From: Crambe crambe
Lineage: Eukaryota > Porifera > Demospongiae > Poecilosclerida > Crambeidae
Assembly (NCBI GenBank): GCA_963924555.1
Contig: OZ004595.1
Span: 5,202,599 to 5,266,598, forward strand
Reading direction: 5' to 3'
Length of the DNA stretch: 64,000 nt
Below, one piece after another: positions 1-64,000 of this stretch (positions are counted from its first letter, which is position 1; each line of letters begins with the position of its first letter). Below the pieces are notes generated by a model. That model searched no databases, was not told the origin of the DNA, and was given only the letters and a program-made list of their open reading frames with translations. Position numbers and translations under genes: made by a program.

Positions 1-51
1 TAACATCTTACAGAACACGAGGATTGGTCCAAAGCACAAAGAAGTCTACCA

Positions 52-1244
52 TTATTCTACCCAGCTAATACCTGTTGGGTAGGCTTCTTTAGAAATGGCA
101 CTGCCTGATTCCAGCTGCACATCTTGAAGTCCAGCTGACATTTGAATCTCCACAAAGTCATTATCATCGAGCACATTAAATGCCTCAAACACTTGCATTG
201 TTATAGGGTCACTGGCAATGACCTCCTGGTATATCTGCAAGATCTCACTGTTGCTGAAACTCTGGTAGTGTTGTAGCTTAGAGGCTGCTATTTCAAACAG
301 AACCTCGGCGATAAACTCAAGTTCTGTGCTAGTGAGTTCTACTTGCCCAAAAATTAATTGTGAACCATTAATTTTCTTGAGAACATTAATAGCTGCTTTT
401 GAACGCACAGACGCACTTGGAAGAGAAGATTGCTTCAATGTCTCTAGTAGAAACTGGCAGTCTTGAGCTTCATGGATCTGAATAGCTTCTTTGCCAATTA
501 AGAATTGAAATAATAAAGAAAGGATCACATTCTGGGCGACACTTTCCACCTGCACGTAAAAGGAAGAAGAGTTCAAAGGTTGTGCAAATGTTGCATGACC
601 TTTGACTCATATATACCCAATTATAAGATCACCCACAGCACTTAGCTACATAATGATCGAACTGAAGAGAAAACCTTTGCATGCAAGCATGCATGTTCTG
701 CACAGAGCTTATAAGCTTTTACAAATGCATACCTCACTAGGATTCTGTACCGCACGGAGCTCTATGTTCTCAAGACCACTGCTAAACCACTTAAAGGAAG
801 CATGCAAGAGAAGGTGCTCCTTCACTGGTGTTTGGGAAGTAATGATGCACTCTAATAACAGTCTCAGCATGTGCAAAGCCATTTCGTGTAGTTGGTCGGG
901 CAGTTTGCCTGCATTGGAAACCAATAAAAGACTTTGATATTAATAGCTAGAGCCTAGTATTTACCTTGCAGAATAATCAGTGCAATGTGCACATTGATAT
1001 GAAGGAACCCGATACTGCGTGCACAATAGTAGTGCAGTGGTTTATCAACTACATCAGTCTTTAGTGACAACGCTTTTTCAATGAGTACAGCCAATTTCTG
1101 AGCCACGTCTGATGAAACTTCCAGCTTCTGGTCCAGAATGGACTGCCACATGACACAGACCTGATTCATAGTACACAATAAGGAAATTTGGGCAGCGTAT
1201 GCATCAACTGAAGGCCCTTTTTTCTTGCCACTAGTAACTTCCAT
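52..1244 (-). CDS. Unrecognised helical (HEAT-like) protein, 3 exons, 317 aa
   Basis: Three exons on the minus strand join in phase with GT-AG introns: 965-1244, 733-908 and 52-549, giving 317 residues ending in ISWVE. The start is ATG at 1244, because no in-frame ATG with coding character lies upstream. The product is leucine-rich and predicted all-helical, with segments such as MALHMLRLLLECII and VAQNVILSLLFQFLIG, which suggests an ARM/HEAT-type fold. I do not recognise the family. No signal peptide or membrane segment is evident. It is divergent from the transporter remnant at 1309. Part of its first exon recurs at 14903-15095 as the left edge of the second duplication copy, where 4-bp insertions and a deletion break the frame. 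It could be the 3' portion of a larger gene if an upstream exon was missed. Confidence 0.65.
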
Positions 1245-1308
1245 TTCACTTCTCACCCGGCGTCCACCCTTTCCTTCTTTTTGTGGGCGGGGGAATTCAT
1301 CGAAAATG

Positions 1309-2937
1309 ATGGCCGGGAAAAGTGAAGGAGAAGCCTGCAGCCTACAATCTGTTTATAGCAGTGACAGATTACTATTTTCCTCCACTGAGAACAAGATATC
1401 GCAGTACCAGAAAATTCTTGAGTTCTAAGGCAGCACTTCTCATTCTCCTTTGGATTTTTGTGATGTGGATGTCCATGGGATTGCTATTTAATCCATTCAC
1501 TTACATGCAAGTATTGAATATTGATTTCGGCTATACTCCTGGTGGTATTGATGCTATCACTCTTGTATTCTGTCCACTGGCTGGATTCTTGGCCGATGTG
1601 CAATTCAGTCGTTTTAGAATGATTGTAACTGGTTCATATCTGGTGCTATTCTCAATGGTTCTTATCATATTGGCTGAAGGTCTAGAGGTAGCTACCAAAT
1701 GTGTATTATTTTTTGATCCAGAATGGAACACGTAGCTATGAAAATCTCTTCTGGACAGGATTAAGCTTATCATCTCTTTTCGGAGTCTTTTTGATAATTG
1801 GTTTCATAGGGTTCATTGCCAATATCATCCAGTTTGGTTTAGACCATCTTCATGACTCGCCAACAGAAGATCAATCCCTCTTTATCCACTGGTACTTATC
1901 ATCCAGTAAAGTTTCTGAAATATTGTTAAATCTGTCACAACCGTTTGTTAAATATCTTCTGATTACCTTGACCTTTGTAGTTCCCTCGCTACTTGTAGTG
2001 CTCCTCACTGTGGTGTATTTTGCAGAGGAAGTGGTTCATAATCAATGTTAAAAGAGTAAATCCCTATAAATTAGTGTATAGAGTCACTAAGTTTGCTTAT
2101 CAGCATAAAGTCCCTGTCCATCGCAGTGCCTTCACTTACTGTGAAGATGAGTTACCTTCAGGGTTGGATCTTGGCAAGAGTAAGTATGGAGGACCTTTCA
2201 CCACAGAAGAAGTGGAAGATGTCAAAGCCTTCTATGGAATTCTCAAAGTACTCTTGAACAGTTTTTTTCTTTTTCGTCGCCATGGGTAATCTTGCTCCTC
2301 CGTTTGATTTCATAGTGAATGGATGAAAATATATCTAACTCCGGTAATCATTGTGTGCCTACTTCCTGTAGTTGGTATTCCTCTCTACTTGTTCTTCATT
2401 CGTCCTTTCTTCTCGCACTGCATCCCTGGAATGCTGAAAAGAATGGGAATAGGTATATTTTTACTCTTGGTATCTTTTGTCCTCTCTTCATCTCTCAACA
2501 CAGCAGCTTATTTTGTTAATAGTGGAATGAATGCAAGTGAATCCCTAAGCATTTCACTACTGGCTCCACATGTAGTAGACATATTGATACCCACTGCCTT
2601 TCTGCAAAGTGTGGTAGTAAGTTTATCCATCATGTTAATCTTGACTGCTCTTCTTGAATTCATCTGTTCACAGAGCCCTTACTCCATGAAAGGTTTGTTT
2701 ATTGGATTGATGCTAGCTCAGTATGGTCTCTTCTGGTTCATATCGGATCTTTTCTTGGAACTAAAATTTCAGCATCCCTTTTTCCCTACTGGTGGATTTT
2801 TATACTTTATTCTAAATACATCTATGTGAGAGTAGCCAAGAACTATAAGTACCATGAAAGAGATGAGCCCTCCAATGAACGCCAATATGCTGAAGAGTAC
2901 TATTCCAAAGACTTGGGGGATGGCTTAACATATTAAA
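1309..2937 (+). pseudogene. Broken copy of POT/SLC15-like transporter
   Basis: This is about 95 percent identical by eye to the intact gene at 15175-16902 but has at least six disabling indels. They are: a 20-bp deletion near 1370, a 4-bp AGCT insertion near 1690, an 11-bp net loss near 2020, a small deletion near 2257, a 16-bp deletion near 2312 and a deletion of about 26 bp near 2822 that removes the last membrane segment. A further 24-bp in-frame deletion lies near 1890. The ATG (1309) and the terminal GLTY-stop remain, but the frame is broken within the first 20 codons. Its sister in copy B is intact, so decay followed the duplication. A revised annotation might split it into several short ORFs; none would be a working transporter. 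Confidence 0.9.
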
Positions 2938-3799
2938 ACTGTATGCACATGCATCATTGTGACACTATCCATATGAATAATGCCTTCATTTTTATGCACA
3001 ATTTCTTTTTTCATATGGTTTTTTTCTATTCCTAGTTGATATCCCAAATGAATAGCCAGCTTCAAAATAATGTATCAAACCACAAGTTCAGCCCCTCCCT
3101 CCCGACATTCACTTTTTCATGAATCATACTACACTCTATAGCCTGACGCAACTTATCCACAGTCAAATTCTAAGCTAAAGCCTAGTCTGGCGGCGCTGAC
3201 CCTTTACCTCCTTTTTCTTCGCCAGACTGCCTCCAATAAAGAACACTCCAAATAGATTTGGACATGCACACTCAACATTAATTTTTTAACTTTATAATAA
3301 GATGAGTGCAACCTCACTACAGAATATAATGGACACATTGGGGACCTGTCCTTAGAGATTGTCCTGTTATTTTGTATAAGAATGTAGTATAGCTACAAAG
3401 GTATGGGAAAGGTACTTTTATTTGTTCAGAGGTTTGTCCTCTTTCAGAGTGTCTTTTGTTGGAAGTCCCAATGTACATGTATAGCTATAGCTATAAAGGA
3501 GAAAATATAATTTTAGGCTTACTCAGCATATATAGTGAGTGAGTCATGGACTTATAAGTCAAATGTGCTATCAACAGTCGACGAGTATCATTACTACACA
3601 CTATACCCATACCCACATCATTATAACTGCCTGCCCATGGACTTTGTACTCAGTTTCAGAACAGTGATAGCTAGGGGTGGCTTCAAAGCACACTATGGAA
3701 TAGCTACTGGGATTGAGTTAGCCTTGACCTGTTACCTTTATGTCAGACTCAGTCATAATATTTAGTAGCTATAAATAATGAACAGTTTTGAAGCTGATG
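2938..3799. other. Flank of the transporter remnant, no gene
   Basis: No gene is supported. Positions about 3030-3500 have no counterpart in copy B and include a dispersed repeat (3410-3470, motif GTCCTCTTTCAGAGTGTC). From 3530 to 3760 the DNA matches 17083-17290, including an open frame beginning MSESWTYKSN in both copies. It has no domain and differs by indels, so I treat it as noncoding. Confidence 0.5.
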
Positions 3800-3996
3800 C
3801 AGGGGTGTATCCACCACTCCGGTTGGTCCGGTTTTTACCAGACCACTTTTGTACGAAACACCACACCTTTTAATCATCCATTTTTGCAAAATTCACACTA
3901 GCATAACTTTACTGATCCAAAAAGTGGGCATGACCATCCAAAAATTTCCATACACAAGCACACCGGACCACTCAAAATTCTGTGGATACACCCCTG
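3800..3996. mobile_element. 197-bp MITE, hAT-like ends
   Basis: Terminal inverted repeats CAGGGGTGTATCCAC (3800) and GTGGATACACCCCTG (ends 3996) enclose 197 bp with no coding capacity. It is flanked by the direct repeat TGATG. Copy B has the unoccupied site (GAAGCTCATGCTATACAT at about 17400), which defines the insertion exactly. The CAGGGG end resembles hAT-type nonautonomous elements; the superfamily is an inference. Confidence 0.85.
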
Positions 3997-4099
3997 TGAT
4001 GCTATACATTTGTATAAAGAAGGAAGTTCCTCAAACCTGAATCTGAAACTGCTCTTGTCTAATTTATAATTCTTTGTGTCCTTGTGTCCTGCTTGCATT

Positions 4100-5240
4100 C
4101 ATTGAACCTGTCCAATAACAACATTAGAGGTGATGGCATTAAACCTCTTGCTGACTGTCTAAAGCATGCACTGCAATTTACTTAATCTTGAGAAGAATTG
4201 CCTTGGTATTGTTGGAGCAAAGGTTATTGCAAATAGTCTAAACCATTATAGTGAGTTGCACACTCTCAATCTTGCTAATAATAGTGTAGGTAGCTAGTGA
4301 TGGTGCAAAGGCTCTTGGTAATGGTCTAAAGCACTGTAGCAACCTGCACACTCTGGATATTCAGCAGAATCAAATTTGTAATGATGGTGCAAAGGCTCTT
4401 GCTGATGGTCTAAAGCACCTGCACACTCTGGATATTCAGCAGAATAGCATTGGTAGTGATGGTGCAAAGGCTCTTGGTAATGGTCTAAAGCACTGTAGCA
4501 ACCTGCACACTCTGGATATTCAGCAGAAACAAATTTGTAATGATGGTCCAAAGGCTCTTGCTGATGGTCTAAAGCACCTGCACACTCTGGATATTCAGCA
4601 GAATAGCGTTGGTAGTGATGGTGCAAAGGCTCTTGCTGATGGTCTAAAGCACTGTAGCAACCTGCACACTCTGGATATTGGTTGGAATAAAATTGGTGAG
4701 CTAGTGATGGTGCAAAGGCTCTTGCTGATGGTCTAGAGCACTGTAGCAAGCTGCACACCCTGGATATTCGTAGGAATGAAATGCGTAGGTAATGATGGTG
4801 CAAAAGCTCTTGCTGATGGTCTAAAGCACTGTAGCGACCGCACACTCTGAATATTTATGAGAATCAAATTGGTACAAAGGCTCTTGCTGATGGTCTAAAG
4901 CACTGTAGCAACCTGCACACTCTGGATATTGGTTATAATAAAATTGGTAGCTTGTACTGGTGCAAAGGCTCTTGGTGATGGCCTAAAGCACTGTAGCAAC
5001 CTGCACACTCTGGGAATGAAATTGGTAGTGATGGTGCAAAGGCTCTTATAAAGCACTGTAGCAACCTGCACACTCTGGATACTGATAGCTAGTAATCAAA
5101 TTGGTACTAGCGATGGTGCAAAGGCTCTTGCTGATGGTCTAAAGCACTGTAGCAACCTGCACACTCTGAAAATTCAGCATAATAGCAGTGATGGTGCAAA
5201 GGCTCTAAAACACTGTAACAACCTTCACACTCTGAGTGAT
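4100..5240 (+). pseudogene. Degenerate LRR array of an NLR-like gene (copy A)
   Basis: About 13 tandem units of about 84 bp encode, in shifting frames, a ribonuclease-inhibitor-type leucine-rich repeat of the form LHTLDI..N.IGSDGAKALADGLKHCSN. Frame breaks are frequent: insertions such as AGCT at 4292 and 4948, deleted nucleotides, and partial units near 5040. No long frame survives. The first repeats (4100-4290) match the start of the LRR block at 22150 in copy B. The Death and NACHT regions that precede it in copy B are missing here. The antisense strand has a spuriously open frame rich in ALDHQQEPLHHHY, which is a mirror of the repeat and not a gene. Confidence 0.85.
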
Positions 5241-6489
5241 TATCATTTTAAGCACTGCAACCTTCAATCCTACAGTATTCTGTGTAGCTAGCCTAAGCTA
5301 GGTATATTTTCTAGTACATATTATTGCTATAGTGTTATTGACTGTCAGTAGCTATAATTATTGACTGTACTGTTGTTATTGTGTTCACTTTTACATATAT
5401 GACAGTGATTAGTCTATAGGGTCTTATGATCATGTGTTATTGCAAGGTTACGTAATTTTATTTTTGGGTGCCCACTACCACTTCATTCTTTGCATAATAG
5501 TTGGTGATATACATCAATAATGTAAGAGCTAGACATTCATTTGTGGTTCAGAGAGAAGAAGAAGAAAGAAAAATGATACCAAAGTTCAAATTCTACTTTG
5601 AAGGGAAATGCAAAAGCATGCATTGTGTGGCGAGTGAAGCTTTAGCCAATGATGTCACCTTACCACAAAGAATGGAACCAGAAGAATGTACGAGATATAT
5701 AGTAGTGCCCGCTTTGATACCTTTGACACCACAACTTGAATTGCTAAATTTTGTATGTATCCGCAAAACACCAATGCACCTCTGTTGTTAATTGCTAATG
5801 AGCACACATGATCTATTTCCAATCCCATAATCCCTCATATATACGGTGACAGATGGGATGCTTGATGCTGACAGACATTTATTAATTTTAACCCCAAGTC
5901 TAACACTGCAAACATTTCATTTCATTATATCCGATCAAGATCTTATGTACCAGCTATGAATGATAAACAGTCCCAAATATTTTTTTTTTCCTTTCCTTAA
6001 CAAAAACTTTATTCAATGACAAAGAATGATAGTGATAACTTGCTATTATGCACAGTTATAGAAAGTTTATCTGATATGACCTCGAGATTTAGTTCTACTG
6101 GATACAGATCGTGGTTTGGATTCTGCAATAAAAATATCAATGGCTAAAAATGGTTATCATTGTAAGAAAAATTCAATAAACTACCATAAATTGGGTGGGA
6201 AATTTTCATTTTCATGGTCATATTCAACAACAAAATGAAAATTAATTGCCTAGTACAAAAAGTGTAAAAGCTAATCACAAGTACGTAAGCTGTACAATAA
6301 CAAAATATAAATTGTAAACATGAATTCCCAATTAATGGTATAGTGTCTTAGGGAAGAAGGGGAAAAAACAAACTAAAACCATAAATTAGCTATTATCAAT
6401 CTTAAAATCTGATTATTTCTGGCCATATAGCTATGTAGCAATCACAGTGGTAGCAATACAGTCTAAATCACTTAGAATATCCTTGGCCC
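5241..6489. other. Spacer between LRR remnant and FAM149 remnant
   Basis: No gene is supported. The sequence is colinear with 23420-24747 of copy B, with scattered indels (for example GTTA present at 24039 but not here). The stretch 6000-6489 is the most conserved part and probably corresponds to the 3' UTR and downstream flank of the FAM149-like gene. Confidence 0.55.
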
Positions 6490-8162
6490 TTAAAGGGTAA
6501 TTAACTCACGAAAAATTCCTGATTTTCCTGTTATGGTGAAGTATGTAGAAGAATCATCAGGCACTTCATCATCTTCTGCTATCACAGCTGACATTTTATC
6601 CTTCAGATCACCAACCCCTCCTCCACCATGGAACCCAGCAGCATAACCAACCACCTTCATCTGACCAAAATGAAGATTATTATCAGACACTTTCCGTCCT
6701 AGGGACGACTTTTGTCCATCTGGATGTTGTCTTAGAGACGTGTTAGTGGTGCTTGGTCTCAAGTCTCCACTGGTCACCTTGGACAAGTGCCAGTCACTTC
6801 CATCGGCTGCACTGACTATCCTAGAGTTGAAAGTCACACGATTCTTCTGTTGGCCACTGATCCTCACTTGAGTTGTAGGAGATCTATCCAAGGACAATAT
6901 CAATAGCCCTCCTCCTCCACTGCCCATTGTCCCTTCCAAGGGAGGGAGTTGCGTGTGACGAACAAATGGAGTAGAAGGTGGAGAGCTGTGGGGCACATTA
7001 CTTCCAAGTTTGAATCCCCTGATGCCATTATCAATGGGAACTAATGCTGGAGTTTTAGGTTTTTCGATGGGTTTCAGCATTGTAGTGTTGATATTTCTCC
7101 TATTTGTCATCCGACTAGAGATGGTCCTATTATTGATCAGCATTGGTGGTACAGGGGTGGGAGGGATTTGATATTCTGAATTCCGTGGAAGAGGTGTGGC
7201 TATCTTGGTTAGACGCAAGCCTATAGCTGATGATTCAGGTCTGTCGCTTACTGTGGGAGTGGGAGTGTCTTCTCGGCTGTTATCATTGATCGGAAGAACA
7301 CTAGATAAAATAGAAATTATAATTGATTTAACTTGCACCATGTGACTCTAAATTAATATAGTAGAGTTATATTGATTTATCTTATTACAACATAATGATT
7401 GGGGCAGAGCTGAATACAATAATAACCCAAAACTCGACAGAGGGCATTAAGTATGCTGTGACAGTTCTACTGGTATTGAGGCCACCACAAGTTATCTATT
7501 GGTATTGAGGCCACCACAAGTTATGACTAGGGCATTAACCTGTATGCTGTGACAGTTCTAGATCAATAAACTTATTGAGGTCACCACAAGTTATCAGAGA
7601 GCAACTATGAAAAAGTGCCCAAAATTAATGTTTAAGACTTGATTTCTATCCAGGCATAAGTTATGTTCTTGGAGAATCATTACTTTGGTACGTATGATGA
7701 ATGTGCTCGTTGTTGGAGGGAGAGAGATCTGATTTGCATGACACCAGAGAGGGTGGTGAGCTGGGGGAGGGAGGGGGGAAGACCACCAGACTACATGCTG
7801 GGAGTGGAATACTTCAATCTCAAAAACTGCATGTCTTATAAGAAACCAAAATGATACCAACAAGGTGTGTTACACACATGCATAGTTAGTATTTTTTGTA
7901 TGAGAGTTGAAATGCAAAAGATAACTAGTAGAGAGGAAAGTGAGTGCCATACAGCCAGAAATTCGGCAGAGAATTGCCATAATTTTCTCAATGGGGGAGG
8001 GGTGTGTGGTTATCAGGATGATAATCATGGCTCACCTTTGAACCTGATTGTCCAGAAGCTTTGTTGAGGGTAGTTGGATCTCTTAGAATGTAAGGTTGCT
8101 CCTGAGGACTTCCTTCCCCCAAGTTAGTCTCTGTTTGCATAAGTGTGCCAGTGTATCACAAC
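6490..8162 (-). pseudogene. FAM149-like gene fragment, exons 7-9 only
   Basis: Three blocks match the last exons of the intact gene at 24748-28189: exon 9 (6490-7300, 811 nt, same length and still open), exon 8 (7684-7826, 143 nt) and exon 7 (8036-8162, 25 nt shorter than its partner). Exon 8 has an in-frame TAG at 7791-7793 where copy B reads CAG, and the exon 7 indels shift the frame. Exons 1-6 are absent because the duplication ends at about 8341. With no promoter, no start and a nonsense codon, this is a truncated duplicate. The long open frame of exon 9 alone could be mistaken for a 283-aa gene. Confidence 0.88.
7455..7600. repeat. Short tandem repeat with unit GGCCACCACAAGTTAT
   Basis: Three copies of a unit containing TATTGAGGCCACCACAAGTT, and two copies of TATGCTGTGACAGTTCTA, lie in what was FAM149 intron 8. 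The same array occurs at 25720-25860 in copy B, so it predates the duplication. Confidence 0.7.
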
Positions 8163-8341
8163 CTGAATATACAGCAATTTCTAATAGTAGATGTATAAAA
8201 ATTTTCCTAATACCACCATGATAATTTTTTCAGGGATTATTAACCTCCAATAAAAAAGGACACTCTGAAAGAGGACAAACCCTTTTATACCTAATAACCT
8301 CCAAAAGAGGACAACCTCTCTACAAAGGACAAAAGGCCGAA

Positions 8342-8740
8342 TTCCTAGTGATGGAGTGGTATAGCCAGCTCATATAGATAAAGGTTGCAGTCAGGAAAAT
8401 TATATCCAAGTTTGGGTGGCTAACACTCAACCATCACAATTACAATAGTGGGTGCATAAGGTGACATAGAAAATTCAGCAGAGTAGGAAGTTCCCGGAGA
8501 TCCACTTACTAGCAAGCTAGCTACTTTTTTATAAGATATGACTTAGCTACATTATAAGCTATCCATATTATAGCCACTTCCTTTTGGTTGTGTATGATTA
8601 CAGATGTATACTGACAGTTTTGTTCTATATCTTGCTTCTGGCTAGAATAACCTAGAGGATAGGCTATTGAATGACATGGTTGGAATGTTTCCAGTTCTGT
8701 ACACTTAGCATCAAGCTTTTAGCACCCAACTTTTATTCTC
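8342..8740. other. Unique DNA right of the duplication edge
   Basis: No open frame, repeat or element was recognised here. It lies between the right edge of duplication copy A and the inverted-repeat element starting at 8741. Confidence 0.4.
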
Positions 8741-10058
8741 ATACCGGTGTCAAGTAAAAATGGGGACCCCCACAAAATGGGGACCCCCATCCCCATTTTT
8801 AAGTAATTTTGGGGACCCCCATGCCCAAATTTATCATAAATATGGGGATCCCTCAAGAATTTTAGGGACCCCCGTATTTTTAAGGATCCCCATGCCCAAA
8901 TTAATGGGGATCCCTCAATAATTTTGGGGACCCCCTGATATGGACAAGATATCGATATTAATGATTTTTTTATCTGTAGCTATAGCTACTTAGCACAATA
9001 TCAATCCTTTCTTTTTTTGTTCTTCCAGAAATCTGGTGGTACATGGGCACACCGATTAGGAAGGCTATCATATACGTTGACAGTCCTCAGGAGAACTATC
9101 ACCAGCTAGCTATAGTTATCCAGTGAGAGCCATACACATTCAGGCAGTCCCTTCTCTGAATGTCAAATCCACTGCACTGCAAGTGAAGTGGGCTGTAATC
9201 CTTTCATATTTGGTGAGAAATTTAGTACCAGCTGCATCAGTAAGCCACTTGCCCTGTAGTAAGGCAGATCCTTCTTCCAATATTGAACAGGCTTATAAAC
9301 AAGATCATTCTTTCTACAATAAAATTATTCATGAGTTTACGTTGACATGTTCCAACCTGTGGAAAACTTTAATACAAATGAATTGCTTAGCCACGATAGC
9401 TATTATAGCTACATAGGTTGAAATAATAACCAGGCCAATAATATTTTTTACAGACTAGATCATTGGTTCGGTGCGGCTATCATCATGAATAGTTGCAGCA
9501 TCTTCAACCTGCCATAAGCTTGGATTAAGCTTGAGAATTTGCCTTACCTACTCAAATACAGTCATATAATTGCCTATAGACATAAATGCCCTGAACATGG
9601 CTATAAACTCTAGCTATAGGGCTATGGAAATGTTAGTTGTGCACCAATTCATGGGTTGTTAATGCACCAGGGTCTCATGACTTTATTGAAGGGCTCCCTC
9701 CCTCCCTCCCTCCCCCCTCTCTCTCTCCATGGATGATCAATATAAGCCTAAGGGCTCATAGCTAGCTACATATATCATGAAACAAGGCTAGCCGCATGCA
9801 ACTGTTGTTTAATATTATTGCTTTATTATAGTAGACTAGAGTTTACAACTATTATGCCCCAGTTAGCTCACCAGTACAGATCAGCCTCTTCAGCATGAAA
9901 AACTTGCACTTTTTTTCTTAGTTTGTCACCCTTTTCAAAGCTGGCATATGCATGCGCATGGGGTCCCTAATTTTACAGGGGGACCCTGATTTTACGATAA
10001 TTTTGGGGTCGGGGGTCCCCAAATTTATGGGGTCCCTAAATTTACGTGACACCGGTAT
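8741..10058. mobile_element. 1.3-kb nonautonomous element with ACCGGT ends
   Basis: Outer inverted repeats ATACCGGTGTCA (8741-8752) and TGACACCGGTAT (10047-10058) extend imperfectly to about 29 bp. Inside each end are clustered copies of GGGGACCCCCA-type motifs: about eight at 8760-8940 and several at 9958-10040. A TA dinucleotide sits at both borders (TA-CCGGTGTCA), compatible with a TA target site. The interior has no transposase; the frame at 9123-9416 has no recognisable domain. It also contains a CCCTCCCTCC tract (9690-9720). The superfamily is not determined. Confidence 0.75.
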
Positions 10059-10081
10059 GTACAGTGTATTTACATGTTATG

Positions 10082-10088
10082 GCTACAC
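10082..10088. repeat. Target-site duplication, left (GCTACAC)
   Basis: GCTACAC directly precedes the left terminal inverted repeat and recurs at 14804-14810 directly after the right one. A 7-bp duplication is close to the 8 bp usual for the P superfamily. Confidence 0.8.
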
Positions 10089-10795
10089 CATAGATACTAT
10101 AGACTACGTACACGGGATAGGAAACTAGATCACGTGCGCCATAGCCACAATAGGAAATGACAATCCCACTCCGTGTCCACCGTTTCGAGCAGGAAGAGGA
10201 GGCTCCTATTCGCCGTATGCGGGATGTGCGTTACCTTATAGTCGCATTAATAAGATGAAAACAGTAAGTATCCTAGCTGAAAGGCTACTAATGCAAAAAT
10301 TAAAACTGTAGGAGAGATATAAATGAAATTTAGGCCTATAATAGCTAGAAATACCATGGAAACCACTTTTGTGGAACCATAAGTAATCACAGTCTAGCCA
10401 TACGTAGCTGTTAAAGCAATAAGCCACTCATATTAACTTAGTTCTATGCGTTAGTATCATTTCTAGGATAAAAATACGTTAGTTAATGATGATACAGTCA
10501 CTGTATCTCCCTGAACACTCCAAAGTTTGTGGGACACCATGAAGGATATATTCAGAAATGAAGTTATCTCCTGGTTATCATGACTTCCTTAAGAGCATAA
10601 TAAATGAGGTTATACTGGTTTTATGTGCATGTTACTTCTATTTTGGTAGAAATGAGGCGTATAGCTATTGCATGTCTTTCTTTGTTGCATGGTAATAAGT
10701 CTTTGAAATGTATCTTATACTTATACTAGCATATAGAGTAGGGAGAATACTCAAATTAGCTACATAATATGATGTTCTACTTATTCTTTAAAGGC

Positions 10796-13517
10796 ATGAG
10801 TCGGCGAAAGCTTCGATTTTATACCCCAAAAAACTGGGAGAGAAAATTGCAGCAGCAAAGACTTCTCATAAAAATTCCTCGAAAAGTAGCAGACAGAGCA
10901 TTACTCTTTAGTCAGATGAAGAGTGTTGAACTTGAAGGATGGACCAAATTATATGTCTCCTCCACAGGGTCAATTGCAAGGATATGCAAATATGACCATT
11001 CCACAATTCCTTCAAAAGTATTAATCATGGTGGATGTTGAGGACAATGCATGCAAAGTGTATGCAGGATCCAAAGCTGTTCCTCTTTATGATAAAGCAGT
11101 GTCTAGTATATCAGAGTTACTTTTTATTCTAGAGCAGTTGAACACATATAGTATTTGTCCAGCAATTGATGATCCAAAGTTTAAACCTTTAATCGAGAAG
11201 CACGGTGGATTGTTCTATGACTGTCATGGTAAGAAAGTAGCTATAGAGATTATATAGTCATAGATCATTGTATACAATCAGTTACTTAATCTATCTTCTA
11301 ATAAGGTAATATGATTGCTCAAGTGGACGACAAGACCATACGACATGTGAATTGTTCCATGTTGGTAAAGCCAGATGGAATCTGTGAACAGTGCAAGCTT
11401 TACAAGAAGAACTCTCTGTTACGGCAACTTAATCGTTTATTGAAAGATAACAAGGAAAATGATTTATGCTCTGCAAGTAGCCATGTTAAATATCGATTTC
11501 TTACCGGCATTCAAAAGAATGAGCGCCTTAAGGCACTGCACTCTGAGCTTCGTGCAAAATGTAGGCAGTTGCATTCACTTGAAAAAAAGATACAGCAGTT
11601 ACATGAGAAGGAAGCAGTGACTTTGGATGATGATAGTGATTGTGACATGCGTGCCTTGGTGGAGAAATACTCATCTATCGTGATGAGCTCACAACCTGAA
11701 AACTCTAATAGGTCATTTCAATACTTGTTTTGGAAGCAGCAACTAGATGCTATCACTAAATCAGATGCACGATCTATTCGATGGCATCCTCTGATAATTA
11801 AGTGGTGCCTTTACCTACACCACAGATCGAGTGGTGCTTATAAAACATTACGGGAATCAGGACTTCTTTCTTTACCATCTGGCAGAACACTTCGTGACTA
11901 TCGCCATTTTGCTCCAGCTAAATCTGGATTCAGCACTGCATATGACCAGCAACTTCTCGATCTTGCTACAAAGACCAATTTTGAAATGGCAAAGAACATA
12001 GCGATCTTGATTGATGAAATGTACGTGAAGGAGGGATTGGTGTACAATAAAACTTCAGGGGCTCTTACAGGATTTGTTGAATCGGGTGACATTGATTCTC
12101 ACCTTAATGAATATGAGCATTCCATATATGAGCCAAAGAAACAAAAATCTTTAGCTAAAACCATAGTTGTCTTCATGGTTCGAGGAGTGGTGACCAGCTT
12201 GATCTTCCCATATACTATTTTCCCTGTGAGCTTGTTGAAGGGCTATAACTTATTTCCTCTGGTTTGGGAAGTTATTGGACGACTTACTCGTCACGACTTC
12301 AGGGTTTGGGCAATTATTTGTGATGGAGCCTCTAGTAATCGAAAAATGTTCCGCATGCATAGTTCAACAGGAGATGAAAATATTTTCAAAACCACTAATG
12401 TTTACAGTGAAGATCAGTATCCTATATATTTTATATGTGATCCTCCACATTTATTGAAAACCATTCGAAATTGTTTTGCAAGTTCAACCCGAAATTTATG
12501 GGTAAGTTCATTCTGTGTGTCAATTTATGACCACCTTTTATATTCTTTTTATTTTAAAGTGTAAAGGCAGGGACATTAAATGGAGCCATATTATCAGACT
12601 CTACTATCAGAATGCTGGTGCAGCCACTGGTTTGTGCTTGATACCGAAATTGAAATATGAACATGTATATTTAACATCACGGTCTAAAATGCGTGTGGAT
12701 CTTGCTGCACAGGTTAGACTGAGTTGATGATCATGCATATTAGCTATAGGCATAAGAAACTTTTTTCAGGTCTTGAGTGAAAGTGTATCACTAGCACTTC
12801 ATCTAACTGGAGGAGAACAAGCTCATGAAACTGCTAACTTCATTAACAAAATAGACAAATTTTTTGATTCTCTCAATGTTACATCATTTGATGAGGGAAG
12901 GCTGAAGAGAAAGCCTTTTTTACAGCCTTACAGAAGTTCAACTGATTTTCGATTGAAGGTATGATGTAACGAGCTGCTATGTATGCATGCTGTTATTTAT
13001 ATACATTATAGTTTCTTAAAGATGAATTTTTGGGATATCTGGATGCATGGGAAGTGAGTGTCAAGAATAGGGAAGGCTTCACTGATGTTGAACGAAGAAA
13101 CATGATGTTAAGCAGGGAAACTTTGACTGGGATCAAAATTACAAGTATGCTCTAGTATTTTTTCTACCACAATCTATATTAAACATGATAACTGTAGTTT
13201 CTTCATTCCTGGAGTTTGTGCCATCAATTTTGAAAGTGCCAGGGGTGACTGTCTTTTTGAGTGTAAAACTTAATCAAGATCCACTTGAGAAGTTTTTTGG
13301 CTGCATTAGACAACATGGTCGAGTTAATGATAACCCTACAGTGCTTCAGGCAATGACAGCCACACAAACTTTGCGAGTAGCTAACTCCCTAAGATTTGCA
13401 ACAATCACTGGCAATTGCAGAGGAGCTAGCAAGAAGGAAAGAGTTGATGACAATGATGATACATGTAAGCTCCCAAAGCGAAAACAATCACGGAAAAAGA
13501 AACCCAAGAAACATTGA
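10796..13517 (+). CDS. P-element (THAP9-like) transposase, 6 exons, 807 aa
   Basis: Exons 10796-11228, 11306-12501, 12560-12712, 12770-12958, 13012-13144 and 13198-13517 join in phase to 807 codons. Family motifs appear in order. A first acidic site is in ILIDEMYVKEGLVYN (about 12010), and IICDGASSNRKMFR and FICDPPHLLKTIRN follow the order of the RNase H-like core. The insertion-domain region contains LYYQNAGAATGLCLIPKL, and LNQDPLEKFFGCIRQHG carries the late catalytic acidic block typical of THAP9 and P transposases. The N-terminal exon has a CEQCK pair in KPDGICEQCKLYKK but no complete C2CH THAP finger that I can find. The C-terminus is basic (KRKQSRKKKPKKH). The start is uncertain: ATG at 10769 is also in frame, and an upstream exon near 10150-10255 is possible. 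It acts in cut-and-paste transposition. Confidence 0.85.
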
Positions 13518-13607
13518 GAATTATAATTCCCCATGCATATCTGCTATTGTATTCATTGAACATAAAATGTAATTGACTGATTAAGGAGTGAGGTATATAT
13601 AAACTAT

Positions 13608-14630
13608 TCAGATACTTTTTCTTAGAGGCTTTGATTTTGATGTGTTCTTCTTGCTGACTTGTTTATAAGTTTCCATAACTGATTTAGTGAAAGAAAATCC
13701 ACGAATTGTTACATACTTAGCTACTATCAAACTTAAAATCACTCCTTTCTTATCTTCATCTATCATTCCTGCTGCAGAGCACCAGTTAAATAAAACATCT
13801 GAATCACCTAGAATGCTGTCATGTATTTCTTTCTTATCAAACTCATTTGTAGTTGAATGGCAGCGAATACAATACTCGATGGCACTAAGAGTTTGGCAAA
13901 AGCCGTCAGTAATATGAATAAGCCCACCTCTATCAACACAGCACACCCATTCATTTGAAGATGACATAGGAGAAGCTTCATCTTTGATCAGATATTTTGT
14001 GCTAGCTGACACGCTCTGATCCTTGGATATTGATTGAATGATATAGCCACCTATGTAGCGGATAGCATTGATCTCTTCATATGAAAGATCGCTAGGAATG
14101 GTACCAACATCCTTTATTATTGGTAGAATAGAATCTATCAATAACTTCAAATAAATAGATGATAAATACTGATACAAAGCTGGATCAGCGTTTAAATTTT
14201 GACTAGTTAAAAACTCTTCCCATTTCTCTTTGAAATCTTGTGTACTTCGTATCTGGTGAAATGACACCCAGAGTTTCTCCCTCTTAATTTTTTTGGTATG
14301 TTCTGATTGTGCACCATCAATTATTCTCTTTAGTGATGAATACAGCCAGTTAGAAAAATTTACAGTGCCTTTCTCAACTGCACAAAGCTGACTTAGAAGT
14401 CTCTCCAAAATTTCCTTTAAAGTTTTTGATTTCTTTGGACAAGCACAAAACTCTTCATCTTTTAGGATACTGTCACAAGCTTCTTTGAAAAATTGATCAT
14501 ATCTAAAAAAAATTATTGTTACAGCACTGTTTTCTTTATCATAGCTAGTTTCATGTCTTAAGCTGTAATAATGCATAATGCAGTAGCTAGCTAGTAATGA
14601 TAATATACCATTTTGAAGAGGAGACTCCAT
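13608..14630 (-). CDS. Second protein of the P-like element, 340 aa
   Basis: This single open frame runs convergently to the transposase and ends 91 bp from its stop. It begins MESPLQNG close to the right terminal repeat. Visible features are two short cysteine pairs (CACPKKSK near residue 63, and WVCCVDRGG with CIRCHS further on), a helical segment NAIRYIGGYIIQSI, and a C-terminal lysine-rich tail VSKKNTSKSKPLRKSI. I cannot assign a function. Because it is inside the terminal repeats and unbroken, it is probably a component of the element, such as an accessory or regulatory protein, or the product of a captured second transposon gene. A short intron near 14510-14605 was considered, but no in-phase splice was found. 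Confidence 0.7.
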   Translation of the reverse strand: MESPLQNGILSLLASYCIMHYYSLRHETSYDKENSAVTIIFFRYDQFFKEACDSILKDEEFCACPKKSKTLKEILERLLSQLCAVEKGTVNFSNWLYSSLKRIIDGAQSEHTKKIKREKLWVSFHQIRSTQDFKEKWEEFLTSQNLNADPALYQYLSSIYLKLLIDSILPIIKDVGTIPSDLSYEEINAIRYIGGYIIQSISKDQSVSASTKYLIKDEASPMSSSNEWVCCVDRGGLIHITDGFCQTLSAIEYCIRCHSTTNEFDKKEIHDSILGDSDVLFNWCSAAGMIDEDKKGVILSLIVAKYVTIRGFSFTKSVMETYKQVSKKNTSKSKPLRKSI

Positions 14631-14803
14631 CCCTAGCCTTAGCCGCCGATTCGAGCTAGCTTTAGTTTGCTACTATTAAACTTTCTGTCGTCAAGAGAGA
14701 CTCTCGTACGGCGAGGGTTAATTATGATATTACCCTAGGACACGGAGTGCAGGGGTTAATGGGCTAGTTTCCTATCCCGTGTACGTAGTCTATAGTATCT
14801 ATG

Positions 14804-14810
14804 GCTACAC
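14804..14810. repeat. Target-site duplication, right (GCTACAC)
   Basis: Exact repeat of 10082-10088 at the outer edge of the right terminal inverted repeat. Confidence 0.8.
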
Positions 14811-14840
14811 GGATGGTCTATAATTATACGCGCGCATGCC

Positions 14841-14880
14841 CTGTTTCCAATCCTGTGTACGTAGTCTAGTATATCTATGG
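14841..14880. mobile_element. Relict second copy of the P-element terminal repeat
   Basis: This 40-bp stretch (core CCTGTGTACGTAGTCTAGTA) is a diverged direct copy of the right terminal repeat 40 bp away. It has several substitutions and indels. It may be what remains of an older related element or of an imprecise end duplication. Confidence 0.65.
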
Positions 14881-14902
14881 ACATGACTCTTCTCGGCCAC
14901 CG

Positions 14903-15095
14903 TACTTTAGTGATAAAGCTTTTTCAATGAGGACAGCCAATTTCTGATGAAATTTCCAGTTTCTGATCCAGAATAGACTGCCACATGACACAGACCTGAT
15001 TCATAGTGCACAATAAGGAAATTTGGGCAGCGTAGCTATGCATCAACCGAAGGCCCTTTTTTCTTGCCACTGACTAGTAACTTCCATTTCACTTC
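14903..15095 (-). pseudogene. Truncated exon 1 of the unknown gene at 52-1244
   Basis: It matches about 1060-1244 but is interrupted by TA to TAGCTA at 15031-15040, a GACT insertion near 15075 and a deletion near 14957. Only exon 1 is present; exons 2 and 3 are not, because the duplication breakpoint falls inside exon 1. Confidence 0.8.
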
Positions 15096-15174
15096 ACACC
15101 CGGCGTCTACCCTTTTCCTTCTTTTTGTGGGCGGGGGAAATGACAATTAATAGCTACCGTGCTGAATCACTAGG

Positions 15175-16902
15175 ATGGCCGGGAAAAGTGAAGGAGAAGC
15201 CTGCAGCCTACAATCTGTTTATAGCAGTGACAGATTACCTCTGTTGAATAAAAGAGTCTATTTTCCTCCACTGGTAACAAGATATCGCAGTACCAGAAAA
15301 TGCTTGAGTTCTAAGGCAGCACTGCTCATTCTCCTTTGGATTTTTGTGATGTGGATGTCCATGGGATTGCTATTTAATCCATTCACTTACATGCAAGTAT
15401 TGAAAATTGATTTTGGCTATACTCCTGGTGGTATTGATGCTATCACTCTTGTATTCTGTCCACTGGCTGGATTCTTGGCCGATGTGAAATTCAGTCGTTT
15501 TAGAATGATTCTAACTGGTTCATATGTGGTGCTATTCTCAATGGTTCTTATCATATTGGCTGAAGGTCTAGAGGTACCAAATGTGTATCGTTTTTTGATC
15601 CAGAATGGAACATGTAGCTATGAAAATCTCTTCTGGACAGGATTAAGCTTATCGTCTCTTTTCGGAGTCTTTTTGATAATTGGTTTCATAGGGTTCATTG
15701 CCAATATCATCCAATTTGGTTTAGACCAGCTTCATGACTCGCCAACAGAAGATCAATCCCTCTTTATCCACTGGTACGTGTGTATTTTTTACACATATAT
15801 ATTATCATCCAGTAAAGTTTCTGAAATATTGTTAAATCTGTCACAACCGTTTATTAAATATCTTCTGATTACCTTGACCTTAGTAGTTCCCTCGCTACTT
15901 GTAGTGCTCCTCATTGTGGTCCTGTGTTTCGCCCATCACCAGAGGAAGTGGTTCATAATCGATGTTAAAAGAGTAAATCCCTACAAATTAGTGTATAGAG
16001 TCACTAAGTTTGCTTATCAGCATAAAGTCCCTGTCCATCGCAGTGCCTTCACTTACTGTGAAGACGAGTTACCTTCAGGGTTGGATCTTGGCAAGAGTAA
16101 GTATGGAGGACCTTTCACCACAGAAGAAGTGGAAGATGTCAAAGCCTTCTATGGAATTCTCAAAGTACTCCTGAGTTTTGGAACAGTTTTTTTCTTTTTT
16201 ATTGCTGTGGGTAATCTTGCTCCTCCATTTGATTTTATAGACACTGAATTTGACCATGAATGGATGAAAATATATCTAACTCCCGTTATCATTGTGTGCC
16301 TACTTCCTGTAGTTGGTATTCCTCTCTATTTGTGCTTCATTCGTCCTTTCTTCTCGCACTGCATCCCTGGAATGCTGAAAAGAATGGGAATAGGCATGTT
16401 TTTACTCTTGGTATCTTTTGTCCTCTCTTCATCTCTCAACACAGCAGCTTATTTCGTTAATGGTGGAATGAATGCAAGTGAATCCCTAAACATTTCACTA
16501 CTGGCTCCACATGTAGTGGACATACTGATACCCACTGCCTTTCTGCAAAGTGTGGTAGTAAGTTTATCCATCATGTTGATCTTGACTGCTCTTCTTGAAT
16601 TCATCTGTTCACAGAGCCCTTACTCCATGAAAGGTTTATTCATTGGACTGATGCTAGCTCAGTATGGTCTCTTCTGGTTCATATCGGATCTTTTCTTGGA
16701 ACTAAAATTTCAGCATCCCTTTTTCCCTACTGGTGGATTTTTATACTTTGTTCTAAATACCTTCCTCTTTCTTGTTTTCTTCGTTTTCTATGTGAGAGTA
16801 GCCAAGAACTATAAGAACCGTGAAAGAGATGAGCCATCCAATGAACGCCAATATGCTGAAGAGTACTATTCCAAAGACTTGGGGGATAGCTTAACATATT
16901 AA
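15175..16902 (+). CDS. POT/PTR (SLC15-like) proton-coupled transporter, 575 aa
   Basis: A single-exon gene from ATG at 15175 to TAA at 16902. About 11-12 hydrophobic segments span the protein, for example ALLILLWIFVMWMSMGLLF near residue 45 and a C-terminal LFLVFFVFYVRV. The region ANIIQFGLDQLHDSPTEDQ followed by LFIHWY matches the POT signature in which a conserved FGxDQ is followed by an E and an aromatic N/H-W-Y. The family lies in the major facilitator superfamily and imports di- or tripeptides or related solutes with protons at the plasma or lysosomal membrane. The substrate here is not predictable. A large hydrophilic loop (about residues 255-330) and a short cytosolic C-terminus are seen. 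The paralogue at 1309-2937 is broken, so this is the only working copy in the window. The 24 bp at 15777-15800 absent from the paralogue encode part of a membrane segment. Confidence 0.85.
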   Translation: MAGKSEGEACSLQSVYSSDRLPLLNKRVYFPPLVTRYRSTRKCLSSKAALLILLWIFVMWMSMGLLFNPFTYMQVLKIDFGYTPGGIDAITLVFCPLAGFLADVKFSRFRMILTGSYVVLFSMVLIILAEGLEVPNVYRFLIQNGTCSYENLFWTGLSLSSLFGVFLIIGFIGFIANIIQFGLDQLHDSPTEDQSLFIHWYVCIFYTYILSSSKVSEILLNLSQPFIKYLLITLTLVVPSLLVVLLIVVLCFAHHQRKWFIIDVKRVNPYKLVYRVTKFAYQHKVPVHRSAFTYCEDELPSGLDLGKSKYGGPFTTEEVEDVKAFYGILKVLLSFGTVFFFFIAVGNLAPPFDFIDTEFDHEWMKIYLTPVIIVCLLPVVGIPLYLCFIRPFFSHCIPGMLKRMGIGMFLLLVSFVLSSSLNTAAYFVNGGMNASESLNISLLAPHVVDILIPTAFLQSVVVSLSIMLILTALLEFICSQSPYSMKGLFIGLMLAQYGLFWFISDLFLELKFQHPFFPTGGFLYFVLNTFLFLVFFVFYVRVAKNYKNRERDEPSNERQYAEEYYSKDLGDSLTY

Positions 16903-17440
16903 AAACTTAAAAACTTAGTTTTCTGTGTGCACATCATTGTGATACTATCCATATGTAGATATTGCCTTCATCTTTTATGTATGCACAAATTCTTTTTTCA
17001 TAATTATGGGTTTTTTTCTTTGTTAAAATTATTTTCAGATATCATTTTAGGTTCACTCTGTGGCTGAGTAGCTAGGTGCATAGTGAGTGAGTCATGGACT
17101 TATAAGTCAAATGTGCTATCAACAGTCAATGAGTATCATTACTACACACTATACCCACATCATTGTAACTGCCTGCCCATGGACTTTGTAATCAGTTTCA
17201 GAACAGAGATAGCTAGGGCTGGCTTCAAAGCACACTATGGAATAGCTACTGGGATTGAGTTAGCCTTGGCCTGTTACCTTTATGTCAGACTCATACTTCA
17301 GCACATGACAGTTATAGTTAATGGCATGGCAATTAAGAGTTCTTTAGCTATTTGTGTATATCATATGGTCATATTTAGATGAGTGACAAAAATAAAATTG
17401 AAGCTCATGCTATACATCTGGAAGTTTGAAGATATTACCT
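16903..17440. other. Spacer after transporter
   Basis: No supported gene. It includes the MSESWTYKSN frame (17083-17382) shared with copy A and the unoccupied site of the copy A MITE near 17400. Confidence 0.5.
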
Positions 17441-17570
17441 CAAGTGCATGAGGATTTTGAACAACGCGCATGCGTAAATAAAGGAGGAACCCTTAATGGG
17501 TGGCCTGTCACGAAAATTTTGGTCCCCCCGCCAAAAGTGGTCTCCCGGACAACTCTTGGCTGGTCCGACC

Positions 17571-17872
17571 TAGCCAAAATGTCTAACCGATCCCTTTTCA
17601 GTTGCGCAGAAGAGCTTATTTCTGAAATAGGCCTATCGGTGGATCCTCTCGCGCTTTCAGGTAGATTGGTGACTAAAGGCAGCTCTTCTATCAGTCGAGG
17701 AGAACGAAGCAAAGGCCCGTGAATTGGTGCAACAAGTCACTAACAAGGTGAAAACCTTCCCCAAGAAATTTAACGTGTTTATTGATAGCCTAAGAGAATT
17801 CATCTAGCTTGAAGACATTGCCCAGTTAGTGTGTGAAAAATACAATGAACTTGCAGCTCACCAACAACAGGT
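17571..17872 (+). pseudogene. Broken CARD-like exon of an NLR-type gene
   Basis: The frame MSNRSLFSCAEELISEIGLS with following DPLALSGRLVTKGSSS continues, after a 1-nt frameshift near 17692, as ENEAKARELVQQVTNKVKTF and then FNVFIDSLREFI-stop-LEDIAQLVCEKY. It ends at a plausible donor (CAACAG/GTAGGA, 17872). The helical spacing and the pattern of a mid-domain KA-LV-V and late F-FID-L resemble CARD domains found at the N-terminus of sponge NLRs. The frameshift and the in-frame TAG at about 17805 make it nonfunctional. The domain assignment is by pattern only. Confidence 0.5.
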
Positions 17873-18134
17873 AGGATTTAGATGTAGCTACAAGTATAGC
17901 TACTGGATTGAGATATTGTATACACAGGATCCAAGTGATGGGAGCCCACTCCATTCAATTGATAAGAATAAAGAGCTACAAGGTATCTAGGTGATGTCCA
18001 TCGTGTCTATGAGAAAACCTGTCGGTTAATTAATCATCTTGTCATGCAAAAAGTATTCCAGGAACCGGCAGAACAATTTCGGCAAGAAAAAAAAATGGGG
18101 GAGGGGGGCATTCTTTGGCTGGCATGGATAACTG

Positions 18135-18258
18135 TACACTGTAAAAATGAAAGTGTTTACTGCACACCATTTTGTCTCAATACACACACTATTTTGTTTT
18201 TAGTGTGTGTATTGGGATAATTTAGTGTGCAGTACACACTTTCGTTTTTACAGTGTAT
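18135..18258. mobile_element. 124-bp near-perfect hairpin element
   Basis: Left arm TACACTGTAAAAATGAAAGT and right arm ending ACTTTCGTTTTTACAGTGTA pair over about 55 bp with few mismatches, closing on a short loop near ATTTTGTTTTT. It is a foldback-type miniature element or cruciform-forming repeat. Confidence 0.75.
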
Positions 18259-19337
18259 AAATGTACAAAAGCCTGCCCTATATTTCAATCTGGCTCGTTG
18301 CTGTTGTATTCTGAGGACGAAACTTCAATAGCTGCATGACTACCTAACTTTAGCACTTCACTAGAAGCTCTTGGTATACAAAAAGAACTTTTTCTTGATA
18401 AGATAATGCCTTTGGTTGCTATATTATTGACTGACAGGTAATATGAGCATACATGTATACTGAATCACTAAAAATAATAAACTTGGCAGTTTGAATATTG
18501 GTGGATAAGTGCATACTCATAAAAACATGCACTAGCACAATTAAATGAAACGTGTCCTTGCTCCCCTTCTCCTCCAGTCCTCCTCAAACCATCTCTTACT
18601 TGAATTCACAAAGTCATGACAATCCTTACCAACTATAGTAGCTAACAACAACATATTTTACGCAGTTTGAGTCCCATTGATCACCAAATTGATTTTTCTT
18701 GACCATACGGTCACTGCCTAAACCAAGCAGAATTAACACTTTTACATGAACAATTAAAGTAGCTTGGTGGTATCAGAGAGTCTCTATGTAGGGTTAATAC
18801 GGAATGGGCGTGGCTTCTCTCATTAGAACAATACAAACTGGACTCTCTGTATCTCTTCTATTCTTGCTACAGGCTCAACTAAACTTCTTACATCTGGAAA
18901 ACAATGCAGAAGATGATGATATGGCCACTCAAACTCCTCCAGAATAGCGTCAACAATCGGCACCAGCCGTCATCTAAATCTAAAATTTTTATGATTCATT
19001 CATCATATCATCATCAGATTCAGATTCAGATTCATTTTCTTTGACGGCTGTAACTCCATGATCCTTTCACATACGACAATCAAATTCATATCAACTTGTG
19101 CAGTTATAATCACACAATGTGCTTTTAGCTACCATCGTTATCCACACAGTTTTCCTCCAAAATAATCAGTCATATCGAACGAATTTTCATTACAAATGAT
19201 ACTATGTCAGCCATTTTGAAATTAATGACGTCAGCGCGAGCATCTGTCATGATCACATGCATGTACACACGTGCCAACCAGTACCTAGCTACTCTCACTA
19301 AATAAAAAATGAAGTCATATAAAAAGTAAACAAAATA

Positions 19338-19592
19338 AGTGAACGGAAAATAATTTATGCTAAATAAAAAGGCCATTTAGGGTTAGTCTGTACTTTTACC
19401 TATAGCAGTAAAAGTACAGGCTAACTATACATGGCCTTTTTATTTAACAATTTTTTTCCTTTCACTTGTAGGAATTATTATTGAAGGCGGCATGGCTAGT
19501 TATTGGTTCACAGAAACTGCTATGGGTAAAAGTACAGACCAACTCAACATGGACTTTTTATTTAGCATAAATTTTTTCCCCTTCACTTGTGT
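19338..19592. mobile_element. Compound inverted-repeat element
   Basis: The outer arms (TTTATGCTAAATAAAAAGGC at 19353 and its complement near 19556-19575) are inverted. An extra inner inverted copy at about 19408-19450 forms a hairpin with the left arm around CTATAGCAG. Three copies of the arm suggest a palindromic MITE with a partial duplication. Confidence 0.65.
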
Positions 19593-19692
19593 ATGTAGGT
19601 TTGCAAACTGATGATGAAACCACAAAAATTTCCAAAGTAGAAGACAATCTATCAGCTGACAGGTACAGCATTGAAGTTGACCAGGTAGTGAA

Positions 19693-22600
19693 GTGGCAGG
19701 GAGTGGACTTACCTCACACACTCTGGAACCTAGTCATACAGTAGGATGTGTCAGTGCAGGGGTAAAAAGAGCATGCACCATCACTGGTTATTTTTCAGAG
19801 AGTGACGTCTCAGCTTTAACTGAGATACTTGCTGAACACTCTGATAAATGGAATATAATTGGGATCTCTTTGCGCTTGCCTAATACAATACTAAATGATA
19901 TCACAGTTCAATTGCATATGTATAAACCAATTGAGCGTTTGAATCTGATGCTAATGGAGTGGGTTGTTAAGGGTCATAAGCAAGCTAAGCCACCCACAGT
20001 TGAGATACTAAAGGAGGTGCTTGGTAGTTGCATTGTGGGACTTGGTAAAGAGGCTAGTGACCTTGAAGAGTGACCTCAGAATTGAGTAGTGAGCCAAGAG
20101 ATAGTCAGGTGAGACTTGGAGTACATCCATTTGATGAGGGTCAACTCCTACCTGCAAAAAGGCCAAAAAGGCCATGTTTGAAATCAGTAACCTCTGGGGA
20201 AACCAGTATCTATTTACTTCCAACTTGACGTGCATGCTAAAATCCAGATATGCAGCTCAGCCTGAAGTGCCAGAGGACTCATGGCCGCCATTAGTCACAA
20301 CCACATACATCAATTTGGCCCTGATCAAGCAAGGTGGAATACGTAAAGGTAATGAATATGCATATTTTACCATATGAGGAGACATTGATGATGTGGTGAA
20401 AGATAAAGTGAAGATTGAGTAGCTAGCTACAAGGAAGTGTTTGAGGATTTTCAGAATGGAGCACATCTACTTATAGAAGGCCGTCCAGGTAGTGGGAAGA
20501 TAACCCTAAGAATCAAGCATTAAAATGCTTGTTTTTAGTTCACTTCAGAGGTTTTTTTTAATGGTCCTAGTATTAAATTACGGGATATATTTAAGTGCTA
20601 TTATGAAAAAGATTCTCTTATAGATCAAATTTCAGAGCATAGTGTCGAAGGATTTTGCTTTATATTAGATGGACTTGATGAATATTCACCTGATAAAAGG
20701 GAGGATACAACTATTTTTAAGCTTATTCGGAGAGCAGTCATCTCGTCCATCAGCTTCAGCTAAGATCAGAAATACAGTCAACATCAAGCAAGTAGAAGTC
20801 ATAGGATTTCTGAGGGAGCAAATCATCCAGTATATAGAGGCTTATTTTTCTACCTCAAAGAAAAAAGCTGATAACCTTCATTCTTACCTCACACAGCATC
20901 ATATGTGTTACTTGCCTATTCATGCTGCTATGGTATGTTTTTTGTTTGATGAAATGGGAAATAAGCTTCCCAGGACAGAAACTGAAATGTATAAAAGTTT
21001 TACAAATCATACCCTTTTACGAGCACTGTATCGCAATGCAAAGCATGCTGATATCTCATTGGAATCAGCTGAAGAGCTACCAGATCAATTATTCTTTCAA
21101 ATATGCAAGCTTGCATTTGAAAAGACTATTTCCTCTAAACAGGCTATGGAGCATAATGAGGTAAAGCATTTCTTGAGTACCATTGATAGTGGGAAGGACT
21201 CCCTGGGGTTGATCACTGTCGATCGCATGGCCAGTATGTGTGGAATGCAGAATCTGTATACATTTCTGCATTTGACCTTTGATGACTTATTCAGCGTTCA
21301 GTGTGCATTTGAGTCACAGCAAACTCTTCCTTGTGACCTTGTAGTCCAATCTGGAAAAGATGGTTGTCTTAAATTTGGATGAAATTGGGCAAGGAAAGAA
21401 ATTTACTAATGGGAAACATTGCATCCTTAGAAGTATTAGATATTACTGATACTTGTCTTGGAACTGAGAAGATAAAGGATCTGACCAAAAATCTTGCTCT
21501 TCCTAATCTCCACACTCTCCAACTTACAGAGTCACAGTGTATGACTAAATTTCTAACTTTGTTGTCTAAAATGTGTGGGGAAAAATTTAAATGCTTGAGC
21601 ATTCCCTTTCCAATAGCAACATATTCTGCAAAAATTTCTATTGTTGAGTCATTTGGGTTGCCTGTTCTTTTCTATAGCCTTTGCCAATTATCACATGTTG
21701 ACTTACGAAGAGTTAAGCTAAGAAATCAAGTTTATCTGCTTCTATCATAGAACAGTCATACTGCACTCAACTAGTCCTCACAAATTCTAATATAGATGAT
21801 GATGGGGTGAAGATTTTAGCTAAGAATCTCAGGTTCATGATGCACCTTTGTATGTTGCATCTTAACATTAACAATATTGGAGATGATGGAGCAAAGGCTT
21901 TATCTGAAGATTTTACATGCTCCAATAATCTCAAACTATTGGACTTATCATGTAATTATATAGGTGATGATGGTGCTATTGCTGTTGCTAGAGCTACTGA
22001 AAGCTTTACTGATCTCAGACTCCTGATTTGGAACTATACAATTACTAAGCATGGAACTGATACCATTGCAGGCATCAAATGCAAAATATTGTGATGTTGG
22101 AATTACTAAAATTAAAGAGTTAGCATCACATATACAAAGTATTACACACACTTGCATTCATTGAACCTGTCCAGTAACAACATTAGAGGTGATGGCATTA
22201 AACCTCTTGTTGACTGTCTAAAGCACTGTAACTTACAGTCACTTAATCTTGAGAAGAATTATCTTGGTATTGATGGAGTAAAGGTTATTGCAAATAGTCT
22301 AAACCACTATAGCGAGTTGTACTCTCTCAATCTTGCATATAATAACATTGGTAGTGATGGTACAAAGGCTCTTGGCAATGGTCTAAAGCACTGTAGCAAC
22401 CTGCACACTCTTGATAATCAAATTTGTAATGATGGTGCAAAGGTTCTTGCTGATGGTCTGAAGCACTGTAGCAACCTGCACACTCTGAATATTCACCAGA
22501 ATAATATTGGTAGTGTGGTGCAAAGGCTCTTGCTGATGGTCTAAAGCACTGTAGCAACCTGCACACTCTTGAAATCGGTTGGAATAGAATTGGTAATGAT

Positions 22601-23400
22601 GGTGCAACGGCTCTTGCTGATGGTCTAAAGCACTGTAACAACCTGCACACTCTGGATATTCATGAGAATCAAATTGGTAGTGATGGTGCAAACGCTCTTG
22701 CTGATGGCCCTGTAGCAACCTGCACACTCTGGATATTGCTTTGAATAAAATTGATAATGATGGTGCAAAGGCTCTTGCTGATGGTCTAAAGTACTGTAGC
22801 AATTAACCTGCACACTCTGAATATTCTACTGAATAGCATTGGTAGTGATGGTGCAAAGGCTCTTGCTGATGGTCTAAAGCACTGTAGCAACCTGCACGCT
22901 CTGTATATTGGTGGGAATGAAATTGGTAGTGATGGTGCAAAGGCTCTTAATTGCTAATGGTCTAAAGCACTGTAGCAACCTACACTCTGAATATTGAGCG
23001 GAATAACATTGATAGTGATGGTGCAAAGGCTCTTGCTGATGGTCTAAAGCACTTGTGGGAATGAAATTGGTAGTGATGGTGCGAAGGCTCTTGCTGATGG
23101 TCTAAAGCACTGTAGCGTCCTGTACACACTCTAAAAAATCCAGTTGAATAACATTGATGAAAAATGTGGATAGCCTCTTGCTGCACTGATGATCTGTATA
23201 CTGGATATAGCCAATCATCGAATTGATCATGATGGTGCAATTAAAACATGTTATGCACTGCAGCAGCCTGCTCTATGATATTTATCAAGATGATGCAAAG
23301 GCTTTTAGCTGATGATCTAAGCACTGTAGCGACCTTATGTCAAATAGGTGGTGATGGTACAAAGGCTCTTAAACACTAATAACCTTCACACTCTGAGTGA
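19693..23400 (+). pseudogene. NLR-like receptor remnant: Death, NACHT, LRR
   Basis: A Death-domain exon (about 19740-20073; FSESDVSALTEILAEHSDKW, then LNLMLMEWVVKG) is followed by a NACHT region. The Walker A GRPGSGKIT (20478-20505) has Ile in place of the usual Thr or Ser after GK. Walker B is FILDGLDEYS (20660), and the winged-helix part runs 20669-21382. An LRR block of ribonuclease-inhibitor type follows (21380-23400, about 15 units of about 84 bp). Sponges are known to have many CARD/Death-NACHT-LRR receptors. Disabling changes include TGA at about 20375, an 8-bp GCTAGCTA insertion at about 20420, loss of NACHT sequence between Walker A and B, a stop at 21380-21382, and many LRR frameshifts from 22510 on. 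A short product from 20669-21382 cannot be excluded. Confidence 0.75.
22140..23400 (+). repeat. 84-bp tandem LRR-encoding array (copy B)
   Basis: Units with the core GATGGTGCAAAGGCTCTTGC and CTGTAGCAACCTGCACACTC repeat about 14 times with near identity at DNA level. Frame is kept only to 22544. The array aligns with 4100-5240. Confidence 0.85.
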
Positions 23401-24747
23401 TTATTGTTTTAAACACTGCAACCTACAACTGAAATTGCTTGAAGTATAAAGACAATCTAAACTCCCTACATATTTCTAACTCAGTGTTCTGTGCATGAGA
23501 AGACTAAATTCAGTTCAATGCAGCCTGAAGTAACCATGCACAAATTAAAAGTTGCTGTACAGTATGTACCTTAAATCCTACTGTATTCTCCTATTATTAT
23601 TGTTGTTGACTGACAGTAGCTATAATTATTGACCGTATTGTTGTTATTGTGTTTACTTATATATGACAGTGATTAGTCTATAGGGTCTTATGATCATGTG
23701 TTATTGCAAGGTTATGTTTGGGTGCCCATGCACTACCACTTCATTCTTTGCATAATAATGAAAATCAGTTGGTGATATACATCAATAATGTAAGAGCTAG
23801 ACATTTACTTGTGGTTCAGAGAGAAGAAGAACTAAATTCTACTTTGAAGGGAAATGCAGAAGCATTGTGTGGTGAGCGATGATGAAGTCATAGGATGGAG
23901 CCAGAAGATATATAGTAGTGCCCCTCATTAGACCCCCTAGTGGCTCGATTTGTCGATTTGTTTGCAATTGATACCTTTCAACTTGAATTGCTAAAATTTT
24001 GTACGCACCCACAAAACACCAATGCACCTCTGTTGTTAGTTAATTGCTAATGAGCACACATGATCTATTTCCAATCCCATAATCCCTCATACAGACAGAT
24101 GGGATGCTTGATGCTGACTGACATTTATTAATTTTAACCCCAAGTCTAACACTGCAAGCACTTCATTTCATTGGTTATTCATAATAAACATCTGGTCAAG
24201 ATCTTTTGTACCAGCTATGAAAGATAGACAGTCCCAAATTATTTTTTTTTCTTTTCCTTTACAAAAACTTTATTCAATGATAAAGAGTGATGGTGATAAC
24301 TTGCTATTATGCACAGTTATAGAAAGTTTATCTGATATGACCTCGAGATTTAGTTCTACTGGATACAGATCGTGGTTTGGATTCTGCAATAAAAATATCA
24401 ATGGCTAAAAATGGCTATCATTGTAAGAAAAATTCAATAAACTACCATAAATTGGGTGGGAAATTTTCATTTTCATGGTCATATTCAACAACAAAAAAAT
24501 TAATTGCCTAGTACAAAAAGTGTAAAAGCTAATCACAAGTACGTAAGCTGTACAATAACAAAATATAAATTGTAAACATGAATTCCCAATTAATGGTATA
24601 GTGTCTTAGGGAAGAAGGGGAAAAAACAAACTAAGACCATAAATTAGCTATTATCAATCTTAAAATCTGATTATTTCTGGCCATATAGCTATGTAGCAAT
24701 CACAGTGGTAGCAATACAGTCTAAATCACTTAGAATATCCTTGGCCC
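23401..24747. other. Spacer between NLR remnant and FAM149-like gene
   Basis: No gene supported. It is colinear with 5241-6489. The part next to 24747 is likely the 3' UTR and flank of the FAM149-like gene, since it is the best conserved portion. Confidence 0.5.
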
Positions 24748-27700
24748 TTAAAGGGTAATTAACTCACGAAAAATTCCTGATTTTCCTGTGATGGTGAAGT
24801 ATGTAGAAGAATCATCAGGCACTTCATCATCTTCTGCTATCACAGCTGACATTTTATCCTTCAGATCACCAACCCCTCCTCCACCATGGAACCCAGCAGC
24901 ATAACCAACCACCTTCATCTGACCAAAATGAAGATTATTATCAGACACTTTCCGTCCTAGGGATGACTTTTGTCCATCTGGATGTTGTCTTAGAGACGTG
25001 TTAGTGGTGCTCGGTCTCAAGTCTCCACTGGTCACCTTGGACAAGTGCCAGTCACTTCCATCGGCTGCACTGACTATCCTAGAGTTGAAAGTCACACGAT
25101 TCTTCTGTTGGCCACTGATCCTCACTTGAGTTGTAGGAGATCTATCCGAGGACAATATCAATAGCCCTCCTCCTCCACTGCCCATTGTCCCTTCCAAGGG
25201 AGGGAGTTGCGTGTGACGAACAAATGGAGTAGAAGGTGGAGAGCTGTGGGGCACATTACTTCCAAGTTTGAATCCCCTGATGCCATTATCAATGGGAACT
25301 AATGCTGGAGTTTTAGGTTTTTCGATGGGTTTCAGCATTGTAGTGTTGATATTTCTCCTATTTGTCATCCGACTAGAGATGGTCCTATTATTGATCAGCA
25401 TTGGTGGTACAGGGGTGGGAGGGATTTGATATTCTGAATTCCGTGGAAGAGGTGTGGCTATCTTGGTTAGACGCAAGCCTATAGCTGATGATTCGGGTCT
25501 GTCGCTTACTATGGGAGTGGGAGTGCCTTCTCGGCTGTTATCATTGATCGGAAGAACACTAGATAAAATAGAAATTATAATTGATTTAACCTGCACCGTG
25601 TGACTCTAAATTAATATAGTAGAGTTATATTGATTGATCTTATTACAACATAATGACTGGGGCATAGCTGAATACAATAATAACCCAAAGGTATCCAAAA
25701 CTCGACAGAGGGCATTAAGTATGCTGTGACAGTTCTACTGGTATTGAGGCCACCACAAGTTATCTATTGGTATTGAGGCCACCACAAGTTATGACTAGGG
25801 CATTAACCTGTATGCTGTGACAGTTCTAGATCAATAAACGTATTGAGGTCACCACAAGTTATCAGAGAGCAACTATGAAAAAGTGCCCAAAATTAATGTC
25901 TAAGATTTGATTTCTATCCAGGCTTAAGTTATGTTCTTGGAGAATCATTACTTTGGTACGTATGATGAATGTGCTCGTTGTTGGAGGGAGAGAGATCTGA
26001 TTTGCATGACGCCAGAGAGGTTGGTGAGCTGGGGGAGGGAGGGGGGAAGACCACCAGACTGCATGCCAGGAGTGGTATACTTCAATCTCAAAAACTGCAT
26101 GTATATAAGAAACCAAAATGATAGCAACAAGGTGTGTTGTGCACATGCATAATAATCATGGTAAGCATTTTTAGTGTGGGAGTTGAAATGCAACATTAAG
26201 GTGAGTGCCATACAGCTAAAAAATCAGTGGTGTGGTGGTTATAAGGAGATCATGGCTCACCTTTGAACCCGATTGTCCAGAAGCTTTGGTGAGGGTAGGT
26301 GGGTCTCTTACTCCACGTAGGATGTAAGGTTGCTCCTGAGGACTCCCTTCCCCCAAGTTAGTCTCTGTCGGCGTAAGTGTGTTATCCACCAGTGAATAGC
26401 TGCTATCACGACCTGTTATTATGAGTCAATAGGGTATTAAAATTTCCAATAACAGGGCCACTTTTTCAGGGATTACTTCGATAAAGGGCACTCCAAAACC
26501 TCTCAACAAAAAGTACCTTCGTATATACATTACACAAATAACCTCCAAAAGAGGACAACTTCTCTACCTCTACAAAGAATAAAAGGCTGTGTCGTATCTA
26601 TTTCTCTAACCTTGTGAATTTTCTGTGACGACAGCAATCAGTGGTTGTAAGACACTGACCACTTCAGTCCAGAGGTTGTTGAAAGCCAGGCTTAACACTG
26701 CATCCCTTACGCATGCATTGGGGGTCACAGGGGGCAGCCCATGGTGGCGCTTGAGCCGGGAGTGACGGTGACTGTCACTAACTTGGACTTCATCACTTCT
26801 AAATGGCCAATATTTAGAAATGCAATCAGAATTTAAGCTGCAATTCAGAAGGGCTCGTCCTAGCTCAATAGTTAGCCTCACGTGTTATCAAAAGCAAAGA
26901 ATTCCTCCAAGTTCCCATCGGCTGTAACAACTTCCTCATAGAGAGCACTAGTCTCATCCAGGTCCTGCAGCACGTGGGGCTTTACACTTTGACCTATGAT
27001 CATCAGTCTGCAGGCATGGGATAAATACTGGGCATCCATAAAGAGTTATACAGAACACTCTGGACAAAGGTTAATCAAGTTAGGGTGCTTCATGCTGAAT
27101 CATAAGATGCATATACATGACGAGGGGAGGGGAGAGAATAGGGAAACTACGTACTCGTTGGAGTGAGCATGTGATTCCAGGTCCTCTGTAGCAGGAGCAT
27201 CCAGGCTGAGGAAGGGATCTGGAGCCACCATCTCCGTCCCATCCTCCATGCTATCAAGTAAGTGAATCCCTCTCACCCTAAAGGAGGAAGAGATAAAAAC
27301 AGGAACTGTGACAATGTTGTTGATGACTATCTCACTCAAGGTGAGGGAAATTGCCACTCCATTCTCTACACTCTTCATCCACTCGCTGAGTTCCTGTAGA
27401 TATGTCCTCAAACAAAGCAGCATCGATCCTATCAAATTTTCTCCTCACTGATTCAGTAGCTGCACGATCCAATTCCTATGAAAGTATCATGTATGGAGTA
27501 ACTATGTGTACTGTATCCATGACAGTCCTACAATAAGAATCATACTAACCCTATTACAATAGTTCTACAATAAGAACCCTATTACAGTGAACCCATTACA
27601 GCGAACCTCTGAATAAATGGATACCATTGGGATTACCATTAGGACCAGCCTCAGAGGTATAATATAGTTTTGTGCATTGTGTATTGTTCAGAGGTTTTTC

Positions 27701-28189
27701 CTCTTTCAGAGTGTCCTTTATTAGAGGTTCTACTGTATGCAACAGTGAGGGATTCAACTGTTTTGGTTGTTTCTTTAGTTTCATTGCCCCATATAATATC
27801 TTACAGCTTCATCCTGCCCCCAAGAATACGCTGAACATCGTCCTGATATAGAGCCAGTGAGAGTATAGTCACTCCAGCGATGAGAAGCTGAGAGACCACT
27901 ACTACCAGTATCATTGTTAACATGGGTTCCCTCCGAAATGTGATTTTGCACCCTTGTAGAGCGTTTGTCAGCATCTGTCTGGAAATTTCTGGTTGCTTCA
28001 GGGTGAGGGTGGTTTTTAAAGAGTGCCTCTGCACCAGCTCCATGTAAGAGACCATTGCTGCAGTGCATTATGCAGAGCATTATGTTGGTGTGCATTAAAT
28101 AGAAAGTGTTGCCACAACAACAAAGAAAAACAATAAATGATCCCAGTTTGGCAAGTAACTTACAGAGCTGAAGGGTTTGATTTGGACAT
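24748..28189 (-). CDS. FAM149-family protein (DUF3719), 9 exons, 674 aa
   Basis: Nine exons join in phase: 28164-28189, 27805-28057, 27336-27475, 27151-27277, 26882-27027, 26611-26837, 26261-26412, 25952-26094 and 24748-25558. The start is MSKSNPSAL. Residues about 94-140 read ELDRAATESVRRKFDRIDAA and then EECREWSGNFPHL, which matches the FAM149 hallmark of an acidic-aromatic helix followed by W..(R/N)FPHL. Later ALYEEVVTADGNLEEFFAFD and LPPVTPNACVRDAVLSLAFN also fit. The last exon is low-complexity and proline-rich (LPRNSEYQIPPTPVPPMLIN). Vertebrate FAM149B1 is needed for primary cilium assembly and signalling; a ciliary role here is an inference. It is head-to-head with the TPRG1L-like gene. 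The usual R of the HLR motif appears as E (FPHLEVRG) in this model, depending on the exon 3/4 junction. A broken partial copy lies at 6490-8162. Confidence 0.75.
26455..26590. repeat. Dispersed AGAGGACAA repeat
   Basis: A member of a short family built from motifs like ACCTCCAAAAGAGGACAACC and GGACACTC.GAAAGAGGAC. Other members in either orientation lie at about 3410-3470, 8240-8341, 27560-27745, 32560-32650 and 42605-42720. No terminal repeats were defined. Confidence 0.6.
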
Positions 28190-28543
28190 AGTAGTACTAG
28201 CATTAACACTGCTGAACACAAGTAGAGAGTTATGTGAACAGAGTTCTTTCATGGCAAGACATCAAGATGAAATTCCAGATTCTTCTCTTATAATGTAGCT
28301 AAGCGTAAATCATAATCGTTTATAGCATACTAGTATATCGGTCTTGTTTGCTAACACTTCGGTGGCCAGTCTGCGCTGCAAAAGCACAGTTTCTGTTTAC
28401 ACCTTTTAGCAATAGATATAGATAATGCTTATGTCGCGCGCGCGTAACCAATAGTCACGTGCCTTGAAAATTGCTGAATTAGCAAGAAAAAAATAAGTGG
28501 CGCGCCCATCTTTCACTTCAAGCGGAAATACTGTCTTGCCATT
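28190..28543. promoter_or_regulatory. 354-bp bidirectional promoter region
   Basis: The start codons of the FAM149-like (minus) and TPRG1L-like (plus) genes are separated by only 354 bp. The interval has a GC-rich alternating tract CGCGCGCGCG (28436-28445), a CCAAT box (28448-28452) and the palindromic E-box CACGTG (28456-28461) within 30 bp, all typical of a shared promoter. Transcription starts are not determined. Confidence 0.6.
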
Positions 28544-30845
<2,302 letters not shown>

Positions 30846-30889
30846 CATTTCCACAAAACGTTGCATACATCTTACTATTGTAGCAGTGC

Positions 30890-30890
<1 letters not shown>

Positions 30891-30947
<57 letters not shown>
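30891..30947. repeat. (ATT)n microsatellite
   Basis: About 19 ATT units lie just after the TPRG1L stop codon, probably in its 3' UTR. Confidence 0.95.
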
Positions 30948-31029
30948 TTTATACACCGTGTATGTGATGTTCTATTTAAACGAAATGGTTGAATAATTTT
31001 AAATTTATCGAATCAGCAATTTTTAAGCA

Positions 31030-32906
31030 ATGGCTCTCCAAGTAACTTACAGATACAAGCAGCAAATCTCTGATATAGCGCAAAGAAAACAAGAAGGGAT
31101 GAAAGTGAAGAGAAGATTTCCTGCTAAAATACCAGTGAGGGTGATTCATGAGTTTACTAACACTTTAATAGTTAGCTATTAATTGCTAACAATAATGTTC
31201 AATGCCTGTATAATATTAAATCGTATACAGCTGGTGGTTGGAAAGGTAAACAAATCTGAACTGCCAGAATTGGAGAGGAGTAAATTTCTATTCCCTGCAG
31301 CTGCCAGAAGTAAGCAGTTAGGATTTTGTCAGCTACAATGAGGCCACACCAATTAGATTTTATGTTGCTCAGGCTGACTGATGGGTAGGTAGGTCAGGTT
31401 GAAAATGATAGTGATAAGTTTAGATATGTCAAGCACTGATGGACAGAATGTGAGGGAGATGGTACTGCACTTTTCTTCATCATCCCTATCCTTGGCATGC
31501 AATAATCTAAAGTTTGGCTGAAAGCTCAGTACTGACTTTTTCTGAGGTAGTAAAAATATATATGCCAGTGTTCAATCGAGAAATTATAATTTGGGGTAGA
31601 AGTGTTTGTTCTGATGACAAATTGGTCCATTTTCATCAAGAGGCAAGCTCAAGCTGCATGTCATTATGACACGTCCTTTGCCCTTGTAATTTCAATTTTG
31701 CATGCATAATGTGGTCACTGGTAGCTAGCTAGACATGCAGTGTGTCAGGGCTGGATCCAGGATTTTTAGATAGGTGGGGGTTGCAGGACTAGGAGCACAA
31801 ACACTGGACCATAAGGAAAGGTGCAAGAAAGAGCATATTTGGAGGACCCATGTTGGCTTCACTGGTACTCAAACTCGAAGTGACACATGCAAGGTCACAC
31901 CTCAAATCACAGTTAGTTATCTAACATGTGACCTTGAAAATATAAGCAAAAGTGCTCCAAAAGATATCTTTGAAGTGGTTACAGGTGTGATCGTAAAAGG
32001 AAATCATTAGTATGCACCAAGTTATCCAATGTGTGACCTTGAAAGTGAAAGCCAAAATGGATGTGTCATGTATACATTTTCTTTGACCGTAGCCTTAACC
32101 GCATTAGTTCCTAGTTTAGTTAGCCCACACATGTAACATGTTCTCTCTTCTGATTACCCTACTTTAGAGGAGAAACACAAGTTGTCAAAGAAAAATAGAC
32201 ATGGCTAAGTAAGAATTGTCAAATTGCATTGTCATTTTATAATAGCTTGGGAACAAAAAGGGGGTTCAACCCCACCCCTGGATCCAGCCCAGTGTATAAG
32301 TGCTACACTCAATACTAATTTTAAGACTGTCTGCAGGCCAAGTTTTGGGGTAGAAGCTTCAATCACAGTAGATAAAACCCTGTATACAATTCTAAATTTC
32401 CATTATAGTATTTTCAGGCCTCGCTCACTAGCCAATATTGCAATGCGGTAATTAGGCATGCTTTATCTAGAGTATCATTATTGAATACAATCTTGATCTT
32501 AGTGCCCGAGCAACATAAATCTTATTGGTATGGCCTAAGTGATACATGAGAAACCTCTGATGGTATGAACAGACCCTCAGAGAGAGGACAACCCTCTGCT
32601 TTTAATACAATTGACTGGTTATTGGTGTCCTTTGTTAAGAGCATAAATGCATGCAGTTGAGGTTCAATTTTATCATTTCACTTTTTGATAGTTGGAGATC
32701 TAACTCAATACATCAACAGTAAGATGAACCGATCTGACCATGCACCCCTGTTCATTTATATCGATAACGAGATAGTGGTCTCGCAGGATCACACGATGGC
32801 AGAACTCTACCAGGAGTACCGGGAAGATGACTTTTTCCTGTACCTAGCCTACTATGAGGAGAACGTTCACAGTCACCCAGACAAAAGAAGTAGCTTCTCA
32901 ACTTGA
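31030..32906 (+). CDS. ATG8/LC3-like protein without C-terminal glycine, 132 aa
   Basis: Exons 31030-31134, 31231-31309 and 32692-32906 join in phase. The product keeps the ATG8 layout: an N-terminal helical segment YKQQISDIAQRKQEG, then RRFPAKIPLVVGKV (compare the family pattern of a basic-aromatic-P-K/R-IPVI), SELPELERSKFLFP, the I-GDLTQYIN helix, LFIYIDNEIVV and MAELYQEYREDDFFLYLAYY. In ATG8 proteins the chain after this last strand runs about six residues to a phenylalanine-glycine that ATG4 exposes for lipid conjugation. Here the matching positions read HS, and no glycine occurs in the 16-residue tail ending SSFST. It therefore should not be lipidated by the usual route. Intron 2 holds a MITE (31746-32290). 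It is transcribed in tandem with the TPRG1L-like gene. Confidence 0.8.
31746..32290. mobile_element. 545-bp MITE in the ATG8-like intron
   Basis: Inverted ends GGGCTGGATCCAGG (31748) and CCTGGATCCAGCCC (ends 32290) are flanked by CAGTGT on both sides. No transposase was found; the 78-aa frame inside (31774-32010) has no domain. The ends resemble the CAGGGGCGGATC type at 53659-53977. Confidence 0.75.
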
Positions 32907-33292
32907 CTTCATCCATTTTTAGGGTTTTTTTTTTGTTTGGTTTTGAATCACTTCTTTGGGTGTGTTTTGTCTGCAAATACAGTGAGTGCAACATGTCTCT
33001 TCTCAATCTAGAACCCATGAAAACTCCATGACAATTCATATTATTATGGCTTTTTACTTTTCATGTGTTGTACCCCATGAAACCTTAACATTTGAATAAA
33101 AATGCAAAATTCATCATATTTCATCAGTTAATCCATCCTGTTGTTCAAAGCATCTTCTTTCAGCATGCCCTTATCGGAGGTTGCACTGTGTATACTGGCA
33201 GTTATGGTAGGTTCTTTGCTTAGAGGTTTGCAGCTCTTAGTCCCGTGGGTGTGCGAGACTAAGCAGCTCTAGTGAACAAATGTGGGAAGATT
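32907..33292. other. 3' flank of the ATG8-like gene up to the gap
   Basis: T-rich DNA with an AATAAA at about 33095 that may be the polyadenylation signal of the ATG8-like gene. Missing 3' exons of UQCC1 may lie in or beyond the gap; none is visible here. Confidence 0.45.
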
Positions 33293-33492
33293 NNNNNNNN
33301 NNNNNNNNNNNNNNNNNNNNNNNNNNNNNNNNNNNNNNNNNNNNNNNNNNNNNNNNNNNNNNNNNNNNNNNNNNNNNNNNNNNNNNNNNNNNNNNNNNNN
33401 NNNNNNNNNNNNNNNNNNNNNNNNNNNNNNNNNNNNNNNNNNNNNNNNNNNNNNNNNNNNNNNNNNNNNNNNNNNNNNNNNNNNNNNNNNNN
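33293..33492. other. Assembly gap, 200 N
   Basis: A run of exactly 200 N, probably a placeholder of unknown true length. It cuts the 3' end of UQCC1. Confidence 0.99.
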
Positions 33493-33600
33493 GAGTCTGG
33501 GGAAATGCAGACTTAATGTAAACGTGCAAATTATAACCTAGTACTTTTCCCCCCTCCCCCCTCTCGCTGTCACCAACTCTTAAATGAGAGCAAAACGTAC

Positions 33601-35454
33601 CTCTTCATATGCCAGCAGGAGTCCATAAAACTGCTGAGTCAGCTCCCTCATTGAGTGAGATATAACTTTAGCATTCTGGATCTACACGAGGTCAAAGGTC
33701 ACTGGGTATACTTAGTGTAAGAGAGAAGTCAGGGGTGGACTTATTGTACACGATTTATAAACAGATGGCACTTTAAAAATTCATTTAAAAAAGGTAAACT
33801 CAATCAACTTACTCACCTCCATCTCTTTCAGTCTGTTCTCAACATCATACCAGAAAGTGACAGCGATTTCTTTGATGAGGTACTTGCCATCAGCACCTTC
33901 CCTCTTCAATCTCACCAATAAGAACCATACATGGAGATGAGCTATCACAAACCAGGATTGGAAACTATCCGTCATAGAACACACTATAGGGTAAACAAAA
34001 AATCAACAACTACGTAAAAAAACAACCTGTAAACAACAACTACAGATTATAGGGTAAACAAAAAAATAACCTGTAAACAACAACAACTTATAAGACTATG
34101 AACACAATAGATAAACAACCTATAACTCCAATAAAGCCTCAGTGAACAGCTAGAATAACAAACAAAGATCCAGTCTTAATCACGACATTACTGCCATGCT
34201 AGCTGCAAGGTTGATCCACAATAATACACATGGTGCAACAGACGAGGTACCTTTAAAGAATTCCTCATAGTCTAAATTATCAATGCAGTTTTCGTACAGA
34301 GTCTTGGATAATCTTGAGAGGACCTGATGGAAGAAGACACATAAGGTAAAAGGTCATCCGGTGATAATGGGTAAAGGGTCATTAATAGTAAAAGACACAT
34401 CATGTCAAGTAAAAAAGGGTCATTGATAGCATAGACCAAGTACATACAGTATGCTTACAGCTTTTTTGGAATAGAATCCTGTCAATCGTCCTAGCAATTT
34501 CACCATCCTTGTGCCAACAGTTTCATTGCTCTGGGAAGATTCTGCAGAGACAGCACCAGCTTTAGGCTGTGCACAGGAAAATACATGATTATGTCACAAA
34601 GAGAAACATGCAAATAGAACGTTGGTTCCTCTACACTTAGTCCTAAAGGCAACACTAGTCAGTCAGTCCCCCTGGCACTTTCAGTCAATTTGAGCCTTTA
34701 TTGAAAGTAAGTTGATTCATAAGCAAAAATTACTGAAACTAAGGACAATTTTCTAAATCTAAATGGTATCAAGTACTGGATCACTTCCTCACTGAGAGTT
34801 CTCAACAAGAGACTGTCATAGTAACCACATTCCTTATGGTTAAGAAACATTACATAATTCACTGCCACTGTGCATATGCACGGACTAACATTATATAATA
34901 CATTTGCCACTCAGCATGTGCTCATTAGCCTCTGTACCAAGACCTATTTTCCACTCATTCCCACAAAGAAAGGAGGCTAATACAGTAGCAAAACCTGACT
35001 GTATAGTGGGTGACAGAGGGCTCAAAATAGCAGTGGCAGAGTGACCTTAATGGAAAGGGTACACTCAACACTCATTACATGGTGGTCTGATTAGACTGTT
35101 GGTGCATTGAGAGTTGACTCATTACAGGGTGGTAGACTATAGGACATGGCAGAGTTGACTTAATAAAGTTAATAGAGGTGGTCTCATTATACAGATTGTA
35201 CTATAATATACATTGAATTCAAGTTGAATACTTACCGCTTCAGCACAGCATGTCCCTTGAGTGTGGTAATGATTGTTAGGTGAAGAATAGGGCAAGCCAG
35301 AGGGTAGAGGGGTGTGTGGTTTCATTGATACACAAATCTGATTGGACACAGTCACTGCAAGAGAACAGTAGTGAGGTAGACAAAGCCGAAGGTGAGGAGG
35401 TGAAGTAGAGAAGAACAAAGATGAAGCTGCTTGACAATTAAATTTTGTTGACAT
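33601..35454 (-). CDS. UQCC1: UQCC1 (CBP3) complex III assembly factor, partial
   Basis: Five in-phase exons give the first 216 residues: 35236-35454, 34459-34566, 34251-34323, 33817-33983 and 33601-33681. The N-terminus (MSTKFNCQAASSLFFSTSPP) is poor in acidic residues and looks like a mitochondrial presequence. The conserved ubiquinol-cytochrome c chaperone domain is recognised from TLYENCIDNLDYEEFFK, SFQSWFVIAHLHVWFLLVRL, KREGADGKYL and AVTFWYDVENRLKEME, which align with human UQCC1. The family helps cytochrome b synthesis and early complex III assembly in mitochondria. The last visible exon ends FYGLLLAYEE and a good donor (GTACGT) at 33600; the C-terminal third is lost at the N gap. It is head-to-head with OSBP. 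Confidence 0.88.
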
Positions 35455-35764
35455 TTCTGGTGGGATGGAAACATTTTTCCAGCAACTTGAAAGAGATCTC
35501 GTTGTGCAATTGATCCACTGTCTCTCTCTGGATAGTCTAAATAAGTTGCAACTAATCCTTACTGATTTCATCTCTAAAAACTTAGGTGTTGCACAAACGT
35601 CTGGCGAAACGACGATCCTTTACCAACCAAGTCGGTTTAACGATCCTTTACCACTCATTAAAAGAAATGGTAAAGGGTCTTACGAGATTGGAGACGCGAT
35701 CGCGAGATTTTGGAATTTGGGGAAGATCCCAGGTCCTTGACTAAGCTGTAGATTTAAGGCAAAG
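35455..35764. promoter_or_regulatory. 310-bp bidirectional promoter of UQCC1 and OSBP
   Basis: The two start codons lie 310 bp apart in divergent orientation. The interval holds an imperfect direct repeat (CGATCCTTTACCA at 35610 and 35640) and no other gene. No TATA box was recognised. Confidence 0.55.
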
Positions 35765-38700
35765 ATGAGTTCGGATGTGCCGAAGGTGCACCAGGAGCAG
35801 TATCGAGGGTGGCTACTGAAATGGACCAACTACATCAAGGGCTATCAAAAGAGATGGTTCGTCCTATCCAATGGTCTCCTCTCCTACTACAGGTATGAAT
35901 GATTTGTGTGAGCTGAAAAAGGGTAGCTGTGGCAGAGAGAAATTTGGATCCCAATTTTTATTGGTGTCATGTCATGTTCCATCTGAGCAACAGTTGAGCA
36001 TCAACTGTTTGGACAACCAGACTGAAACTAATTCGATTAGTCACAACACTAGTTCAGTAGATCATTTACATAATACGCATATTGATTTATAGCTCCTTGA
36101 AAAATGATTGTAACACTCGTACCCAGGCCCTGCTTTTTTCATGGGGTGGAGCTACATGTCTGATCAGTACTTATTCCCAGTTCTTTTGTGGTCCCCAGGA
36201 CACAGGAGGAGATGGCCCACACTTGTCGAGGGACTGTAAACCTGGCATCGGCAGTCATAGACACTGTCGATTCTACCAACTTTCTGATCACTAACGGCCC
36301 CTCCCAGATCTACCACCTGCGTGCCCTCAACAAGGTGGACCGACAGCGATGGGTCACTGCCTTGGAGTTGGCCAAGATTGACGCCATCAAGAAACTCGAT
36401 TCAGGTATTTAATGAAGTTAAAAGTACTGATATTCTGTAGACGTTGAATGAATAACACCTCATATGAAAGTAACACCATATTTGTTATCACCAGTAGGCC
36501 AATACTGCAGGATCATCAGGCAGTAATACCAGGTGTCTAAATGACACAAACAGTCCATAGTCACTACCAACAGCACTTGTGCTAATATTCATGACACCAG
36601 AACTATATATAAGATTGATTGTTCATTATAAAGATTGTATCCTGCGATACTTAAAACTCTGGTTGGCCATTTCCAAGAATGACCAGTGACCAGCTGTTAT
36701 TCTCAGCTCTATGACACTACTTCCACTATAGACTTCACTATAGTCTTGTAGTGGTTGATCATTGCTTCCATTGATGAACAAGTTTTGTCTGGGAAAGAAG
36801 AAGAAAACTTGGGAGTAAAAAGCTGCTATACAGACTTTTCATAGCTAACACATTTTGTATACATAACATCCTAACATCCGTAACATCCTTGCATGCATCC
36901 CATTCATGTCACTGTTATCAAAAATAACACCTGGTGTTGTTCTTCAGCTTCTACAGTGTATAAATAATGGGTTATTTTGACGAATGTGGTTGCCAAAAAA
37001 ATCATTGGTTCAAACTAGAGACATGCAAATTATGCTATGTAGCATTGCCTGGATCATACCAGATTGAAATTGAATCAATAATATTGAACTTACTGGAGGG
37101 AATTCCCCAGACCCTCCAGATGGTAGCTATGGTTGTACCATTATAGAGGTGGCTCCAGCTCTGAATAATAGTTGTTGTTTTTTTGTTACCACCACCAATT
37201 ACATAGGTGGCTACTCTAATTCAGCAGTTTATACAAGAGTCAACATCAATACCTCCATATCTGCCAACCCCTGAAAGTGAAAATCCCCTATTATGCCAGC
37301 ATTGTGCTGGCATTAAGGTTCAACCCATTATGCCCAAAACTATGCCACCATAATTTGCATGTCCCTAGTTCAAACCTACTCACTGTGGGGAGGCGGTCTC
37401 TTTAGAGAGTTTGAAATAATTAATAAATTGATGGAATAAGTGTCGCTGGGACAAGGCAGAGTGGGTCGGGTGGTCTGAAGACAAAGTCTCACTCTAGAGG
37501 GAATTCCTCTATTGCTATAGCCATATATGGCCGAGACGAGACGTCTTGCATCAAGAAGAGGAAACTTTGTTGGGTCTAGACTCCTGCACATAGACACAGA
37601 AAATGCGCAATAATAAGACATGGTACACCTGATAATAATCAGATTTAAACAGGTGATCTTTTGTTTTATTGTTTTAGTGCAGCTGCTTTTATGGTACACA
37701 CAGTTATGTTCATTATGTATTTATTTATTTTGTTGTTGTGCACAACAGATGAGTCATATGGTCAGAATGAGTCTGCCGATGAGGCCGAGGGAACTGCTGG
37801 AACAGGTGCATCCACGGTAGTCAAGGACCTCCTAGCTGCTCTCCAGGAGAAGCTGAAAGAACTGAACAAGGCATACGATTTAGTGGTGAAGAACATACAT
37901 CAAGTCTCCAAGGTGGCTACTGACTTGGAGAGTGATTCTGGCAACCCTAAGGGGGAGGGTGCAGCTTCTACCCCCAAACCAAAGGAGAAACTCGCTCTGC
38001 TGAAATTAACTTCGGGAGCAATGGTGAAGGTGAGTAAGTCTATCAGTTGGAAATGACCAGTGACCCAGCATGCATAGTTCAATACCTTAATTACAAAGTT
38101 AGAACTCGCTCTGCTGAAAATAACATCAGGAGCAATGGTGAAGTTGAGTAAGTCTATCAGTTGGAAATGACTAGTGACCCAGCATGCATAGTTCAATACT
38201 TTAATTACAACAGAATGAATGACCTCGTCTATGTCGTACGCATGTAGTAAACTCACTTTTCCAGCCAAATTTGGTATCGATAACTTTTGGTCTGGAAATT
38301 TGGTGTAGAGACATGGAACATATTCGTAGAGAAAATTATAAAAAATATTCGATTTCTATAATTATGACTCTATATTATTATGTTTGTTCTGTCCAGGCTG
38401 CTGAAGAATTTATATCACAAGCACACGACATAGAACGTCGATGGTCTCGTGCGCTTGCACATGAACACTCCCTTCGTCTCCAGCTCCAAGAGAACATGGA
38501 GGCGTTGGCCAATCAGATGCATGGACTGGAGGACGAGGCAAGACTCTCAATACATCCTGTGGAACATGGTACAACATCTAGTAGTACCATTCCTGAACTT
38601 GGACCTGACACGTCAACAACTCGTGATGAACCTGATGGGAAGAAATCAGCTATACCTGAAGGAAAGTCTGAATCTGAATCAGATGATGATGATGCATTTT

Positions 38701-41109
38701 TTGATGCTCCGGAGGTTTCTGCAGAAGAACTGAAGAAATTTACTCATGACTCCACTTCAATGGCATCAGCTTCAGGTGAAGATGTCAGAGAGCAACATCC
38801 TCTAATAACGTCAGACCACAGAATGACAGTGAGTTTCAATCTTCTAGTTGTAAGGTTCACGAGCATTACCAGTTAGTATCTTTTCTTACATTTAATTCAT
38901 GCGCCCAATATACCACCTACGTATTTCAGAATAGAGGTCTCACCCTGATTGGATAAAAGCTTAGAGCACACCATCAAACGTACATCAAATCAAACGCATG
39001 ATCCCTAATACATCCTGAAGGGCTTGCAATAACAGGGTCGTTATTGTGAGCCCTGTACCCTGTTATTGTGAGCCCTGTTATCTGGTATGTGAAATCAGTC
39101 TGAATACTGTTGACTGGTACACAATAACATGGACATACTGTATGCAATCGATAATTATGATTATCCTATATACTATGTAAGTTTTATCTTTGTCTTGCCA
39201 GGTGCCTACTGGCCCTCCTCCTAGCTTCTTTGAGAATCTTTCTGGTCCCACCTTGGCTGCACGACGGACTGCCATTCCCCCAAAACCCAATCACAGACTC
39301 AACCTTTGGAGCATCGTCAAGAACTGCGTCGGAAAGGACTTGACCAAGATACCAATGCCTGTGAGTGGTGGCTGGCTTGCAACTCGTCGTACACTCATTT
39401 TCATTTTGGGAGAGGGACCTCATTTGATGGGTTTTAAACTAGATCACACACTTGGAGGTAGTTTCATTGTGTTTTATGGAACAGTAATTCCTGATTAAGA
39501 ATGTTCTTACTTCAAAGGAAATCTGTAGTATCTACATACAGTGGAAGTCCTCTATATCAAAAATGTCCAATCACCTGACTTCTGCTATGTCATGTGACTT
39601 GAGTTTATCATGTGATTTTTCCCATATGTAGGTGAACTTTAGTGAACCTATATCCATGTTGCAACGGATGACAGAAGACTTATTGTACTCTGACCTGCTG
39701 TCCAGAGCTGCAGAGTGTTCCAGCACGTTGGAGGAAGCTGGTTACGTGACTGCCTTCTTTTGCTCCTTCTATGCCTCCACTGCCACCAGAATAGGAAAGC
39801 CGTTCAACCCGTTGTTGTACGAGACATACGAGTGTGACCGCAGAGCTGAGCAAGGATGGAGGGTTATTTTTGAACAGGTAGAGGGGTCATTTATGTACTT
39901 AGGACGATGTTAAGCTTAACTAAGTATAGAGGTCAAAGGTTAAAGGTCAAGGCAGGTCTATAAATTTGAATGGTTGTCCTTGCCACTCAAGCCTATAGTT
40001 ATCACAAACCAAAAGCAAAGCAAAGCAGTACAAGAACATTATAAAGACCTATTGATTATTTTCTCAGGATTAATTTTAGTTCCTGCCTGAATGGGCTAGT
40101 CACCACCCTCCATGTCATGTACACACTCCATGTACATGTACACACTCCATGTACATGTTGTGTACACAATTGTATGTAGCTTGTAATTTGCATGTCAGTC
40201 ACATCATGTGAATAAGAATGAATTGGTTGGTAGGTAGGTCTACTTGAATGGTACATACATACATACACATACATACATACATACATACATACATACATAC
40301 ATACATACATACATACATACATACATACATACATTACATACATACATACATACACACACACACACTTGTCAACCCTTTACCAACCCAAGGGAAGGAACAG
40401 AATAATTCATTATGATTCGCATAGTGCATAGCTTCAGGCATTTTGGGATGACTAGAAGTAGCGCAAGTCCAATAACCATCCAAAGGGTCATGGGGAGACT
40501 GCCTTGAGAGCTCTGGATGGGTGTGGCAAGTGAAACTGCCATGAGAGCCCTGGGTGGGTGTGGCAAGTGAGACTGTGCCGTGAGAGCTTTGGGTGGGTGT
40601 GGCAAGTGAAACTGCTGTGAGAGCCCTGGGTGGGTATGGCAAGTGAAACTGCCGTGAGAGCCCTGGGTAGCGAAACTGTGCCATGAGAGTTCTGTGTGGG
40701 TGTGGCAAGTGAGACTGCTGTGAGAGCTCTGGGTGGGTGCAGGATAGAAGGTCAAGATTTAACAAGTGAAATCTGTGAATTTGATTTTGCTGTTGTTACT
40801 GGTGCAGGTCAGTCACCACCCTCCCATGTTTGCAATGCACACGGAACACAAGGAGTGGACCTTCTGGCAGGAGTTCACTATTTCCTCGGAGTTTCGTGGG
40901 CAGTATGCCGTGTGTTACCCTATAGGCGGTTCCCACCTTGTCATGCATCGTACTCAGAGCCACTACACCTCAAATAAAGCCACCATCACAGTCCACAGCA
41001 TCATAGTGGGAAAGATGTGGCTTGATCAAGTACGTATATACTTAATCATTAACAAGCCAGTTCTCTCAGCCTCATATCCAAACTTGTCTTCTTGGATAAA
41101 ATGATTTAT

Positions 41110-41150
<41 letters not shown>

Positions 41151-43292
41151 TTTTTTGTGATCTGGAATCAAAGGATTTTACATACGTAATGCTTCTGATT
41201 TCACATTACTTTAAGCCACACCTCTTTTACCCCTCTGAAATTAATGACTGTAGCATACCTCTCCAGTGTGGACTCCCTGAACTCTGAAAAACCTCAATAC
41301 ACTTCTCTAATCTAGACACTTCCCCCCCCCCCCCCCCCCCCCCCCCCCCAAATGTCTTCATTGAAGTATTCATCTTATTCTCCCTTATTCAGTCAGGTAA
41401 ATTAACGATCACCAATCATGCCACAGGGGAAGAGAGTCACGTGGACTTCCATGCTTACCGATATTTCTCCAGTGAGCAGCAGAGAAAGGTATTCATGCTT
41501 CCGATAAATTATTTCTGAGAATAATAAGCAGAGTTAGACTTGAAATGTTCAGCAAAAAAATGAGTGTGCCTAATATACCCGAGATTGTCCGTATAGCTCA
41601 AACCCTATAAACATCAATTCAAACAGCAGAAATTGTGTAGTAATGGGGAAGTATATGTGTAATTATCCATCACTAATTCAGAGTCTTCCCTAGCTGTACT
41701 TTCAAACAGGGTGCTTAATACGAGAATATAATTCAATTACTGCCATAGACCCACCCCACTTTCTTTGAAGTTCTATATCCAAACAGGGTGGCCCACTCTG
41801 CATTTAGTATACTGGCTGCTAATTCATTATCCCCAAATCTTGGAAACTGTTTGTACCCTTAGATGTCAGGAAGTGTGTATGACAGCTCTGGAACTCCACG
41901 CTACTTGATAGGAGGCCATTGGGATGAAAATTTCACTGTGGCAAAGATAGTGTCAGGAAAAGGAAAAAATGTAGTGACCGACTCACCTCGAGTGTTGTGG
42001 AGGGCAGACCCTCCCAGGTAAGTCTGCATATCAAAACAAGTTGGGCTTATGTTGTAATAATGTCCTAATTAGAGGGGATGTCCTCGTTTCAGAGACACAT
42101 CCTTTGCAATGGGATACAAGTGGTTATTTAGATGTGTTTGATTTCATGGAGTCCATTACAAGTAGTTTTGACGTATCGCAGTACATGTGATATTAAATAC
42201 TTCCCCTTCCTTCCTTCCCTTCCCTCTCTCCTCTTCCCCCTCCCCTTTCCTCTCCCCTTCCTTCCCATCTCCCCCTTTCCTCCTTCCCTCCTCCCCCCTT
42301 CCTTTTTCCCCTTTCCCATCTCCCCTCCCCCTCCTCTGCTCCCCTTTCCTCCTTCCCTCTTCTCCCCTCCTTCTTCCCCCTCCCCTCTGCTCCCCTCCTT
42401 CCTCCCCCTCAGTCCTGACAGTGAGTTAATGTATGGCTTCTCTGCTTTCACTTGTTCGCTGAACGAGCCAGAACCAGGTGTGGCACCTACAGACTGCCGA
42501 TTCCGCCCAGATATTCGAGTCATGGAACAGCAGGACTTTGATGCAGCCAATGCAGAGAAAGTATGTAACCTCATGACATCTCTCACTTATGCATTGTTAG
42601 TTTAAACCTCTGGATATGTAGAGAGGTTGTCCTCTTTTGGAGGTTATTTTGTATAGAGTGTATATACAAAGGTACTTTTAGATTGTCCTTTGTTGAGAGG
42701 TTTGTCCTCTCCTCGACTGATAGTGTGATATGTTGTGTAGTGTGAAGTCATTTATTTCATTCCTTTATGTTGTCCTTTATGTTGTCTTCTATGTTGTCCT
42801 GTTGTCCTTTATGTTGTCCTTTATGTGTCCTGTTGTCCTTTATGTTGTCCTCTATATTTTCCTCTATGTTGTCCTTTATGTTATCCTCACAAGACAAGAG
42901 TCTTACCCAGTCAATCATTCTCCTTCCCCCCTCCCTGTATCCTGGTAGGATGTGATGTCCTGTTTGGGCATTTGATAGATGTCTATGTATTCTGGCCAGA
43001 TTGTTGATTTATACCTTTGGACTGATTGTGTGTGCAGGTGAAGCTGGAGGAGAAGCAGAGAGCAAGACGTCGGAAGAGAGAAGCACTTGCTGCGAAGGCT
43101 GCTGAAGCTGCTGCAGCAGGAAACATGGAGGAGGCAGAGCGTTTGAAGAAAGAGTCAACCATTTCACCTGTCTGGTTCTCCAAAGAGTACGACCATTTGA
43201 CCAACAGCATGAGACATGCCTACAAAGGTGGCTACTGGGAGGCAAAAGCTAAAGGCAACTGGAACCAACTCAACCTTCCTGATATTTACTAA
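35765..43292 (+). CDS. OSBP: Oxysterol-binding protein, 11 exons, 775 aa
   Basis: Exons 35765-35892, 36199-36404, 37749-38029, 38397-38828, 39202-39360, 39632-39877, 40808-41029, 41393-41488, 41863-42017, 42413-42560 and 43038-43292 all join in phase. Residues about 10-105 form a PH domain ([20 protein letters not shown] and later [16 protein letters not shown]). A coiled-coil region follows, then an acidic stretch with [11 protein letters not shown], a FFAT-type motif for binding VAP proteins on the ER. The lipid-binding domain starts near PIPM-like [20 protein letters not shown] and holds the signature EQVSHHPP across the exon 6/7 junction. The end WSEAKAK-like [19 protein letters not shown] is also typical. 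The family exchanges sterol and PI4P at ER-Golgi contacts. Its length is close to human OSBP (807). No defects seen. Confidence 0.95.
37007..37376. mobile_element. 370-bp MITE in OSBP intron 2
   Basis: 28-bp inverted ends with 3 mismatches (inner part GACATGCAAATTATG at 37020-37034 and CATAATTTGCATGTC at 37349-37363) enclose noncoding DNA with inner inverted motifs such as GCCAGCATTGTGCTGGC (37292). Confidence 0.7.
37988..38210. repeat. Tandem duplication of OSBP exon 3 end, unit about 113 bp
   Basis: The last about 40 bp of exon 3 plus the first about 70 bp of its intron (37988-38098) are repeated at 38101-38210 with about 8 differences. In the second copy the donor GTGAG has become TTGAG (GAAGTTGAGTAAG), which removes a competing splice site. 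Confidence 0.85.
40252..40364. repeat. (ACAT)n microsatellite
   Basis: About 27 ACAT units with minor interruptions, ending in (AC)n, in OSBP intron 6. Confidence 0.95.
40490..40745. repeat. Minisatellite in OSBP intron 6
   Basis: About seven imperfect units of about 38 bp, core GGGTGTGGCAAGTGAAACTG followed by C.GTGAGAGC. Open frames across it on either strand are repeat artefacts. Confidence 0.9.
41120..41349. repeat. Opposed G30 and C28 homopolymers in OSBP intron 7
   Basis: A run of 30 G (41120-41149) and a run of 28 C (41322-41349) are separated by 172 bp on the same strand, so they are complementary and could pair in the pre-mRNA. Confidence 0.95.
42200..42412. repeat. Long C/T-rich tract before OSBP exon 10
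   Basis: About 200 bp almost wholly of C and T ends in CTCAG, the acceptor of exon 10. It acts as an extended polypyrimidine tract. The reverse-strand EGGKREGG-type frame is an artefact. Confidence 0.9.
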
Positions 43293-46200
43293 CTAGCTAT
43301 ATGGACTGTGTTCAGTGTGTGTATCCTTGTTTCATTTTGACAGCTGACTATGTCATTGTGTGGGCACTAGTAAATTGAGCAAGATTTCCACAAGTGTTGT
43401 TATAGAGTAGCCTGGTACCAACCCAAGGGAAGGGATTGGTTGGCACAGGGTTGCCACGATGCCAACTGCATTCTAGGCACAGAAAAACTATAATATTAAC
43501 AGCTATAGGGGAAAAAGCAACAAATTAAAACTTGTGTACACTTTGAAATGAAATCACATGATCAAGCCACCAAAGGTTAAATGTAGTAAGTACACTGTAT
43601 AAAGTATAGGATCTTAACTACAAATCATTCTTCTTTTAATAACAATAATAATGACATGGAAGAGAAGGGGACAGTAGGAAGGTATACTTAAGTGCTTCAA
43701 GGTATAGAAACAATGCTTAACTACAATTATTATGGATAATTTCATATCACCATGGTAACTGTCTGGACAGAGTTTCACACTAGTTTCCTTTTATACTCTT
43801 GTAGCTCCCTGTTGATAATCACATTCAATCATCCAGACCCTTAAGAATAGCTAGTAACATACATAGGTACTGATAGATGGTCATAATGGAGTGGGGTACT
43901 CCTCTTTCTTGCTGTTAGGAAGGTTATGTCCATTTGACATCATCATCACTGTTATCAGAAGAAATATGTCATCCTTCCAATGAGAATGTTAACGGCAACC
44001 AATGGGAAGACCTGTCAGTGTGAACAACAATACATAATACTCAATATTGATGGATCAGGCACGTACTTACCATCAGGACTCTTCTACCAAAGTTAGAACA
44101 CCAGCTGAAACTATTTTTAACTGATGCAAGCTATGGCTGGCAGGATGAAATTCACTGAACTGTAGTTGGATGGCTGGACAGTTTTATAGCTGGTTGGTTG
44201 AAGTCAATTGGTTGGAGCATTAATTGTTAATTAGAAGATTCACTGTAATCGGTTGGTTGGAAGATTAACTGTAGCTAGTTGATTCACTGTAGCCGGTTGG
44301 TTGGAGCATTAATTGGAAGATTAACTGTAGCCGGTTGGTTGGAGCATTATTAACTTGTGACTTTGAGATATGAAAGGATGACACGAGGCACATTGTTTGT
44401 TGATTATGTAGATGATCTTCCAAATAGTAGTCAGTAACTTGTGGAGGTCAGAGATGCTACTGGAAGGTTCATCTTTAGACCACATGGGAAAAGGGAAACA
44501 AACAGAAGGTGATTTAGTCAGTCACATGAGCCTCAGTGGTCATTTAACTCACCACTAAAAATAGCACCACTAGGTAAACACAATGTTGAGTTTTTATGGA
44601 CAGTCAGTCACATGACTATACCTACATGATAACATAATGAGTCTACAATACATTGCACAACACATCATGACTTACCTTGGCCAGGTCAGGTGTCAAGTAG
44701 AAAGATGCTGTAATGATTATTGTAGGATAAAGCTGAGGAGAGATTGTTGAATGCTAATTGTAAAGCGTATGACTGAGTAAGAGATGATACATGATGGGGG
44801 GAAAATGCTGAGAGAGCAAAAAATAGAGATGATACATTCCAAAGGAGTAGAGGATGAGGGAAAAGCCGATTGATAAAGCATGAGGTGTACATTTCTGAAT
44901 CAGTTACGTATGTAGAGCAGACGACAAAAAAAAAAAAAAAAAAAACAGAAGAAAGAAAGAATACTGAGATCAAGAATAGCTTGAGGAAAGAGATCTATAA
45001 ACTAAGAGAGTGTTGGCAGAAATGATGTCATACTGATAGGAGTGTATAAGAAAATGATGAGTACATTATTCATAGCTGGTTGGTTGAAGTATTATAGTTG
45101 GTTGGTTGAAGCATTAATTGGAAGATTAACTGAACCCAGTTAATTAGAAGATTAACTGTAGCCAGTTGGTTGAAGTGAAGATTAACTGGTTGAAGTGAAG
45201 ATTAATTGTAGCCAGTTGGTTGGAGCATTAATTGGAAGATTAACTTTAGCCAGTTGGTTGGAGCATGATTTACTGTAGCCGGTTAATTAGAAGCTTATTA
45301 ACTGTAGCCGGTTGATTGAAACGAACTTTTTGGAGCATTAATTGGAAGATTAACTGTAGCCGGTTAATTAGAAGATTAACTGTAGCTGGTTGGTTGAAGC
45401 GAAGATTAACTTTAGTTGGTTGGTTGGAGTATTAATTGGAAGATTAACTGTAGCCGGTTGGTTGAAGCGAAGATTAACTGTGACCAATTGTTTGAAGTGA
45501 AGATTAACTGTAGTCGGTTGGTTGAAGTGAAGATTAACTTGAGCAGCATTAATTGGAAGATTAAATGTAGAAGGTTAGTTGGAGCATTAATTAGAAGATT
45601 AACTGTAGTCGGTTAATAAAGCACTATATTGAGTTTTTTGGGACAGTCAGTCACATGACTACACCTACATGATAACAATACACATAATGAGTCTACAATA
45701 CATTATATAACACATCATGACTTACCTTGGCCAGCTCAGATGTCAATGACTATCGTACAGGATAAAAGCTGAGGAGATAGCTGCTGACTGGACTGTTTAA
45801 TTATAAAGTATGTACAACAGAATAAGGAGATGATACACATTTAGGAATGGGATAGGGGAAATGCTGAGAGAGCAAAAAATTGAGACAATACAAGTAAAGG
45901 AGGATGATAAGCACAAGAGAAAGAAGCCGCATCAGGTGCACATTTCTGAATCAGAGCAGATGACGAGAAATGGTGTCATACAGAAAGAGTGTAAAAGAGA
46001 TACATAGTGATAAAGAAGAGCTTGAGGAAAGAGATCAATAAACTAAGAGAGATAGCATTCCAAATGAGAGAGAGAGAGTGTTGGCAGAAATGATATCATA
46101 CTGATAGGAGTGTGTAAGAAAATAAAAGAGAGAGTGAAGAGATAGCTATGAACAAGGTCCAAAGGAAAGAGTAAAAAGGTAGAGGATTGGTATGTGTAGG

Positions 46201-46394
46201 GAGTTGGAAGATAACAAGGAAGTGGGAATGATGGTAAACACAAATTTGAGGTTGATAATCTACCACAATACATAAACAAACTCTAAAGGAAGTACACATA
46301 GAAAGAAGTGGATGCCATAGGAAGTAAAAAATAAATCATAAATGAAGTTTATAAGATAACATACTGCAAAATATCAGACATCATCTCCTATTAG
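43293..46394. other. Spacer of the second duplication, minisatellite-rich
   Basis: No gene supported. It is colinear with about 55100-57827 and includes GGATGACACGAGG-type unique stretches, a poly-A run at 44925-44945 and two blocks (44150-44350, 45070-45620) of a minisatellite. The part next to 46394 (46130-46330) is also repeated at 54055-54250 and 57590-57780. Confidence 0.6.
44150..45620. repeat. Minisatellite with core GATTAACTGTAGCCGGTTGG
   Basis: About 25 variable units of about 35-45 bp built from GATTAACTGTAGCCGGTTGG plus TTGAAGCATTAATTGGAA occur in two blocks separated by unique DNA. The same family appears at 55560-55690 and 56630-57020. Confidence 0.8.
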
Positions 46395-49300
46395 CTAGAC
46401 ATACTGAAATAGTGAGATTTTTCTGAGTTTCTGGGACAACTGATCATAAGTGGAGGAGGCCCCTTCCTTGGAGGTCCACTTCTTCAACATGGAGAGGGCT
46501 TGGACTTGTTGGGATTGCCCCTCCCCCTCTGTCTTCACCTTGTCAATCTCTTCACTGGTCAGGGAGAGGAGGGAGGCCAGGAATGGCCATTTGGGTCCGA
46601 CCACTTCAGCAAACAACTCCAGGAAGTCATCATCTGGTGTGGAATCACATCTGTTAGGGTCAAGTAGCTTCTTCTGGAGCTCAATATGAACACCTGCAAA
46701 GAGAGCAGTACATAGTACCTATGTAGCCAAATCTTCACATACATTCTATTTAGCTCACAAGTAGCATGCAGCCTTTGAGCATGAGGAGGTGGTTATTGTT
46801 CTATACTCAACTGGAATGTTGGAGGTGACTAGTTCCCCCATTAGTTAAGTGCAGCTGTCAATCTAAATCTAATATTATGTAACTAGGTTATTATTCACTT
46901 ACTGTGTTCTTTCTCAATCTCATTTACAGTGGCTTTTTTGCCTATCTCCTTCAGTGCTTCTACGAGATGCCACCAGCATGGAGGGTCCAGGGAGGAGCTC
47001 ATCCAAGCCCTCACCACTTCCCTTGTTCTCCGATCTGCATCACTAGGGTGGTTTAATTCTATGGCCTCAAGAACTCCTTGGGGGATTTTGAGGTGGAGAC
47101 CAAGGTCAAATAGAGGTTTAACTATGTCTTTAAGATAATGGAGGACTGAGCCAAAATCAATAGGAAACAAGTTGTCCCAATGAGTGAGTTTACGCATGCA
47201 TGTCAGCTTTGAACGCTCCATGTACTTTTTCCCTGAAACGCTGAGAACCACCTCCCTATCCTTTGGAGATATAAGTGCCATTTCTACATCTTTCATGGGA
47301 AATAAATGATCTTTATCAAGGTTATATGATTGATGAATCACATCTAAAAGATAAAACTCAGGTTTGATGGAGTGGCAGAACTCTGCCTTTGCCTCCATCA
47401 CACAACAGATTATATCATTAAAGACACTAATACAAATCTCTGTTCTATCCTTAACACTCTTAGTGATGACAACAACTCCCTTACTGTCATCAACCAATTC
47501 AACCATACACTCCACCCCCTTCTCACTCAACCAGTGCACCCCAGTCTTCCACATGGTGCAAAACCTCCCAATATGCTCATTACAGCGAATAAATGCTTGA
47601 TGTTGTCTATCAGGATGGGAGAGGGCAAATCTGAAAACCATTCTGAGGAGAAGGACATGAAGGAAACGTGGGGGGAAGTAGTCATTAGGATCAGTGCATG
47701 AAGCAAACCAACCAATGCTGTAACTATTATCGGGAGGAGTTCTCCATGACACCTCACTCTTGTCTCCTAAAATGAGAGCTGGAAAGAACAGAAGAGATTG
47801 GGACCCAAGTGAAGAGTGTGATACGGAAGAGAAAACTACCACATCTCTTTGTTTAATTTCTTGGCAGTACTGAAGTCGAATAAGGACTTCCTTTGTGCAA
47901 TATTCAGGCAAGATTTTTAGTAGAAGATTTTCTGGAATAACTCCAATATCAAGTGATAATACACTTTCAAGTTTGCACATATCCTTTAACCTTTGAACTC
48001 CATATGAAGAAAATAAATCTTTGTGTACTATGTTGGTAAGTTTTGAAATGTTCAATACTATGTGAGGGTTACTCTCATCAGCTTTCTCTCCCACTAATAA
48101 TAAAATGCCCACTTCATGGAGTTCATGCAGATAGGGTATGAGTGTTTCAGTTTTGTTTGGTAACTGTACCCCAGTGTCCTCTATGTGGGACACTATGGTC
48201 TCTACAGAACAAGCAACGACATTGTTAAAATCCTTTTCCAGCAACCCTAAAAGTATGCTTGCTTCAATTGTTAGTTTGTAACGCTCAGATTTGCTGATCA
48301 TGCTTGTGATTTTTTTCTGGAGTCTACCTATTTCTTTAGATCCAGGTTTGCGGCAGTCAAATGTAAAATACCCCATATACTGAACAAGTGTATGTGATTC
48401 AGAAATATCCTTGTGGAATTGTGCAAATCTTTCTCTGCATTTCTTTACCACTTCTTTAGTAACTGAATCAGAGTGGCTACCAACTGCAATGAGGAAAGGC
48501 TTTTCACTGAATTTCTGGTGTTGTATGAATGAAAACCAATAGTGCAGCAATTTCTCTGTGGTCATCACATCCTTCCTTAAATCAGCTACAACAATGAATA
48601 TGTTGTCACCTTTTCTTGAGGAAGCAAGATTCTCAAGGATGGCAGCATGTGAGGAGTAGTACTCAGGGTCTCCAGCAAAGTCATAGAACATGACTCTCCC
48701 ATAGTGTTTACTGACATGGATACTGGGGATTATACCGGCAGTGTGGGGAGGCACTACAGCTTCAGACACTTTCCGTAGAAAATCAAAGAAACCCTCTCTT
48801 CTAAGGGACTCTATGAGAGTGCTCTTCCCTGCACCAGGGTTACCAATGACAAATACCCTAGTCATGTGTTGTGCACCCGAATACTTCTTTTTAGCATGTT
48901 TTTGCATGATGCCATAATTGACCAGTATTTTATCTTGGTTTTGTTTTATATATTGGTCTAATACTAATCTTGCATCACCAGTTGCTAGGTCAATAGGAGT
49001 CTTTCCAGAAGCATTCCTTATCAGGATAGGAGCATCATGCTGTAAAAGAGTCTTAATACATTCACTATGGCCATGTACTGAAGAGATATGAAGAGGAGTG
49101 TTACCATCCTCATCAACAATCAAGGGAGACATGAATTTACAAAGTGTCTTTGTGAGATTAAAGTGTCCATTATGACATGCTGAGTGTAGCGATGAGTAGC
49201 CATTACCACCTCTGACATTAATATCACAACCAAACTTATCAATTAGAAATGATGTTATCTTTTCATCCCCACTCAATGCTGCTACATGAAGTGGCATGTT

Positions 49301-52300
49301 ATTTTCATCATCCCTAGCATTGATATCAGCATTGTAGTCACATATAAGAGACTGAACTAAACTAATATTTCCTCCTCTACATGCTTCGTGTAGCAAGGAT
49401 CTCCCTAAACCACCTCTGACATTAATATCACAACAACTAATATCATTGATTAGAGATAATACAACCTCTTCCTTCCCATTCAAGCATGCTACATGGAGTG
49501 GTGTGTTATTGTTATCATCCCTAACATTGGCATCAGCATGGTAGTCATGTATCAGGGATTGAACTAAAATAAGATTACCTCTTTCACATGCTCTATGTAG
49601 GATGAATGTACCACTAACATTAATATCACAATCAAACTCATTAATCAGGGACAATGCAACTTCTTTTTCCCCATAAATTATTGCTACATGGAGTGGTGTG
49701 TGTTTTTCATCATCCCTAGCATTGACATCAGCATTGTGGTTATTTATTAATGATCGAACTAAACTGACATTACTTCCTATGCTTGCTTGATGGAGTAAAG
49801 ATCTACCTGAAGAACCCCTGATATTAATATCACAACCAAACTCATTTACTAGAGAAAATACAAGCTGTTCATTCCCATTTAATGCTGCCACATGGAGTGG
49901 TGTGTTATTATAATCATCCATGACATTAATATCAGCATTGTAGTCTGTTATTAAAGATCGAACCAAATTAAAATCACCTTTTTCACATGCTCTGTGTAGC
50001 AAGGATTTACCAATAACACCTTTATCATTAATATCACAACCAAATTCATTGATCAGACATAAAATAACCTCTTTATTCCCATTTAATACAGCCAAATTGA
50101 GTGGTGTGTCATCATAATCATCCATAGCATTAATATCAGAATTATGAGCAAGTATTAGGAGTCGAACTAAAAAAGAATCACCTAGTTCACATGCTTGATG
50201 TAGCAAAGTTCTACCTGAAGCACCTCTGACATTAATATCACAACCATGCTCATTTATTAAATACAATGTAACCTTTTTTTCCCCATATAATACTGCCACA
50301 TGTAGTGCTGTATCATTATTATCATCCCTAGCATTAATATCAGCATTATGGTCACATATCAGGGATTTAACTAGACTGACATTACCTCCTTTACATGCTA
50401 GATGTAGCAGAGATCTTCCTAAGTAATTCCTGACATTAATATCACAACCAAAATCATTAATTAGAGACAATGCAACCTCTTCCTTTCCACGTGATACTGC
50501 CATATGGAGTGGTGTATTATTGCAAGCATCCCTAATATTGATATCAGCATTATACTCACGAATTAGGGATTGAACTAGACTAAGATCACCACTTGCACAT
50601 GCTTTATGCAATAAAGAAATACCTAGTCGATTACACTGATTAATATCACACCTATGCTCATCAATCAGATACAATGCAACTTCTTTTTGCCCGTTCAAAG
50701 CAGCCACATGTATAAGTGTGTTATCTTTATCATCCCTAGCACTGATATCAGCACTGTGGTCATTTATTAATGATTGAACTAAACTGACATTACCTCCTAT
50801 GCATGCTTGATGGAGCAAAGATCTACCTGAAGAACCCCTGATATTAATACCACAACCAAACTCATTTATCAAAGACGATACAACCTCTTTTTGCCCATTC
50901 AAAGCAGCCACATGTACAGGTGTGTTACCTTCATCATCCCTAGCACTAGAATTGTGGTCATTTATTAATGATTGGATTAAACTGACATTACCTCCTATGC
51001 ATGCTTGATGGAGCAAAGATCTACCTGAAGAACCCCTGACATTAATATCACAACCAAACTCATTTATCAGAGACAATGCAACCTCTTTTTGCCCATTCAA
51101 AGCAGCCACATGTACAGGTGTGTTATCTTCATCGTCCTTATCACTGATATCAGCATTTTGGTCATTTATTAATGATTGGACTAAACTGACATTACCTCCT
51201 ATGCATGCTTGATGGAGCAAAGATCTACCTGAAGAACCCCTGACATTAATATCACAACCAAACTCATTTATCAGAGACAATGCAACCTCTTTTTGCCCAT
51301 TCAAAGCAGCCACATGTACAGGTGTGTTACCTTCATCATCCCTAGCACTAGAATTGTGGTCATTTATTAATGATTGGACTAAACTGACATTACCTCCTAT
51401 GCATGCTTGATGGAGCAAGGATCTACCTGATGAACCCCTGACATTAATATCACAACCAAACTCATTTATCAGAGACAATGCAACCTCTTTTTGCCCATTC
51501 AAAGCAGCCACATGTACAGGTGTATTATCTTCATCATCCCTAACATTGATATCAGCATTGTGGTCATTTATTAATGATTGAACTAAACTGACATTACCTC
51601 CTATGCATGCTTGATGGAGCAAAGATCTACCTGAAGAACCCCTGACATTAATATCACAACCAAACTCATTTATCAGAGACAATGCAACCTCTTTTTGCCC
51701 ATTCAAAGCAGCCACATGTACAGGTGTGTTATCTTCATCGTCCTTATCACTGATATCAGCATTGTGGTCATTTATTAATGATTGGACTAAACTGACATTA
51801 CCTCCTATGCATGCTTGATGGAGCAAAGATCTACCTGAAGAACCCCTGACATTAATATCACAACCAAACTCACTTATCAGAGACAATGCAACCTCTTTTT
51901 GCCCATTCAAAGCAGCCACATGTACAGGTGTGTTACCTTCATCATCCCTAGCACTAGAATTGTGGTCATTTATTAATGATTGGACTAAACTGACATTACC
52001 TCCTATGCATGCTTGATGGAGCAAAGATCTACCTGATGAACCCCTGACATTAATATCACAACCAAACTCATTTATCAGAGACAATGCAACCTCTTTTTGC
52101 CCATTCAAAGCAGCCACATGTACAGGTGTGTTATCTTCATCGTCCTTATCACTGATATCAGCATTTTGGTCATTTATTAATGATTGGACTAAACTGACAT
52201 TACCTCCTATGCATGCTTGATGGAGCAAAGATCTACCTGAAGAACCTCTGACATTGATATCACAACCAAACTCATTTATCAGAGACAATACAACCTCTTT

Positions 52301-53032
52301 TTGCCCATTCAAAGCAGCCACATGCACAGGTGTGTTATCTTCATCATCCCTAGCACTGATATCAGCATTGTGGTCATTTATTATTGATTGAACTAAACTG
52401 ACATTACCTCCTATGCATGCTTGATGGAGTAAAGATCTACCTGAAGAACCTCTGACATTAATATCACAACGAAACACAATTATCAGAGACAATGCAACCA
52501 CTTTTTGCCCATTCAAAGCAGCCACATGTACAGGTGTGATATCTATATTATAGCCAAACTCATTAAAGAGACAAAATGCAACATCTTCTTTTCCTTGATG
52601 TGCTGCCACATGGAGTGGTGTGCTGCCAACAGGCAGGTTGTCATGTATCAGTGTTTGTACTAAACTAGCACTGCCTCCAATACATGCATAATAAAGAACC
52701 TTTCTATTGATAGTTTCATTTAAATCTAAAGGACAATCATATTCAGTCACTAGACTGACTGCAACATCTTTCTGTCCATACAAACATGCAGTCATTAGTG
52801 GTATGCAACCATTCTTATCCTTAATAACCATATTGGCTTTGAAATTAGATATTAGCCATCTTACCATATCTAAGTGACCTGCAGCACAAGCATAATGCAG
52901 TGGAGTCTGCCCATTGGAATCAGTGCAGTCTATATTATCATACTTGCCACTTCCCAACAACCTTCTGACCTTGTTCATGTCACCTGACTTGACAGCCATA
53001 TGGAGGGCAGTCGAAGTAGTAGAGGAGGCCAT
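46395..53032 (-). CDS. Ankyrin-ROC-COR-Death-Death protein, 2 exons, 2142 aa
   Basis: Exon 1 is 46903-53032 and exon 2 is 46395-46693, joined in phase 1. The start is MASSTTSTALHMAVKSG, matching the paralogue start; a longer in-frame start 16 codons upstream is less likely. About 40 ankyrin repeats fill residues 1-1360. A ROC (Ras-of-complex) GTPase-like domain follows, with P-loop VIGNPGAGKSTL near residue 1395, a switch-like FYDFAGDPEYYSSH and VGSHSDSV in the base-recognition place. A COR-like region comes next (LPYLHELHEVGILLLVGEK). Residues about 1975-2040 form a Death domain (LHLKIPQGVLEAIELNHPSD), and exon 2 encodes a second one (WPFLASLLSLTSEEIDKVKT). The nearest known architecture is DAPK1 without the kinase. 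A role in Death-fold signalling is inferred. The middle ankyrins are almost identical 67-residue pairs. Confidence 0.88.
50700..52530. repeat. Near-identical 195-204-bp ankyrin-pair tandem array
   Basis: Nine successive units (starting about 50881, 51081, 51284, 51481, 51686, 51889, 52089, 52292 and 52497, each at CAACCTCTTTTTGCCC or a variant) encode two ankyrin repeats each (NTPVHVAALNGQKEVALSLI and SGRSLLHQACIGGNVSLVQS). Two linker types, NADISDKDDEDN and NSSARDDEGN, recur in an interleaved order. Confidence 0.92.
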
Positions 53033-53658
53033 TATTTTTTTGCAAAGAAAGAGCCAGTAGTAGAGAACTTGCCTTCCCAAAGTTAGTTGTTGAATAATGC
53101 AGGGGGGTGGAAAGGTGTTACCATAGTGATTATCAAATTCATAGTGTATAGCTGGCTAGTCACATGATCAAAAGAAATGCATCATCATGTATAATTATGA
53201 ATATTTTTCAATGTAGCTACATATCTCATACTGTTTATTACAGCAAACATAGACTGGCAGAAATATGCTAGGCCTGGGAATGAAGCTACAGGGTCATTAT
53301 ATACTTTCAGTGATCATATACGTAGGAAAGGCTCCACAGGGGGGACAAGGGTGTGATCCCCAAGGTTCCCAACTTTAGTAGCTCTATAATAATAATTCTA
53401 TAATAATAATAATAACCCAAAATCTCCTTAAGAATGCACCAAATTTGAAATACATATGCTCACGATACTAACTTTTGTCGAAGCTGAATATACTAGGTAG
53501 AATCACCGTATGAAACAGGGTTGCCAGACATTCTAACTACCAGCACATAACAGAACTATAACAAACCAAAACAGGTTTAGGGAGATCAAATCGAAACTTT
53601 TGTATAACTTGTACACTTTGAATGAAATCACATGATCAAGGGAAAATGCAGAGCCACC

Positions 53659-53977
53659 AGGGGCGGATCTAGCCCTTGAAATTGACAGTCTAAATCACTT
53701 CCGCGCGGGGAAATTTATCTGACCACGCCCACACATTTGCTCAGCCACGCCCATTTCGAAGTTGATTGATGAAGAATTCTGATGGCCCAGCTATCTAAAG
53801 CTTCATAACATTCAGCTGTAGTCAGTAGCCTGTAGCTAGCTGCTAGCAATAGGCTGAAACCTAATCAAATGCGGAGTGTAAAATCAGTCTGTGCACGCGC
53901 TGACGATCTTTACCTAATATCAAAAATATTGACCGTCTTCTGGAACACGGAAGAAGACTGGCTAAATCCGCCCCTGG
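53659..53977. mobile_element. MITE with CAGGGGCGGAT ends
   Basis: Ends CAGGGGCGGATCTAGCC and GGCTAAATCCGCCCCTG are inverted with one mismatch, flanked by GCCACC. Paralogous unoccupied sites occur at 55888 (AAAGCCACCAATAGG) and 43566 (CAAGCCACCAAAGG), which prove insertion. No coding capacity. Confidence 0.85.
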
Positions 53978-54631
53978 CCACCAAAAGAAAAGTTAACTGG
54001 TGTTACATGCAGGCACAAATTAAATATAAGTATGGGGTCTTTAAAAATCTTTCTGAGTGAAGAAATAGCTATGAACAAGGCCCAAAGGAAAGAGTAAATA
54101 GGTAGAGGATTGGTATGTGTAGGGAGTTGGAAGATAACAAGGAAGTGGGAATGATGGTAAACACAAATTTGAGGTTGATAATCTACCACAATACATAAAC
54201 AAACTCTAAAGGAAGTACACAAAGAAAGAAGTGGATGCAATAGGAAGTAAAAAGTAGGATATGGAGCATTCCACTAAGGTGTTAAGGCATACTTAGTGTT
54301 ATTATCCCTTAGATAATTAGAGATTACTTAGCTACACGACACCTTAGATAATCATGCAATAATCTAAGGTGTTATTTTTACTGTCATAATAATGATTATG
54401 GGAAGACTCTACAGAAATAATTAAGATACTATCTTAATTCTTATATTATTCTTATGTGCCACTAGTCAACAGTGACTTATGTACGTAACTACAAAAAAAA
54501 ATATTTTGGATCTTTTGGATTTTCAGCACACTGATAACTAGTGGTGTTTAAACTGGCTGTGCCTGTCTATGAAAAAGGTGTGCTATAGCTAATAATGCCA
54601 TAGTTGCCGGTTAAGTGTGATACCGTACTCG

Positions 54632-54994
54632 CGCGCGTTATTAGGCGTATGCGCTTATATATATCTCCACAGGAAGCAAACCACCGCTTAACAGCGAGTA
54701 TGCGCCTAACGGCGAGATGGATAATTTAATTTAGGTGGGCATTAATTAGAATATCGCGTGAAGCGAGCGTGAAGAACCAGCAGTAAGTGGCAGTTCTGTG
54801 CAGAAACACAGTTTTAAGTGAGGTAAGCTTAGCAAAGAGTTGCTAAACCAGTAAGAGAACACAAATAAGCCAGAAGAAGCAGAAATAGAGCTTATAAGTA
54901 AGGAGCGCTTAACAAAGGGTAGTTAGTGCAGCAAGAAAACCAGCGCCTAACAACGAATGTGCGCTTATTAGCGAGATGCGCCTAATAACGCGCG
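54632..54994. mobile_element. 363-bp inverted-repeat element, CGCGCGTTATTAGGCG ends
   Basis: CGCGCGTTATTAGGCG (54632-54647) is repeated in inverted form at 54979-54994. Internal variants such as ATGCGCCTAACGGCGAGATG (54700) and CGCCTAACAACGAATGTGCG (54945) make a subterminal array. It is noncoding and notably CpG-rich for this AT-rich region. Confidence 0.7.
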
Positions 54995-55100
54995 ATTACA
55001 AATTACCTAGAGCTAGCTATGTAGGTAGCTATAGGGTGTAGTTCTTGGATAGATATCACAATATTATATTCTTCCTTCTCTGCTTCAAGTACCCCGCAAA

Positions 55101-57827
55101 TCATTATGAGCACCTATAAAACAATAATTATGTGACGTCCAAATGTTATCTTTGTTATGATTATGCAGTACCATAGTAACTGTCTGAAAATGGATGAACA
55201 CAGCTTCACACTAGACATCATCAGTTTGGACCATGTCGACTCGAGTAGCTCCCTGTTAATAATCACATACATAGCTAAACTGCTGGTCATAATGGAGGCA
55301 AAGTTAGGGTACTTGTTATAGGAAGGTTATGTCTGGTAGCAGCCATTAGACATCATCACTGTTATCAGAAGAAATATGTCATCCTTCCAATGAGAATATT
55401 AACAGCAACACTATCAGTATGAATCACAATACACCACACTCAAGTATTGGTGGAGCATCAGGACCCTTACCATCGGGACTCTGATGAAATACCAATCAAT
55501 AGTGAAGTACTTACTGATGAAATTCATACATAAAACTCTTCTTGAAAACTATATAGCTAACAGGTTTAGCTGGCTGAAGACAGCTGGATTGAAGCATTAG
55601 TTGTAGCTGGTTGAAGCATTAATTAGAAAATTAACTGTAGCCGGCTGAAGCATTAGTTGGAAAATAAACTGTTGTGAATTGGTGAAGCATAGCTGGCCAT
55701 GGATAAAATCAGTCCTCAAAACACATTCATTTGGCATCCTCTGATTGAATGTCAGAGTATTGATTTGAAACAAACACAATATTTATAATACATATCACAT
55801 GATAGTTTGACAATAGTAGGGGAAAACCAAATCTATAATATTGAAACTTGTGCATAACTTGTACAAATAAATCACATGATCAAAAGAATGCAAAGCCACC
55901 AATAGGAAAGTTAACTGTTGTTATAAAGTATGTAGGCACAAATTAAACATAGTAAGTATTGGGTCTTGAATACAAGTTGTGGTAACCAAAGTGCACGCTA
56001 GCTAGCAATACAACTTTAGACTGAACTCAACAATGACACACACAACACTATGATTACAGCTTAGAATTACGTCAGGAAGTGACACAAAAAATAACTACAA
56101 ATGCTTGCATGCTTTAATTAGAACAAGTTTAATATTAGTCAGTCAATGGATGAACACAGTTTCATAGATCTTTAACAAGATATCAGCGTTGAACATGTCC
56201 AGCTTTTATACACTTGTAGCTCCCTGTTGATAATCACATTCAATCATTATCCAAACCCTTAAAAATAACTAGTAACATACATAGGTACTGAGAGATGGTC
56301 ATAATGGAGTGGGGGACTGGATGCTTCCTCTTCTTACTGTTAGGAAGGTTATGTCTGGTAGCAGCCATTTGACATCATCATCATCACTGCTATCAGAAGA
56401 AATATGTCGTCCTTCCAATGAGAATGTTAACAGCAACCAATGGGAAGACCTGTCAGTATGAACAACAATACATAATACTCAATATTGATGGATCAGGCAC
56501 ATACTTACCATCAGGACTCTTCTACCAAAGTTGGAACACCAGCTGAAACTATTTTTAACTGATGGAAGCTATGGCTGGCAGGATGAAATACACTGACTGT
56601 AGTTGGATGGCTGGACAGTTTCATAGCTGAAGTATTATAGTCGATAGATTGAAGTATTAATTAGAAGATTAACTGTAGCCGGTTATAACTGTAGCCAATT
56701 AATTAGAATATTAACTGTAGCCGGTTGATTGAAGCAAAGATTAAATGTAGCCGGTTAATTAGAAGATTAACTGTAGCTGGTTAATTAGAAGATTAACTGT
56801 AGCCAGTTGATTGAAGCGAAGATTAACTTTTTGGAGCATTAATTGGAAGATTAACTGTGGCCAGTTGGTTGAAGCGAAGATTAACTGTAGATTAACTGTA
56901 GCCAGTTGGTTGAAGTGAAGATTAACTTTAGCTGATCGGTTGGAGCATTAATTGGAAGATTAAATGTAGGTTAGTTGGAGCATTAATTAGAAGATTAACT
57001 GTAGCCGGTTAATTAAACACAATATTGAGTTTTTTGGGACAGTCAGTCACATGACTACACCTACATGATAACAATGCACATAATGAGTCTACAATACATT
57101 ATACAACACATCATGACTTACCTTGGCCAGGTCAGATGTCAAGTAGAAAGATGCTGTAATGATTATTGTACAGGATAAAAGCTGAGGAGACAGCTGGTTA
57201 AATGCTGACTAGACTGTTTAATTGTAATTAAAGTATATACAACTGAATAAGGAGATGATACACATTTAGGAATGGGATGGGGAAAATGCTGAGAGCAAAA
57301 GATTGAGACGATACAAGTAAAGGAGGATGACAAGCACAAGAAAGAAGCCATATCAGGTGCACATTTATGAATCAAATAAGAATTGGTACATAGAGCAGAT
57401 GACAAATAATGGTGTCATACAGGAGTGTAAAAGAGATACATAGTGATAAAGAAGAGCTTGAGAAAAGAGATCAATAAACTAAGAGAGATAGCATTCCAAA
57501 TGAGAGAGAGAGAGTTGGCAGAAATGATGTCATACTGGTAGGAGTGTATAAGAAAATAAAAGAGAGAGAGAGAGTGAAGAGATAGCTATGAACAAGGTCT
57601 AAAGGAAAGAGTAAGTAGGTAGAGGATTGGTATGTGTAGGGAGTTGGAAGATAACAAGGAAGTGGGAATGATGGTAAACACAAATTTGAGGTTGATAATC
57701 TACCACAATACATAAACAAACTCTAAAGGAAGTAAACATAGAAAGAAGTGGATGCAATAGGAAGTAAAAAATAAATCACAAATAGATAATAATATACTGC
57801 AAAATATCAGACATCACCTCCTATTAG
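55101..57827. other. Spacer of the second duplication, distal copy
   Basis: No gene supported. It is colinear with 43700-46394, with the same minisatellite family at 55560-55690 and 56630-57020. The segment 57590-57780 is the third copy of the AACAAGGT.AAAGGAAAGAG block next to each ROCO 3' end. Confidence 0.6.
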
Positions 57828-60800
57828 CTAGACATACTGAAACAGTGAGATTTTTCTGAGTTTCTGGGACAATTGATCATAAGTGGAGGAGGCCCCTTCC
57901 TTGGAGGTCCACTTCTTCAACATGGAGAGGGCTTGGACTTGTTGGGACTGCCCCTCCCCCTCTGTCTTCACCTCGTCAATCTCTTCACTGGTTAGGGAGA
58001 GGAGGGAGGCCAGGGATGGCCATTTGGGTCCAACCACTTCAGCAAACGAATCCAGAAAGTCGTCATCTGGTGTGGAATCACCTCTGTCAGGGTCAAGCAG
58101 CTTCTTCTGAAGCTCAATATGAATAACTGCAAAGAGAGCAGTGCATAGCACCTATGTAGCCAAATCTTCCCATACATTCTATTTAGCTCACAAGAAGCAT
58201 GCAGCCTTTGAGCATGAGGAGGTGGTTGTTGCTCTATACTCAACTGGAATGTTGGGGGTGACTAGTTCCCCCATTAGTTAAGTGCAGCTGTCAATCTAAA
58301 TCTAATATTATGTAACTAGGTTATTATTCACTTACTATATTCTTCCACAATCTCATTTGAAATGGCCTTTTTGCCTATCTCCTTCAGTGCTTCCATGAGG
58401 TGCCACCAGCATGGAGGGTCCAGGGAGGAGCTCATCCAAGCCCTCACCACTTCCCTTGTTCTCCGATCTGCATCACTAGGATGGTTCAATTCTATGGCCT
58501 CAAGAACTCCTTGGGGGATTTTGAGGTGGAGACCAAGATCAAATAGAGGTTTAACTATGTCTTTAAGGTAATGGAGGACTGAGCCAAAATCAATAGGAAA
58601 CAAGTTGTCCCAATGAGTGAGTTTACGCATGCATGTCAGCTTTGAACGCTCCATGTACTTTTTCCCTGAAACACTGAGAACCACCTCCCTACCCTTTGGA
58701 GATATAAGTACCATTTCTACATCTCTCATGGGAAATAAATGATCTTTATCAAGGTTATATGATTGATGAATCTCATCTAAAAGATAAAACTCAGGTTTGA
58801 TGGAGTGGCAGAACTCTGCCTTTGCCTCCATCACACAACAGATTATATCATTAAAGACACTGATGCAAATCTCTGTTCTATCCTTAACACTCTTAGTGAT
58901 GACAACAACTCCCTTACTGTCATCTACCAATTCAACCATACACTCCACCCCCTTCTCACTCAACCAGTGCACCCCAGTCTTCCACATGGTGCAAAACCTC
59001 CCAATATGCTCATTACAGTGAATGAGTGCTTGATGTTGTCTATCAGGATGGGAGAGGGCAAATCTGAAAACCATTCTGAGGAGAAGGACATGAAGGAAAC
59101 GTGGGGGGAAGTAGTCATTAGGATCAGTGCATGAAGCAAACCAACCAATGCTGTAACTATTATCGGGAGGAGTTCTCCATGCCACATCACTCTTGTCTCC
59201 TAAAATGAGAGCTGGAAAGAACAGAAGAGATTGGGCCCCAAGTGAAGAGTGTGATATGGAAGAGAAAACTACCACATCTCTTTGTTTAATTTCTTGGCAA
59301 TACTGAAATTGGATAAGGACTTCCTTTGTACAATATTCAGGCAAGATCTTTAGTAGGAGATTTTCAGGAATAACACCAATATCAAGTGACAATACACTTT
59401 CAAGTTTACACATATCCTTTAAATTTTGAACTCCATCTGAAGAAAATAAAGCTTTGTGTACTATGTTGGTAAGTTTTGAAATGTTCAATACTATGTGAGG
59501 GTTACTCTCGTTAGCTCTCTCTCCCACTAATAATAAAATGCCCACTTCATGGAGTTCCTGTAAATATGGTATGAGTGTTTCAGTTTTGTTTGGTAACTGT
59601 ACCCCAGTGTTCTCTATGTGTGACACTATGATCTCTACAGAACAAGCAATGACATTGTTAAAATCCTTTTCTAGCAACCCTAAAAGTATGCTTGCTTCAA
59701 TTGTTAGTTTGTAGCGCTTGGATTTGCTGATCATGCTTGTGATTTTTTTCTGGAGTCTACCAATTTCTTTAGATCCAGGCTTACGGCAATCAAATGTAAA
59801 ATACTCCATATACTGAACAAGTGTATGTGATTCAGAAATATCTTTGTGGAATTGTGCAAATCTTTCACTGTATTTTGTTACCACTTCTTTAGTGACTGAA
59901 TCAGAGTGGCTACCAACTACAATGAGGAAAGGCTTTTCACTGAATTTCTGGTGTTGTATGAATGAAAACCAATAGTGCAGCAATTTCTCTGTCGTTATCA
60001 CATCCATCCTTAAATCAGCTACAACAATGAATATGTTGTTACCTTTTCTTGAGGAAGCAAGATTCTCAAGGATGGCAGCATGTGAGGAGTAATACTCAGG
60101 GTCTCCAGCAAAGTCATAGAACATGACTCTCCCATAGTGTTTACTGACATGGATACTGGGGATTATACCGGCAGTGTGGAGAGGCACTACAGCTTCAGAC
60201 ACTTTCCGTAGAAAATCAAAGAAACCCTCTCTTCTAAGTGACTCTATGAGAGTGCTCTTCCCTGCACCAGGGTTACCAATGACAAATACCCTAGTCATGT
60301 GATGCGCACCCGAATACTTCTTTTTAGCGTGTTTTTGCATGATGCCATAATTGACCAGTATTTTATCTTGGTTTTGTTTTATATATTGATCTAATGCTAA
60401 TCTTGCATCACTAGTTGCTAGGTCAATAGGAGTCATTCCAGAAGCATTTCTTATCAGGATAGGAGCATTATGTTGTAACAGAGTCTTAATACATTCACTA
60501 TGGCCATGTACTGAAGAGATATGAAGAGGAGTGTTGCCATCCTCATCAACAATCAAGGGGGACATGAATTCGCTAAGTGTTTCTATGAGATTAGAGTGTC
60601 CATAACGACATGCTGAGTGAAGCAATGAGTAGCCATTGCCACCTCTGACATTAATATCACAACCAAACTCCCTGATTAGACATAATGCAACTTCTTTTTT
60701 GCCACTCAATGCAGCCACATGGAGTGGCATGTTATTTTCATCATCTCCAGCATTGATATCAGAGTTATGGTCATGTATAAGGGATTGAACTAGACTAACA

Positions 60801-63163
60801 TTACCCCCTATACATGCAAGATGTAGCAAGGATCTACTCAAAACACCTTTAACTTCAAGGTCACATCCGAAATCATTTATCAGAGACGATGCAACCTCTT
60901 CTTTTCCATACAATGCTGATATGTGAAGTGGTGTGTTATTTTCATCATCCCTAACATTCATATTGGCATTGTGGTCTTGTATTAAAGATTGAACTAAATG
61001 AATATCACCTTCTTCACATGCTAGATGTAGCAAGGACCTATCTAAATGACCCTTGACATTAATATCATAACCAAACTCATTTATTAGAGATATTGCAACC
61101 TTTTTTTGCCCATTCAACACTGCTACATGGAGTGGTGTGTTATTTTGATCATCCCTAGCATTGATATCAGCACTGTGGCCATGTATTAGGGATCGAACTA
61201 GATCAACATTACCTCCAGAGCATGCACTATGTAGCAAGGATCTACCTAAGTCACCCTTGACAGTAATATCACAACCAAACTTATTTATCAGGGACAACAC
61301 AACCTCTTTCTTTCCACTCAATGCTGCTACATGGAGTGATGTGTTATTTTCATCATCCCTAGCATTCACATTAGCATTACAGTAGACTATCAGGGATTCA
61401 ACTAGACTAAGATTACCACTTTCACATGCATTATGCAATACAGATCTACCTGAACCACCCCTCACATTAATATTACAACCATGCTCTACTAAACACAATA
61501 TAACCTCTTCATTTTCACTCAATGCTGCTACATGGAGTGGTGTGTTATTCTCGTCATCCCTAGCATTAATAGCATTATGGTCACATTTCAGGGATTGAAC
61601 TAGACCAACATTACCTCCAGCACATGCACTATGTAGCAAGGATCTACCCAAACGACCCTTGAGAGTAGCATCACAGCCACATTTTTGTATTAAGGACAAC
61701 ATAACCTCTTTCTTTCCATACAAAGCAGCCACATGGAGTGGTGTGTTATTCTCATCATCCTTAACATTGGCATCCGCATTGTAATCATGAATCAGGGATT
61801 GAACTAGACTGACACTACCACTTTTGCACATTCTGTGTAACAGTGTTTTGCCTAGAGGATCTCTGATATTAATATCACAACAAAACTGATTTATCAGGAA
61901 CAATGCAACCTCTTTCTTTCCATATAAAGCAGCCACATGGAGTGGTGTGCTATATTCATTATCCCTAGCATTAGTATCAGCATTTTGGAAATATATAAGG
62001 AATTTAACTAGACCAATGTTACCTCCAGCACATGCATTATGTAGTAGGGATCTGCCCAAATAACCCTTGACAGTAATATCACAACCAAGCTTATTTATTA
62101 GGAAAAATGCAACCTCTTTCTCTCCATATAAAGCAGCCATGTGGAGTGGTGTGTTATTTTCATCATCCCTAGTATATATATAAAAGTCAAATTTAAGTAT
62201 CAGGGATCGAACTAGATTAACATTACCTCCTCTACATGCGTAATGTAGCAAGGATCTACCCAATCTACCACTGACATTAATATCACAATTGAATTCATAT
62301 ATTAGACATAATGCAACCTCTTCCTTTCCACTTAAAGCAGCTACATGGAGTGGTGTGTTATTTTCATCATCCCTAACATTTATATTGGCATTGTGGTCAC
62401 GTATAAGATATTGAACTAAATCAACATCACCTTTTTCACATGATAGATGTAGCAAGGACCTACCTAAATGACCCTTGACATTAATTAGAAATAATGTAAC
62501 CTCTTCCTTTCCAGCCACATGAAATGGTGTGTTATTTTTATCATCCCTAGCAGTAATATCAGCATTATGAACACGTATCAGGGATTGAACTAGACTTACA
62601 TTACCTCCTATAAATGCACGATGTAGCAAGGATCTACCCAAGCTACCCTTGACAGTAATATCACAGTCGAACTGATTAATTAGGAACAATGCAACCTCTT
62701 TCTTTCCATGCAAAGCAGCCAAATGGAGTGGTGTGTCATTTTCATCATCCCTAGCATTGGTATTAGCATAGTGGCCAAGAGTCAAATATTGGACTAAGCT
62801 AACATTACCTCCAATGCATGCATAATGAAGAATTGTTTTATTTCTTTTAGATAATACATCTAAAGGACAATGATATTCAGCCACTAGACTGAGTGCAATA
62901 TCTTTCTTTCCATATAAACAGGCAACCATTAGTGGTATGCGACCACGGTTATCCTTAGCAAGCATATCAGCTTTGAACCTAGTTATTAGCATCTTAACTA
63001 TACTAAAGTGACCTCCACGACAAGCATAATGTAGTGGAGTCTGCCCATTGGAATCAGTACAGTTAACATTGTACTTGCATCTTTCCAGTAACCTTCTGAC
63101 TATATTTACTTCACCTGACTTGGCAGCTAGATGAAGAGGGGTGACATCAGTGGATGTAGCCAT
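57828..63163 (-). CDS. Ankyrin-ROC-COR-Death-Death protein, 2 exons, 1708 aa
   Basis: Exon 1 is 58336-63163 and exon 2 is 57828-58126, joined in phase 1. It is the paralogue of the gene at 46395-53032. The start is MATSTDVTPLHLAAKSGEVN. About 28 ankyrin repeats precede the ROC domain, whose P-loop VIGNPGAGKSTL lies near residue 964. DFAGDPEYYSSH and VGSHSDSV follow, then the COR-like region, the first Death domain (residues about 1541-1604) and the exon 2 Death domain (WPSLASLLSLTSEEIDEVKT). From the ROC domain onward the two proteins are almost identical, while the ankyrin halves differ in number and sequence. Both genes lack disabling changes. A kinase domain, present in DAPK1 and in LRRK-type ROCO proteins, is absent in both. 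Confidence 0.88.
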
Positions 63164-64000
63164 TATCTGTATAATAACATCGAATAGTCATAGCTACAAT
63201 GATTAGCTACCATGTGTACAATTTTTGTCATCTCACAATTGATTTATTTATGATTTTACATTGCCATATAGCAAAGCACAAATGAATAGCCACCATTTAA
63301 AAGATGGCAGGAGCAAAATAATATTAGCTAGTTAGATTTACAAAATATTAGACCTCACTCATGCAGTTATTGTTCCAAGTGGCAACAACTTACAAAAGAA
63401 AACACACGTTACAATCAATGAAGATGAGATATACGTGGGTAGCAGTTGACATGTGAGGAACAAGCTTGTCTGGTAGACCTGACTATTGTTATGAATCACC
63501 ACACTTACTATTAGCATTATCAGTATCAGTGTGTATCATGTGATTCCCTTTCCATACGATTGCTACATATGAAAATGTTTTTCCCATTTTGGTGAGGTGA
63601 GTATCTGGAACCTTAAATAGAACAATGCAATACTCAACAGTAGCTGTACATTAGGAAATTAAGTTGTATGGGTCAGACATCATGTTACATTGCATCAAAA
63701 AAGATGATGAACAAGTAAAGGAAAAAATATTTATTCTAAATAAAAAAGAGAAGTAGGGATGGCTGTCAGGATAAGTTAGTACTATAAGAGTTTAGCAAAA
63801 TTAGGGAATAGTTAGCATAGCTAATACACAGCTATTGTCATCAAAATTGTGCATTTGCTGATTTGTTTCGTTTCCCAGCTTCCTGAATTCCAAGGTGGTG
63901 CTAGTTTACCTCCTTAACTCATTTACACAACATCTGACTAAAAACACCTAACAACAAATGAATAGATAAAATGTAGTGATTATTTAGGACTCTCTCTGTT
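63164..64000. other. 5' flank of the distal ROCO gene
   Basis: AT-rich DNA with no supported gene or element. It should contain the promoter of the gene starting at 63163, but no core element was recognised. Confidence 0.4.

Follow-up and report, generated by a model that had tools for sequence, protein, structure and literature searches.

Layout of genes A and B

The 64,000-nucleotide stretch of Crambe crambe DNA analyzed here (the window) contains two genes, A and B, both on the minus strand. In each, one exon encodes an ankyrin array, a Roc GTPase domain, a COR-like region and a first Death domain (D1); a phase-1 intron of 209 bp follows, and then a second exon encoding another Death domain (D2). 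Gene A begins at a methionine codon at 53032 and gene B at 63163, and the predicted products are 2142 and 1708 amino acids long. The features, with the evidence for each, are:

46903..53032, minus strand: gene A exon 1, with ankyrin array, Roc, COR-like region and D1 (open frame, methionine codon, splice donor, Pfam)
48866..53005, minus strand: gene A ankyrin array and short linker, 39 units (Pfam ankyrin families, family HMM, tandem period 204)
48467..48859, minus strand: gene A Roc GTPase domain (PF08477; family profile to LRRK2 Roc)
47180..48286, minus strand: gene A COR-like region (position after Roc; profile-profile alignment to COR-A-bearing proteins)
46904..47191, minus strand: gene A D1 (Pfam Death below cut-off; family profile to FADD)
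46694..46902, minus strand: gene A intron, 209 bp, phase 1, GTAAGT to TTTGCAG (position and phase kept in paralogues)
46395..46693, minus strand: gene A exon 2, D2 (Pfam Death; family profile to RIPK1)
58336..63163, minus strand: gene B exon 1, with ankyrin array, Roc, COR-like region and D1 (open frame, methionine codon, splice donor, Pfam)
60299..63136, minus strand: gene B ankyrin array and short linker, 27 units (Pfam, family HMM, period 204)
59900..60292, minus strand: gene B Roc GTPase domain (PF08477, 28.0 bits, cut-off 27)
58613..59719, minus strand: gene B COR-like region (position after Roc and profile-profile alignment, as in gene A)
58337..58624, minus strand: gene B D1 (Pfam Death below cut-off; family profile to FADD)
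58127..58335, minus strand: gene B intron, 209 bp, phase 1 (splice sites; position kept in paralogues)
57828..58126, minus strand: gene B exon 2, D2 (Pfam Death, E 1.3e-12)

Pfam matches and splice sites bear out what an earlier note on this DNA had read in both genes, namely this domain order with the last Death domain on an exon of its own, and the note's coordinates proved exact. The same note called the genes twins, which did not hold: their tails are 94% identical, but the array to which they belong (C18) has 18 loci, and among the genes we read their closest relatives are others (L009 for A; L011 and L012 for B). CAG directly precedes the ATG in 12 of 15 aligned C18 genes, B included and A not, which suggests that there may be an upstream exon.

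Ankyrin families matched both genes at E values of 1e-107 or below in Pfam. The array of gene A, in which the family HMM counts 39 ankyrin units, consists largely of tandem copies of a two-repeat unit of 204 bp. Counts for 16 C18 genes gave arrays of 10 to 47 units, and the ankyrin part spanned 417 to 1652 amino acids in the C18 genes read. Pfam models for adenovirus E3A, a phage membrane helix and DUF4160 exceeded their cut-offs in the gene A array by summed score, with no single stretch passing, so we treated them as repeat artefacts. All matches of NCBIfam bacterial ankyrin-protein models to the arrays fell below cut-off, and ankyrin repeats alone explain them.

For the GTPase domain, PF08477 scored 26.5 bits in the whole frame of gene A, just below the cut-off of 27, and 28.0 bits in that of gene B; the gene A tail scanned alone reached 28.7 bits. 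Tails were aligned from 22 of the 26 genes read (all except L016, L026, L040 and L041), and all 22 matched PF08477 at E values up to 1 (best 2.3e-8). In the PDB, the family Roc profile matched LRRK2 Roc (E 2e-6). The aligned tails show no variation in the P-loop residues, in DFAG or in the aspartate of GSHxD, and both of the most distant members read have DLSG in place of DFAG. NACHT matched 2 of the 22 tails (best E 0.12) against 22 of 22 for Roc, and Pfam returned nothing significant for NACHT/STAND in the A and B frames or in the 22 tails. Matches to PADLOC models were short and confined to the P-loop level, and we set them aside.

The region after Roc was harder to classify. Pfam COR (PF16095) matched none of the 22 members, the PDB gave no match, a first hhalign comparison gave no COR match, and none of the family's loci was among the 150 COR-A matches listed in the genome. 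A more diverse profile of the full Roc-COR region did align through COR-A with COR-A proteins of the same genome (hhalign 97%, E 4.9e-11, query positions 78-339 of 675), a score to which Roc contributes and which draws on few effective sequences on either side. The presence of a COR domain after Roc is therefore supported only indirectly, via this one profile comparison.

The second Death domain and its splice junction

The D2 exon matched Pfam Death clearly (E 1.4e-11 in A, 1.3e-12 in B), in agreement, at the sequence level, with the earlier note's reading of exon 2 as a Death domain. The D2 family profile (23 genes; L017, L040 and L041 excluded) matched the RIPK1 Death domain at E 3e-8, and it also matched those of Ankyrin-3 (E 1e-6) and of THO complex subunit 1 (E 1.4e-6). 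D1, at the end of exon 1, fell below the Pfam cut-off of 22.6 bits in both genes (A, 17.0 bits, E 0.0059; B, 13.6 bits, E 0.073). Pfam Death was found in D1 at E values up to 1 in 14 of 16 family members scanned (best 1.2e-7), and the 16-member D1 profile matched the FADD Death domain at E 7e-8. By these profiles D1 and D2 are two unlike Death types, FADD-like and RIPK1-like. They do not appear to be recent duplicates of each other, since a direct comparison of their profiles fell short of significance (hhalign E 0.056, probability 1%).

Conservation of splice sites across paralogues supports the predicted joining of exon 2 to exon 1. Of the 26 genes read, 25 keep the position, phase and frame of the intron (a first set gave 19 of 20, a pattern search 5 of 6, and L031, with a GTC donor, was added by eye), and its length ranges from 51 to 1169 bp. 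L017, L018, L020, L022, L023 and L028 each offered two or more in-frame acceptors, and there we took the acceptor nearest D2. A D2 exon lies 53 to 1234 bp downstream on the same strand in 61 of 63 loci. Because the junction is conserved and D2 follows D1 so consistently, we rejected the idea that exon 2 is a separate small gene.

Retention of the intron would end the protein just after D1, leaving a single Death domain and making D2 a rarely used alternative. Translation continued past the donor does run into a stop codon, 5 nt later in A and B and no more than 56 nt later in any of the 19 genes that have a donor. Chance alone, however, would often place a stop shortly after a phase-1 GTRAGT donor. 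The junction is kept despite differing intron lengths, and the D2 dN/dS given below indicates coding constraint. We consider this explanation extremely improbable.

A large family under purifying selection

The A/B family is spread over six chromosomes with at least 63 loci, and the second-Death exon is present at 61 of these. This count, from one query with 63 of 351 candidates scored, is a lower bound; 26 genes were read and the others are matches. Of the 18 C18 loci, 17 were read and C18:5542413 was left out. About 150 further COR-A matches, at least 149 of them over the cut-off, are listed in other arrays of the same genome. The suggestion that such genes form a class of their own is upheld as a separate family in one sponge. 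The paralogues are distinct in sequence and in the lengths of their introns and arrays, and the assembly has a reported QV of 58.1 (PMC12166358), so a sequencing or assembly artefact is unlikely.

Over 15 C18 genes (105 pairs), dN/dS was 0.43 for Roc, 0.29 for the COR-like region, 0.35 for D1 and 0.29 for D2, so all four are under purifying selection. Over the first 120 amino acids with ankyrin repeats (14 genes), dN/dS was 0.69. Mean dS was uneven along the gene (0.09 in Roc, 0.28 in the COR-like region), which is what gene conversion in the signaling part would give.

These values bear on whether the loci could be decaying copies of little function, homogenized by gene conversion. Such decay would fit the stops found in the tail or D2 at 7 of the 61 paired loci, and L022, which has no methionine in its frame. 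Against it, neither part contains a stop at 54 of the 61, open frames of more than 1500 codons hold 44 of the 63 loci, and the tail and D2 are under purifying selection. We regard general decay as very improbable.

Within the ankyrin repeats, positions that we presumed to be contact sites, following the designed-ankyrin literature, had a pN/pS of 0.66 (bootstrap 0.59-0.74) versus 0.40 (0.36-0.44) at other positions. Over six strata the contact-site value ranged from 0.61 to 1.01, the latter from the closest between-gene pairs only. No position class was clearly above 1 in pN/pS. Strict diversifying selection on the array was tested and not found, and we do not use it as proof of a receptor.

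Proposed function and comparison with known systems

The domain order, with a COR-like region after Roc, the conserved splice sites and frame, the GTPase motifs, copy number, array-length variation and purifying selection on the tail and D2 are read from the DNA itself. In joining a variable array to a conserved switch and a Death-fold output, the family is reminiscent of receptor families, NLRs among them. We lean, at a probability of roughly 0.55, toward reading the A/B family as tandemly amplified ROCO proteins of a sponge with the plan of an intracellular receptor, in which ankyrin repeats would sense, Roc-COR would switch and the Death pair would signal. The ankyrin array, with its variable length, would probably bind a ligand or partner; binding would release the Roc-COR GTPase, which would dimerize and switch with GTP; the switch would cluster FADD-like D1 and RIPK1-like D2, and these could then recruit Death-domain adaptors, leading to cell death or inflammatory-type signaling. 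That the proteins sense a ligand, switch with GTP, recruit partners through their Death domains or act in immunity is predicted.

The same receptor mechanism could instead be aimed at tissue fusion or resident bacteria. Large tandem arrays with varying repeat number would suit self/non-self or symbiont sensors, and nothing in the present data separates these from a pathogen sensor. A metagenome of Crambe crambe yielded 16 binned microbial genomes (PMC12166358), TRADD-N expansions, often with Death-like domains, have been tied to sessile marine animals, and sponge allo-incompatibility is among the named settings for cell suicide (PMC8195603). On balance we judge this target quite unlikely.

Scaffold and cytoskeletal proteins, too, can contain ankyrin repeats and Death domains. 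The family could consist of kinase-less DAPK1 relatives, scaffold proteins for the control of the cytoskeleton, adhesion or apoptosis, amplified for reasons other than recognition. Such scaffolds would fit with the D2 resemblance to the Death domains of ankyrins, with the dN/dS values under 1 seen in the tail and in nearly all ankyrin strata, and with the order Ank-Roc-COR-Death, which is that of DAPK1 minus the kinase (PMC6320773). At least 63 loci with ankyrin parts of 417 to 1652 amino acids would be unusual for a housekeeping scaffold, however, and DAPK1 carries a single Death domain plus an N-terminal kinase, while a second Death domain is present at 61 of the 63 sponge loci. Scaffolds of this kind seem unlikely to us, and the receptor-like reading remains the one that we prefer.

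The earlier note had set this layout apart from DAPK1 and LRRK proteins, and the comparison agrees. Pfam found no kinase in the A and B frames, and patterns that we take to represent kinase motifs were absent from both strands of the flanks 53033-57827 and 63164-64000 (the end of the window); genes A and B accordingly have no detectable kinase in their frames or in the flanks within the window. Of the LRRK1/LRRK2 features, Pfam detected neither an LRR before Roc nor a kinase after COR in A or B. The DAPK1 ankyrin array is shorter than the sponge arrays. The DAPK1 group is otherwise similar in plan, with ankyrin repeats, Roc, COR and a C-terminal Death domain and no LRR (PMC6320773, PMC6337361); ankyrin repeats before Roc and a C-terminal Death domain were found in A and B by Pfam and family profile. 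DAPK1 differs from the sponge genes, which have an unlike second Death domain on a separate exon, no detected kinase and dozens of tandem copies.

Other expanded or Death-linked ROCO proteins share parts of this plan. The placozoan Trichoplax has at least 17 ROCO genes, in which Roc-COR occurs with CARD, Death, TPR, LRR or AAA ATPase domains; the pairing of a Roc part with a Death or CARD domain is the point of likeness, but the available text description names no ankyrin array or double Death, and copies are fewer (PMC4104024). In brown algae, LRR-ROCO genes number 9 to 47 per species, the largest ROCO repertoires that we found in the open-licence literature, versus at least 63 loci in one family here (PMC11378527). 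They too form an expanded family with a varying repeat array and are candidate immune receptors, but they have LRRs instead of ankyrin repeats, carry these on separate exons and are described without Death domains; those of N. decipiens are described as dispersed, in contrast to the tandem sponge genes (PMC11378527). That paper also notes ROCO proteins with N-terminal ankyrin repeats, in a passage that mentions no Death domain (PMC11378527). Immune surveys have reported Roc/COR with Death or death-like domains in sea anemone NG3 and in Aplysia MyD88-like/TLR-like proteins (PMC5094078, PMC9334734). NG3 has kinase, TIR and SH3 domains and the Aplysia proteins have TIR, and the available descriptions give neither an ankyrin array nor a double Death (PMC5094078, PMC9334734). 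We found no description of Ank-ROCO-Death-Death in the open-licence literature, which omits most subscription papers. Among sponges, Amphimedon has 357 NCOA6-clade TRADD-N proteins, and its Death/TRADD-N proteins also combine ankyrin repeats with Death, in the reverse order to A and B, where ankyrin is N-terminal and Death C-terminal (PMC8195603). No TRADD-N family was among the Pfam matches listed for the A and B frames and the 22 tails.

The likeness to NLRs that the earlier note proposed is one of layout alone, as Pfam gave no significant match to NACHT/STAND. NLRs likewise join a repeat part to a Death-fold part in one protein and show lineage-specific expansion, and a Death-fold output domain is indicated in the sponge genes by Pfam and family profiles; NLRs use NACHT where the sponge genes have a Roc-COR GTPase. 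It is possible, though doubtful, that the ROCO superfamily fills an NLR-like niche in this sponge, with at least 63 loci (61 with a second Death) plus at least 149 further COR-A matches, and that a Roc-COR GTPase, not a STAND ATPase, nucleates its Death assemblies. If this is true, a single receptor could reach two adaptor pathways through its FADD-type and RIPK1-type Death domains, which are unlike each other, and an early-branching animal would link a variable sensor to a Death-fold output via a Ras-like GTPase module. Receptor-type cell-death switches would then have arisen with more than one nucleotide engine, which would provide a context for Roc-COR in DAPK1 and LRRK2, where its original role is unclear.

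Gene structure and the second Death exon

Two genes of the window, at 5202599-5266598 of contig C18 in the 143-Mb genome G000, share one domain order: an ankyrin (Ank) array, Roc, a COR-like region and a first Death domain (D1) ending exon 1, with a second (D2) on exon 2. The part after the Ank array is called the tail.

Gene A, 53032-46395, minus strand: exon 1 frame of 2086 codons, predicted product of 2142 aa
Gene B, 63163-57828, minus strand: exon 1 frame of 1619 codons, predicted product of 1708 aa

Both exon 1 frames stop just inside the GT donor. In each gene, a 209-bp intron (A/GTAAGT to TTTGCAG/, phase 1) leads in frame into a 107-codon frame. We examined the same junction in two sets of paralogues. 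In the first (A, B, 15 genes of the C18 array and 3 on C14), 19 of 20 had an in-frame donor–acceptor pair in the same place, and the exception, L016, carries a premature stop. In the second (three genes on C17 and one each on C1, C15 and C6), the pair was found by pattern in 5 of 6, and by eye in L031, which has a GTC donor. Six genes offered several fitting acceptors, and the one nearest D2 was chosen. Intron lengths ran from 51 to 1169 bp, and 18 of 25 were not divisible by three (L031 has 56 bp, by eye); a DNA search with the intron of A returned seven copies only, all on C18. Because phase and frame are kept across introns of such varied length, there is good comparative evidence that exon 2 is part of the gene. 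The earlier note had placed the last Death domain on its own exon joined to exon 1, and the comparison supports this: position, frame and phase are kept in 25 of the 26 genes read.

The phase-1 donor of the A and B introns (from 46902 and 58335) puts a stop 5 nt on, and intron retention would leave a single-Death product. Such a product could be a regulated isoform, or the stop may be a mere consequence of the donor consensus; that the proteins are used in single-Death form through retention seems the most improbable of the alternatives considered here.

Across 15 C18 genes (105 pairs), dN/dS was 0.29 in both the COR-like region and D2, 0.35 in D1 and 0.43 in Roc, so each is under coding constraint.

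Domains of the predicted proteins

In exon 1 of both genes, Pfam detected Roc as well as ankyrin repeats. In the whole ORF of A, Roc scored 26.5 bits, narrowly under the cut-off of 27, and the tail alone scored 28.7. The tail profile matched LRRK2 Roc (E 2e-6), and the 22 aligned tails all carry DFAG, the residues of the P-loop and the aspartate of GSHxD without change. The pair of members furthest from the rest, which the alignment did not include, keep the P-loop and have DLSG in place of DFAG.

The approximately 370 residues from Roc to D1 had no match to Pfam COR-A or the PDB, and an initial comparison of their profile against six other COR proteins also gave nothing. When two distant paralogues were added to the profile and full Roc-COR targets were used, hhalign gave an alignment spanning Roc through COR-A (97% probability, E 4.9e-11), with Roc supplying part of the score. 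When seven COR proteins were searched with a profile, two (L034, L036) matched over positions 120-320. The region is likely a COR, hence the name COR-like.

Exon 2 matched Pfam Death in both A (E 1.4e-11) and B (E 1.3e-12), as the earlier note had predicted. Taken singly, D1 matched weakly and under the cut-off (E 0.0065 in A, 0.073 in B), with hits at E ≤1 in 14 of the 16 members of its alignment (best 1.2e-7). The D1 family profile found the FADD Death domain (E 7e-8), and that of D2 found the RIPK1 Death domain (E 3e-8), followed by Ankyrin-3 and THO complex subunit 1. Since comparison of the D1 and D2 profiles gave no significant match, the two appear to be Death domains of different kinds and not products of a recent duplication.

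Pfam found no kinase in the frames of either gene, and no kinase-like motif was seen at 53033-57827 or at 63164-64000, where the window ends. A 5' exon upstream of the ATG is possible because CAG directly precedes it in 12 of 15 aligned C18 genes, including B and excluding A. That the proteins are kinase-less scaffolds of the DAPK1 type is unlikely in our estimate, though the least so of the alternatives.

Ank parts in 16 C18 genes measured 417-1652 aa (417 being L022, a frame without a start), with 10-47 units by a family HMM; those of A and B consist mostly of a 204-bp two-repeat unit. Contact positions were preset on the model of designed ankyrin proteins. At these presumed sites pN/pS was 0.66 (0.59-0.74), versus 0.40 (0.36-0.44) at other Ank positions (3918 unit pairs, 13 genes; L009, L017, L022 and the C14 genes dropped). 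Over six strata the contact-site value was 0.61-1.01, highest in the closest between-gene pairs. This fits a contact surface that is relaxed or mildly varied, and is no proof of diversifying selection. A sensor of self/non-self or of symbionts is an outside prospect, a little less probable than the scaffold.

Family size, relationships and surroundings

A census with the tail of B as single query (E below 1e-130) gave at least 63 loci, along with a fragment that belongs to one of these: 20 on C17, 18 each on C18 and C15, 4 on C14, 2 on C1 and 1 on C6, all lower bounds. D2 searches used D2 of B and of a C15 member; positional pairing used the match list of the former. The D2 exon lay 53-1234 bp downstream of the tail in 61 of 63 loci, so the tail and D2 of the architecture proposed in the earlier note recur across the genome; by this pairing D2 was absent at C14:5052717 and C15:1442916. 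Neither tail nor D2 had a stop in 54 of the 61, and we consider it very improbable that the family consists of decaying copies.

The search with D2 of B gave 78 matches, 17 unpaired, although one of these is the latter half of a locus that is itself paired. Four orphan D2-like copies on three chromosomes (C16:2369536, C16:2370472, C15:1550071, C6:2577725) have equal scores and one TGA each, and none pairs with any tail of the 63 loci. The D2 exon may have travelled with a segment that is mobile or was duplicated.

The domain layout predates the arrays, because the most distant member, L040 (39% identity), keeps Roc (23.5 bits, under cut-off), D1 (only E 0.12 against Pfam Death), D2 and the intron. 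Among the genes read, A is nearest to L009 (99% tail identity, FastTree support 0.984), whereas B groups with L011/L012 (support 0.95). Mean dS differs along the 15 C18 genes (Roc 0.09, D2 0.13, D1 0.23, COR-like 0.28), which suggests patchy gene conversion. In L026 (6221-9139), the tail match is split into two parts that overlap (query positions 1-613 and 275-650) within one 3044-codon open frame, as if a COR-like segment had been duplicated.

None of the 63 loci lies, by inspection, among the further COR-A matches listed for the genome (at least 150, 149 over cut-off, with 150 out of 339 candidates scored). These occur at C1:8.1-9.4 Mb, C3:7.49-7.83 Mb, C5, C8, C9 and C11:7.08-7.28 Mb, and many of those listed form dense arrays of 600-850-codon frames. 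Six loci were read (L034-L039): a Death frame (E 1.5e-7) comes after L039, and L038 has weak Ig-like matches at its end.

Window neighbours are as follows.

1310-2829 and 15166-16902: POT-family transporter frames
6490-7347 and 24748-25605: a 285-codon frame, near-identical by eye, no Pfam match where tested
11305-12564, plus strand: transposase-like frame, TNP-like RNase H domain (E 2.4e-20)
19681-22802, plus strand: NLR-like gene or remnant, LRR_6 strong, NACHT weak (E 0.13)
~29760-30180 and ~33270-33500: long CT/GA microsatellite (SLSL/ERER frames); a stretch translates as X, hence a run of N
36164-39913, plus strand: oxysterol-binding protein exons a few kb from gene A (Oxysterol_BP E 9.4e-28, PH under cut-off)

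A block with the transporter and the 285-codon frame seems to be present twice. The frame upstream of 19681-22802 is Death-like by eye and had no Pfam Death match.

Possible mechanism and known relatives

On the most likely reading, the Ank array would bind a ligand or partner. Roc-COR, in which the GTPase motifs are observed, would dimerise and switch with GTP, judging from Roc family behaviour, and D1 and D2 would cluster and, given their profile matches, recruit FADD-like and RIPK1-like partners. The output would be cell death or inflammatory-type signalling. At the level of sequence there is solid ground for the unlike Death pair and the copy number, and for the splicing as seen by comparison; a specialist would find these surprising.

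ROCO reviews recognise three groups, with Death marking the DAPK1 group, kinase in front (PMC6337361, PMC6320773). In Trichoplax the ROCO genes number at least 17, and some of them carry CARD or Death (PMC4104024). N-terminal ankyrin repeats have been reported on ROCO proteins of oomycetes and Gonium, and LRR-ROCO genes, 9 to 47 of them, are put forward as receptors in brown algae (PMC11378527). Roc/COR is joined to Death or death-like domains and TIR in a gene of a sea anemone and in proteins of Aplysia (PMC5094078, PMC9334734). Amphimedon has big Death/TRADD-N expansions, with ankyrin repeats among the commonest partners (PMC8195603). In two sponges, microbial stimulation raised ankyrin- and Death-containing transcripts, unassigned to this ROCO family (PMC6208332). 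From these cases, each domain pairing already has precedent; our search of an open-licence literature library found no description of the whole Ank-Roc-COR-Death-Death architecture. We place the family among the ROCO proteins, with a likely COR part.
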